Assembly: GCA_023091665.1 (NCBI GenBank)
Contig: JALJCQ010000001.1
Location: forward strand, 2,790,001 to 2,854,000
Origin: Pythium myriotylum
Lineage: Eukaryota; Oomycota; Peronosporomycetes; Pythiales; Pythiaceae
Direction of reading: 5' to 3'
DNA: 64,000 bases
In this document: piece by piece, positions 1 to 64,000 of the stretch
Numbering within the stretch: the first letter of the stretch is position 1
Layout: each line of letters begins with the position of its first letter
The notes under the pieces: generated by a model
Database searches by the model: none
What the model was told of the DNA's origin: nothing
Seen by the model: only the letters and a program-made list of their open reading frames with translations
Translations under genes and position numbers: made by a program

Positions 1-599
1 GGGGGATGGGCGAGGTGCCGTCGGCCGCCGCGCGATGATCACCATTTGAATTGGGATCTTCCCACATGTCTCAGCCAATGCAGCTCTCGTGGAAACTTCT
101 CGATGACGATACTCACGCTGATTCGTAACCTCCGGGAATAGCGAGGAGGCATAGATGTAGACGGTGAACGAGCTGAAGTCCTGGAGTCGGAGCCTCAATC
201 GGTGGAAGTATCCTATCCTGCTGCTGCGCTAGATGTCATGCTACTATTGTCACCAACGTCGGCTGATGTGTCTCACGGGATCGCTGGTCCATGTCAGCGT
301 CTGTTTCACTTGCTAGTAGTACCCAACATTACCTCCAACTGCAACTGTGTCACGAGACCATCGAGTGATACGCTGCCACTTCTTCCAGCACTTCCAGCTC
401 GGGCGCATCCGGTCAATCGTCAATGAGAGAGAACCGTAGTGTATTTGGTGGCCATTTTGCGCCTGTTCGCTCTGGTCATCCTGTCGCAGCACCTGTGTTG
501 CGCTTGAGCTACCGCGACCTCCCCGGCTACTTCAATTGCCTTCACAAGAAGATTCGGTACCATCTGTGACTTGAGAAGACCGTATTGTGCAGTGGTCGC
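1..599. other. Unassigned stretch, probably decayed copia upstream sequence
   Basis: No convincing gene is visible. Short open frames occur on both strands but match nothing I recognise. Because recognisable copia pol sequence starts just downstream on the plus strand, this stretch may be the worn integrase/linker part of the same element. That is inference from position only. Confidence 0.3.
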
Positions 600-2029
600 A
601 CTCGGCGCCTGATCATGGAGGTACTGCATGAAGCGATCGTGGGTCCGATGGTGCAGAGCCAGATCCCAAGCATCTGCGCCTCACATATGGCCATTCCACG
701 TTCCTACAAAAAAACGATGGCGTCGCCTCAAGCTGAACAGTGAAAGGAGGCTGTTCGACGTGTGCTTCGTTCCTACTTTCCCAATCATACGTGGGATACA
801 GTTCGTAGCCCTGAGGATGTACGAACGATTCGATGCAAATGGGTATTTGACGTACGTCAAGGGAGACGCCGACGGGAACATCACACGATTTAAAGCTCGA
901 TTACTAGCTCAAGAATTTTGACAAGTTTAGCGTGTCAATACCGCGAAACCTACACGCTCGTTACCAGTCTCAACATTGTGTGCACATTTCTGTCCGTCAG
1001 CTTGATGTCGAAACCTGCCTTTCTTAACGGGACATTGGAAAAGGACGTATCCATGCGCCCACCCCAAGGGGTCCGGATGCCTGACAATTTCAATTGCAAG
1101 CTCAGACGCAACATTTATGGCCTTAAACAAGCCGCTGCTGTCCCGACTACTTTAGGGTACGTGCCGGATTTGCACTGTACTGACCGAGTTTGTCAATGAG
1201 CTTCTTTCATGAACTGCGACTGGCTGGGATGAACCATTCTATGCTCACAGATGTACTGGAACGAAACGCGCATCACCGAGGTGCTAAAGACTGAATTGCT
1301 TGGTAAGGTTAGCTTTAACGCGCTCTGCCTAGGCATCAAAGGCGAACCAACAAGCGAGTCGTCAACATAGAGAACCAGGTAGACGGATTGGCCGCTTGAG
1401 TGTCGTACAAAAACACACGGACCAGGAATGCATGCCGTCAACTCCATCGACTTGAGTACCAAGACAATAGTCTAGTGCCAATGCTGCCATTTGCGTGTTT
1501 CATTACCTCGTGGTAACATCACCGCAAGGTCTTTGATTCAGGCGTGGTGACCCTATGAAGCTTACTCAAACGTGTTCGTTGATAAAAACTGGGGCAACGA
1601 CGTGACCTCGCGGCGTTCGACGACTGGTGTGCTCGCGATGCTTGCCGGTGCCCCGGTCATCTCTAAGTCTAAGTGCCAGAGAACGGTCACTCTGTCGTCT
1701 GCTGAGTCAGAGTATATGCCTTTCAGGAGTTGCTGTGGCTGCGCGATCTCTATAAGGAATTGGGTCTCACTTTGGCGACAACGACTATCGGAATTGACAA
1801 CGAGGCTGCGATTGCCAACACCGAGCGCGTCGGCTATCAATCTCGTGCCAAGCACACCGATCTGCGCCATCACGTCGTGCACGCCGTGCAGCATGGCCCC
1901 ATCACTATCGAGTACGTTCCAACCGCAAATCAAGTCGCCGACTTCATGACGAAATGGTTGACAAAATCCCAGTTCACGAATCCCGTCAAGTCACCTGGTA
2001 TTCTTGATTACTCACTGATGTCGCAATGA
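600..2029 (+). pseudogene. Broken Ty1/copia pol (reverse transcriptase and RNase H) with an internal inversion
   Basis: The order of recognisable pieces is that of a copia polyprotein. The linker before RT (IPRSYKK..., then WVFDV-like residues) spans about 680-860 and changes frame near 850 to DADGNITRFKARL. RT continues at 918-1140 with KPAFLNGTLEKDV and NIYGLKQA. The YVDD segment follows but lies on the opposite strand (about 1193-1470). Then come the plus-strand VTSPQGL region (about 1510) with an in-frame stop, RNase H with RRSTTGVL and LSSAESEYM (1572-1715), and, after a one-base loss near 1717, its end with DNEAAIANT, KHTDLRHH and EYVPTANQVADFMTKWL (1730-2029). Several frameshifts, a stop and the inversion make it non-functional. 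Family assignment is strong; the left boundary is not visible. Confidence 0.88.
1193..1470 (-). pseudogene. Inverted copia RT segment carrying the YVDD motif
   Basis: Read on the minus strand this segment gives CVFVRHSSGQ, then VYLVLYVDDSLVGSP, then VSFQYICEHRMVHPSQSQF. This is the palm of copia reverse transcriptase around the catalytic YVDD, ending near the usual 'HQSQ' segment. RT sequence before it (918-1140) and RNase H after it (1572-2029) read on the plus strand, so only this internal block is flipped. The minus-strand frame is open for 89 codons, so the flip did not quickly follow heavy decay here. Exact breakpoints are uncertain by some tens of bases. Confidence 0.8.
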
Positions 2030-2036
2030 GGGAGAG
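2028..2036 (+). promoter_or_regulatory. Putative polypurine tract of the copia element
   Basis: GAGGGAGAG overlaps the pol stop codon (TGA at 2027-2029) and is followed at once by TGTA. This is the expected arrangement of plus-strand primer site and 3' LTR start in copia elements. Confidence 0.55.
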
Positions 2037-2152
2037 TGTAAAAGGTGACTGTATATTGGCGACATCAACACCACTGTCTAACCTCACTGACCTCTAGCCC
2101 GTTCATACCTACAAGGCGAAGGTAACCGTCATCATTGTCTTTCGTGTTCTAC
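2037..2152 (+). mobile_element. Possible 3' LTR of the copia element
   Basis: The stretch begins TGTA directly after the polypurine tract. The right end is not defined: no matching 5' LTR lies in the window and no clean CA end or target duplication is seen. The end given is where recognisable gypsy-like sequence seems to begin. Confidence 0.35.
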
Positions 2153-2960
2153 GATGCTCCAGCGAAGACACAATTTTTCCGGACTTTTCCAGAAACCTCC
2201 GTGTAAACCTTCTCGCTCACCTGACTCGTGAAACGTGCAGTTACGGTCGTCGCAACCGTTACTCGAAGGGTCTGTCTGAGCCGGAGCCAATGGATCTGTC
2301 TGTCTTGCAGTTCCACGGTGCGGAAGGTGGCGGTGGCATCCTCTACGTGAAGAAGAGTTCGAAGAAAGGAAGCTGCTTCCGGTGGCAGAAAGCCGCCCAC
2401 AACGCTAAAGATTGCCTCGTACCGGAGCCAGCGTTAGGCGATCCGTCTGCTTTTATCGTCAAAAAACAAACCAATAGGTGCGCGCGGTACAAACCAGAGT
2501 GAAGTGGCGCGTGCAACGGTGGAGCACCGTCGCCTCGCCGCACAAGTCTGTGGCGTGTTTGAACTCTACCGCCAGAGTGACTCCAACAAGTTGGTCACAC
2601 CTCTTGTGAGAGTGATCGGAATGGATTTTGGAGCCAAGGAGAATTTCTTTCGCATTGATTGCCTGAAGACGTGTCCAAGCATGAAGATCCAAGATGAAGG
2701 AGATAGGATGACGATTTGGCTTGCCGACGGTAGGCCGCGCGAAGTATCGAAGTGTTCGGTACACAGGCACGGTCTCTACAGGCCCTCAAGGAGTGTAGTA
2801 GTCCAAGGTTCACAACACATGCAGACACGGAACCTGGTGCTTTCCGCTGATCCCGAGGTCTGTTCTGTGACGCTCCGAAATACGACAGGTCCTAGTTCAA
2901 ATAACCTATCGAGTGTACGTATGTGTAGCCAGTTCAGGTGGGTTATATTATAACCTAATG
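2153..2960 (+). pseudogene. Decayed Ty3/gypsy gag-protease fragment
   Basis: One plus-strand frame (about 2200-2500) gives EPEPMDLSVLQF and then CFRWQKAAHNAKDC. The latter is a gag zinc knuckle of CX2CX4HX4C type whose second Cys is replaced by Trp. A second frame (2504-2953) gives MDFGAKENFFRIDCL and RMTIWLADGRPREV, which resembles a gypsy retropepsin. The normal D-S/T-G-A triad reads D-F-G-A, so the active site is lost. The frame change between gag and protease and the missing RT show a fragment. No LTRs were recognised. Family call is from motifs and is moderately secure. Confidence 0.6.
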
Positions 2961-2991
2961 AGTGTTCTTACGTGTAGCCAGCTCAGCTGTG
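2900..2991. repeat. Imperfect direct duplication at the left edge of the tRNA array
   Basis: Two copies of a segment of about 43 bases lie about 50 bases apart. Both run from 'ataaccta' through 'gtgtagccag' to 'tcag', with scattered mismatches. The second copy ends exactly where array sequence starts at 2992. Confidence 0.6.
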
Positions 2992-3032
2992 GCCACCACA
3001 CCACCACATAACCACACCACCACACCGGCCAC

Positions 3033-3060
3033 ACCGGCACACCATCAATCGTGTGCCGGT
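3033..3060. repeat. Perfect 10-bp inverted repeat (hairpin), first of 29
   Basis: ACCGGCACAC, an 8-base loop, then GTGTGCCGGT. It is present once per unit. The right arm starts at 3051, 4520, 5989, 7450, 16347, 17786, 19225, 23229, 24676, 26115, 27554, 29001, 33004, 34443, 35882, 39878, 41317, 42756, 44195, 45634, 47073, 48512, 49950, 51382, 52813, 54244, 55683, 57122 and 58569. Role unknown. Confidence 0.9.
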
Positions 3061-3160
3061 CCTCGTTGGAGCCAGTTGTCTCGGGAACGAACACAAAACA
3101 CAACAACAAACGACGACGACAACAAAACGACAACCAAAACCAACACGAACCAAGCGAACA

Positions 3161-3251
3161 GAGACACAGACACACAGACACACAGACACACAGACACACA
3201 GACACACAGACACACAGAGACACAGAGACACAGAAACACAAAGACACAGAG
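3161..3251. repeat. GACACACA 8-bp microsatellite with degenerate right end
   Basis: Pure GACACACA copies pass into agagacac, agaaacac and aaagacac variants. Copy number differs between units in steps of 8 bp. This explains most unit-length differences (1431, 1439, 1447 bp). The longest pure run is in the unit starting before 58680. Confidence 0.95.
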
Positions 3252-3688
3252 CCAGCACCTCGGCACTCATCCACGGTCGGGCACTGTCCCAAGCCGCTCG
3301 CTCGAGGCTGTTACAGGCTCCACTGTCCGAGACAGCCCTGACCGATACGAACCCGAACTGGATAGAGCAGGACAGAGCAAGACGCAAACCAATACGAGAG
3401 CTGAAGAGAGGCACGGAGATGAGAGGGCGGAGACAACAGGGGAGAGGAAGAAAGGAGGGACACCCCACTGACAGCCAAACACAACATCATACACCACAAA
3501 TATCCAACGAAACAAACGAACGAGCACAAACGAGCACACGCGACGACGAGAGACCTGGCCGCCAGGGTGCTCCGTCACACTCCCGTTCGCTGTCACAAAT
3601 GCGCCGCGGCGCGGCACGGATCAGTACCGATCAGTGACGGGTCGCGAGCGACGGCAGAGGAGATGGGAGTGGTCCAAAGCAGGAGCCG

Positions 3689-3737
3689 AGCGTCAAGCGT
3701 CAAGCGTCACGCGTCAAGCGTCACGCGTCAAGCGTCG
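3689..3737. repeat. gcgtcaag/gcgtcacg minisatellite (15-bp period)
   Basis: Alternating gcgtcaag and gcgtcacg motifs upstream of the purine-rich block. Block A units 1-3 have one 15-bp copy more than units after 15934. The unit at 8079-8163 is expanded further. Length changes look like slippage or unequal exchange. Confidence 0.9.
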
Positions 3738-3809
3738 TGAGTCGAGGATGGAGCTGTCGTGCTGTCGCGAGGACTGAGCGTGGGGAGCCGAGAGTGGGGG
3801 TGCGAGTCG

Positions 3810-3896
3810 AGAGGCGGAGGACGGGAGGCGAGAGGACAGGAGGCGAGAGGTGAGGGGCGAGAGGCAGGAGGCAGGAGGCAGGAAGGAAGTGATGGA
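3810..3896. repeat. Purine-rich minisatellite
   Basis: Repeats of aggcgagaggac and gaggcag on the plus strand, almost free of T. The copy before each full-length LINE (about 8236-8340 and 59314-59418) is longer, with an added 'ggtgagaggcgag' version. The unit near 50736 lacks one gaggcag. The following gagggaccggg...gagggaggg has four GGG runs and could form a G-quadruplex. Confidence 0.85.
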
Positions 3897-4038
3897 GGGA
3901 CCGGGTACACGGAGGGAGGGACGCGTTGGGGTGTCAACGGGTTCCAGGTTGGACGCGAGGTGAATTGGAGGGAGTAGGAGACGATGTGTTGTGCATGTGG
4001 CATTGACCGGGTGGGATGGGATGGCGAGGAAAGAGAGG

Positions 4039-4047
4039 AAAAGAAAA
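4039..4047 (-). terminator. Pol III terminator of the tRNA-Arg gene (representative)
   Basis: On the minus strand TTTTCTTTT follows the last acceptor base with no gap, so the first T would also be discriminator position 73. The same sequence follows every tRNA copy in the window. Confidence 0.9.
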
Positions 4048-4119
4048 GTCCTCGACGGGACTCGAACCCGCAATCTCCCGCTTCGTAGGCGGATGCCTTA
4101 TCCATTGGGCCACGAGGAC
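4048..4119 (-). tRNA. tRNA-Arg(ACG), copy 1
   Basis: This is an intronless 72-nt cloverleaf on the minus strand. The acceptor stem pairs perfectly over 7 bp (GTCCTCG with CGAGGAC). The D arm is GCCC/AGGC with loop AATGGATA, and the A box reads TGGCCCAATGG. The anticodon stem TCCGC/GCGGG carries loop CTACGAA, so the anticodon is ACG (read as ICG for CGN Arg codons). The T arm GCGGG-TTCGAGT-CCCGT supplies a perfect B box. The A in the D loop at position 20 fits arginine identity. No CCA is encoded. All 29 copies in the window appear identical over the gene while spacers vary, so the gene is under selection or strong homogenisation. The discriminator base would be U, which is unusual for Arg tRNA. 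Confidence 0.98.
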
Positions 4120-5516
4120 ACCACGAGGGGTACCAATCACAAAACACATCAAATCACAACCACGCGACAACAACAAACACGAACACCTCCTGCACCAATA
4201 CGAACTACCCACAACACACAAACACACGCAAACACAACTACCACACGACACCACCCACACAACACCTCTCCTACCCCTCTTCATGCCTCTCCGCTTGCCC
4301 TCATCGCCGCACGGTATCTCATCTCACAAACCACCCCACTCCACCCAAAACAACACCTACTCCTCCTACATCCAACATCCAACGCACACACACCGTAACA
4401 GACGCTCGATGTCGCGGCTCCTACCGTCGACACTACCACAAACTACTGCTTCCACCCCCCGCCACCACACCACCACATAACCACACCACCACACCGGCCA
4501 CACCGGCACACCATCAATCGTGTGCCGGTCCTCGTTGGGGCCAGTTGTCTCGGGAACGAACACAAAACACAACAACAAACGACGACGACAACAAAACGAC
4601 AACCAAAACCAACACGAACCAAGCGAACAGAGACACAGACACACAGACACACAGACACACAGACACACAGACACACAGACACACAGAGACACAGAGACAC
4701 AGAAACACAAAGACACAGAGCCAGCACCTCGGCACTCATCCACGGTCGGGCACTGTCCCAAGCCGCTCGCTCGAGGCTGTTACAGGCTCCACTGTCCGAG
4801 ACAGCCCTGACCGATACGAACCCGAACTGGATAGAGCAGGACAGAGCAAGACGCAAACCAATACGAGAGCTGAAGAGAGGCACGGAGATGAGAGGGCGGA
4901 GACAACAGGGGAGAGGAAGAAAGGAGGGACACCCCACTGACAGCCAAACACAACATCATACACCACAAATATCCAACGAAACAAACGAACGAGCACAAAC
5001 GAGCACACGCGACGACGAGAGACCTGGCCGCCAGGGTGCTCCGTCACACTCCCGTTCGCTGTCACAAATGCGCCGCGGCGCGGCACGGATCAGTACCGAT
5101 CAGTGACGGGTCGCGAGCGACGGCAGAGGAGATGGGAGTGGTCCAAAGCAGGAGCCGAGCGTCAAGCGTCAAGCGTCACGCGTCAAGCGTCACGCGTCAA
5201 GCGTCGTGAGTCGAGGATGGAGCTGTCGTGCTGTCGCGAGGACTGAGCGTGGGGAGCCGAGAGTGGGGGTGCGAGTCGAGAGGCGGAGGACGGGAGGCGA
5301 GAGGACAGGAGGCGAGAGGTGAGGGGCGAGAGGCAGGAGGCAGGAGGCAGGAAGGAAGTGATGGAGGGACCGGGTACACGGAGGGAGGGACGCGTTGGGG
5401 TGTCAACGGGTTCCAGGTTGGACGCGAGGTGAATTGGAGGGAGTAGGAGACGATGTGTTGTGCATGTGGCATTGACCGGGTGGGATGGGATGGCGAGGAA
5501 AGAGAGGAAAAGAAAA

Positions 5517-5588
5517 GTCCTCGACGGGACTCGAACCCGCAATCTCCCGCTTCGTAGGCGGATGCCTTATCCATTGGGCCACGAGGAC
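5517..5588 (-). tRNA. tRNA-Arg(ACG), copy 2
   Basis: Same gene as copy 1, 1469 bp further on. Normal T-run terminator on its left and intact array spacer on its right. Confidence 0.97.
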
Positions 5589-6977
5589 ACCACGAGGGGT
5601 ACCAATCACAAAACACATCAAATCACAACCACGCGACAACAACAAACACGAACACCTCCTGCACCAATACGAACTACCCACAACACACAAACACACACAA
5701 ACACAACTACCACACGACACCACCCACACAACACCTCTCCTACCCCTCTTCATGCCTCTCCGCTTGCCCTCATCGCCGCACGGTATCTCATCTCACAAAC
5801 CACCCCACTCCACCCAAAACAACACCTACTCCTCCTACATCCAACATCCAACGCACACACACCGTAACAGACGCTCGATGTCGCGGCTCCTACCGTCGAC
5901 ACTACCACAAACTACTGCTTCCACCCCCCGCCACCACACCACCACATAACCACACCACCACACCGGCCACACCGGCACACCATCAATCGTGTGCCGGTCC
6001 TCGTTGGGGCCAGTTGTCTCGGGAACGAACACAAAACACAACAACAAACGACGACGACAACAAAACGACAACCAAAACCAACACGAACCAAGCGAACAGA
6101 GACACAGACACACAGACACACAGACACACAGACACACAGACACACAGAGACACAGAGACACAGAAACACAAAGACACAGAGCCAGCACCTCGGCACTCAT
6201 CCACGGTCGGGCACTGTCCCAAGCCGCTCGCTCGAGGCTGTTACAGGCTCCACTGTCCGAGACAGCCCTGACCGATACGAACCCGAACTGGATAGAGCAG
6301 GACAGAGCAAGACGCAAACCAATACGAGAGCTGAAGAGAGGCACGGAGATGAGAGGGCGGAGACAACAGGGGAGAGGAAGAAAGGAGGGACACCCCACTG
6401 ACAGCCAAACACAACATCATACACCACAAATATCCAACGAAACAAACGAACGAGCACAAACGAGCACACGCGACGACGAGAGACCTGGCCGCCAGGGTGC
6501 TCCGTCACACTCCCGTTCGCTGTCACAAATGCGCCGCGGCGCGGCACGGATCAGTACCGATCAGTGACGGGTCGCGAGCGACGGCAGAGGAGATGGGAGT
6601 GGTCCAAAGCAGGAGCCGAGCGTCAAGCGTCAAGCGTCACGCGTCAAGCGTCACGCGTCAAGCGTCGTGAGTCGAGGATGGAGCTGTCGTGCTGTCGCGA
6701 GGACTGAGCGTGGGGAGCCGAGAGTGGGGGTGCGAGTCGAGAGGCGGAGGACGGGAGGCGAGAGGACAGGAGGCGAGAGGTGAGGGGCGAGAGGCAGGAG
6801 GCAGGAGGCAGGAAGGAAGTGATGGAGGGACCGGGTACACGGAGGGAGGGACGCGTTGGGGTGTCAACGGGTTCCAGGTTGGACGCGAGGTGAATTGGAG
6901 GGAGTAGGAGACGATGTGTTGTGCATGTGGCATTGACCGGGTGGGATGGGATGGCGAGGAAAGAGAGGAAAAGAAAA

Positions 6978-7049
6978 GTCCTCGACGGGACTCGAACCCG
7001 CAATCTCCCGCTTCGTAGGCGGATGCCTTATCCATTGGGCCACGAGGAC
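6978..7049 (-). tRNA. tRNA-Arg(ACG), copy 3
   Basis: 1461 bp after copy 2; the 8-bp shortening lies in the GACACACA tract. Confidence 0.97.
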
Positions 7050-8503
7050 ACCACGAGGGGTACCAATCACAAAACACATCAAATCACAACCACGCGACAA
7101 CAACAAACACGAACACCTCCTGCACCAATACGAACTACCCACAACACACAAACACACACAAACACAACTACCACACGACACCACCCACACAACACCTCTC
7201 CTACCCCTCTTCATGCCTCTCCGCTTGCCCTCATCGCCGCACGGTATCTCATCTCACAAACCACCCCACTCCACCCAAAACAACACCTACTCCTCCTACA
7301 TCCAACATCCAACGCACACACACCGTAACAGACGCTCGATGTCGCGGCTCCTACCGTCGACACTACCACAAACTACTGCTTCCACCCCCCGCCACCACAC
7401 CACCACATAACCACACCACCACACCGGCCACACCGGCACACCATCAATCGTGTGCCGGTCCTCGTTGGGGCCAGTTGTCTCGGGAACGAACACAAAACAC
7501 AACAACAAACGACGACGACAACAAAACGACAACCAAAACCAACACGAACCAAGCGAACAGAGACACAGACACACAGACACACAGACACACAGACACACAG
7601 ACACACAGAGACACAGAGACACAGAAACACAAAGACACAGAGCCAGCACCTCGGCACTCATCCACGGTCGGGCACTGTCCCAAGCCGCTCGCTCGAGGCT
7701 GCTACAGGCTCCACTGTCCGAGACAGCCCTGACCGATACGAACCCGAACTGGATAGAGCAGGACAGAGCAAGACGCAAACCAATACGAGAGCTGAAGAGA
7801 GGCACGGAGATGAGAGGGCGGAGACAACAGGGGAGAGGAAGAAAGGAGGGACACCCCACTGACAGCCAAACACAACATCATACACCACAAATATCCAACG
7901 AAACAAACGAACGAGCACAAACGAGCACACGCGACGACGAGAGACCTGGCCGCCAGGGTGCTCCGTCACACTCCCGTTCGCTGTCACAAATGCGCCGCGG
8001 CGCGGCACGGATCAGTACCGATCAGTGACGGGTCGCGAGCGACGGCAGAGGAGATGGGAGTGGTCCAAAGCAGGAGCCGAGCGTCAAGCGTCAAGCGTCA
8101 CGCGTCAAGCGTCACGCGTCAAGCGTCAAGCGTCACGCGTCAAGCGTCACGCGTCAAGCGTCGTGAGTCGAGGATGGAGCTGTCGTGCTGTCGCGAGGAC
8201 TGAGCGTGGGGAGCCGAGAGTGGGGGTGCGAGTCGAGAGGCGGAGGACGGGAGGCGAGAGGACAGGAGGCGAGAGGACAGGAGGTGAGAGGCGAGAGGAC
8301 AGGAGGCGAGAGGTGAGGGGCGAGAGGCAGGAGGCAGGAAGGAAGTGATGGAGGGACCGGGTACACGGAGGGAGGGACGCGTTGGGGTGTCAACGGGTTC
8401 CAGGTTGGACGCGAGGTGAATTGGAGGGAGTAGGAGACGATGTGTTGTGCATGTGGCATTGACCGGGTGGGATGGGATGGCGAGGAAAGAGAGGAAAAGA
8501 AAA

Positions 8504-8575
8504 GTCCTCGACGGGACTCGAACCCGCAATCTCCCGCTTCGTAGGCGGATGCCTTATCCATTGGGCCACGAGGAC
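8504..8575 (-). tRNA. tRNA-Arg(ACG), copy 4, with LINE 1 at its 5' end
   Basis: 1526 bp after copy 3 because both minisatellites are expanded. Its 5' flank is replaced by the full-length LINE from 8578. The gene is complete because the target duplication supplies nucleotides 1-13. Confidence 0.97.
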
Positions 8576-8577
8576 AC
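8563..8577. repeat. Target-site duplication, left copy, LINE 1
   Basis: GGGCCACGAGGACAC, repeated exactly at 15934-15948. It covers tRNA nucleotides 13 to 1 (minus strand) plus two flanking bases. Confidence 0.95.
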
Positions 8578-8676
8578 TTCTCGTTTTGCCTCGTCGAGCA
8601 CAAGTCGATCCAAGCAAACAGCCGAAGTAACCAGCCTACCAGCCTCCCGGCCTCCCAGCCTTCCCGCCGAACGAAG
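8578..8676 (+). promoter_or_regulatory. LINE 5' UTR
   Basis: It is only 99 bp and begins TTCTCGTTTT two bases upstream of the tRNA start. It contains pyrimidine-rich repeats (ccagcct, cggcctc) just before the ORF1 ATG, which has A at -3. The tRNA is transcribed the other way, so the two units are divergent. Any LINE promoter must lie here, inside ORF1, or be borrowed from the tRNA gene; I see no TATA box. Confidence 0.6.
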
Positions 8677-11393
8677 ATGAAGCCAGCGAACCAGATCGAC
8701 TCGGCCTGCCCATCTCCCTCCGACCTCGACTTTGTGGGTGAGAACCCTCCCGCGCAGCTGCTCCGTCCCGTCTCTGCACAAGATTCGGGAAGCCTCACCC
8801 ATTGTGAGCCACCATCTGGTCCGGATGGTGCCAGTGCGACTGCCGACGACCCTGCGACGCCCGCGCCCGTATCTCACGTGACTTCGAAGTCAGTGAATGC
8901 GCAAGCCCCAGTCAGCTCCGGCACGACCACCACCTCCGCGGTCGACGACGCCGACGCTCCTTCAACCGCCGACGGACCCGCCTCTACCGCCCGCATCGTG
9001 GATGTCGGTGCCGGTATGACGGTGCTCGTGACAGGCTCCGCTCCGGTGGCGTCTGGTGTCGAGATCTCCGTTGCGCTTTCCAGTTCGACCGACTCGCCCG
9101 CGAACACTGGGACTACTGCTGTCTCCTGTGGCGACGATGACGACGACGACTTGATGATGGCGGCGACCTCGCTCCAGCTCAGTCTCGCCTCAAGCCCCGA
9201 CGAATCAACTGTTGAAGACTCGACTACGACTGATTCGACCCCGGATCCGATTCCGGATGCTCAGCAACCGCCTGCCAGTGCGGCAGGTGCGACGCCTTCG
9301 CTTGGTGCTCTTCTACGCCGTCCAACCGAGATTCGCCGTGACAGAACTCCCGTCTCGGCGACCAGTCGTGTGGTGCTGCCTCGACCGTGTGCTGCGGATA
9401 TCGAAGCGATTGACGCGCTGTACGAGAACGGTGGCGACTGGGCCTCGCTCTTCACGTCAGTTGAACAAGCGCGCCCGTACGAGCTCCCGCGCGCTCGTTA
9501 CGTCATGACCATCGACACTGGTCGCGCGTTCGAGCGTACCGGCATCAACAAGATCATGGCGTCTTTTCTCAAGGACAACGGGAACCCCGTGGTCACCGAG
9601 CAGATCAAGCTTCAAGAACTCGGCCAGATCTCCAAGGGTCGTGGCGGAGAAATCCGCGTCAAGGTCAAGTCACGTGCTGCGTGCGAACGCCTTGCGCGTC
9701 AGGAAGTCAAGATCCTCGGTGGCAAGTACATGTTCCAAGACTTCGACGTCCTCACCGATCGCTTCTACATCGACATCTCGAGCGTCGACAGCAACTTCGA
9801 CAACGAAGGTCTTCTGCGCGCGTTCTTCGACATCGGCAGCGAGCCGATCTACGACACGTTCCGCGACGTCAACCTCGCGTCCGGAATGACGACAGCAACG
9901 TGGCGCGTCTACTTTCGAAGTGCGACGTGCCCAAGAGCGCTGTGTGTGCAAGGCTTCACGTGCGACCAAGTCATCTTCGGCAGCCGCATGTACCCAGCTT
10001 TGGCGCGCGACGCCGCGTTCCCGTCCCAGCGACGTGGTTTCGGTCAGGTGTCGCCACACGCTTTGGACTTGGACAAGATCAACAAGCCTACTCCGCCAGC
10101 ACCAGTGCAACCGTCCGAGCCGGCTGCTCCGACTTCGTACGCAGACGCGGTGAAGAACGGTGTCTCGCAAGCGGAGTCCAAGTCGCAAGACTCTGCAAGC
10201 GTCATCTCGGTCGGTACGCACGCGGGATCGCTGTTGACGCCTCCGGGTAGTCCGCAGCCTGGAACCAAGTCTCTGCCGCCGCCGCCACCGCCGCTCGGTC
10301 TGTCCGCGTCCAACGCAGATCGTCCGGAAAACGGAACCAAATCGACCAAGTCCAAGGGCAAGCGCTCGCGTTACGCCGACGACTTTGCCGACATGTTACA
10401 GAAGGCGCGACCGAAGCCCGTGCAAGGCATCGCGACAAGCAACTACTTCGAAGTGTTGAACTCCATCGAGTTCGAACTCGACTGCTGCAATGCGGCGCTC
10501 AACGAGTCGAGCCTGCCGCGGTTCCAGGTCGTGCCTCGCAAGGTCAAGGGTCCCGACACGATCAAGACCAGCAAGGAGTCGAGTCACTTCTTGACCAAGC
10601 ACCACACTCTGGTCATGAAGACGAAGGAACCGACGTCAATCCAAGAGATCCTCGCCGAACTCGAGACGACCGAGCCCACCGCCGACCTCCAGCTCCAGTC
10701 GAACCATATCGCTGCAGCGGACGTTGGTGCGGAATCACTTCGGAAGACTCTCCGCAACACGGCCAACCCGGACACGATCGGCCATCTTGCCGGTGGGAAG
10801 TCTCCGCTCGCGTTCACTCTGTGCTGCTCGGCGAGATGAGTGACCTCAGCGGCAACGTCAAGGAACTCGCACAGCTCCACATGATCAATCGTGTGTTGAG
10901 CGCGACTGATCCAAACTCGTGTACGACCTTCGCGCACAAGTGGGCTGCGCACTACGGTGAGAAGCTGCCGAAGGATCGCAATGACATCTTCAAGATGACG
11001 GGACGGTGGTATCGTGATGAGCGAATGTCGGCGCTCTTGCGAGCCACGTGCGCGCTCTCGTTGTTCGAGTTGATGCTCATGTGCACGGCGCCGCAGATCT
11101 TCCAGAGCGACATGTGGATCCAGCGCCTTACCGGAGCTCCAGTCGGGTGGATTCCAGCACTCAACGGTCGTTTGCTCCACCCCAACGTGTTGTTGGCACT
11201 GCTGCGCTCCGACTTGGGCGCACAGATCTTTGCTGTGTGGGAGAAGATCCAGTGGCAAGGCGAGCTTCTCGACGACCTCGAATATCTTCGCACGTGCGGC
11301 TTGTACTTCTCCGACGACGAAGCGGTTCTCCAGCTTACGGCTGTCAACGGCGTCGCAACACTAGGTGCCGGACCGCTCTGCCTCGACTGCTAA
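8677..11393 (+). pseudogene. LINE ORF1, copy 1, frameshifted
   Basis: Same protein as the intact ORF1 at 59755-62472, from ATG at 8677, but one A is missing near 10816 ('gttcactc' against 'gttcaactc'). The frame therefore ends at 10839 after 720 codons. The remaining C-terminal part (about 190 codons) stays open in another frame up to the normal stop at 11391-11393. Apart from this and one substitution (Pro for Thr near 8850), the sequence agrees with the other copy, so the loss is recent or an assembly error. Domains are described under the intact copy. Confidence 0.9.
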
Positions 11394-14300
11394 AGCGGTC
11401 GAGGCGGACGCGGCCGAGGTCTCGTGGGAGAACATCAGTCTTTTGACGGTGAACACCAACGGGATCAAGAAGAACGGCCACCTGTTGATCGAGAACCAGC
11501 TCATCAAGAACAGTCTCTCGTGCGTCCAAGAGACCAAGCTGCGCGACTCGCATCATCGTGCAACGCTCCAATTCCACCATGACTCAAGATTTCAACACCG
11601 CCTCTTCGTCAGCGACACCAACGCGCACAGTCCAGTTGCCGTTGCTGCACGATCGGGTGGCGTCATGACAGTGCTCCGCTCCGACTTTCCCGGGTTTCAG
11701 TCTGCTTGTGAGCAGTCTTCGTTGACTATTCAAGGCCGCTACTTGGTCGTCCGGGTCGTCGCGAACGGTGCTCCGATCTACATCCACAACGTGTACGCGC
11801 CAGTCGATAACTTCGAGAAGAAGGGGTTCTTCGAAGCGCTACCGTACGAAGTGTTCGAAGACAATGCGACTCACCTGGTGCTCGGTGACCTCAACACGCC
11901 ACTCGACCCCCTCGTCGATGCGTCGGATCCAAGGGCGACAGGAACGACCGGCGGTAACGCGTGTGTGGCGTGGTTGGCCCAGCTCGGTGTCGTGGATGCC
12001 TGGCGAATCCACCATCCCGACGAACGCGTCTACACTGGTCCACAGCCTCGACACAACCGTCTCGACTACATCCTCATGTCAGAAGACTTCTGCACCGCGC
12101 TGTACGGTGACTCCTTGTACTTTGAGCCCAAGGGTGCCGGCGACCATCTCGCACATCAAGTTGTGTTGCGCGCGATGAGCCAGCCTCAAGGCCACGGGTA
12201 CTGGCGTTTCCAGTCGGCGATGCTCGACTTCCCCGATATCGTTGAAGCTATCCAAGGCGAAGCGACGACTGTGCTTGCTGCGTTACGGCGCTCCTCCAAC
12301 CCGGGCAAGGTGTGGCACAAGTGGAAGAAGGGCATGCGTCGTCAGCTTCAAGCTCTGCAGCGCAAGCTGAAGCGTCAAGGCGAGACCGCCACCACCGAAG
12401 CTCGTCAGGCACTTGCCCACGCGGCTGCGGCATACCGGTCGGTGCGAAGCGATCGCGCGCAGACGGTGTTCCAGACCGCACTGACGGCATACCAAGACAG
12501 CATCAACTCGGCGCGTCTTTACAACCAAGACTCGGCTTTCGACTTCCAGGCTCAACACGCGGAGAAGTCATCCAAGTACTTCTTTCGACCGCTGGACGGA
12601 TCCTTGCGGAGAGTCAGCATCGAAGAAGTGCGGCTTCAAGATGGCTCAGCATCAAGCAACCCCGCGGATATCGCGGCTGCCTTCAATCAGCACTGGGGCG
12701 GTATCATGGGCGATGTTGAGCGCGGTGGTGTTGTCGTCCAAGAGCCTGAGCAGAGCCAGATTGACCGGATGCTCGACACGATCGACCGCCGACTGTCTGA
12801 AGACGAGCAAAATATCCTCAACGCTCCGATCACAGCGGCGGACCTCGCCAGTGCAATCAAGAAGATGCGAGCATCGTCAGCGCCCGGGATGGACGGGCTT
12901 CCAGCTGCCTTCTACCAGGTGGCTCCTGGCGTGTTCGGTGAATGCCTGGAGATCGTGTTCAACTACCAACTTCAGCGAGGCGAGCTTCTTCGGTGCCAAC
13001 GCCAGTCGGCGATCAGTCTGCTGCACAAGAAGGGATCCCGAGCTGACCCAGGCAACTATCGCCCAATTGCTTTGATGGGTGTCGACGTGAAGGCACTGTC
13101 AAAGGTTCTCGCTTTCCGACTGCAGTTGTTCCTGACCAAGCTTGTGCACCAAGACCAGAAGGCTTTCGTGCGTGGTCGCTCTCTGCATCACCACGTTCGT
13201 TTCGTGAGTGACCTGCAAGACCTCGTCACCGCGCGCGACGAGGAAGCCTACGCCATGTTCCTCGACTTTGAGAAGGCGTACGACCGCGTCAACTGGAACT
13301 ACATGTTTCAGGTGCTCGATCGGATGGGATGTGGCGGGGCGTTCTCGGGGTGGGTGAAGCTCCTGTACACTCGACCACACGCGCATCTCATGATCAACGG
13401 ATTCGTGCAAGACCCGCTCTGCCCAACGCGCGGAGTCAAGCAAGGTGATCCGCTGTCGGCGCTGCTGTTCTTGCTTGTTATCGAGCCACTCGGTAACCTG
13501 CTCCGCCAGCACGAAGAACATAGGATCTGCTTGACAGCGGATGCCACCGTCACGAGTATTTTCTTCGCCGACGACTCGACGTTACTGTCGGGCTCTATCG
13601 CTGGTGTCGAGGCGCAACTTGGGTTGGTCGAAGAATACTGTCAAGGCTCCGGCGCCAAGCTCAACGTGAACAAGTGTGTGCTGATGTCGCTGCATCGAAC
13701 GCGGCGATGCCCGGGCATACCAGGTGTGCAGGTTCTCGATGAAGACTCCACGGTCAAGTTCCTCGGTCTCCTGTTCGGTCAACGACGCACAACGGAATTG
13801 ATTGTTGAAGACCTCGATCGACGCTTCTTTGACGGGTTCAAGCAGTGGTTTCGGCGCGCACGGACGCTCCAAGGCAGGCTCCTCGTCGCCCAGACCATGG
13901 TGCTCTCACGTCTGTGGCACTACACTGCTCACGTTGTTGTGCCGCCAGGACGAGTGAAGAAGTGGCAAGCCGCGCTACACCGGTTCGTCTTGAGTCGGCG
14001 CTACGAACGCGACGCTCGGCATGTCCAGTTGATCTCGAACGAATTTGTCAACCTGCCGCGCGAGTCTGGGGGTCTGCAGGTACCGAGTCTCGACGGTGTG
14101 CTCAAGCGACAGTCACTGCAGCTCCTGCTTCAGTTCACGGCAGCTTCGGCATCGACGACCGGCAACTGGACGGTAGCAGGAGTCGAGCTGCTGCGGATCA
14201 GTCTTCCGCGGTGGGGCCCGCAGAGGCCACTCGACTTTCTCTACGTCAGTCCGTGGCGGCATCGAGGCTCGATCGAGTGGGGGCAGCTCTCTTCGTGGTG

Positions 14301-15723
14301 GCGTGCGGCCTGGAAGACTTGGTACGGTATCAAGTGGCCGGTGTCGTGGCTCGACCTCCCCCCAGAAGAACGGCTTGCGTCTGCACTCGACCAACCGATC
14401 TGGTTCCATGGCGACAAGAACTTCCAGTTCCTCCCAACCAGCCGTTCCGACACAACGCCGTCCCAGCATCGTTCTCTCAGCATGATTGCAGAGCCGCAAC
14501 GAAGCTTCCGTCGGCAAGTTGCCCGTGTCTTTCAGTTGCGATCTCTTCGTGACTTCGCTGGTGAAGGCGACAAGTGGCCGAGCGCGATCGAGTTTGCTGA
14601 GCGACATGTCGACTACACCCAAGTCTCCATCACCCCGTATCGACAGTACACGTGGCTGCTCAAGCTTCACGAGGAAGCCACGCAAGTTTTCGGGCGTCTC
14701 TGCACAATGTGCTCTGTCCCAGTCGATGGAGTGCTACCGACGGCGCCTGAGCACCAACATCCGCGAGTCGGTGTGAAGATCAACGACCGTGTGTGCTGGG
14801 TGCCGCGCATTCCACGATCCCAACTGCTCCGCCTGGTGTGGCAAGCTCCAGAGCCGACGAGAACGCATCCGCTGTTCTTCCACGACCCTCGAGCGCCTAC
14901 AGACGTGGTCCTCCGATTCAACAAGCTCCGCAAGCGTCTGCGTGTGTTGCTCCTCCCGATATACGAAGACCTCCAGTTCCGCTTGGCGTACGGCTTGTTA
15001 CCGACTCGCTCACGCTTCTCGTTCATGACGGTGGCAAATCCCGGCATCGTGTACTGTGTTCGACAAGGCTGCAACTCAGTGGAGACGGCGCGTCATTTGT
15101 TCTTCGAGTGTGTGCTGCCGACTGTGATATGGCGCGACATCTTCCGTGATATGTCGGTGTTCTTCACATCTCGACCCTCCTGGACCGACATTGTCTTCGG
15201 TAAAGCCATCCGCGTTGCTCCCGTGTGGAAGGACCACGCAGAAGAAATCCAAGACCTGTGGCAAGTCATCCGTGCAGTGGTGCTTCACCTGTTGTGGTCT
15301 GAACGCAATGGGCGACTGTTCAACGGGCGGTCCCCGATGCCAACAATTGCAGCACTGCGTGTGGTGTATACGACTGTGGGTGCTCATGTGCGTGCGTGTC
15401 TTCGACGTACGACGATGTGCAGCGTGCTTCGCTTCAGGTTGTGTTGTCAAGTCTCCAGTCTACGCCTTCGCTTGGTGCCTTCATGCAAAACAACATGGGG
15501 TTGTTTGCAGTTCGCTTTTTGGCATAAAAGAATTTCGTGCCGATTCTTCTTCTTCTTCTTGGCTGTGGAGGGTTTTCAACCAATCGCAGTTCGAGTTCGT
15601 CCCGAACACAAGCCAGAGGAGACCCGCGCGACCGAAGTCAAGCACCAGAATTTTAGACCACAAGGCAAGTGTCCGATCCGGGGTTCGAACCCGCGACCAG
15701 TAACTTCGGATCCACACTCTTAA
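11365..15723 (+). CDS. LINE ORF2: APE endonuclease / reverse transcriptase, copy 1 (C-terminus frameshifted)
   Basis: The 1452-codon frame opens just after an in-frame TAG (11362-11364) and overlaps ORF1 by 29 bases in the +1 frame. It has no ATG before the endonuclease. Residues 24-270 form an APE-like endonuclease: VNTNG (29-33), QETKL (55-59), NVYAP (142-146), GDLN (174-177), RLDYIL (232-237), GDHLAH (259-264). Reverse transcriptase follows: APGMDGLP (506-513), NYRPIAL (564-570), LDFEKAYDRV with catalytic Asp 634, GVKQGDPLS (690-698), FADD (734-737). A CX4CX7HX4C knuckle lies at 1231-1249. No RNase H domain is visible. This order is L1-type. Near 15408 four bases (gtgt) present in LINE 2 and 4 are missing, replacing the last 38 or so residues by a read-through tail. 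Confidence 0.95.
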   Translation: MPDRSASTAKAVEADAAEVSWENISLLTVNTNGIKKNGHLLIENQLIKNSLSCVQETKLRDSHHRATLQFHHDSRFQHRLFVSDTNAHSPVAVAARSGGVMTVLRSDFPGFQSACEQSSLTIQGRYLVVRVVANGAPIYIHNVYAPVDNFEKKGFFEALPYEVFEDNATHLVLGDLNTPLDPLVDASDPRATGTTGGNACVAWLAQLGVVDAWRIHHPDERVYTGPQPRHNRLDYILMSEDFCTALYGDSLYFEPKGAGDHLAHQVVLRAMSQPQGHGYWRFQSAMLDFPDIVEAIQGEATTVLAALRRSSNPGKVWHKWKKGMRRQLQALQRKLKRQGETATTEARQALAHAAAAYRSVRSDRAQTVFQTALTAYQDSINSARLYNQDSAFDFQAQHAEKSSKYFFRPLDGSLRRVSIEEVRLQDGSASSNPADIAAAFNQHWGGIMGDVERGGVVVQEPEQSQIDRMLDTIDRRLSEDEQNILNAPITAADLASAIKKMRASSAPGMDGLPAAFYQVAPGVFGECLEIVFNYQLQRGELLRCQRQSAISLLHKKGSRADPGNYRPIALMGVDVKALSKVLAFRLQLFLTKLVHQDQKAFVRGRSLHHHVRFVSDLQDLVTARDEEAYAMFLDFEKAYDRVNWNYMFQVLDRMGCGGAFSGWVKLLYTRPHAHLMINGFVQDPLCPTRGVKQGDPLSALLFLLVIEPLGNLLRQHEEHRICLTADATVTSIFFADDSTLLSGSIAGVEAQLGLVEEYCQGSGAKLNVNKCVLMSLHRTRRCPGIPGVQVLDEDSTVKFLGLLFGQRRTTELIVEDLDRRFFDGFKQWFRRARTLQGRLLVAQTMVLSRLWHYTAHVVVPPGRVKKWQAALHRFVLSRRYERDARHVQLISNEFVNLPRESGGLQVPSLDGVLKRQSLQLLLQFTAASASTTGNWTVAGVELLRISLPRWGPQRPLDFLYVSPWRHRGSIEWGQLSSWWRAAWKTWYGIKWPVSWLDLPPEERLASALDQPIWFHGDKNFQFLPTSRSDTTPSQHRSLSMIAEPQRSFRRQVARVFQLRSLRDFAGEGDKWPSAIEFAERHVDYTQVSITPYRQYTWLLKLHEEATQVFGRLCTMCSVPVDGVLPTAPEHQHPRVGVKINDRVCWVPRIPRSQLLRLVWQAPEPTRTHPLFFHDPRAPTDVVLRFNKLRKRLRVLLLPIYEDLQFRLAYGLLPTRSRFSFMTVANPGIVYCVRQGCNSVETARHLFFECVLPTVIWRDIFRDMSVFFTSRPSWTDIVFGKAIRVAPVWKDHAEEIQDLWQVIRAVVLHLLWSERNGRLFNGRSPMPTIAALRVVYTTVGAHVRACLRRTTMCSVLRFRLCCQVSSLRLRLVPSCKTTWGCLQFAFWHKRISCRFFFFFLAVEGFQPIAVRVRPEHKPEETRATEVKHQNFRPQGKCPIRGSNPRPVTSDPHS

Positions 15724-15743
15724 ACGTCTGAGCTACCCGCAGC
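15671..15743 (-). other. Antisense tRNA-like module in LINE 3' UTR, version A
   Basis: On the minus strand there is an A box (TAGCTCAGACG), a D arm GCTC/GAGT, and a perfect B box GGGTTCGAACCC, which is also a 12-bp palindrome. The acceptor ends do not pair well and the anticodon arm is weak. It is therefore a degenerate tRNA or tRNA mimic, not a translation tRNA. It lies antisense to the LINE. Confidence 0.7.
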
Positions 15744-15933
15744 TATTGAACCGACATGCTAAAACAAGTACCTAGACCAGTCAAGACCAACGGAAGTCGA
15801 CCACCAACTCAACAACTGAAGCCCCCAGCCTCGTCACACATTAGTCAAGTGTATAATATTCATCGACGAGGTAGATTAGAGTAGTCATAGTCGCATTAAT
15901 TTTAGTTAATACAGACGCCTTGAAACTGAAACT

Positions 15934-15948
15934 GGGCCACGAGGACAC
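15934..15948. repeat. Target-site duplication, right copy, LINE 1
   Basis: GGGCCACGAGGACAC, matching 8563-8577. To its right the ordinary spacer resumes (caccacgaggggtacc). This side keeps only the first 13 nt of the tRNA gene. Confidence 0.95.
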
Positions 15949-17313
15949 CACGAGGGGTACCAATCACAAAACACATCAAATCACAACCACGCGACAACAA
16001 CAAACACGAACACCTCCTGCACCAATACGAACTACCCACAACACACAAACACACACAAACACAACTACCACACGACACCACCCACACAACACCTCTCCTA
16101 CCCCTCTTCATGCCTCTCCGCTTGCCCTCATCGCCGCACGGTATCTCATCTCACAAACCACCCCACTCCACCCAAAACAACACCTACTCCTCCTACATCC
16201 AACATCCAACGCACACACACCGTAACAGACGCTCGATGTCGCGGCTCCTACCGTCGACACTACCACAAACTACTGCTTCCACCCCCCGCCACCACACCAC
16301 CACATAACCACACCACCACACCGGCCACACCGGCACACCATCAATCGTGTGCCGGTCCTCGTTGGGGCCAGTTGTCTCGGGAACGAACACAAAACACAAC
16401 AACAAACGACGACAACAACAAAACGACAACCAAAACCAACACGAACCAAGCGAACAGAGACACAGACACACAGACACACAGACACACAGACACACAGAGA
16501 CACAGAGACACAGAAACACAAAGACACAGAGCCAGCACCTCGGCACTCATCCACGGTCGGGCACTGTCCCAAGCCGCTCGCTCGAGGCTGTTACAGGCTC
16601 CACTGTCCGAGACAGCCCTGACCGATACGAACCCGAACTGGATAGAGCAGGACAGAGCAAGACGCAAACCAATACGAGAGCTGAAGAGAGGCACGGAGAT
16701 GAGAGGGCGGAGACAACAGGGGAGAGGAAGAAAGGAGGGACACCCCACTGACAGCCAAACACAACATCATACACCACAAATATCCAACGAAACAAACGAA
16801 CGAGCACAAACGAGCACACGCGACGACGAGAGACCTGGCCGCCAGGGTGCTCCGTCACACTCCCGTTCGCTGTCACAAATGCGCCGCGGCGCGGCACGGA
16901 TCAGTACCGATCAGTGACGGGTCGCGAGCGATGGCAGAGGAGATGGGAGTGGTCCAAAGCAGGAGCCGAGCGTCAAGCGTCAAGCGTCACGCGTCAAGCG
17001 TCGTGAGTCGAGGATGGAGCTGTCGTGCTGTCGCGAGGACTGAGCGTGGGGAGCCGAGAGTGGGGGTGCGAGTCGAGAGGCGGAGGACGGGAGGCGAGAG
17101 GACAGGAGGCGAGAGGTGAGGGGCGAGAGGCAGGAGGCAGGAGGCAGGAAGGAAGTGATGGAGGGACCGGGTACACGGAGGGAGGGACGCGTTGGGGTGT
17201 CAACGGGTTCCAGGTTGGACGCGAGGTGAATTGGAGGGAGTAGGAGACGATGTGTTGTGCATGTGGCATTGACCGGGTGGGATGGGATGGCGAGGAAAGA
17301 GAGGAAAAGAAAA

Positions 17314-17385
17314 GTCCTCGACGGGACTCGAACCCGCAATCTCCCGCTTCGTAGGCGGATGCCTTATCCATTGGGCCACGAGGAC
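17314..17385 (-). tRNA. tRNA-Arg(ACG), copy 5
   Basis: First intact gene after LINE 1. Ordinary spacer on both sides. Confidence 0.97.
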
Positions 17386-18752
17386 ACCACGAGGGGTACC
17401 AATCACAAAACACATCAAATCACAACCACGCGACAACAACAAACACGAACACCTCCTGCACCAATACGAACTACCCACAACACACAAACACACACAAACA
17501 CAACTACCACACGACACCACCCACACAACACCTCTCCTACCCCTCTTCATGCCTCTCCGCTTGCCCTCATCGCCGCACGGTATCTCATCTCACAAACCAC
17601 CCCACTCCACCCAAAACAACACCTACTCCTCCTACATCCAACATCCAACGCACACACACCGTAACAGACGCTCGATGTCGCGGCTCCTACCGTCGACACT
17701 ACCACAAACTACTGCTTCCACCCCCCGCCACCACACCACCACATAACCACACCACCACACCGGCCACACCGGCACACCATCAATCGTGTGCCGGTCCTCG
17801 TTGGGGCCAGTTGTCTCGGGAACGAACACAAAACACAACAACAAACGACGACAACAACAAAACGACAACCAAAACCAACACGAACCAAGCGAACAGAGAC
17901 ACAGACACACAGACACACAGACACACAGACACACAGACACACAGAGACACAGAAACACAAAGACACAGAGCCAGCACCTCGGCACTCATCCACGGTCGGG
18001 CACTGTCCCAAGCCGCTCGCTCGAGGCTGTTACAGGCTCCACTGTCCGAGACAGCCCTGACCGATACGAACCCGAACTGGATAGAGCAGGACAGAGCAAG
18101 ACGCAAACCAATACGAGAGCTGAAGAGAGGCACGGAGATGAGAGGGCGGAGACAACAGGGGAGAGGAAGAAAGGAGGGACACCCCACTGACAGCCAAACA
18201 CAACATCATACACCACAAATATCCAACGAAACAAACGAACGAGCACAAACGAGCACACGCGACGACGAGAGACCTGGCCGCCAGGGTGCTCCGTCACACT
18301 CCCGTTCGCTGTCACAAATGCGCCGCGGCGCGGCACGGATCAGTACCGATCAGTGACGGGTCGCGAGCGATGGCAGAGGAGATGGGAGTGGTCCAAAGCA
18401 GGAGCCGAGCGTCAAGCGTCAAGCGTCACGCGTCAAGCGTCGTGAGTCGAGGATGGAGCTGTCGTGCTGTCGCGAGGACTGAGCGTGGGGAGCCGAGAGT
18501 GGGGGTGCGAGTCGAGAGGCGGAGGACGGGAGGCGAGAGGACAGGAGGCGAGAGGTGAGGGGCGAGAGGCAGGAGGCAGGAGGCAGGAAGGAAGTGATGG
18601 AGGGACCGGGTACACAGAGGGAGGGACGCGTTGGGGTGTCAACGGGTTCCAGGTTGGACGCGAGGTGAATTGGAGGGAGTAGGAGACGATGTGTTGTGCA
18701 TGTGGCATTGACCGGGTGGGATGGGATGGCGAGGAAAGAGAGGAAAAGAAAA

Positions 18753-18824
18753 GTCCTCGACGGGACTCGAACCCGCAATCTCCCGCTTCGTAGGCGGATG
18801 CCTTATCCATTGGGCCACGAGGAC
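18753..18824 (-). tRNA. tRNA-Arg(ACG), copy 6
   Basis: 1439 bp after copy 5. The unit has a private base change near 18616 (tacacagaggg). Confidence 0.97.
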
Positions 18825-20199
18825 ACCACGAGGGGTACCAATCACAAAACACATCAAATCACAACCACGCGACAACAACAAACACGAACACCTCCTGCAC
18901 CAATACGAACTACCCACAACACACAAACACACACAAACACAACTACCACACGACACCACCCACACAACACCTCTCCTACCCCTCTTCATGCCTCTCCGCT
19001 TGCCCTCATCGCCGCACGGTATCTCATCTCACAAACCACCCCACTCCACCCAAAACAACACCTACTCCTCCTACATCCAACATCCAACGCACACACACCG
19101 TAACAGACGCTCGATGTCGCGGCTCCTACCGTCGACACTACCACAAACTACTGCTTCCACCCCCCGCCACCACACCACCACATAACCACACCACCACACC
19201 GGCCACACCGGCACACCATCAATCGTGTGCCGGTCCTCGTTGGGGCCAGTTGTCTCGGGAACGAACACAAAACACAACAACAAACGACGACAACAACAAA
19301 ACGACAACCAAAACCAACACGAACCAAGCGAACAGAGACACAGACACACAGACACACAGACACACAGACACACAGACACACAGAGACACAGAGACACAGA
19401 AACACAAAGACACAGAGCCAGCACCTCGGCACTCATCCACGGTCGGGCACTGTCCCAAGCCGCTCGCTCGAGGCTGTTACAGGCTCCACTGTCCGAGACA
19501 GCCCTGACCGATACGAACCCGAACTGGATAGAGCAGGACAGAGCAAGACGCAAACCAATACGAGAGCTGAAGAGAGGCACGGAGATGAGAGGGCGGAGAC
19601 AACAGGGGAGAGGAAGAAAGGAGGGACACCCCACTGACAGCCAAACACAACATCATACACCACAAATATCCAACGAAACAAACGAACGAGCACAAACGAG
19701 CACACGCGACGACGAGAGACCTGGCCGCCAGGGTGCTCCGTCACACTCCCGTTCGCTGTCACAAATGCGCCGCGGCGCGGCACGGATCAGTACCGATCAG
19801 TGACGGGTCGCGAGCGATGGCAGAGGAGATGGGAGTGGTCCAAAGCAGGAGCCGAGCGTCAAGCGTCAAGCGTCACGCGTCAAGCGTCGTGAGTCGAGGA
19901 TGGAGCTGTCGTGCTGTCGCAAGGACTGAGCGTGGGGAGCCGAGAGTGGGGGTGCGAGTCGAGAGGCGGAGGACGGGAGGCGAGAGGACAGGAGGCGAGA
20001 GGTGAGGGGCGAGAGGCAGGAGGCAGGAGGCAGGAAGGAAGTGATGGAGGGACCGGGTACACGGAGGGAGGGACGCGTTGGGGTGTCAACGGGTTCCAGG
20101 TTGGACGCGAGGTGAATTGGAGGGAGTAGGAGACGATGTGTTGTGCATGTGGCATTGACCGGGTGGGATGGGATGGCGAGGAAAGAGAGGAAAAGAAAA

Positions 20200-20271
20200 G
20201 TCCTCGACGGGACTCGAACCCGCAATCTCCCGCTTCGTAGGCGGATGCCTTATCCATTGGGCCACGAGGAC
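20200..20271 (-). tRNA. tRNA-Arg(ACG), copy 7, with LINE 2 at its 5' end
   Basis: 1447 bp after copy 6. Complete gene bordered at its 5' end by truncated LINE 2. Its unit shares the private change cgcaagg (near 19920) with the first unit to the right of LINE 2. Confidence 0.97.
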
Positions 20272-20276
20272 ATCTC

Positions 20277-22418
20277 ATGATCAACGGATTCGTGCAAGAC
20301 CCGCTCTGCCCAACGCGCGGAGTCAAGCAAGGTGATCCGCTGTCGGCGCTGCTGTTCTTGCTTGTTATCGAGCCACTCGGTAACCTGCTCCGCCAGCACG
20401 AAGAACATGGGATCTGCTTGACAGCGGATGCCACCGTCACGAGTGTTTTCTTCGCCGACGACTCGACGTTACTGTCGGGCTCTATCGCTGGTGTCGAGGC
20501 GCAACTTGGGTTGGTCGAAGAATACTGTCAAGGCTCCGGCGCCAAGCTCAACGTGAACAAGTGTGTGCTGATGTCGCTGCATCGAACGCGGCGATGCCCG
20601 GGCATACCAGGTGTGCAGGTTCTCGATGAAGACTCCACGGTCAAGTTCCTCGGTCTCCTGTTCGGTCAACGACGCACAACGGAATTGATTGTTGAAGACC
20701 TCGATCGACGCTTCTTTGACGGGTTCAAGCAGTGGTTTCGGCGCGCACGGACGCTCCAAGGCAGGCTCCTCGTCGCCCAGACCATGGTGCTCTCACGTCT
20801 GTGGCACTACACTGCTCACGTTGTTGTGCCGCCAGGACGAGTGAAGAAGTGGCAAGCCGCGCTACACCGGTTCGTCTTGAGTCGGCGCTACGAACGCGAC
20901 GCTCGGCATGTCCAGTTGATCTCGAACGAATTTGTCAACCTGCCGCGCGAGTCTGGGGGTCTGCAGGTACCGAGTCTCGACGGTGTGCTCAAGCGACAGT
21001 CACTGCAGCTCCTGCTTCAGTTCACGGCAGCTTCGGCATCGACGACCGGCAACTGGACGGTAGCAGGAGTCGAGCTGCTGCGGATCAGTCTTCCGCGGTG
21101 GGGCCCGCAGAGGCCACTCGACTTTCTCTACGTCAGTCCGTGGCGGCATCGAGGCTCGATCGAGTGGGACCAGCTCTCTTCGTGGTGGCGTGCGGCCTGG
21201 AAGACTTGGTACGCTATCAAGTGGCCGGTGTCGTGGCTCGACCTCCCTCCAGAAGACCGTCTTGCGTTTGCACTCGACCAACCGATCTGGTTCCATGGCG
21301 ACAAGAACTTCCAGTTCCTCCCAACCAGCCGTTCCGACACAACGCCGTCCCAGCATCGTTCTCTCAGCATGATTGCAGAGCTGCAACGAAGCTTCCGTCG
21401 GCAAGTTGCCCGTGTCTTTCAGTTGCGATCTCTTCGTGACTTCGCTGGTGAAGGCGACAAGTGGCCGAGCGCGATCGAGTTTGCTGAGCGACATGTCGAC
21501 TACACCCAAGTCTCCATCACCCCGTATCGACAGTACACGTGGCTGCTCAAGCTTCACGAGGAAGCCACGCAAGTTTTCGGGCGTCTCTGCACAATGTGCT
21601 CTGTCCCAGTCGATGGAGTGCTACCGACGGCGCCTGAGCACCAACATCCGCGAGTCGGTGTGGAGATCAACGACCGTGTGTGCTGGGTGCCGCGCATTCC
21701 ACGATCCCAACTGCTCCGCCTGGTGTGGCAAGCTCCAGAGCCGACGAGAACGCATCCGCTGTTCTTCCACGACCCTCGAGCGCCTACAGACGTGGTCCTC
21801 CGATTCAACAAGCTACGCAAGCGGCTTCGTGTGTTGCTTCTCCCGATATACGAAGACCTCCAGTTCCGCTTGGCGTACGGCTTGTTACCGACTCGCTCAC
21901 GCTTCTCGTTCATGACGGTGGCAAATCCCGGCATCGTGTACTGTGTTCGACAAGGCTGCAACTCAGTGGAGACGGCGCGTCATTTGTTCTTCGAGTGTGT
22001 GCTGCCGACTGTGATATGGCGCGACATCTTCCGTGATATGTCGGTGTTCTTCACATCTCGACCCTCCTGGACCGACATTGTCTTCGGTAAAGCCATCCGC
22101 GTTGCTCCCGTGTGGAAGGACCACACAGAAGAAATCCAAGACCTGTGGCAAGTCATCCGTGCTGTGGTGCTTCACCTGTTGTGGACTGAACGCAATGGGC
22201 GACTGTTCAACGGGCGGTCCCCGATGCCAACAATTGCAGCACTGCGTGTGGTGTATACGACTGTGGGTGCTCATGTGCGTGCGTGTCTTCGACGTGTGTA
22301 CGACGATGCGCAGCGTGCTTCGCTTCAGGTTGTGTTGTCAAGTCTCCAGTCTACGCCTTCTTTCGGTGCCTTCCTGCAAAACAACATGGGGTTGTTTGCA
22401 GTTCGCTTTTTGGCATAA
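20277..22418 (+). pseudogene. LINE ORF2 remnant (RT part and C-terminus), copy 2
   Basis: Open for 713 codons from an internal Met equal to residue 676 of ORF2. It keeps GVKQGDPLS, FADD and the CCHC knuckle but lacks the endonuclease and the first catalytic Asp block. The C-terminus ends ...GLFAVRFLA without the four-base loss of copy 1, so it shows the native end of ORF2 (about 1388 residues in full). It is unlikely to be active alone. Confidence 0.92.
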
Positions 22419-22551
22419 AAGCGATTTCCTGCCGTTTCTTCTTCTTCAGTGCGGGTGCTTGCTTTCAATACTGGCTCGAAACCAACCTCGTTTTGGAATC
22501 AGAGCGTACCTTCGCGACCGAAGTCAAGCGAAACCACTAGCACAAGAAACC

Positions 22552-22628
22552 TCCCCGAGGTGGGGATCGAACCCGCGCGACCGACAACATCGGGGTCCAC
22601 GCTCACAACCATTTGAGCTAACCGCAGT
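22552..22628 (-). other. Antisense tRNA-like module in LINE 3' UTR, version B
   Basis: On the minus strand there is an A box TTAGCTCAAATGG, a perfect 4-bp D stem GCTC/GAGC with GG in the loop, and a B box GGTTCGATCCC. It differs from version A at many positions but keeps position, strand and both Pol III boxes. The acceptor stem does not close properly. Confidence 0.7.
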
Positions 22629-24203
22629 TATCCAACCGATGTGCTAAAACAAGTACCTAGACCAGTCAAGACCAACGGAAGTCAACCAACAACTCAACTG
22701 AAGCTCCCAGCCTCGTCACATACTAGTCAAGTGTATAATATTCATCGACGAGGTAGATTAGAGTAGTCATAGTCGCATTAATTTTAGTTAATACAGACGC
22801 CTTGAAACTGAAACTGGGCCACGAGGACACCACGAGGGGTACCAATCACAAAACACATCAAATCACAACCACGCGACAACAACAAACACGAACACCTCCT
22901 GCACCAATACGAACTACCCACAACACACAAACACACACAAACACAACTACCACACGACACCACCCACACAACACCTCTCCTACCCCTCTTCATGCCTCTC
23001 CGCTTGCCCTCATCGCCGCACGGTATCTCATCTCACAAACCACCCCACTCCACCCAAAACAACACCTACTCCTCCTACATCCAACATCCAACGCACACAC
23101 ACCGTAACAGACGCTCGATGTCGCGGCTCCTACCGTCGACACTACCACAAACTACTGCTTCCACCCCCCGCCACCACACCACCACATAACCACACCACCA
23201 CACCGGCCACACCGGCACACCATCAATCGTGTGCCGGTCCTCGTTGGGGCCAGTTGTCTCGGGAACGAACACAAAACACAACAACAAACGACGACAACAA
23301 CAAAACGACAACCAAAACCAACACGAACCAAGCGAACAGAGACACAGACACACAGACACACAGACACACAGACACACAGACACACAGAGACACAGAGACA
23401 CAGAAACACAAAGACACAGAGCCAGCACCTCGGCACTCATCCACGGTCGGGCACTGTCCCAAGCCGCTCGCTCGAGGCTGTTACAGGCTCCACTGTCCGA
23501 GACAGCCCTGACCGATACGAACCCGAACTGGATAGAGCAGGACAGAGCAAGACGCAAACCAATACGAGAGCTGAAGAGAGGCACGGAGATGAGAGGGCGG
23601 AGACAACAGGGGAGAGGAAGAAAGGAGGGACACCCCACTGACAGCCAAACACAACATCATACACCACAAATATCCAACGAAACAAACGAACGAGCACAAA
23701 CGAGCACACGCGACGACGAGAGACCTGGCCGCCAGGGTGCTCCGTCACACTCCCGTTCGCTGTCACAAATGCGCCGCGGCGCGGCACGGATCAGTACCGA
23801 TCAGTGACGGGTCGCGAGCGATGGCAGAGGAGATGGGAGTGGTCCAAAGCAGGAGCCGAGCGTCAAGCGTCAAGCGTCACGCGTCAAGCGTCGTGAGTCG
23901 AGGATGGAGCTGTCGTGCTGTCGCAAGGACTGAGCGTGGGGAGCCGAGAGTGGGGGTGCGAGTCGAGAGGCGGAGGACGGGAGGCGAGAGGACAGGAGGC
24001 GAGAGGTGAGGGGCGAGAGGCAGGAGGCAGGAGGCAGGAAGGAAGTGATGGAGGGACCGGGTACACGGAGGGAGGGACGCGTTGGGGTGTCAACGGGTTC
24101 CAGGTTGGACGCGAGGTGAATTGGAGGGAGTAGGAGACGATGTGTTGTGCATGTGGCATTGACCGGGTGGGATGGGATGGCGAGGAAAGAGAGGAAAAGA
24201 AAA

Positions 24204-24275
24204 GTCCTCGACGGGACTCGAACCCGCAATCTCCCGCTTCGTAGGCGGATGCCTTATCCATTGGGCCACGAGGAC
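24204..24275 (-). tRNA. tRNA-Arg(ACG), copy 8
   Basis: First intact gene after LINE 2. Its unit carries the cgcaagg variant shared with copy 7. Confidence 0.97.
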
Positions 24276-25642
24276 ACCACGAGGGGTACCAATCACAAAA
24301 CACATCAAATCACAACCACGCGACAACAACAAACACGAACACCTCCTGCACCAATACGAACTACCCACAACACACAAACACACACAAACACAACTACCAC
24401 ACGACACCACCCACACAACACCTCTCCTACCCCTCTTCATGCCTCTCCGCTTGCCCTCATCGCCGCACGGTATCTCATCTCACAAACCACCCCACTCCAC
24501 CCAAAACAACACCTACTCCTCCTACATCCAACATCCAACGCACACACACCGTAACAGACGCTCGATGTCGCGGCTCCTACCGTCGACACTACCACAAACT
24601 ACTGCTTCCACCCCCCGCCACCACACCACCACATAACCACACCACCACACCGGCCACACCGGCACACCATCAATCGTGTGCCGGTCCTCGTTGGGGCCAG
24701 TTGTCTCGGGAACGAACACAAAACACAACAACAAACGACGACAACAACAAAACGACAACCAAAACCAACACGAACCAAGCGAACAGAGACACAGACACAC
24801 AGACACACAGACACACAGACACACAGACACACAGAGACACAGAAACACAAAGACACAGAGCCAGCACCTCGGCACTCATCCACGGTCGGGCACTGTCCCA
24901 AGCCGCTCGCTCGAGGCTGTTACAGGCTCCACTGTCCGAGACAGCCCTGACCGATACGAACCCGAACTGGATAGAGCAGGACAGAGCAAGACGCAAACCA
25001 ATACGAGAGCTGAAGAGAGGCACGGAGATGAGAGGGCGGAGACAACAGGGGAGAGGAAGAAAGGAGGGACACCCCACTGACAGCCAAACACAACATCATA
25101 CACCACAAATATCCAACGAAACAAACGAACGAGCACAAACGAGCACACGCGACGACGAGAGACCTGGCCGCCAGGGTGCTCCGTCACACTCCCGTTCGCT
25201 GTCACAAATGCGCCGCGGCGCGGCACGGATCAGTACCGATCAGTGACGGGTCGCGAGCGATGGCAGAGGAGATGGGAGTGGTCCAAAGCAGGAGCCGAGC
25301 GTCAAGCGTCAAGCGTCACGCGTCAAGCGTCGTGAGTCGAGGATGGAGCTGTCGTGCTGTCGCGAGGACTGAGCGTGGGGAGCCGAGAGTGGGGGTGCGA
25401 GTCGAGAGGCGGAGGACGGGAGGCGAGAGGACAGGAGGCGAGAGGTGAGGGGCGAGAGGCAGGAGGCAGGAGGCAGGAAGGAAGTGATGGAGGGACCGGG
25501 TACACGGAGGGAGGGACGCGTTGGGGTGTCAACGGGTTCCAGGTTGGACGCGAGGTGAATTGGAGGGAGTAGGAGACGATGTGTTGTGCATGTGGCATTG
25601 ACTGGGTGGGATGGGATGGCGAGGAAAGAGAGGAAAAGAAAA

Positions 25643-25714
25643 GTCCTCGACGGGACTCGAACCCGCAATCTCCCGCTTCGTAGGCGGATGCCTTATCCAT
25701 TGGGCCACGAGGAC
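25643..25714 (-). tRNA. tRNA-Arg(ACG), copy 9
   Basis: 1439 bp after copy 8. 3' flank has gactgggtggg instead of gaccgggtggg. Confidence 0.97.
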
Positions 25715-27081
25715 ACCACGAGGGGTACCAATCACAAAACACATCAAATCACAACCACGCGACAACAACAAACACGAACACCTCCTGCACCAATACGAAC
25801 TACCCACAACACACAAACACACACAAACACAACTACCACACGACACCACCCACACAACACCTCTCCTACCCCTCTTCATGCCTCTCCGCTTGCCCTCATC
25901 GCCGCACGGTATCTCATCTCACAAACCACCCCACTCCACCCAAAACAACACCTACTCCTCCTACATCCAACATCCAACGCACACACACCGTAACAGACGC
26001 TCGATGTCGCGGCTCCTACCGTCGACACTACCACAAACTACTGCTTCCACCCCCCGCCACCACACCACCACATAACCACACCACCACACCGGCCACACCG
26101 GCACACCATCAATCGTGTGCCGGTCCTCGTTGGGGCCAGTTGTCTCGGGAACGAACACAAAACACAACAACAAACGACGACAACAACAAAACGACAACCA
26201 AAACCAACACGAACCAAGCGAACAGAGACACAGACACACAGACACACAGACACACAGACACACAGACACACAGAGACACAGAAACACAAAGACACAGAGC
26301 CAGCACCTCGGCACTCATCCACGGTCGGGCACTGTCCCAAGCCGCTCGCTCGAGGCTGTTACAGGCTCCACTGTCCGAGACAGCCCTGACCGATACGAAC
26401 CCGAACTGGATAGAGCAGGACAGAGCAAGACGCAAACCAATACGAGAGCTGAAGAGAGGCACGGAGATGAGAGGGCGGAGACAACAGGGGAGAGGAAGAA
26501 AGGAGGGACACCCCACTGACAGCCAAACACAACATCATACACCACAAATATCCAACGAAACAAACGAACGAGCACAAACGAGCACACGCGACGACGAGAG
26601 ACCTGGCCGCCAGGGTGCTCCGTCACACTCCCGTTCGCTGTCACAAATGCGCCGCGGCGCGGCACGGATCAGTACCGATCAGTGACGGGTCGCGAGCGAT
26701 GGCAGAGGAGATGGGAGTGGTCCAAAGCAGGAGCCGAGCGTCAAGCGTCAAGCGTCACGCGTCAAGCGTCGTGAGTCGAGGATGGAGCTGTCGTGCTGTC
26801 GCGAGGACTGAGCGTGGGGAGCCGAGAGTGGGGGTGCGAGTCGAGAGGCGGAGGACGGGAGGCGAGAGGACAGGAGGCGAGAGGTGAGGGGCGAGAGGCA
26901 GGAGGCAGGAGGCAGGAAGGAAGTGATGGAGGGACCGGGTACACGGAGGGAGGGACGCGTTGGGGTGTCAACGGGTTCCAGGTTGGACGCGAGGTGAATT
27001 GGAGGGAGTAGGAGACGATGTGTTGTGCATGTGGCATTGACCGGGTGGGATGGGATGGCGAGGAAAGAGAGGAAAAGAAAA

Positions 27082-27153
27082 GTCCTCGACGGGACTCGAA
27101 CCCGCAATCTCCCGCTTCGTAGGCGGATGCCTTATCCATTGGGCCACGAGGAC
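27082..27153 (-). tRNA. tRNA-Arg(ACG), copy 10
   Basis: 1439 bp after copy 9; standard flanks. Confidence 0.97.
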
Positions 27154-28528
27154 ACCACGAGGGGTACCAATCACAAAACACATCAAATCACAACCACGCG
27201 ACAACAACAAACACGAACACCTCCTGCACCAATACGAACTACCCACAACACACAAACACACACAAACACAACTACCACACGACACCACCCACACAACACC
27301 TCTCCTACCCCTCTTCATGCCTCTCCGCTTGCCCTCATCGCCGCACGGTATCTCATCTCACAAACCACCCCACTCCACCCAAAACAACACCTACTCCTCC
27401 TACATCCAACATCCAACGCACACACACCGTAACAGACGCTCGATGTCGCGGCTCCTACCGTCGACACTACCACAAACTACTGCTTCCACCCCCCGCCACC
27501 ACACCACCACATAACCACACCACCACACCGGCCACACCGGCACACCATCAATCGTGTGCCGGTCCTCGTTGGGGCCAGTTGTCTCGGGAACGAACACAAA
27601 ACACAACAACAAACGACGACAACAACAAAACGACAACCAAAACCAACACGAACCAAGCGAACAGAGACACAGACACACAGACACACAGACACACAGACAC
27701 ACAGACACACAGAGACACAGAGACACAGAAACACAAAGACACAGAGCCAGCACCTCGGCACTCATCCACGGTCGGGCACTGTCCCAAGCCGCTCGCTCGA
27801 GGCTGTTACAGGCTCCACTGTCCGAGACAGCCCTGACCGATACGAACCCGAACTGGATAGAGCAGGACAGAGCAAGACGCAAACCAATACGAGAGCTGAA
27901 GAGAGGCACGGAGATGAGAGGGCGGAGACAACAGGGGAGAGGAAGAAAGGAGGGACACCCCACTGACAGCCAAACACAACATCATACACCACAAATATCC
28001 AACGAAACAAACGAACGAGCACAAACGAGCACACGCGACGACGAGAGACCTGGCCGCCAGGGTGCTCCGTCACACTCCCGTTCGCTGTCACAAATGCGCC
28101 GCGGCGCGGCACGGATCAGTACCGATCAGTGACGGGTCGCGAGCGATGGCAGAGGAGATGGGAGTGGTCCAAAGCAGGAGCCGAGCGTCAAGCGTCAAGC
28201 GTCACGCGTCAAGCGTCGTGAGTCGAGGATGGAGCTGTCGTGCTGTCGCGAGGACTGAGCGTGGGGAGCCGAGAGTGGGGGTGCGAGTCGAGAGGCGGAG
28301 GACGGGAGGCGAGAGGACAGGAGGCGAGAGGTGAGGGGCGAGAGGCAGGAGGCAGGAGGCAGGAAGGAAGTGATGGAGGGACCGGGTACACGGAGGGAGG
28401 GACGCGTTGGGGTGTCAACGGGTTCCAGGTTGGACGCGAGGTGAATTGGAGGGAGTAGGAGACGATGTGTTGTGCATGTGGCATTGACTGGGTGGGATGG
28501 GATGGCGAGGAAAGAGAGGAAAAGAAAA

Positions 28529-28600
28529 GTCCTCGACGGGACTCGAACCCGCAATCTCCCGCTTCGTAGGCGGATGCCTTATCCATTGGGCCACGAGGAC
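28529..28600 (-). tRNA. tRNA-Arg(ACG), copy 11
   Basis: 1447 bp after copy 10. Shares the gactgggtggg variant with copy 9. Confidence 0.97.
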
Positions 28601-29975
28601 ACCACGAGGGGTACCAATCACAAAACACATCAAATCACAACCACGCGACAACAACAAACACGAACACCTCCTGCACCAATACGAACTACCCACAACACAC
28701 AAACACACACAAACACAACTACCACACGACACCACCCACACAACACCTCTCCTACCCCTCTTCATGCCTCTCCGCTTGCCCTCATCGCCGCACGGTATCT
28801 CATCTCACAAACCACCCCACTCCACCCAAAACAACACCTACTCCTCCTACATCCAACATCCAACGCACACACACCGTAACAGACGCTCGATGTCGCGGCT
28901 CCTACCGTCGACACTACCACAAACTACTGCTTCCACCCCCCGCCACCACACCACCACATAACCACACCACCACACCGGCCACACCGGCACACCATCAATC
29001 GTGTGCCGGTCCTCGTTGGGGCCAGTTGTCTCGGGAACGAACACAAAACACAACAACAAACGACGACAACAACAAAACGACAACCAAAACCAACACGAAC
29101 CAAGCGAACAGAGACACAGACACACAGACACACAGACACACAGACACACAGACACACAGACACACAGAGACACAGAAACACAAAGACACAGAGCCAGCAC
29201 CTCGGCACTCATCCACGGTCGGGCACTGTCCCAAGCCGCTCGCTCGAGGCTGTTACAGGCTCCACTGTCCGAGACAGCCCTGACCGATACGAACCCGAAC
29301 TGGATAGAGCAGGACAGAGCAAGACGCAAACCAATACGAGAGCTGAAGAGAGGCACGGAGATGAGAGGGCGGAGACAACAGGGGAGAGGAAGAAAGGAGG
29401 GACACCCCACTGACAGCCAAACACAACATCATACACCACAAATATCCAACGAAACAAACGAACGAGCACAAACGAGCACACGCGACGACGAGAGACCTGG
29501 CCGCCAGGGTGCTCCGTCACACTCCCGTTCGCTGTCACAAATGCGCCGCGGCGCGGCACGGATCAGTACCGATCAGTGACGGGTCGCGAGCGACGGCAGA
29601 GGAGATGGGAGTGGTCCAAAGCAGGAGCCGAGCGTCAAGCGTCAAGCGTCACGCGTCAAGCGTCGTGAGTCGAGGATGGAGCTGTCGTGCTGTCGCGAGG
29701 ACTGAGCGTGGGGAGCCGAGAGTGGGGGTGCGAGTCGAGAGGCGGAGGACGGGAGGCGAGAGGACAGGAGGCGAGAGGTGAGGGGCGAGAGGCAGGAGGC
29801 AGGAGGCAGGAAGGAAGTGATGGAGGGACCGGGTACACGGAGGGAGGGACGCGTTGGGGTGTCAACGGGTTCCAGGTTGGACGCGAGGTGAATTGGAGGG
29901 AGTAGGAGACGATGTGTTGTGCATGTGGCATTGACCGGGTGGGATGGGATGGCGAGGAAAGAGAGGAAAAGAAAA

Positions 29976-30047
29976 GTCCTCGACGGGACTCGAACCCGCA
30001 ATCTCCCGCTTCGTAGGCGGATGCCTTATCCATTGGGCCACGAGGAC
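29976..30047 (-). tRNA. tRNA-Arg(ACG), copy 12, with LINE 3 at its 5' end
   Basis: 1447 bp after copy 11. Complete gene bordered by truncated LINE 3. Confidence 0.97.
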
Positions 30048-30052
30048 ATCTC

Positions 30053-32386
30053 ATGATCAACGGATTCGTGCAAGACCCGCTCTGCCCAACGCGCGGAGTC
30101 AAGCAAGGTGATCCGCTGTCGGCGCTGCTGTTCTTGCTTGTTATCGAGCCACTCGGTAACCTGCTCCGCCAGCACGAAGAACATGGGATCTGCTTGACAG
30201 CGGATGCCACCGTCACGAGTATTTTCTTCGCCGACGACTCGACGTTACTGTCGGGCTCTATCGCTGGTGTCGAGGCGCAACTTGGGTTGGTCGAAGAATA
30301 CTGTCAAGGCTCCGGCGCCAAGCTCAACGTGAACAAGTGTGTGCTGATGTCGCTGCATCGAACGCGGCGATGCCCGGGCATACCAGGTGTGCAGGTTCTC
30401 GATGAAGACTCCACGGTCAAGTTCCTCGGTCTCCTGTTCGGTCAACGACGCACAACGGAATTGATTGTTGAAGACCTCGATCGACGCTTCTTTGACGGGT
30501 TCAAGCAGTGGTTTCGGCGCGCACGGACGCTCCAAGGCAGGCTCCTCGTCGCCCAGACCATGGTGCTCTCACGTCTGTGGCACTACACTGCTCACGTTGT
30601 TGTGCCGCCAGGACGAGTGAAGAAGTGGCAAGCCGCGCTACACCGGTTCGTCTTGAGTCGGCGCTACGAACGCGACGCTCGGCATGTCCAGTTGATCTCG
30701 AACGAATTTGTCAACCTGCCGCGCGAGTCTGGGGGTCTGCAGGTACCGAGTCTCGACGGTGTGCTCAAGCGACAGTCACTGCAGCTCCTGCTTCAGTTCA
30801 CGGCAGCTTCGGCATCGACGACCGGCAACTGGACGGTAGCAGGAGTCGAGCTGCTGCGGATCAGTCTTCCGCGGTGGGGCCCGCAGAGGCCACTCGACTT
30901 TCTCTACGTCAGTCCGTGGCGGCATCGAGGCTCGATCGAGTGGGACCAGCTCTCTTCGTGGTGGCGTGCGGCCTGGAAGACTTGGTACGCTATCAAGTGG
31001 CCGGTGTCGTGGCTCGACCTCCCTCCAGAAGACCGTCTTGCGTTTGCACTCGACCAACCGATCTGGTTCCATGGCGACAAGAACTTCCAGTTCCTCCCAA
31101 CCAGCCGTTCCGACACAACGCCGTCCCAGCATCGTTCTCTCAGCATGATTGCAGAGCCGCAACGAAGCTTCCGTCGGCAAGTTGCCCGTGTCTTTCAGTT
31201 GCGATCTCTTCGTGACTTCGCTGGTGAAGGCGACAAGTGGCCGAGCGCGATCGAGTTTGCTGAGCGACATGTCGACTACACCCAAGTCTCCATCACCCCG
31301 TATCGACAGTACACGTGGCTGCTCAAGCTTCACGAGGAAGCCACGCAAGTTTTCGGGCGTCTCTGCACAATGTGCTCTGTCCCAGTCGATGGAGTGCTAC
31401 CGACGGCGCCTGAGCACCAACATCCGCGAGTCGGTGTGGAGATCAACGACCGTGTGTGCTGGGTGCCGCGCATTCCACGATCCCAACTGCTCCGCCTGGT
31501 GTGGCAAGCTCCAGAGCCGACGAGAACGCATCCGCTGTTCTTCCACGACCCTCGAGCGCCTACAGACGTGGTCCTCCGATTCAACAAGCTACGCAAGCGG
31601 CTTCGTGTGTTGCTTCTCCCGATATACGAAGACCTCCAGTTCCGCTTGGCGTACGGCTTGTTACCGACTCGCTCACGCTTCTCGTTCATGACGGTGGCAA
31701 ATCCCGGCATCGTGTACTGTGTTCGACAAGGCTGCAACTCAGTGGAGACGGCGCGTCATTTGTTCTTCGAGTGTGTGCTGCCGACTGTGATATGGCGCGA
31801 CATCTTCCGTGATATGTCGGTGTTCTTCACATCTCGACCCTCCTGGACCGACATTGTCTTCGGTAAAGCCATCCGCGTTGCTCCCGTGTGGAAGGACCAC
31901 GCAGAAGAAATCCAAGACCTGTGGCAAGTCATCCGTGCAGTGGTGCTTCACCTGTTGTGGTCTGAACGCAATGGGCGACTGTTCAACGGGCGGTCCCCGA
32001 TGCCAACAATTGCAGCACTGCGTGTGGTGTATACGACTGTGGGTGCTCATGTGCGTGCGTGTCTTCGACGTACGACGATGTGCAGCGTGCTTCGCTTCAG
32101 GTTGTGTTGTCAAGTCTCCAGTCTACGCCTTCGCTTGGTGCCTTCATGCAAAACAACATGGGGTTGTTTGCAGTTCGCTTTTTGGCATAAAAGAATTTCG
32201 TGCCGATTCTTCTTCTTCTTCTTGGCTGTGGAGGGTTTTCAACCAATCGCAGTTCGAGTTCGTCCCGAACACAAGCCAGAGGAGACCCGCGCGACCGAAG
32301 TCAAGCACCAGAATTTTAGACCACAAGGCAAGTGTCCGATCCGGGGTTCGAACCCGCGACCAGTAACTTCGGATCCACACTCTTAA
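30053..32386 (+). pseudogene. LINE ORF2 remnant, copy 3, with frameshifted C-terminus
   Basis: Open for 777 codons. It matches copy 2 up to about 31620 and copy 1 from about 31903 on. It keeps FADD and the CCHC knuckle, then carries the four-base loss near 32071, so the frame reads into the 3' UTR and stops inside the tRNA-like module, as in copy 1. Confidence 0.92.
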
Positions 32387-32406
32387 ACGTCTGAGCTACC
32401 CGCAGC
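32334..32406 (-). other. Antisense tRNA-like module, version A (LINE 3)
   Basis: Same sequence as 15671-15743, including the GGGTTCGAACCC palindrome. Confidence 0.7.
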
Positions 32407-33970
32407 TATTGAACCGACATGCTAAAACAAGTACCTAGACCAGTCAAGACCAACGGAAGTCGATCACCAACTCAACAACTGAAGCCCCCAGCCTCGTCAC
32501 ACATTAGTCAAGTGTATAATATTCATCGACGAGGTAGATTAGAGTAGTCATAGTCGTATTAATTATAGTTAATACAGACGCCTTGAAACTGGGCCACGAG
32601 GACACCACGAGGGGTACCAATCACAAAACACATCAAATCACAACCACGCGACAACAACAAACACGAACACCTCCTGCACCAATACGAACTACCCACAACA
32701 CACAAACACACACAAACACAACTACCACACGACACCACCCACACAACACCTCTCCTACCCCTCTTCATGCCTCTCCGCTTGCCCTCATCGCCGCACGGTA
32801 TCTCATCTCACAAACCACCCCACTCCACCCAAAACAACACCTACTCCTCCTACATCCAACATCCAACGCACACACACCGTAACAGACGCTCGATGTCGCG
32901 GCTCCTACCGTCGACACTACCACAAACTACTGCTTCCACCCCCCGCCACCACACCACCACATAACCACACCACCACACCGGCCACACCGGCACACCATCA
33001 ATCGTGTGCCGGTCCTCGTTGGGGCCAGTTGTCTCGGGAACGAACACAAAACACAACAACAAACGACGACAACAACAAAACGACAACCAAAACCAACACG
33101 AACCAAGCGAACAGAGACACAGACACACAGACACACAGACACACAGACACACAGAGACACAGAGACACAGAAACACAAAGACACAGAGCCAGCACCTCGG
33201 CACTCATCCACGGTCGGGCACTGTCCCAAGCCGCTCGCTCGAGGCTGTTACAGGCTCCACTGTCCGAGACAGCCCTGACCGATACGAACCCGAACTGGAT
33301 AGAGCAGGACAGAGCAAGACGCAAACCAATACGAGAGCTGAAGAGAGGCACGGAGATGAGAGGGCGGAGACAACAGGGGAGAGGAAGAAAGGAGGGACAC
33401 CCCACTGACAGCCAAACACAACATCATACACCACAAATATCCAACGAAACAAACGAACGAGCACAAACGAGCACACGCGACGACGAGAGACCTGGCCGCC
33501 AGGGTGCTCCGTCACACTCCCGTTCGCTGTCACAAATGCGCCGCGGCGCGGCACGGATCAGTACCGATCAGTGACGGGTCGCGAGCGATGGCAGAGGAGA
33601 TGGGAGTGGTCCAAAGCAGGAGCCGAGCGTCAAGCGTCAAGCGTCACGCGTCAAGCGTCGTGAGTCGAGGATGGAGCTGTCGTGCTGTCGCGAGGACTGA
33701 GCGTGGGGAGCCGAGAGTGGGGGTGCGAGTCGAGAGGCGGAGGACGGGAGGCGAGAGGACAGGAGGCGAGAGGTGAGGGGCGAGAGGCAGGAGGCAGGAG
33801 GCAGGAAGGAAGTGATGGAGGGACCGGGTACACGGAGGGAGGGACGCGTTGGGGTGTCAACGGGTTCCAGGTTGGACGCGAGGTGAATTGGAGGGAGTAG
33901 GAGACGATGTGTTGTGCATGTGGCATTGACCGGGTGGGATGGGATGGCGAGGAAAGAGAGGAAAAGAAAA

Positions 33971-34042
33971 GTCCTCGACGGGACTCGAACCCGCAATCTC
34001 CCGCTTCGTAGGCGGATGCCTTATCCATTGGGCCACGAGGAC
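33971..34042 (-). tRNA. tRNA-Arg(ACG), copy 13
   Basis: First intact gene after LINE 3; standard flanks. Confidence 0.97.
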
Positions 34043-35409
34043 ACCACGAGGGGTACCAATCACAAAACACATCAAATCACAACCACGCGACAACAACAAA
34101 CACGAACACCTCCTGCACCAATACGAACTACCCACAACACACAAACACACACAAACACAACTACCACACGACACCACCCACACAACACCTCTCCTACCCC
34201 TCTTCATGCCTCTCCGCTTGCCCTCATCGCCGCACGGTATCTCATCTCACAAACCACCCCACTCCACCCAAAACAACACCTACTCCTCCTACATCCAACA
34301 TCCAACGCACACACACCGTAACAGACGCTCGATGTCGCGGCTCCTACCGTCGACACTACCACAAACTACTGCTTCCACCCCCCGCCACCACACCACCACA
34401 TAACCACACCACCACACCGGCCACACCGGCACACCATCAATCGTGTGCCGGTCCTCGTTGGGGCCAGTTGTCTCGGGAACGAACACAAAACACAACAACA
34501 AACGACGACAACAACAAAACGACAACCAAAACCAACACGAACCAAGCGAACAGAGACACAGACACACAGACACACAGACACACAGACACACAGAGACACA
34601 GAGACACAGAAACACAAAGACACAGAGCCAGCACCTCGGCACTCATCCACGGTCGGGCACTGTCCCAAGCCGCTCGCTCGAGGCTGTTACAGGCTCCACT
34701 GTCCGAGACAGCCCTGACCGATACGAACCCGAACTGGATAGAGCAGGACAGAGCAAGACGCAAACCAATACGAGAGCTGAAGAGAGGCACGGAGATGAGA
34801 GGGCGGAGACAACAGGGGAGAGGAAGAAAGGAGGGACACCCCACTGACAGCCAAACACAACATCATACACCACAAATATCCAACGAAACAAACGAACGAG
34901 CACAAACGAGCACACGCGACGACGAGAGACCTGGCCGCCAGGGTGCTCCGTCACACTCCCGTTCGCTGTCACAAATGCGCCGCGGCGCGGCACGGATCAG
35001 TACCGATCAGTGACGGGTCGCGAGCGATGGCAGAGGAGATGGGAGTGGTCCAAAGCAGGAGCCGAGCGTCAAGCGTCAAGCGTCACGCGTCAAGCGTCGT
35101 GAGTCGAGGATGGAGCTGTCGTGCTGTCGCGAGGACTGAGCGTGGGGAGCCGAGAGTGGGGGTGCGAGTCGAGAGGCGGAGGACGGGAGGCGAGAGGACA
35201 GGAGGCGAGAGGTGAGGGGCGAGAGGCAGGAGGCAGGAGGCAGGAAGGAAGTGATGGAGGGACCGGGTACACGGAGGGAGGGACGCGTTGGGGTGTCAAC
35301 GGGTTCCAGGTTGGACGCGAGGTGAATTGGAGGGAGTAGGAGACGATGTGTTGTGCATGTGGCATTGACCGGGTGGGATGGGATGGCGAGGAAAGAGAGG
35401 AAAAGAAAA

Positions 35410-35481
35410 GTCCTCGACGGGACTCGAACCCGCAATCTCCCGCTTCGTAGGCGGATGCCTTATCCATTGGGCCACGAGGAC
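35410..35481 (-). tRNA. tRNA-Arg(ACG), copy 14
   Basis: 1439 bp after copy 13; its unit looks identical to the neighbours. Confidence 0.97.
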
Positions 35482-36848
35482 ACCACGAGGGGTACCAATC
35501 ACAAAACACATCAAATCACAACCACGCGACAACAACAAACACGAACACCTCCTGCACCAATACGAACTACCCACAACACACAAACACACACAAACACAAC
35601 TACCACACGACACCACCCACACAACACCTCTCCTACCCCTCTTCATGCCTCTCCGCTTGCCCTCATCGCCGCACGGTATCTCATCTCACAAACCACCCCA
35701 CTCCACCCAAAACAACACCTACTCCTCCTACATCCAACATCCAACGCACACACACCGTAACAGACGCTCGATGTCGCGGCTCCTACCGTCGACACTACCA
35801 CAAACTACTGCTTCCACCCCCCGCCACCACACCACCACATAACCACACCACCACACCGGCCACACCGGCACACCATCAATCGTGTGCCGGTCCTCGTTGG
35901 GGCCAGTTGTCTCGGGAACGAACACAAAACACAACAACAAACGACGACAACAACAAAACGACAACCAAAACCAACACGAACCAAGCGAACAGAGACACAG
36001 ACACACAGACACACAGACACACAGACACACAGAGACACAGAGACACAGAAACACAAAGACACAGAGCCAGCACCTCGGCACTCATCCACGGTCGGGCACT
36101 GTCCCAAGCCGCTCGCTCGAGGCTGTTACAGGCTCCACTGTCCGAGACAGCCCTGACCGATACGAACCCGAACTGGATAGAGCAGGACAGAGCAAGACGC
36201 AAACCAATACGAGAGCTGAAGAGAGGCACGGAGATGAGAGGGCGGAGACAACAGGGGAGAGGAAGAAAGGAGGGACACCCCACTGACAGCCAAACACAAC
36301 ATCATACACCACAAATATCCAACGAAACAAACGAACGAGCACAAACGAGCACACGCGACGACGAGAGACCTGGCCGCCAGGGTGCTCCGTCACACTCCCG
36401 TTCGCTGTCACAAATGCGCCGCGGCGCGGCACGGATCAGTACCGATCAGTGACGGGTCGCGAGCGATGGCAGAGGAGATGGGAGTGGTCCAAAGCAGGAG
36501 CCGAGCGTCAAGCGTCAAGCGTCACGCGTCAAGCGTCGTGAGTCGAGGATGGAGCTGTCGTGCTGTCGCGAGGACTGAGCGTGGGGAGCCGAGAGTGGGG
36601 GTGCGAGTCGAGAGGCGGAGGACGGGAGGCGAGAGGACAGGAGGCGAGAGGTGAGGGGCGAGAGGCAGGAGGCAGGAGGCAGGAAGGAAGTGATGGAGGG
36701 ACCGGGTACACGGAGGGAGGGACGCGTTGGGGTGTCAACGGGTTCCAGGTTGGACGCGAGGTGAATTGGAGGGAGTAGGAGACGATGTGTTGTGCATGTG
36801 GCATTGACCGGGTGGGATGGGATGGCGAGGAAAGAGAGGAAAAGAAAA

Positions 36849-36920
36849 GTCCTCGACGGGACTCGAACCCGCAATCTCCCGCTTCGTAGGCGGATGCCTT
36901 ATCCATTGGGCCACGAGGAC
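36849..36920 (-). tRNA. tRNA-Arg(ACG), copy 15, with LINE 4 at its 5' end
   Basis: 1439 bp after copy 14. Complete gene bordered by truncated LINE 4. Confidence 0.97.
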
Positions 36921-36925
36921 ATCTC

Positions 36926-39067
36926 ATGATCAACGGATTCGTGCAAGACCCGCTCTGCCCAACGCGCGGAGTCAAGCAAGGTGATCCGCTGTCGGCGCTG
37001 CTGTTCTTGCTTGTTATCGAGCCACTCGGTAACCTGCTCCGCCAGCACGAAGAACATGGGATCTGCTTGACAGCGGATGCCACCGTCACGAGTGTTTTCT
37101 TCGCCGACGACTCGACGTTACTGTCGGGCTCTATCGCTGGTGTCGAGGCGCAACTTGGGTTGGTCGAAGAATACTGTCAAGGCTCCGGCGCCAAGCTCAA
37201 CGTGAACAAGTGTGTGCTGATGTCGCTGCATCGAACGCGGCGATGCCCGGGCATACCAGGTGTGCAGGTTCTCGATGAAGACTCCACGGTCAAGTTCCTC
37301 GGTCTCCTGTTCGGTCAACGACGCACAACGGAATTGATTGTTGAAGACCTCGATCGACGCTTCTTTGACGGGTTCAAGCAGTGGTTTCGGCGCGCACGGA
37401 CGCTCCAAGGCAGGCTCCTCGTCGCCCAGACCATGGTGCTCTCACGTCTGTGGCACTACACTGCTCACGTTGATGTGCCGCCAGGACGAGTGAAGAAGTG
37501 GCAAGCCGCGCTACACCGGTTCGTCTTGAGTCGGCGCTACGAACGCGACGCTCGGCATGTCCAGTTGATCTCGAACGAATTTGTCAACCTGCCGCGCGAG
37601 TCTGGGGGTCTGCAGGTACCGAGTCTCGACGGTGTGCTCAAGCGACAGTCACTGCAGCTCCTGCTTCAGTTCACGGCAGCTTCGACATCGACGACCGGCA
37701 ACTGGACGGTAGCAGGAGTCGAGCTGCTGCGGATCAGTCTTCCGCGGTGGGGCCCGCAGAGGCCACTCGACTTTCTCTACGTCAGTCCGTGGCGGCATCG
37801 AGGCTCGATCGAGTGGGGGCAGCTCTCTTCGTGGTGGCGTGCGGCCTGGAAGACTTGGTACGCTATCAAGTGGCCGGTGTCGTGGCTCGACCTCCCTCCA
37901 GAAGACCGTCTTGCGTTTGCACTCGACCAACCGATCTGGTTCCATGGCGACAAGAACTTCCAGTTCCTCCCAACCAGCCGTTCCGACACAACGCCGTCCC
38001 AGCATCGTTCTCTCAGCATGATTGCAGAGCCGCAACGAAGCTTCCGTCGGCAAGTTGCCCGTGTCTTTCAGTTGCGATCTCTTCGTGACTTCGCTGGTGA
38101 AGGCGACAAGTGGCCGAGCGCGATCGAGTTTGCTGAGCGACATGTCGACTACACCCAAGTCTCCATCACCCCGTATCGACAGTACACGTGGCTGCTCAAG
38201 CTTCACGAGGAAGCCACGCAAGTTTTCGGGCGTCTCTGCACAATGTGCTCTGTCCCAGTCGATGGAGTGCTACCGACGGCGCCTGAGCACCAACATCCGC
38301 GAGTCGGTGTGGAGATCAACGACCGTGTGTGCTGGGTGCCGCGCATTCCACGATCCCAACTGCTCCGCCTGGTGTGGCAAGCTCCAGAGCCGACGAGAAC
38401 GCATCCGCTGTTCTTCCACGACCCTCGAGCGCCTACAGACGTGGTCCTCCGATTCAACAAGCTACGCAAGCGGCTTCGTGTGTTGCTTCTCCCGATATAC
38501 GAAGACCTCCAGTTCCGCTTGGCGTACGGCTTGTTACCGACTCGCTCACGCTTCTCGTTCATGACGGTGGCAAATCCCGGCATCGTGTACTGTGTTCGAC
38601 AAGGCTGCAACTCAGTGGAGACGGCGCGTCATTTGTTCTTCGAGTGTGTGCTGCCGACTGTGATATGGCGCGACATCTTCCGTGATATGTCGGTGTTCTT
38701 CACATCTCGACCCTCCTGGACCGACATTGTCTTCGGTAAAGCCATCCGCGTTGCTCCCGTGTGGAAGGACCACACAGAAGAAATCCAAGACCTGTGGCAA
38801 GTCATCCGTGCTGTGGTGCTTCACCTGTTGTGGACTGAACGCAATGGGCGACTGTTCAACGGGCGGTCCCCGATGCCAACAATTGCAGCACTGCGTGTGG
38901 TGTATACGACTGTGGGTGCTCATGTGCGTGCGTGTCTTCGACGTGTGTACGACGATGCGCAGCGTGCTTCGCTTCAGGTTGTGTTGTCAAGTCTCCAGTC
39001 TACGCCTTCTTTCGGTGCCTTCCTGCAAAACAACATGGGGTTGTTTGCAGTTCGCTTTTTGGCATAA
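36926..39067 (+). pseudogene. LINE ORF2 remnant, copy 4
   Basis: Open for 713 codons with the native C-terminus. Retains GVKQGDPLS, FADD and the CCHC knuckle; lacks endonuclease and the N-terminal half of RT. The open frame without stops suggests little time since insertion or repeated homogenisation. Confidence 0.92.
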
Positions 39068-39200
39068 AAGCGATTTCCTGCCGTTTCTTCTTCTTCAGTG
39101 CGGGTGCTTGCTTTCAATACTGGCTCGAAACCAACCTCGTTTTGGAATCAGAGCGTACCTTCGCGACCGAAGTCAAGCGAAACCACTAGCACAAGAAACC

Positions 39201-39277
39201 TCCCCGAGGTGGGGATCGAACCCGCGCGACCGACAACATCGGGGTCCACGCTCACAACCATTTGAGCTAACCGCAGT
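39201..39277 (-). other. Antisense tRNA-like module, version B (LINE 4)
   Basis: Same as 22552-22628: A box, D stem GCTC/GAGC and B box GGTTCGATCCC on the minus strand. Confidence 0.7.
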
Positions 39278-40844
39278 TATCCAACCGATGTGCTAAAACA
39301 AGTACCTAGACCAGTCAAGACCAACGGAAGTCAACCAACAACTCAACTGAAGCTCCCAGCCTCGTCACATACTAGTCAAGTGTATAATATTCATCGACGA
39401 GGTAGATTAGAGTAGTCATAGTCGCATTAATTTTAGTTAATACAGACGCCTTGAAACTGAAACTGGGCCACGAGGACACCACGAGGGGTACCAATCACAA
39501 AACACATCAAATCACAACCACGCGACAACAACAAACACGAACACCTCCTGCACCAATACGAACTACCCACAACACACAAACACACACAAACACAACTACC
39601 ACACGACACCACCCACACAACACCTCTCCTACCCCTCTTCATGCCTCTCCGCTTGCCCTCATCGCCGCACGGTATCTCATCTCACAAACCACCCCACTCC
39701 ACCCAAAACAACACCTACTCCTCCTACATCCAACATCCAACGCACACACACCGTAACAGACGCTCGATGTCGCGGCTCCTACCGTCGACACTACCACAAA
39801 CTACTGCTTCCACCCCCCGCCACCACACCACCACATAACCACACCACCACACCGGCCACACCGGCACACCATCAATCGTGTGCCGGTCCTCGTTGGGGCC
39901 AGTTGTCTCGGGAACGAACACAAAACACAACAACAAACGACGACAACAACAAAACGACAACCAAAACCAACACGAACCAAGCGAACAGAGACACAGACAC
40001 ACAGACACACAGACACACAGACACACAGACACACAGAGACACAGAAACACAAAGACACAGAGCCAGCACCTCGGCACTCATCCACGGTCGGGCACTGTCC
40101 CAAGCCGCTCGCTCGAGGCTGTTACAGGCTCCACTGTCCGAGACAGCCCTGACCGATACGAACCCGAACTGGATAGAGCAGGACAGAGCAAGACGCAAAC
40201 CAATACGAGAGCTGAAGAGAGGCACGGAGATGAGAGGGCGGAGACAACAGGGGAGAGGAAGAAAGGAGGGACACCCCACTGACAGCCAAACACAACATCA
40301 TACACCACAAATATCCAACGAAACAAACGAACGAGCACAAACGAGCACACGCGACGACGAGAGACCTGGCCGCCAGGGTGCTCCGTCACACTCCCGTTCG
40401 CTGTCACAAATGCGCCGCGGCGCGGCACGGATCAGTACCGATCAGTGACGGGTCGCGAGCGATGGCAGAGGAGATGGGAGTGGTCCAAAGCAGGAGCCGA
40501 GCGTCAAGCGTCAAGCGTCACGCGTCAAGCGTCGTGAGTCGAGGATGGAGCTGTCGTGCTGTCGCGAGGACTGAGCGTGGGGAGCCGAGAGTGGGGGTGC
40601 GAGTCGAGAGGCGGAGGACGGGAGGCGAGAGGACAGGAGGCGAGAGGTGAGGGGCGAGAGGCAGGAGGCAGGAGGCAGGAAGGAAGTGATGGAGGGACCG
40701 GGTACACGGAGGGAGGGACGCGTTGGGGTGTCAACGGGTTCCAGGTTGGACGCGAGGTGAATTGGAGGGAGTAGGAGACGATGTGTTGTGCATGTGGCAT
40801 TGACCGGGTGGGATGGGATGGCGAGGAAAGAGAGGAAAAGAAAA

Positions 40845-40916
40845 GTCCTCGACGGGACTCGAACCCGCAATCTCCCGCTTCGTAGGCGGATGCCTTATCC
40901 ATTGGGCCACGAGGAC
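40845..40916 (-). tRNA. tRNA-Arg(ACG), copy 16
   Basis: First intact gene after LINE 4; standard flanks. Confidence 0.97.
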
Positions 40917-42283
40917 ACCACGAGGGGTACCAATCACAAAACACATCAAATCACAACCACGCGACAACAACAAACACGAACACCTCCTGCACCAATACGA
41001 ACTACCCACAACACACAAACACACACAAACACAACTACCACACGACACCACCCACACAACACCTCTCCTACCCCTCTTCATGCCTCTCCGCTTGCCCTCA
41101 TCGCCGCACGGTATCTCATCTCACAAACCACCCCACTCCACCCAAAACAACACCTACTCCTCCTACATCCAACATCCAACGCACACACACCGTAACAGAC
41201 GCTCGATGTCGCGGCTCCTACCGTCGACACTACCACAAACTACTGCTTCCACCCCCCGCCACCACACCACCACATAACCACACCACCACACCGGCCACAC
41301 CGGCACACCATCAATCGTGTGCCGGTCCTCGTTGGGGCCAGTTGTCTCGGGAACGAACACAAAACACAACAACAAACGACGACAACAACAAAACGACAAC
41401 CAAAACCAACACGAACCAAGCGAACAGAGACACAGACACACAGACACACAGACACACAGACACACAGACACACAGAGACACAGAAACACAAAGACACAGA
41501 GCCAGCACCTCGGCACTCATCCACGGTCGGGCACTGTCCCAAGCCGCTCGCTCGAGGCTGTTACAGGCTCCACTGTCCGAGACAGCCCTGACCGATACGA
41601 ACCCGAACTGGATAGAGCAGGACAGAGCAAGACGCAAACCAATACGAGAGCTGAAGAGAGGCACGGAGATGAGAGGGCGGAGACAACAGGGGAGAGGAAG
41701 AAAGGAGGGACACCCCACTGACAGCCAAACACAACATCATACACCACAAATATCCAACGAAACAAACGAACGAGCACAAACGAGCACACGCGACGACGAG
41801 AGACCTGGCCGCCAGGGTGCTCCGTCACACTCCCGTTCGCTGTCACAAATGCGCCGCGGCGCGGCACGGATCAGTACCGATCAGTGACGGGTCGCGAGCG
41901 ACGGCAGAGGAGATGGGAGTGGTCCAAAGCAGGAGCCGAGCGTCAAGCGTCAAGCGTCACGCGTCAAGCGTCGTGAGTCGAGGATGGAGCTGTCGTGCTG
42001 TCGCGAGGACTGAGCGTGGGGAGCCGAGAGTGGGGGTGCGAGTCGAGAGGCGGAGGACGGGAGGCGAGAGGACAGGAGGCGAGAGGTGAGGGGCGAGAGG
42101 CAGGAGGCAGGAGGCAGGAAGGAAGTGATGGAGGGACCGGGTACACGGAGGGAGGGACGCGTTGGGGTGTCAACGGGTTCCAGGTTGGACGCGAGGTGAA
42201 TTGGAGGGAGTAGGAGACGATGTGTTGTGCATGTGGCATTGACCGGGTGGGATGGGATGGCGAGGAAAGAGAGGAAAAGAAAA

Positions 42284-42355
42284 GTCCTCGACGGGACTCG
42301 AACCCGCAATCTCCCGCTTCGTAGGCGGATGCCTTATCCATTGGGCCACGAGGAC
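42284..42355 (-). tRNA. tRNA-Arg(ACG), copy 17
   Basis: 1439 bp after copy 16. Unit has gcgacggcag near 41900, where most block E units have gcgatggcag. Confidence 0.97.
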
Positions 42356-43722
42356 ACCACGAGGGGTACCAATCACAAAACACATCAAATCACAACCACG
42401 CGACAACAACAAACACGAACACCTCCTGCACCAATACGAACTACCCACAACACACAAACACACACAAACACAACTACCACACGACACCACCCACACAACA
42501 CCTCTCCTACCCCTCTTCATGCCTCTCCGCTTGCCCTCATCGCCGCACGGTATCTCATCTCACAAACCACCCCACTCCACCCAAAACAACACCTACTCCT
42601 CCTACATCCAACATCCAACGCACACACACCGTAACAGACGCTCGATGTCGCGGCTCCTACCGTCGACACTACCACAAACTACTGCTTCCACCCCCCGCCA
42701 CCACACCACCACATAACCACACCACCACACCGGCCACACCGGCACACCATCAATCGTGTGCCGGTCCTCGTTGGGGCCAGTTGTCTCGGGAACGAACACA
42801 AAACACAACAACAAACGACGACAACAACAAAACGACAACCAAAACCAACACGAACCAAGCGAACAGAGACACAGACACACAGACACACAGACACACAGAC
42901 ACACAGACACACAGAGACACAGAAACACAAAGACACAGAGCCAGCACCTCGGCACTCATCCACGGTCGGGCACTGTCCCAAGCCGCTCGCTCGAGGCTGT
43001 TACAGGCTCCACTGTCCGAGACAGCCCTGACCGATACGAACCCGAACTGGATAGAGCAGGACAGAGCAAGACGCAAACCAATACGAGAGCTGAAGAGAGG
43101 CACGGAGATGAGAGGGCGGAGACAACAGGGGAGAGGAAGAAAGGAGGGACACCCCACTGACAGCCAAACACAACATCATACACCACAAATATCCAACGAA
43201 ACAAACGAACGAGCACAAACGAGCACACGCGACGACGAGAGACCTGGCCGCCAGGGTGCTCCGTCACACTCCCGTTCGCTGTCACAAATGCGCCGCGGCG
43301 CGGCACGGATCAGTACCGATCAGTGACGGGTCGCGAGCGACGGCAGAGGAGATGGGAGTGGTCCAAAGCAGGAGCCGAGCGTCAAGCGTCAAGCGTCACG
43401 CGTCAAGCGTCGTGAGTCGAGGATGGAGCTGTCGTGCTGTCGCGAGGACTGAGCGTGGGGAGCCGAGAGTGGGGGTGCGAGTCGAGAGGCGGAGGACGGG
43501 AGGCGAGAGGACAGGAGGCGAGAGGTGAGGGGCGAGAGGCAGGAGGCAGGAGGCAGGAAGGAAGTGATGGAGGGACCGGGTACACGGAGGGAGGGACGCG
43601 TTGGGGTGTCAACGGGTTCCAGGTTGGACGCGAGGTGAATTGGAGGGAGTAGGAGACGATGTGTTGTGCATGTGGCATTGACCGGGTGGGATGGGATGGC
43701 GAGGAAAGAGAGGAAAAGAAAA

Positions 43723-43794
43723 GTCCTCGACGGGACTCGAACCCGCAATCTCCCGCTTCGTAGGCGGATGCCTTATCCATTGGGCCACGAGGAC
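43723..43794 (-). tRNA. tRNA-Arg(ACG), copy 18
   Basis: 1439 bp after copy 17; shares its gcgacggcag variant. Confidence 0.97.
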
Positions 43795-45161
43795 ACCACG
43801 AGGGGTACCAATCACAAAACACATCAAATCACAACCACGCGACAACAACAAACACGAACACCTCCTGCACCAATACGAACTACCCACAACACACAAACAC
43901 ACACAAACACAACTACCACACGACACCACCCACACAACACCTCTCCTACCCCTCTTCATGCCTCTCCGCTTGCCCTCATCGCCGCACGGTATCTCATCTC
44001 ACAAACCACCCCACTCCACCCAAAACAACACCTACTCCTCCTACATCCAACATCCAACGCACACACACCGTAACAGACGCTCGATGTCGCGGCTCCTACC
44101 GTCGACACTACCACAAACTACTGCTTCCACCCCCCGCCACCACACCACCACATAACCACACCACCACACCGGCCACACCGGCACACCATCAATCGTGTGC
44201 CGGTCCTCGTTGGGGCCAGTTGTCTCGGGAACGAACACAAAACACAACAACAAACGACGACAACAACAAAACGACAACCAAAACCAACACGAACCAAGCG
44301 AACAGAGACACAGACACACAGACACACAGACACACAGACACACAGACACACAGAGACACAGAAACACAAAGACACAGAGCCAGCACCTCGGCACTCATCC
44401 ACGGTCGGGCACTGTCCCAAGCCGCTCGCTCGAGGCTGTTACAGGCTCCACTGTCCGAGACAGCCCTGACCGATACGAACCCGAACTGGATAGAGCAGGA
44501 CAGAGCAAGACGCAAACCAATACGAGAGCTGAAGAGAGGCACGGAGATGAGAGGGCGGAGACAACAGGGGAGAGGAAGAAAGGAGGGACACCCCACTGAC
44601 AGCCAAACACAACATCATACACCACAAATATCCAACGAAACAAACGAACGAGCACAAACGAGCACACGCGACGACGAGAGACCTGGCCGCCAGGGTGCTC
44701 CGTCACACTCCCGTTCGCTGTCACAAATGCGCCGCGGCGCGGCACGGATCAGTACCGATCAGTGACGGGTCGCGAGCGATGGCAGAGGAGATGGGAGTGG
44801 TCCAAAGCAGGAGCCGAGCGTCAAGCGTCAAGCGTCACGCGTCAAGCGTCGTGAGTCGAGGATGGAGCTGTCGTGCTGTCGCGAGGACTGAGCGTGGGGA
44901 GCCGAGAGTGGGGGTGCGAGTCGAGAGGCGGAGGACGGGAGGCGAGAGGACAGGAGGCGAGAGGTGAGGGGCGAGAGGCAGGAGGCAGGAGGCAGGAAGG
45001 AAGTGATGGAGGGACCGGGTACACGGAGGGAGGGACGCGTTGGGGTGTCAACGGGTTCCAGGTTGGACGCGAGGTGAATTGGAGGGAGTAGGAGACGATG
45101 TGTTGTGCATGTGGCATTGACCGGGTGGGATGGGATGGCGAGGAAAGAGAGGAAAAGAAAA

Positions 45162-45233
45162 GTCCTCGACGGGACTCGAACCCGCAATCTCCCGCTTCGT
45201 AGGCGGATGCCTTATCCATTGGGCCACGAGGAC
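45162..45233 (-). tRNA. tRNA-Arg(ACG), copy 19
   Basis: 1439 bp after copy 18; gcgatggcag type. Confidence 0.97.
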
Positions 45234-46600
45234 ACCACGAGGGGTACCAATCACAAAACACATCAAATCACAACCACGCGACAACAACAAACACGAACAC
45301 CTCCTGCACCAATACGAACTACCCACAACACACAAACACACACAAACACAACTACCACACGACACCACCCACACAACACCTCTCCTACCCCTCTTCATGC
45401 CTCTCCGCTTGCCCTCATCGCCGCACGGTATCTCATCTCACAAACCACCCCACTCCACCCAAAACAACACCTACTCCTCCTACATCCAACATCCAACGCA
45501 CACACACCGTAACAGACGCTCGATGTCGCGGCTCCTACCGTCGACACTACCACAAACTACTGCTTCCACCCCCCGCCACCACACCACCACATAACCACAC
45601 CACCACACCGGCCACACCGGCACACCATCAATCGTGTGCCGGTCCTCGTTGGGGCCAGTTGTCTCGGGAACGAACACAAAACACAACAACAAACGACGAC
45701 AACAACAAAACGACAACCAAAACCAACACGAACCAAGCGAACAGAGACACAGACACACAGACACACAGACACACAGACACACAGACACACAGAGACACAG
45801 AAACACAAAGACACAGAGCCAGCACCTCGGCACTCATCCACGGTCGGGCACTGTCCCAAGCCGCTCGCTCGAGGCTGTTACAGGCTCCACTGTCCGAGAC
45901 AGCCCTGACCGATACGAACCCGAACTGGATAGAGCAGGACAGAGCAAGACGCAAACCAATACGAGAGCTGAAGAGAGGCACGGAGATGAGAGGGCGGAGA
46001 CAACAGGGGAGAGGAAGAAAGGAGGGACACCCCACTGACAGCCAAACACAACATCATACACCACAAATATCCAACGAAACAAACGAACGAGCACAAACGA
46101 GCACACGCGACGACGAGAGACCTGGCCGCCAGGGTGCTCCGTCACACTCCCGTTCGCTGTCACAAATGCGCCGCGGCGCGGCACGGATCAGTACCGATCA
46201 GTGACGGGTCGCGAGCGATGGCAGAGGAGATGGGAGTGGTCCAAAGCAGGAGCCGAGCGTCAAGCGTCAAGCGTCACGCGTCAAGCGTCGTGAGTCGAGG
46301 ATGGAGCTGTCGTGCTGTCGCGAGGACTGAGCGTGGGGAGCCGAGAGTGGGGGTGCGAGTCGAGAGGCGGAGGACGGGAGGCGAGAGGACAGGAGGCGAG
46401 AGGTGAGGGGCGAGAGGCAGGAGGCAGGAGGCAGGAAGGAAGTGATGGAGGGACCGGGTACACGGAGGGAGGGACGCGTTGGGGTGTCAACGGGTTCCAG
46501 GTTGGACGCGAGGTGAATTGGAGGGAGTAGGAGACGATGTGTTGTGCATGTGGCATTGACCGGGTGGGATGGGATGGCGAGGAAAGAGAGGAAAAGAAAA

Positions 46601-46672
46601 GTCCTCGACGGGACTCGAACCCGCAATCTCCCGCTTCGTAGGCGGATGCCTTATCCATTGGGCCACGAGGAC
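46601..46672 (-). tRNA. tRNA-Arg(ACG), copy 20
   Basis: 1439 bp after copy 19; no private change seen. Confidence 0.97.
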
Positions 46673-48039
46673 ACCACGAGGGGTACCAATCACAAAACAC
46701 ATCAAATCACAACCACGCGACAACAACAAACACGAACACCTCCTGCACCAATACGAACTACCCACAACACACAAACACACACAAACACAACTACCACACG
46801 ACACCACCCACACAACACCTCTCCTACCCCTCTTCATGCCTCTCCGCTTGCCCTCATCGCCGCACGGTATCTCATCTCACAAACCACCCCACTCCACCCA
46901 AAACAACACCTACTCCTCCTACATCCAACATCCAACGCACACACACCGTAACAGACGCTCGATGTCGCGGCTCCTACCGTCGACACTACCACAAACTACT
47001 GCTTCCACCCCCCGCCACCACACCACCACATAACCACACCACCACACCGGCCACACCGGCACACCATCAATCGTGTGCCGGTCCTCGTTGGGGCCAGTTG
47101 TCTCGGGAACGAACACAAAACACAACAACAAACGACGACAACAACAAAACGACAACCAAAACCAACACGAACCAAGCGAACAGAGACACAGACACACAGA
47201 CACACAGACACACAGACACACAGACACACAGAGACACAGAAACACAAAGACACAGAGCCAGCACCTCGGCACTCATCCACGGTCGGGCACTGTCCCAAGC
47301 CGCTCGCTCGAGGCTGTTACAGGCTCCACTGTCCGAGACAGCCCTGACCGATACGAACCCGAACTGGATAGAGCAGGACAGAGCAAGACGCAAACCAATA
47401 CGAGAGCTGAAGAGAGGCACGGAGATGAGAGGGCGGAGACAACAGGGGAGAGGAAGAAAGGAGGGACACCCCACTGACAGCCAAACACAACATCATACAC
47501 CACAAATATCCAACGAAACAAACGAACGAGCACAAACGAGCACACGCGACGACGAGAGACCTGGCCGCCAGGGTGCTCCGTCACACTCCCGTTCGCTGTC
47601 ACAAATGCGCCGCGGCGCGGCACGGATCAGTACCGATCAGTGACGGGTCGCGAGCGATGGCAGAGGAGATGGGAGTGGTCCAAAGCAGGAGCCGAGCGTC
47701 AAGCGTCAAGCGTCACGCGTCAAGCGTCGTGAGTCGAGGATGGAGCTGTCGTGCTGTCGCGAGGACTGAGCGTGGGGAGCCGAGAGTGGGGGTGCGAGTC
47801 GAGAGGCGGAGGACGGGAGGCGAGAGGACAGGAGGCGAGAGGTGAGGGGCGAGAGGCAGGAGGCAGGAGGCAGGAAGGAAGTGATGGAGGGACCGGGTAC
47901 ACGGAGGGAGGGACGCGTTGGGGTGTCAACGGGTTCCAGGTTGGACGCGAGGTGAATTGGAGGGAGTAGGAGACGATGTGTTGTGCATGTGGCATTGACC
48001 GGGTGGGATGGGATGGCGAGGAAAGAGAGGAAAAGAAAA

Positions 48040-48111
48040 GTCCTCGACGGGACTCGAACCCGCAATCTCCCGCTTCGTAGGCGGATGCCTTATCCATTGG
48101 GCCACGAGGAC
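48040..48111 (-). tRNA. tRNA-Arg(ACG), copy 21
   Basis: 1439 bp after copy 20; no private change seen. Confidence 0.97.
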
Positions 48112-49477
48112 ACCACGAGGGGTACCAATCACAAAACACATCAAATCACAACCACGCGACAACAACAAACACGAACACCTCCTGCACCAATACGAACTAC
48201 CCACAACACACAAACACACACAAACACAACTACCACACGACACCACCCACACAACACCTCTCCTACCCCTCTTCATGCCTCTCCGCTTGCCCTCATCGCC
48301 GCACGGTATCTCATCTCACAAACCACCCCACTCCACCCAAAACAACACCTACTCCTCCTACATCCAACATCCAACGCACACACACCGTAACAGACGCTCG
48401 ATGTCGCGGCTCCTACCGTCGACACTACCACAAACTACTGCTTCCACCCCCCGCCACCACACCACCACATAACCACACCACCACACCGGCCACACCGGCA
48501 CACCATCAATCGTGTGCCGGTCCTCGTTGGGGCCAGTTGTCTCGGGAACGAAACAAAACACAACAACAAACGACGACAACAACAAAACGACAACCAAAAC
48601 CAACACGAACCAAGCGAACAGAGACACAGACACACAGACACACAGACACACAGACACACAGACACACAGAGACACAGAAACACAAAGACACAGAGCCAGC
48701 ACCTCGGCACTCATCCACGGTCGGGCACTGTCCCAAGCCGCTCGCTCGAGGCTGTTACAGGCTCCACTGTCCGAGACAGCCCTGACCGATACGAACCCGA
48801 ACTGGATAGAGCAGGACAGAGCAAGACGCAAACCAATACGAGAGCTGAAGAGAGGCACGGAGATGAGAGGGCGGAGACAACAGGGGAGAGGAAGAAAGGA
48901 GGGACACCCCACTGACAGCCAAACACAACATCATACACCACAAATATCCAACGAAACAAACGAACGAGCACAAACGAGCACACGCGACGACGAGAGACCT
49001 GGCCGCCAGGGTGCTCCGTCACACTCCCGTTCGCTGTCACAAATGCGCCGCGGCGCGGCACGGATCAGTACCGATCAGTGACGGGTCGCGAGCGATGGCA
49101 GAGGAGATGGGAGTGGTCCAAAGCAGGAGCCGAGCGTCAAGCGTCAAGCGTCACGCGTCAAGCGTCGTGAGTCGAGGATGGAGCTGTCGTGCTGTCGCGA
49201 GGACTGAGCGTGGGGAGCCGAGAGTGGGGGTGCGAGTCGAGAGGCGGAGGACGGGAGGCGAGAGGACAGGAGGCGAGAGGTGAGGGGCGAGAGGCAGGAG
49301 GCAGGAGGCAGGAAGGAAGTGATGGAGGGACCGGGTACACGGAGGGAGGGACGCGTTGGGGTGTCAACGGGTTCCAGGTTGGACGCGAGGTGAATTGGAG
49401 GGAGTAGGAGACGATGTGTTGTGCATGTGGCATTGACCGGGTGGGATGGGATGGCGAGGAAAGAGAGGAAAAGAAAA

Positions 49478-49549
49478 GTCCTCGACGGGACTCGAACCCG
49501 CAATCTCCCGCTTCGTAGGCGGATGCCTTATCCATTGGGCCACGAGGAC
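49478..49549 (-). tRNA. tRNA-Arg(ACG), copy 22
   Basis: 1438 bp after copy 21; one base is missing in the spacer near 48550 (gaaacaaaac for gaacacaaaac). Confidence 0.97.
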
Positions 49550-50909
49550 ACCACGAGGGGTACCAATCACAAAACACATCAAATCACAACCACGCGACAA
49601 CAACAAACACGAACACCTCCTGCACCAATACGAACTACCCACAACACACAAACACACACAAACACAACTACCACACGACACCACCCACACAACACCTCTC
49701 CTACCCCTCTTCATGCCTCTCCGCTTGCCCTCATCGCCGCACGGTATCTCATCTCACAAACCACCCCACTCCACCCAAAACAACACCTACTCCTCCTACA
49801 TCCAACATCCAACGCACACACACCGTAACAGACGCTCGATGTCGCGGCTCCTACCGTCGACACTACCACAAACTACTGCTTCCACCCCCCGCCACCACAC
49901 CACCACATAACCACACCACCACACCGGCCACACCGGCACACCATCAATCGTGTGCCGGTCCTCGTTGGGGCCAGTTGTCTCGGGAACGAACACAAAACAC
50001 AACAACAAACGACGACAACAACAAAACGACAACCAAAACCAACACGAACCAAGCGAACAGAGACACAGACACACAGACACACAGACACACAGACACACAG
50101 ACACACAGAGACACAGAAACACAAAGACACAGAGCCAGCACCTCGGCACTCATCCACGGTCGGGCACTGTCCCAAGCCGCTCGCTCGAGGCTGTTACAGG
50201 CTCCACTGTCCGAGACAGCCCTGACCGATACGAACCCGAACTGGATAGAGCAGGACAGAGCAAGACGCAAACCAATACGAGAGCTGAAGAGAGGCACGGA
50301 GATGAGAGGGCGGAGACAACAGGGGAGAGGAAGAAAGGAGGGACACCCCACTGACAGCCAAACACAACATCATACACCACAAATATCCAACGAAACAAAC
50401 GAACGAGCACAAACGAGCACACGCGACGACGAGAGACCTGGCCGCCAGGGTGCTCCGTCACACTCCCGTTCGCTGTCACAAATGCGCCGCGGCGCGGCAC
50501 GGATCAGTACCGATCAGTGACGGGTCGCGAGCGATGGCAGAGGAGATGGGAGTGGTCCAAAGCAGGAGCCGAGCGTCAAGCGTCAAGCGTCACGCGTCAA
50601 GCGTCGTGAGTCGAGGATGGAGCTGTCGTGCTGTCGCGAGGACTGAGCGTGGGGAGCCGAGAGTGGGGGTGCGAGTCGAGAGGCGGAGGACGGGAGGCGA
50701 GAGGACAGGAGGCGAGAGGTGAGGGGCGAGAGGCAGGAGGCAGGAAGGAAGTGATGGAGGGACCGGGTACACGGAGGGAGGGACGCGTTGGGGTGTCAAC
50801 GGGTTCCAGGTTGGACGCGAGGTGAATTGGAGGGAGTAGGAGACGATGTGTTGTGCATGTGGCATTGACCGGGTGGGATGGGATGGCGAGGAAAGAGAGG
50901 AAAAGAAAA

Positions 50910-50981
50910 GTCCTCGACGGGACTCGAACCCGCAATCTCCCGCTTCGTAGGCGGATGCCTTATCCATTGGGCCACGAGGAC
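50910..50981 (-). tRNA. tRNA-Arg(ACG), copy 23
   Basis: 1432 bp after copy 22; one gaggcag repeat missing near 50736. Confidence 0.97.
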
Positions 50982-52340
50982 ACCACGAGGGGTACCAATC
51001 ACAAAACACATCAAATCACAACCACGCGACAACAACAAACACGAACACCTCCTGCACCAATACGAACTACCCACAACACACAAACACACACAAACACAAC
51101 TACCACACGACACCACCCACACAACACCTCTCCTACCCCTCTTCATGCCTCTCCGCTTGCCCTCATCGCCGCACGGTATCTCATCTCACAAACCACCCCA
51201 CTCCACCCAAAACAACACCTACTCCTCCTACATCCAACATCCAACGCACACACACCGTAACAGACGCTCGATGTCGCGGCTCCTACCGTCGACACTACCA
51301 CAAACTACTGCTTCCACCCCCCGCCACCACACCACCACATAACCACACCACCACACCGGCCACACCGGCACACCATCAATCGTGTGCCGGTCCTCGTTGG
51401 GGCCAGTTGTCTCGGGAACGAACACAAAACACAACAACAAACGACGACAACAACAAAACGACAACCAAAACCAACACGAACCAAGCGAACAGAGACACAG
51501 ACACACAGACACACAGACACACAGACACACAGACACACAGAAACACAAAGACACAGAGCCAGCACCTCGGCACTCATCCACGGTCGGGCACTGTCCCAAG
51601 CCGCTCGCTCGAGGCTGTTACAGGCTCCACTGTCCGAGACAGCCCTGACCGATACGAACCCGAACTGGATAGAGCAGGACAGAGCAAGACGCAAACCAAT
51701 ACGAGAGCTGAAGAGAGGCACGGAGATGAGAGGGCGGAGACAACAGGGGAGAGGAAGAAAGGAGGGACACCCCACTGACAGCCAAACACAACATCATACA
51801 CCACAAATATCCAACGAAACAAACGAACGAGCACAAACGAGCACACGCGACGACGAGAGACCTGGCCGCCAGGGTGCTCCGTCACACTCCCGTTCGCTGT
51901 CACAAATGCGCCGCGGCGCGGCACGGATCAGTACCGATCAGTGACGGGTCGCGAGCGATGGCAGAGGAGATGGGAGTGGTCCAAAGCAGGAGCCGAGCGT
52001 CAAGCGTCAAGCGTCACGCGTCAAGCGTCGTGAGTCGAGGATGGAGCTGTCGTGCTGTCGCGAGGACTGAGCGTGGGGAGCCGAGAGTGGGGGTGCGAGT
52101 CGAGAGGCGGAGGACGGGAGGCGAGAGGACAGGAGGCGAGAGGTGAGGGGCGAGAGGCAGGAGGCAGGAGGCAGGAAGGAAGTGATGGAGGGACCGGGTA
52201 CACGGAGGGAGGGACGCGTTGGGGTGTCAACGGGTTCCAGGTTGGACGCGAGGTGAATTGGAGGGAGTAGGAGACGATGTGTTGTGCATGTGGCATTGAC
52301 CGGGTGGGATGGGATGGCGAGGAAAGAGAGGAAAAGAAAA

Positions 52341-52412
52341 GTCCTCGACGGGACTCGAACCCGCAATCTCCCGCTTCGTAGGCGGATGCCTTATCCATTG
52401 GGCCACGAGGAC
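52341..52412 (-). tRNA. tRNA-Arg(ACG), copy 24
   Basis: 1431 bp after copy 23; one 8-bp microsatellite step short. Confidence 0.97.
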
Positions 52413-53771
52413 ACCACGAGGGGTACCAATCACAAAACACATCAAATCACAACCACGCGACAACAACAAACACGAACACCTCCTGCACCAATACGAACTA
52501 CCCACAACACACAAACACACACAAACACAACTACCACACGACACCACCCACACAACACCTCTCCTACCCCTCTTCATGCCTCTCCGCTTGCCCTCATCGC
52601 CGCACGGTATCTCATCTCACAAACCACCCCACTCCACCCAAAACAACACCTACTCCTCCTACATCCAACATCCAACGCACACACACCGTAACAGACGCTC
52701 GATGTCGCGGCTCCTACCGTCGACACTACCACAAACTACTGCTTCCACCCCCCGCCACCACACCACCACATAACCACACCACCACACCGGCCACACCGGC
52801 ACACCATCAATCGTGTGCCGGTCCTCGTTGGGGCCAGTTGTCTCGGGAACGAACACAAAACACAACAACAAACGACGACAACAACAAAACGACAACCAAA
52901 ACCAACACGAACCAAGCGAACAGAGACACAGACACACAGACACACAGACACACAGACACACAGAGACACAGAAACACAAAGACACAGAGCCAGCACCTCG
53001 GCACTCATCCACGGTCGGGCACTGTCCCAAGCCGCTCGCTCGAGGCTGTTACAGGCTCCACTGTCCGAGACAGCCCTGACCGATACGAACCCGAACTGGA
53101 TAGAGCAGGACAGAGCAAGACGCAAACCAATACGAGAGCTGAAGAGAGGCACGGAGATGAGAGGGCGGAGACAACAGGGGAGAGGAAGAAAGGAGGGACA
53201 CCCCACTGACAGCCAAACACAACATCATACACCACAAATATCCAACGAAACAAACGAACGAGCACAAACGAGCACACGCGACGACGAGAGACCTGGCCGC
53301 CAGGGTGCTCCGTCACACTCCCGTTCGCTGTCACAAATGCGCCGCGGCGCGGCACGGATCAGTACCGATCAGTGACGGGTCGCGAGCGATGGCAGAGGAG
53401 ATGGGAGTGGTCCAAAGCAGGAGCCGAGCGTCAAGCGTCAAGCGTCACGCGTCAAGCGTCGTGAGTCGAGGATGGAGCTGTCGTGCTGTCGCGAGGACTG
53501 AGCGTGGGGAGCCGAGAGTGGGGGTGCGAGTCGAGAGGCGGAGGACGGGAGGCGAGAGGACAGGAGGCGAGAGGTGAGGGGCGAGAGGCAGGAGGCAGGA
53601 GGCAGGAAGGAAGTGATGGAGGGACCGGGTACACGGAGGGAGGGACGCGTTGGGGTGTCAACGGGTTCCAGGTTGGACGCGAGGTGAATTGGAGGGAGTA
53701 GGAGACGATGTGTTGTGCATGTGGCATTGACCGGGTGGGATGGGATGGCGAGGAAAGAGAGGAAAAGAAAA

Positions 53772-53843
53772 GTCCTCGACGGGACTCGAACCCGCAATCT
53801 CCCGCTTCGTAGGCGGATGCCTTATCCATTGGGCCACGAGGAC
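53772..53843 (-). tRNA. tRNA-Arg(ACG), copy 25
   Basis: 1431 bp after copy 24; also one 8-bp step short but with a different internal pattern of microsatellite variants. Confidence 0.97.
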
Positions 53844-55210
53844 ACCACGAGGGGTACCAATCACAAAACACATCAAATCACAACCACGCGACAACAACAA
53901 ACACGAACACCTCCTGCACCAATACGAACTACCCACAACACACAAACACACACAAACACAACTACCACACGACACCACCCACACAACACCTCTCCTACCC
54001 CTCTTCATGCCTCTCCGCTTGCCCTCATCGCCGCACGGTATCTCATCTCACAAACCACCCCACTCCACCCAAAACAACACCTACTCCTCCTACATCCAAC
54101 ATCCAACGCACACACACCGTAACAGACGCTCGATGTCGCGGCTCCTACCGTCGACACTACCACAAACTACTGCTTCCACCCCCCGCCACCACACCACCAC
54201 ATAACCACACCACCACACCGGCCACACCGGCACACCATCAATCGTGTGCCGGTCCTCGTTGGGGCCAGTTGTCTCGGGAACGAACACAAAACACAACAAC
54301 AAACGACGACAACAACAAAACGACAACCAAAACCAACACGAACCAAGCGAACAGAGACACAGACACACAGACACACAGACACACAGACACACAGACACAC
54401 AGAGACACAGAAACACAAAGACACAGAGCCAGCACCTCGGCACTCATCCACGGTCGGGCACTGTCCCAAGCCGCTCGCTCGAGGCTGTTACAGGCTCCAC
54501 TGTCCGAGACAGCCCTGACCGATACGAACCCGAACTGGATAGAGCAGGACAGAGCAAGACGCAAACCAATACGAGAGCTGAAGAGAGGCACGGAGATGAG
54601 AGGGCGGAGACAACAGGGGAGAGGAAGAAAGGAGGGACACCCCACTGACAGCCAAACACAACATCATACACCACAAATATCCAACGAAACAAACGAACGA
54701 GCACAAACGAGCACACGCGACGACGAGAGACCTGGCCGCCAGGGTGCTCCGTCACACTCCCGTTCGCTGTCACAAATGCGCCGCGGCGCGGCACGGATCA
54801 GTACCGATCAGTGACGGGTCGCGAGCGATGGCAGAGGAGATGGGAGTGGTCCAAAGCAGGAGCCGAGCGTCAAGCGTCAAGCGTCACGCGTCAAGCGTCG
54901 TGAGTCGAGGATGGAGCTGTCGTGCTGTCGCGAGGACTGAGCGTGGGGAGCCGAGAGTGGGGGTGCGAGTCGAGAGGCGGAGGACGGGAGGCGAGAGGAC
55001 AGGAGGCGAGAGGTGAGGGGCGAGAGGCAGGAGGCAGGAGGCAGGAAGGAAGTGATGGAGGGACCGGGTACACGGAGGGAGGGACGCGTTGGGGTGTCAA
55101 CGGGTTCCAGGTTGGACGCGAGGTGAATTGGAGGGAGTAGGAGACGATGTGTTGTGCATGTGGCATTGACCGGGTGGGATGGGATGGCGAGGAAAGAGAG
55201 GAAAAGAAAA

Positions 55211-55282
55211 GTCCTCGACGGGACTCGAACCCGCAATCTCCCGCTTCGTAGGCGGATGCCTTATCCATTGGGCCACGAGGAC
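55211..55282 (-). tRNA. tRNA-Arg(ACG), copy 26
   Basis: 1439 bp after copy 25; standard unit. Confidence 0.97.
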
Positions 55283-56649
55283 ACCACGAGGGGTACCAAT
55301 CACAAAACACATCAAATCACAACCACGCGACAACAACAAACACGAACACCTCCTGCACCAATACGAACTACCCACAACACACAAACACACACAAACACAA
55401 CTACCACACGACACCACCCACACAACACCTCTCCTACCCCTCTTCATGCCTCTCCGCTTGCCCTCATCGCCGCACGGTATCTCATCTCACAAACCACCCC
55501 ACTCCACCCAAAACAACACCTACTCCTCCTACATCCAACATCCAACGCACACACACCGTAACAGACGCTCGATGTCGCGGCTCCTACCGTCGACACTACC
55601 ACAAACTACTGCTTCCACCCCCCGCCACCACACCACCACATAACCACACCACCACACCGGCCACACCGGCACACCATCAATCGTGTGCCGGTCCTCGTTG
55701 GGGCCAGTTGTCTCGGGAACGAACACAAAACACAACAACAAACGACGACAACAACAAAACGACAACCAAAACCAACACGAACCAAGCGAACAGAGACACA
55801 GACACACAGACACACAGACACACAGACACACAGACACACAGAGACACAGAAACACAAAGACACAGAGCCAGCACCTCGGCACTCATCCACGGTCGGGCAC
55901 TGTCCCAAGCCGCTCGCTCGAGGCTGTTACAGGCTCCACTGTCCGAGACAGCCCTGACCGATACGAACCCGAACTGGATAGAGCAGGACAGAGCAAGACG
56001 CAAACCAATACGAGAGCTGAAGAGAGGCACGGAGATGAGAGGGCGGAGACAACAGGGGAGAGGAAGAAAGGAGGGACACCCCACTGACAGCCAAACACAA
56101 CATCATACACCACAAATATCCAACGAAACAAACGAACGAGCACAAACGAGCACACGCGACGACGAGAGACCTGGCCGCCAGGGTGCTCCGTCACACTCCC
56201 GTTCGCTGTCACAAATGCGCCGCGGCGCGGCACGGATCAGTACCGATCAGTGACGGGTCGCGAGCGATGGCAGAGGAGATGGGAGTGGTCCAAAGCAGGA
56301 GCCGAGCGTCAAGCGTCAAGCGTCACGCGTCAAGCGTCGTGAGTCGAGGATGGAGCTGTCGTGCTGTCGCGAGGACTGAGCGTGGGGAGCCGAGAGTGGG
56401 GGTGCGAGTCGAGAGGCGGAGGACGGGAGGCGAGAGGACAGGAGGCGAGAGGTGAGGGGCGAGAGGCAGGAGGCAGGAGGCAGGAAGGAAGTGATGGAGG
56501 GACCGGGTACACGGAGGGAGGGACGCGTTGGGGTGTCAACGGGTTCCAGGTTGGACGCGAGGTGAATTGGAGGGAGTAGGAGACGATGTGTTGTGCATGT
56601 GGCATTGACCGGGTGGGATGGGATGGCGAGGAAAGAGAGGAAAAGAAAA

Positions 56650-56721
56650 GTCCTCGACGGGACTCGAACCCGCAATCTCCCGCTTCGTAGGCGGATGCCT
56701 TATCCATTGGGCCACGAGGAC
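56650..56721 (-). tRNA. tRNA-Arg(ACG), copy 27
   Basis: 1439 bp after copy 26; standard unit. Confidence 0.97.
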
Positions 56722-58096
56722 ACCACGAGGGGTACCAATCACAAAACACATCAAATCACAACCACGCGACAACAACAAACACGAACACCTCCTGCACCAA
56801 TACGAACTACCCACAACACACAAACACACACAAACACAACTACCACACGACACCACCCACACAACACCTCTCCTACCCCTCTTCATGCCTCTCCGCTTGC
56901 CCTCATCGCCGCACGGTATCTCATCTCACAAACCACCCCACTCCACCCAAAACAACACCTACTCCTCCTACATCCAACATCCAACGCACACACACCGTAA
57001 CAGACGCTCGATGTCGCGGCTCCTACCGTCGACACTACCACAAACTACTGCTTCCACCCCCCGCCACCACACCACCACATAACCACACCACCACACCGGC
57101 CACACCGGCACACCATCAATCGTGTGCCGGTCCTCGTTGGGGCCAGTTGTCTCGGGAACGAACACAAAACACAACAACAAACGACGACAACAACAAAACG
57201 ACAACCAAAACCAACACGAACCAAGCGAACAGAGACACAGACACACAGACACACAGACACACAGACACACAGACACACAGACACACAGAGACACAGAAAC
57301 ACAAAGACACAGAGCCAGCACCTCGGCACTCATCCACGGTCGGGCACTGTCCCAAGCCGCTCGCTCGAGGCTGTTACAGGCTCCACTGTCCGAGACAGCC
57401 CTGACCGATACGAACCCGAACTGGATAGAGCAGGACAGAGCAAGACGCAAACCAATACGAGAGCTGAAGAGAGGCACGGAGATGAGAGGGCGGAGACAAC
57501 AGGGGAGAGGAAGAAAGGAGGGACACCCCACTGACAGCCAAACACAACATCATACACCACAAATATCCAACGAAACAAACGAACGAGCACAAACGAGCAC
57601 ACGCGACGACGAGAGACCTGGCCGCCAGGGTGCTCCGTCACACTCCCGTTCGCTGTCACAAATGCGCCGCGGCGCGGCACGGATCAGTACCGATCAGTGA
57701 CGGGTCGCGAGCGACGGCAGAGGAGATGGGAGTGGTCCAAAGCAGGAGCCGAGCGTCAAGCGTCAAGCGTCACGCGTCAAGCGTCGTGAGTCGAGGATGG
57801 AGCTGTCGTGCTGTCGCGAGGACTGAGCGTGGGGAGCCGAGAGTGGGGGTGCGAGTCGAGAGGCGGAGGACGGGAGGCGAGAGGACAGGAGGCGAGAGGT
57901 GAGGGGCGAGAGGCAGGAGGCAGGAGGCAGGAAGGAAGTGATGGAGGGACCGGGTACACGGAGGGAGGGACGCGTTGGGGTGTCAACGGGTTCCAGGTTG
58001 GACGCGAGGTGAATTGGAGGGAGTAGGAGACGATGTGTTGTGCATGTGGCATTGACCGGGTGGGATGGGATGGCGAGGAAAGAGAGGAAAAGAAAA

Positions 58097-58168
58097 GTCC
58101 TCGACGGGACTCGAACCCGCAATCTCCCGCTTCGTAGGCGGATGCCTTATCCATTGGGCCACGAGGAC
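58097..58168 (-). tRNA. tRNA-Arg(ACG), copy 28
   Basis: 1447 bp after copy 27; unit of the gcgacggcag type with one extra 8-bp step. Confidence 0.97.
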
Positions 58169-59581
58169 ACCACGAGGGGTACCAATCACAAAACACATCA
58201 AATCACAACCACGCGACAACAACAAACACGAACACCTCCTGCACCAATACGAACTACCCACAACACACAAACACACACAAACACAACTACCACACGACAC
58301 CACCCACACAACACCTCTCCTACCCCTCTTCATGCCTCTCCGCTTGCCCTCATCGCCGCACGGTATCTCATCTCACAAACCACCCCACTCCACCCAAAAC
58401 AACACCTACTCCTCCTACATCCAACATCCAACGCACACACACCGTAACAGACGCTCGATGTCGCGGCTCCTACCGTCGACACTACCACAAACTACTGCTT
58501 CCACCCCCCGCCACCACACCACCACATAACCACACCACCACACCGGCCACACCGGCACACCATCAATCGTGTGCCGGTCCTCGTTGGGGCCAGTTGTCTC
58601 GGGAACGAACACAAAACACAACAACAAACGACGACAACAACAAAACGACAACCAAAACCAACACGAACCAAGCGAACAGAGACACAGACACACAGACACA
58701 CAGACACACAGACACACAGACACACAGACACACAGACACACAGACACACAGAAACACAAAGACACAGAGCCAGCACCTCGGCACTCATCCACGGTCGGGC
58801 ACTGTCCCAAGCCGCTCGCTCGAGGCTGTTACAGGCTCCACTGTCCGAGACAGCCCTGACCGATACGAACCCGAACTGGATAGAGCAGGACAGAGCAAGA
58901 CGCAAACCAATACGAGAGCTGAAGAGAGGCACGGAGATGAGAGGGCGGAGACAACAGGGGAGAGGAAGAAAGGAGGGACACCCCACTGACAGCCAAACAC
59001 AACATCATACACCACAAATATCCAACGAAACAAACGAACGAGCACAAACGAGCACACGCGACGACGAGAGACCTGGCCGCCAGGGTGCTCCGTCACACTC
59101 CCGTTCGCTGTCACAAATGCGCCGCGGCGCGGCACGGATCAGTACCGATCAGTGACGGGTCGCGAGCGACGGCAGAGGAGATGGGAGTGGTCCAAAGCAG
59201 GAGCCGAGCGTCAAGCGTCAAGCGTCACGCGTCAAGCGTCGTGAGTCGAGGATGGAGCTGTCGTGCTGTCGCGAGGACTGAGCGTGGGGAGCCGAGAGTG
59301 GGGGTGCGAGTCGAGAGGCGGAGGACGGGAGGCGAGAGGACAGGAGGCGAGAGGACAGGAGGTGAGAGGCGAGAGGACAGGAGGCGAGAGGTGAGGGGCG
59401 AGAGGCAGGAGGCAGGAAGGAAGTGATGGAGGGACCGGGTACACGGAGGGAGGGACGCGTTGGGGTGTCAACGGGTTCCAGGTTGGACGCGAGGTGAATT
59501 GGAGGGAGTAGGAGACGATGTGTTGTGCATGTGGCATTGACCGGGTGGGATGGGATGGCGAGGAAAGAGAGGAAAAGAAAA

Positions 59582-59653
59582 GTCCTCGACGGGACTCGAA
59601 CCCGCAATCTCCCGCTTCGTAGGCGGATGCCTTATCCATTGGGCCACGAGGAC
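59582..59653 (-). tRNA. tRNA-Arg(ACG), copy 29, with LINE 5 at its 5' end
   Basis: 1485 bp after copy 28. The purine-rich minisatellite on its 3' side has the same extended form as beside copy 4, the other gene carrying a full-length LINE. Confidence 0.97.
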
Positions 59654-59655
59654 AC
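59641..59655. repeat. Target-site duplication, left copy, LINE 5
   Basis: GGGCCACGAGGACAC, the same 15 bases as beside LINE 1. The right copy lies beyond the window. Confidence 0.85.
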
Positions 59656-59754
59656 TTCTCGTTTTGCCTCGTCGAGCACAAGTCGATCCAAGCAAACAGC
59701 CGAAGTAACCAGCCTACCAGCCTCCCGGCCTCCCAGCCTTCCCGCCGAACGAAG

Positions 59755-62472
59755 ATGAAGCCAGCGAACCAGATCGACTCGGCCTGCCCATCTCCCTCCG
59801 ACCTCGACTTTGTGGGTGAGAACCCTCCCGCGCAGCTGCTCCGTCCCGTCTCTGCACAAGATTCGGGAAGCCTCACCCATTGTGAGCCACCATCTGGTCC
59901 GGATGGTGCCAGTGCGACTGCCGACGACACTGCGACGCCCGCGCCCGTATCTCACGTGACTTCGAAGTCAGTGAATGCGCAAGCCCCAGTCAGCTCCGGC
60001 ACGACCACCACCTCCGCGGTCGACGACGCCGACGCTCCTTCAACCGCCGACGGACCCGCCTCTACCGCCCGCATCGTGGATGTCGGTGCCGGTATGACGG
60101 TGCTCGTGACAGGCTCCGCTCCGGTGGCGTCTGGTGTCGAGATCTCCGTTGCGCTTTCCAGTTCGACCGACTCGCCCGCGAACACTGGGACTACTGCTGT
60201 CTCCTGTGGCGACGATGACGACGACGACTTGATGATGGCGGCGACCTCGCTCCAGCTCAGTCTCGCCTCAAGCCCCGACGAATCAACTGTTGAAGACTCG
60301 ACTACGACTGATTCGACCCCGGATCCGATTCCGGATGCTCAGCAACCGCCTGCCAGTGCGGCAGGTGCGACGCCTTCGCTTGGTGCTCTTCTACGCCGTC
60401 CAACCGAGATTCGCCGTGACAGAACTCCCGTCTCGGCGACCAGTCGTGTGGTGCTGCCTCGACCGTGTGCTGCGGATATCGAAGCGATTGACGCGCTGTA
60501 CGAGAACGGTGGCGACTGGGCCTCGCTCTTCACGTCAGTTGAACAAGCGCGCCCGTACGAGCTCCCGCGCGCTCGTTACGTCATGACCATCGACACTGGT
60601 CGCGCGTTCGAGCGTACCGGCATCAACAAGATCATGGCGTCTTTTCTCAAGGACAACGGGAACCCCGTGGTCACCGAGCAGATCAAGCTTCAAGAACTCG
60701 GCCAGATCTCCAAGGGTCGTGGCGGAGAAATCCGCGTCAAGGTCAAGTCACGTGCTGCGTGCGAACGCCTTGCGCGTCAGGAAGTCAAGATCCTCGGTGG
60801 CAAGTACATGTTCCAAGACTTCGACGTCCTCACCGATCGCTTCTACATCGACATCTCGAGCGTCGACAGCAACTTCGACAACGAAGGTCTTCTGCGCGCG
60901 TTCTTCGACATCGGCAGCGAGCCGATCTACGACACGTTCCGCGACGTCAACCTCGCGTCCGGAATGACGACAGCAACGTGGCGCGTCTACTTTCGAAGTG
61001 CGACGTGCCCAAGAGCGCTGTGTGTGCAAGGCTTCACGTGCGACCAAGTCATCTTCGGCAGCCGCATGTACCCAGCTTTGGCGCGCGACGCCGCGTTCCC
61101 GTCCCAGCGACGTGGTTTCGGTCAGGTGTCGCCACACGCTTTGGACTTGGACAAGATCAACAAGCCTACTCCGCCAGCACCAGTGCAACCGTCCGAGCCG
61201 GCTGCTCCGACTTCGTACGCAGACGCGGTGAAGAACGGTGTCTCGCAAGCGGAGTCCAAGTCGCAAGACTCTGCAAGCGTCATCTCGGTCGGTACGCACG
61301 CGGGATCGCTGTTGACGCCTCCGGGTAGTCCGCAGCCTGGAACCAAGTCTCTGCCGCCGCCGCCACCGCCGCTCGGTCTGTCCGCGTCCAACGCAGATCG
61401 TCCGGAAAACGGAACCAAATCGACCAAGTCCAAGGGCAAGCGCTCGCGTTACGCCGACGACTTTGCCGACATGTTACAGAAGGCGCGACCGAAGCCCGTG
61501 CAAGGCATCGCGACAAGCAACTACTTCGAAGTGTTGAACTCCATCGAGTTCGAACTCGACTGCTGCAATGCGGCGCTCAACGAGTCGAGCCTGCCGCGGT
61601 TCCAGGTCGTGCCTCGCAAGGTCAAGGGTCCCGACACGATCAAGACCAGCAAGGAGTCGAGTCACTTCTTGACCAAGCACCACACTCTGGTCATGAAGAC
61701 GAAGGAACCGACGTCAATCCAAGAGATCCTCGCCGAACTCGAGACGACCGAGCCCACCGCCGACCTCCAGCTCCAGTCGAACCATATCGCTGCAGCGGAC
61801 GTTGGTGCGGAATCACTTCGGAAGACTCTCCGCAACACGGCCAACCCGGACACGATCGGCCATCTTGCCGGTGGGAAGTCTCCGCTCGCGTTCAACTCTG
61901 TGCTGCTCGGCGAGATGAGTGACCTCAGCGGCAACGTCAAGGAACTCGCACAGCTCCACATGATCAATCGTGTGTTGAGCGCGACTGATCCAAACTCGTG
62001 TACGACCTTCGCGCACAAGTGGGCTGCGCACTACGGTGAGAAGCTGCCGAAGGATCGCAATGACATCTTCAAGATGACGGGACGGTGGTATCGTGATGAG
62101 CGAATGTCGGCGCTCTTGCGAGCCACGTGCGCGCTCTCGTTGTTCGAGTTGATGCTCATGTGCACGGCGCCGCAGATCTTCCAGAGCGACATGTGGATCC
62201 AGCGCCTTACCGGAGCTCCAGTCGGGTGGATTCCAGCACTCAACGGTCGTTTGCTCCACCCCAACGTGTTGTTGGCACTGCTGCGCTCCGACTTGGGCGC
62301 ACAGATCTTTGCTGTGTGGGAGAAGATCCAGTGGCAAGGCGAGCTTCTCGACGACCTCGAATATCTTCGCACGTGCGGCTTGTACTTCTCCGACGACGAA
62401 GCGGTTCTCCAGCTTACGGCTGTCAACGGCGTCGCAACACTAGGTGCCGGACCGCTCTGCCTCGACTGCTAA
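59755..62472 (+). CDS. LINE ORF1 protein, intact (905 aa)
   Basis: Presumed RNA-binding chaperone of the LINE particle, by analogy to other ORF1 proteins. ATG at 59755 has A at -3 and follows a 99-bp leader. Residues 1-215 are low complexity (Ser, Thr, Ala, Asp; a run of six Asp at about 153-158). Residues 275-345 (RYVMTI ... GEIRVKVKS) and 360-442 (RFYIDIS ... TWRVYFRS ... VIFGSRMYPAL) have the strand-helix spacing of RRM folds, with RNP-like strands. A proline-rich stretch with TSYADAVKNG (485-494) and six prolines (534-539) follows, then a basic patch KSKGKRSRY. The C-terminal 190 residues match nothing I recognise. No CCHC knuckle is seen. The stop (62470-62472) lies inside ORF2, which is in the +1 frame. 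RRM assignment is by pattern only. Confidence 0.9.
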   Translation: MKPANQIDSACPSPSDLDFVGENPPAQLLRPVSAQDSGSLTHCEPPSGPDGASATADDTATPAPVSHVTSKSVNAQAPVSSGTTTTSAVDDADAPSTADGPASTARIVDVGAGMTVLVTGSAPVASGVEISVALSSSTDSPANTGTTAVSCGDDDDDDLMMAATSLQLSLASSPDESTVEDSTTTDSTPDPIPDAQQPPASAAGATPSLGALLRRPTEIRRDRTPVSATSRVVLPRPCAADIEAIDALYENGGDWASLFTSVEQARPYELPRARYVMTIDTGRAFERTGINKIMASFLKDNGNPVVTEQIKLQELGQISKGRGGEIRVKVKSRAACERLARQEVKILGGKYMFQDFDVLTDRFYIDISSVDSNFDNEGLLRAFFDIGSEPIYDTFRDVNLASGMTTATWRVYFRSATCPRALCVQGFTCDQVIFGSRMYPALARDAAFPSQRRGFGQVSPHALDLDKINKPTPPAPVQPSEPAAPTSYADAVKNGVSQAESKSQDSASVISVGTHAGSLLTPPGSPQPGTKSLPPPPPPLGLSASNADRPENGTKSTKSKGKRSRYADDFADMLQKARPKPVQGIATSNYFEVLNSIEFELDCCNAALNESSLPRFQVVPRKVKGPDTIKTSKESSHFLTKHHTLVMKTKEPTSIQEILAELETTEPTADLQLQSNHIAAADVGAESLRKTLRNTANPDTIGHLAGGKSPLAFNSVLLGEMSDLSGNVKELAQLHMINRVLSATDPNSCTTFAHKWAAHYGEKLPKDRNDIFKMTGRWYRDERMSALLRATCALSLFELMLMCTAPQIFQSDMWIQRLTGAPVGWIPALNGRLLHPNVLLALLRSDLGAQIFAVWEKIQWQGELLDDLEYLRTCGLYFSDDEAVLQLTAVNGVATLGAGPLCLDC

Positions 62473-64000
62473 AGCGGTCGAGGCGGACGCGGCCGAGGTC
62501 TCGTGGGAGAACATCAGTCTTTTGACGGTGAACACCAACGGGATCAAGAAGAACGGCCACCTGTTGATCGAGAACCAGCTCATCAAGAACAGTCTCTCGT
62601 GCGTCCAAGAGACCAAGCTGCGCGACTCGCATCATCGTGCAACGCTCCAATTCCACCATGACTCAAGATTTCAACACCGCCTCTTCGTCAGCGACACCAA
62701 CGCGCACAGTCCAGTTGCCGTTGCTGCACGATCGGGTGGCGTCATGACAGTGCTCCGCTCCGACTTTCCCGGGTTTCAGTCTGCTTGTGAGCAGTCTTCG
62801 TTGACTATTCAAGGCCGCTACTTGGTCGTCCGGGTCGTCGCGAACGGTGCTCCGATCTACATCCACAACGTGTACGCGCCAGTCGATAACTTCGAGAAGA
62901 AGGGGTTCTTCGAAGCGCTACCGTACGAAGTGTTCGAAGACAATGCGACTCACCTGGTGCTCGGTGACCTCAACACGCCACTCGACCCCCTCGTCGATGC
63001 GTCGGATCCAAGGGCGACAGGAACGACCGGCGGTAACGCGTGTGTGGCGTGGTTGGCCCAGCTCGGTGTCGTGGATGCCTGGCGAATCCACCATCCCGAC
63101 GAACGCGTCTACACTGGTCCACAGCCTCGACACAACCGTCTCGACTACATCCTCATGTCAGAAGACTTCTGCACCGCGCTGTACGGTGACTCCTTGTACT
63201 TTGAGCCCAAGGGTGCCGGCGACCATCTCGCACATCAAGTTGTGTTGCGCGCGATGAGCCAGCCTCAAGGCCACGGGTACTGGCGTTTCCAGTCGGCGAT
63301 GCTCGACTTCCCCGATATCGTTGAAGCTATCCAAGGCGAAGCGACGACTGTGCTTGCTGCGTTACGGCGCTCCTCCAACCCGGGCAAGGTGTGGCACAAG
63401 TGGAAGAAGGGCATGCGTCGTCAGCTTCAAGCTCTGCAGCGCAAGCTGAAGCGTCAAGGCGAGACCGCCACCACCGAAGCTCGTCAGGCACTTGCCCACG
63501 CGGCTGCGGCATACCGGTCGGTGCGAAGCGATCGCGCGCAGACGGTGTTCCAGACCGCACTGACGGCATACCAAGACAGCATCAACTCGGCGCGTCTTTA
63601 CAACCAAGACTCGGCTTTCGACTTCCAGGCTCAACACGCGGAGAAGTCATCCAAGTACTTCTTTCGACCGCTGGACGGATCCTTGCGGAGAGTCAGCATC
63701 GAAGAAGTGCGGCTTCAAGATGGCTCAGCATCAAGCAACCCCGCGGATATCGCGGCTGCCTTCAATCAGCACTGGGGCGGTATCATGGGCGATGTTGAGC
63801 GCGGTGGTGTTGTCGTCCAAGAGCCTGAGCAGAGCCAGATTGACCGGATGCTCGACACGATCGACCGCCGACTGTCTGAAGACGAGCAAAATATCCTCAA
63901 CGCTCCGATCACAGCGGCGGACCTCGCCAGTGCAATCAAGAAGATGCGAGCATCGTCAGCGCCCGGGATGGACGGGCTTCCAGCTGCCTTCTACCAGGTG
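62444..64000 (+). CDS. LINE ORF2, copy 5, partial (endonuclease and start of RT)
   Basis: The frame is open from just after an in-frame TAG (62441-62443) to the window end, 519 codons, identical by eye to copy 1 over this range. It contains the whole APE-like endonuclease (VNTNG, QETKL, NVYAP, GDLN, RLDYIL, GDH) and ends at APGMDGLPAAFYQV at the start of RT. No AUG precedes the endonuclease; the first codon given is GTG at the frame opening. It overlaps ORF1 by 29 bases. Expression therefore needs +1 frameshifting near the ORF1 stop or non-AUG reinitiation. Confidence 0.92.
   Translation, partial: MPDRSASTAKAVEADAAEVSWENISLLTVNTNGIKKNGHLLIENQLIKNSLSCVQETKLRDSHHRATLQFHHDSRFQHRLFVSDTNAHSPVAVAARSGGVMTVLRSDFPGFQSACEQSSLTIQGRYLVVRVVANGAPIYIHNVYAPVDNFEKKGFFEALPYEVFEDNATHLVLGDLNTPLDPLVDASDPRATGTTGGNACVAWLAQLGVVDAWRIHHPDERVYTGPQPRHNRLDYILMSEDFCTALYGDSLYFEPKGAGDHLAHQVVLRAMSQPQGHGYWRFQSAMLDFPDIVEAIQGEATTVLAALRRSSNPGKVWHKWKKGMRRQLQALQRKLKRQGETATTEARQALAHAAAAYRSVRSDRAQTVFQTALTAYQDSINSARLYNQDSAFDFQAQHAEKSSKYFFRPLDGSLRRVSIEEVRLQDGSASSNPADIAAAFNQHWGGIMGDVERGGVVVQEPEQSQIDRMLDTIDRRLSEDEQNILNAPITAADLASAIKKMRASSAPGMDGLPAAFYQV

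What the first reader, a model, noticed from the sequence alone, without database searches (positions are those of the whole stretch)
8504..15948. A LINE family that inserts at one exact base inside tRNA-Arg(ACG) genes and leaves the gene intact
All five LINE copies join the array at the same bases. The 3' junction lies between tRNA nt 13 and 14, in the middle of the A box. The duplicated target GGGCCACGAGGACA(C) equals tRNA nt 1-13 plus 1-2 flanking bases. The duplication rebuilds the left tRNA gene completely, so the host gene survives with only its 5' flank changed. This parallels R-elements in rDNA. Known relatives in behaviour are Dictyostelium TRE elements, which insert near tRNA genes, and Tx1-group LINEs, which target multicopy RNA genes. 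Insertion inside the A box with regeneration of the tRNA would be distinctive. The 5' ends and 3' UTR versions point to at least two separate insertion events (full-length version A, truncated version B).
Basis: partly seen in the sequence, partly recalled or inferred. Interest (0 to 1): 0.92.

Follow-up and report, generated by a model that had tools for sequence, protein, structure and literature searches.

The report
LINE retrotransposon targeting tRNA-gene A boxes
A jumping gene in what is probably an oomycete (water mould) genome inserts at one exact spot inside the internal promoter of many different tRNA genes and duplicates that stretch, so the tRNA gene is rebuilt intact and a new landing site is left at the element's far end.

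Summary
In detail: five LINE copies in the window join tRNA-Arg(ACG) genes between nt 13 and 14, with a duplication that rebuilds the gene. "tRNA-Arg-specific" is too narrow. Of 40 genome-wide LINE 5' ends (40 of 78 candidates scored), 38 lie beside an intact tRNA gene, 37 within 0-3 nt of nt 1, in 15 isotypes; one sits at another element's junction, one in a LINE's internal tRNA-like. Of 217 exact LINE tails genome-wide, 201 continue TGAGCYA, the reversed A-box core; flanks put 9 more at A boxes, 5 elsewhere; 2 were not examined. The inferred cut is C13^A14. The tail restores most of box A at the far junction, where different elements have stacked; a 768-bp non-autonomous element shares the tail and forms chains. 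Off-targets keep TC^A and neighbouring genes without C13 look unhit, favouring DNA recognition over Pol III tethering; two copies beside tRNA-Pro (T13) and a bypassed tRNA-Ala-CGC box A go against this. Likely a new variant of site-specific LINE: many isotypes, promoter-box-directed, site-regenerating.

The parts
8503..8575 (-). Intact tRNA-Arg(ACG) gene rebuilt by the target duplication
   Evidence: ARAGORN; Rfam RF00005 60 bits, same as the other 28 genes
8563..8575 (.). Left copy of the target duplication (tRNA nt 13-1)
8576..15933 (+). Full-length LINE copy (about 7.36 kb); ends ambiguous by one or two shared bases
   Evidence: genome search
8677..10839 (+). ORF1 frame (720 aa); its C-terminal part continues in another frame at 10821-11393, so the frame is broken in this copy
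   Evidence: similarity to fused oomycete proteins; low-confidence model with an RRM-like stretch
11365..15723 (+). ORF2 frame with endonuclease and reverse transcriptase; the last residues are out of register with a relative (P0001) and run into the antisense tRNA-like
11446..12105 (+). APE-type endonuclease domain
   Evidence: PF03372 24.0 bits (cut-off 24.5), residues 28-247; solved L1 endonuclease matches
13024..13770 (+). Reverse transcriptase domain
   Evidence: PF00078 117.4 bits, residues 554-802
15668..15741 (-). Antisense tRNA-like module in the 3' UTR (box A core 15729-15735 by eye, perfect box B 15682-15692)
   Evidence: its box A is the landing site of another copy (L064/L038)
15934..15948 (.). 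Right copy of the target duplication (tRNA nt 13-1 plus 2 flanking bases); together with the LINE tail it remakes most of a box A
20271..22815 (+). 5'-truncated LINE copy, 3' UTR version B
22816..22830 (.). Right target duplication of that copy
30047..32590 (+). 5'-truncated LINE copy, same truncation, 3' UTR version A, one GAAACT unit fewer at the end
32591..32605 (.). Right target duplication of that copy
36920..39464 (+). 5'-truncated LINE copy, 3' UTR version B
39465..39479 (.). Right target duplication of that copy
59654..64000 (+). Second full-length LINE copy, runs off the window; its tail is at G000:C1:2856991-2857009

Best explanation
This is an APE-type, L1-like LINE, probably of an oomycete, that uses box A, the internal Pol III promoter element of tRNA genes, as its target. 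Inferred steps: (1) the endonuclease nicks the tRNA-sense strand between nt 13 (mostly C) and A14; (2) the 3' OH at nt 13 primes reverse transcription of the LINE RNA end (...GAAACU), so the first cDNA bases AGT replace nt 14-16; (3) the other strand is cut 13-15 bp away, at tRNA nt 1 or 1-2 bases before it. The fill-in rebuilds the whole tRNA gene, which now has the LINE's 5' end as its 5' flank. The other side keeps a fragment of nt 1-13 that, joined to the LINE tail, reads as a new box A (10 of 12 consensus positions). That regenerated box is a target again, so elements stack head to tail. A 768-bp non-autonomous element with the same 22-nt tail uses the same sites. Shown by sequence: junctions, duplications, intact tRNA genes, many isotypes, stacks of different elements, sequence of off-targets. 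Inferred: the nick position, recognition by the endonuclease itself, mobilisation of the short element in trans, and that the flanked tRNA genes still work.
For: 38 of 40 LINE 5' ends lie beside an intact tRNA gene, 37 at 0-3 nt from nt 1, in 15 isotypes (14 without Val, whose box A is not the site) and 26 distinct (isotype, contig, junction) states. 36 of 40 copies have both ends in hand; 35 duplications were found by script and the 36th read. All 40 have the same orientation to the tRNA gene, tRNA fragment or tRNA-like. Genome-wide, 201 of 217 exact tails continue TGAGCYA (about 1 in 8,000 if bases were equal and independent); flanks place 9 more at box A. Terminal GAAACT units vary in number, as expected of slippage at the start of reverse transcription. 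Stacks of different elements separated by the same tRNA fragment: L008 (short element then LINE), L012 (LINE, short element, truncated short element), C13 (LINE end then short element). One LINE sits in the box A of another LINE's tRNA-like. In the fetched loci, neighbouring His-GTG, Ser-AGA, Ser-GCT and Val-AAC genes, which lack C13, are not hit at box A. The four kinds of off-target with both flanks read all have TC^A and duplications of about 13-17 bp. 26 of 26 scored ORF2 matches have no stops.
Against: No biochemistry and no second genome were available. The 217 tails are not independent, because arrays amplify copies, and the 201 were counted by motif, not each checked for a tRNA gene. 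Five exact tails are outside box A: a tRNA-Ala box B on C7, two beside tRNA-Ala-CGC on C23, one 16 nt from tRNA-Val on C43, one non-tRNA site on C12; an older degenerate copy (L023) lies in Copia-like coding DNA. Two of 217 tails were not examined. Against the C13 rule: two LINE copies adjoin tRNA-Pro genes that have T13 (GGTCT^A), though their 3' ends were not found, and tRNA-Ala-CGC on C23 has a fitting TAGCTC^A box A that was bypassed for a site about 20 bp upstream. The 3' ends of 4 of 40 copies were not found. Of 9 short-element 5' flanks read, 5 are regular; the others are one 20 nt off, one with an inverted tRNA gene, one at a LINE junction and one with no tRNA gene. The unhit-neighbour comparison covers only the few isotypes that happened to lie in fetched loci.
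Confidence: 0.8

Rival explanations
1. Tethering: the LINE is brought to tRNA genes by TFIIIC or TFIIIB, as proposed for Dictyostelium TRE5-A, and the endonuclease cuts whatever DNA is presented; the exact base reflects geometry, not sequence.
For: Nearly all sites are Pol III genes. Two kinds of off-target lie within about 20 bp of a tRNA 5' end (C43, C23), one of them beside a fitting but unused box A. tRNA-Pro genes with T13 are also hit, judged by the 5' junction. TRE5-A is a precedent (PMC5391098, passages).
Against: In the fetched loci, neighbouring Pol III genes without C13 are not hit at box A: His beside Ala on C23, Ser with Trp on C11, Ser and Val on C43. Stacking occurs at 3' junctions with a box A but no box B within about 240 bp. 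An off-target away from any tRNA gene found by ARAGORN keeps TC^A (L142). A fixed base is unlike the 40-54 bp spread reported for TRE5 (PMC5911963, passages).
Confidence: 0.17
2. tRNA-Arg(ACG)-specific LINE, like an R-element of one multicopy gene.
For: All five window copies sit in tRNA-Arg(ACG).
Against: Only 2 of 40 LINE 5' ends and 5 of 217 exact tails are at tRNA-Arg.
Confidence: 0.01
3. Few insertions, spread by unequal crossing-over and gene conversion; the apparent specificity is inherited rather than repeated.
For: Within arrays it very likely happens: the three truncated window copies, repeated junction states, and similar short-element chains at three C4 places.
Against: Recombination within an array cannot carry one element into many isotypes with each isotype's own duplication, nor place two different elements side by side with a target fragment between them. 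There are 26 distinct junction states.
Confidence: 0.02

Closest known systems
D. purpureum NLTR-A (PMC5006619, abstract and passages)
   Same: Non-LTR element found 2-6 bp upstream of the first base of tRNA genes.
   Different: Has an RNase H domain after the RT, not seen here. The passages I saw mention no box A cut, gene rebuilding or stacking.
Dictyostelium TRE5 / TRE3 (PMC5391098, PMC5911963, passages)
   Same: Non-LTR elements with APE and RT domains that use tRNA genes as safe sites.
   Different: Insert 40-54 bp upstream or 40-150 bp downstream in a window, with evidence for Pol III factor tethering (TRE5); not inside the gene.
NeSL-1_TV (tRNA-Pro), LIN15_SM (tRNA-Arg), LIN25_SM (tRNA-Glu) (PMC4640811, passages)
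   Same: LINEs specific for tRNA genes.
   Different: One tRNA gene type each, and placed near the NeSL clade, whose members carry a restriction-like endonuclease (that detail partly recalled); this element has an APE-type one and hits many isotypes.
Dewa (spacer of tRNA-Leu), Keno (U2), Mutsu (5S) (PMC3706591, passages; their placing in the Tx1 group is recalled)
   Same: Target-specific LINEs of multicopy small-RNA loci.
   Different: Single gene family or spacer each. Phylogenetic membership not testable here.
R1 / R2 in 28S rDNA (PMC3706591, passages)
   Same: Exact-site LINE in tandem multicopy RNA genes.
   Different: rDNA target; there the insertion disrupts the gene unit (same paper), here the tRNA gene is rebuilt.
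Dada DNA transposons (PMC3706591, passages)
   Same: Insert inside tRNA and snRNA genes.
   Different: DDE transposase and 6-7 bp duplications; not LINEs.
P. effusa tRNA clusters called SINE-like (PMC11540230, passages)
   Same: Oomycete tRNA arrays with repeated non-tRNA DNA between the genes.
   Different: Explained there by recombination of SINE-like units; no LINE or box A insertion is described in the passages I saw.

Membership tests
Non-LTR retrotransposon (LINE) | Reverse transcriptase of LINE type | tested here: met
   PF00078 117.4 bits; best solved match L1 ORF2p
Non-LTR retrotransposon (LINE) | APE-type endonuclease in ORF2 | tested here: met
   PF03372 24.0 bits, just under the 24.5 cut-off; matches to solved L1 endonucleases; many relatives carry PF03372
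Non-LTR retrotransposon (LINE) | Target duplications and 5' truncation | tested here: met
   36 of 40 copies have both ends in hand, all 36 with a duplication; 5'-truncated LINE copies in the window
Site-specific LINE | Copies confined to one sequence site | tested here: met
   210 of 217 exact tails at box A (201 by motif alone), 5 elsewhere, 2 not examined
tRNA-Arg-specific LINE | Only tRNA-Arg(ACG) flanks | tested here: not met
   15 isotypes among 40 LINE copies
Tx1 group | RT groups with Tx1-clade elements | not testable with these tools
   No named Tx1 reference sequence was at hand; the RT tree only shows an oomycete-rich clade
TRE5 (Dictyostelium) | Insertion 40-54 bp upstream of the tRNA gene | tested here: not met
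   0-3 nt in 37 of 40 LINE copies, 16 nt in one
NLTR-A (D. purpureum) | RNase H domain after the RT | tested here: not met
   No RNase H family listed up to E = 1 in the ORF2 frame
NeSL / LIN group | Restriction-like endonuclease after the RT | tested here: not met
   APE-type endonuclease precedes the RT; no endonuclease family listed after it
SINE (the 768-bp element) | 3' tail shared with a LINE | tested here: met
   22 of 22 nt identical to the LINE tail
SINE (the 768-bp element) | Pol III promoter (boxes A and B) at the 5' end | tested here: not met
   No box B with up to 1 mismatch; one antisense box-A-like match with 1 mismatch only

The most novel reading that the evidence does not exclude
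The element reads the Pol III promoter itself: its endonuclease recognises box A as DNA, so in principle every tRNA gene with C13-A14 is a safe harbour that is rebuilt at each insertion. It also carries an antisense tRNA-like module with boxes A and B in its 3' UTR, which serves as a portable landing site and possibly as an antisense Pol III promoter.
Probability: 0.4. Interest if true: 0.88.

Novelty: new variant of a known kind. Interest (0 to 1): 0.78.

Why it matters
The tRNA-associated LINEs seen in the literature here either insert at a distance, in one case through Pol III factors, or target one tRNA type. An element that cuts inside the promoter box shared by many tRNA genes, rebuilds the gene and leaves a fresh target would explain how a LINE can accumulate in essential genes at little cost. 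It gives a concrete mechanism to test for some of the repeated units in oomycete tRNA arrays, and it offers an endonuclease with a highly conserved multicopy genomic target, of interest for site-specific insertion tools.

Tried and rejected
Arg-only specificity: rejected by the genome search. Spread by recombination alone: rejected by isotype-specific duplications and stacks of different elements. Relatives elsewhere: two scans of viral contigs gave none; one of genome contigs gave 18 distant loci (22-31% identity in the best segment) in records named as bacteria, not used. Divergent LINE families in the same genome: a 40%-identical relative used as query found only this family among the 26 ORF2 matches scored of 250 candidates. 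Tx1 versus L1: a second protein search brought mostly fish proteins and one mammalian, no named Tx1 reference among the 120 listed, so the RT tree cannot decide. Host species: not identified; an enolase locus was fetched but not searched further. The ORF1 model is of low confidence (mean pLDDT 47.7); Foldseek lists pairs of RRM domains for it, with low TM-scores. The 5' end of the degenerate copy L023 was sought and not found. The tRNA-like module is not scored as a tRNA by Rfam or by ARAGORN at its default setting; only a lowered threshold gave a poor model.
Full report
What is in the window. The window is part of a tandem array of tRNA-Arg(ACG) genes on the minus strand, 1.43-1.53 kb apart where no LINE intervenes, 29 genes in all. 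Five of the genes are followed directly, on the plus strand, by a LINE: full-length at 8576-15933, three 5'-truncated copies at 20271, 30047 and 36920, and a second full-length copy from 59654 that runs off the window. Each of the four 3' ends in the window is followed by GGGCCACGAGGACACC, which is tRNA nt 13 to 1 and the normal 5' flank; the fifth 3' end lies just outside and continues TGGGCC in the same way. The tRNA gene on the left is complete, and all 29 genes have the same Rfam score. The three truncated copies share one truncation point, so they are probably one insertion copied with the array; their 3' UTR comes in two versions.

The element. The ORF2 frame has an APE-type endonuclease (Pfam score just under its cut-off) and a reverse transcriptase and is closest among solved structures to L1 ORF2p. 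No RNase H was listed up to E = 1. The nearest proteins are from environmental samples and from Globisporangium splendens, about 60-70% identical. In an RT tree the element lies in a supported clade of 19 rows in which the rows with a readable organism name are Globisporangium, Peronospora, Aphanomyces and Thraustotheca, all oomycetes (one more name is cut off at "Plasmo"). The host is therefore taken to be an oomycete; it was not identified. The tree has no named Tx1 reference, so L1 versus Tx1 is open. In this copy the ORF1 frame is broken near 10820 and the end of ORF2 is out of register with a relative. Elsewhere in the genome 26 of 26 scored ORF2 matches have no stop, in frames of 1385-1388 aa for all but the window copy, which suggests recent activity (26 of 250 candidates scored). 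By coordinates 25 of these 26 belong to copies in the list; the 26th (C18:627412-630651) appears to be the outer LINE of a nested pair.

Where the other copies are. The genome (58.7 Mb, 55 contigs) was searched with the LINE 5' end; 40 of 78 candidates were scored and all 40 were followed up. 38 of 40 have an intact tRNA gene (ARAGORN) next to the LINE 5' end: 37 with 0-3 bases between tRNA nt 1 and the LINE, one (tRNA-Val on C43) with 16. There are 15 isotypes: Ala-AGC 6, Lys-CUU 6, Cys-GCA 5, Trp-CCA 4, Asn-GUU 3, Arg-ACG 2, Thr-AGU 2, Phe-GAA 2, Lys-UUU 2, and one each of Val-AAC, Tyr-GUA, Ile-AAU, Ile-UAU, Pro-UGG, Pro-AGG. The two others are a copy at the 3' junction of another element (L008) and a copy in the tRNA-like of another LINE (L064). 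Counting isotype, contig and last bases before the LINE gives 26 distinct states, a rough guide to independent events. For 36 of 40 copies both ends are in hand. A script found the duplication in 35; the 36th, the second full window copy, is read directly. The 3' ends of four copies were not found where expected.

Whole-genome tail count. The 19-base LINE tail AATACAGACGCCTTGAAAC occurs 217 times, with 0 for the reversed control. 201 continue TGAGCYA, the reverse complement of the box A core TRGCTCA. Of the other 16, five are the tRNA-Arg copies, three are at box A after extra GAAACT-type units (C11, C13, C17), and one is at box A of tRNA-Ala-UGC (TAGCGC^A). Five are not at box A: a tRNA-Ala box B on C7, two beside tRNA-Ala-CGC on C23 (the second read on its 3' side only), one near tRNA-Val on C43, and one non-tRNA place on C12 with its own duplication. 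Two were not examined. The 201 were counted by motif and not each checked for a tRNA gene. A further, older and degenerate copy with a changed tail (L023) lies in Copia-like coding DNA, recognised by eye; a search with it as query brought no other such copy among 40 of 64 candidates scored, but one copy on C4 whose 3' end is replaced by other DNA. So specificity is high but not absolute.

The cut. Comparing tRNA-Arg (GGCCC|AATGG) with the TAGCTC|AGT genes, both the LINE end and the target are explained if the nick is between nt 13 and A14 of the sense strand and reverse transcription starts AGTTTC. This is an inference from junctions. Extra terminal GAAACT units fit slippage at the start of reverse transcription. 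The same join in unrelated DNA (C12) with a duplication of about 16-17 bp suggests that the spacing of the two cuts belongs to the enzyme, not to the tRNA gene.

Why sequence recognition is favoured, and what speaks against it. In fetched loci, tRNA genes of other isotypes lie near or next to hit ones: His-GTG beside Ala on C23, Ser-GCT with Trp on C11, Ser-AGA and Val-AAC on C43. None of these is seen hit at box A, and none has C13 before A14. The four kinds of off-target with both flanks read all have TC^A (C7, C12, C23, C43). Two results go the other way. Two LINE copies adjoin tRNA-Pro genes with T13 (their 3' ends were not found), and tRNA-Ala-CGC on C23 has a fitting TAGCTC^A box A, yet the element there sits about 20 bp upstream. 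The comparison rests on few isotypes, and a mix of sequence reading and Pol III factors is not excluded. Oomycete tRNA arrays with Val/Ser pairs and Ser/Trp/Thr triplets are known from Phytophthora infestans (PMC9584435, passages).

A regenerated target. After insertion the 3' junction reads, on the tRNA strand, TAGCTC plus AGTTTC, which meets ten of the twelve positions of the box A consensus. Three loci show that it is used again by a different element: L008 (tRNA-Thr, short element, target fragment, LINE), L012 (LINE, fragment, short element, fragment, 5'-truncated short element, in a tRNA-Lys array), and C13 (LINE end, fragment, short element). The short element is 768 bp, shares only the last 22 bases and a similar first stretch with the LINE, and has no box B. 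67 matches were listed (40 of 131 candidates scored); 13 chains of two or more copies have spacers of 10-12 bp. The spacers that were read are box A fragments; on C4 and C12 the matching tRNA gene was called, on C13 it rests on the box A pattern of that array. Equal chains at three C4 places were probably copied as blocks. Of 9 short-element 5' flanks read, 5 are regular (tRNA nt 1 within 0-3 nt: Thr-CGT, Cys-GCA, Thr-TGT, Ala-AGC, Ile-AAT), one is about 20 nt off (Ala-CGC), one has an inverted tRNA-Asn gene, one is a LINE junction and one has no tRNA gene.

A tRNA-like inside the LINE. The 3' UTR carries, antisense, a module with a box A core and a perfect box B. In version B the same place has a clearly different sequence (56 and 49 differences in two adjacent 250-column blocks against 0-7 in the other blocks) that by eye still holds GAGCTA and a box B. 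It is not scored as a tRNA by Rfam. One LINE copy is inserted exactly in its box A (L064 and L038). A role as antisense Pol III promoter is a guess.

What is known. The literature seen here: TRE5 and TRE3 insert at a distance (PMC5911963, PMC5391098, passages); NLTR-A of D. purpureum lies 2-6 bp upstream of tRNA genes and is the closest in position (PMC5006619, passages); NeSL-1_TV, LIN15_SM and LIN25_SM are specific for one tRNA gene type each (PMC4640811, passages); Dewa is in a tRNA-Leu spacer and Dada DNA transposons are inside tRNA genes (PMC3706591, passages). Nine library searches were run. No title or abstract start in their listings, and no passage I read, reports a LINE that inserts at box A of many isotypes. 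That covers open-licence PubMed Central papers only, as listed. R4-2_SRa as a tRNA-Asp element is recalled; it was a search term and no paper listed there held it.

Verdict. A real and unusual feature: a site-specific LINE whose main target is the box A promoter element across tRNA genes, which rebuilds the gene and regenerates its own target. It works like the R-elements in strategy but is not tRNA-Arg-specific, and its clade beyond L1-like is open.

Noticed in passing
window 1-3000: Copia-like pol fragments in pieces on the plus strand at the edge of the tRNA array (recognised by eye from the translations; no family search was run).
   Followed up: no
L012:1801-2568; G000:C4:2511073-2515829; G000:C13:1593459-1597337: A 768-bp non-autonomous element with the LINE's 22-nt tail forms head-to-tail chains of up to six copies, spaced 10-12 bp; the spacers read are box A fragments.
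   Followed up: partly
window about 15550-15757 against about 22448-22642: A block of about 200 bp in the LINE 3' UTR with the antisense tRNA-like differs strongly between versions A and B while both flanks are nearly identical; the boxes are kept.
   Followed up: partly
L018:3057-3081: A piece of about 19-24 bp of tail alone sits in a tRNA-Cys gene with part of the gene missing, so this gene is destroyed rather than rebuilt.
   Followed up: no
L106 (G000:C30:1172930-1173090): The 5' junction of a short element shows an inverted tRNA-Asn gene, unlike the other junctions.
   Followed up: no
L110/L111 (G000:C46:50090-51060): Short element whose 3' side is a tRNA-Cys box A but whose 5' flank is not a tRNA gene, perhaps rearranged.
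   Followed up: no
L141 (G000:C7:577280-577520): 5'-truncated short element inserted in box B of a tRNA-Ala-UGC gene at TTC^A with a duplication of about 13 bp.
   Followed up: partly
G000:C3:1511140-1544051: An array of box A sites at 1,111-bp spacing is interrupted once by about 8.47 kb, the size of one unit plus the LINE copy beside tRNA-Tyr; a clean filled-against-empty comparison.
   Followed up: no
PMC11540230 (Peronospora effusa): Large variable tRNA clusters were called SINE-like there; a box A-directed LINE such as this one is worth looking for in those clusters.
   Followed up: no
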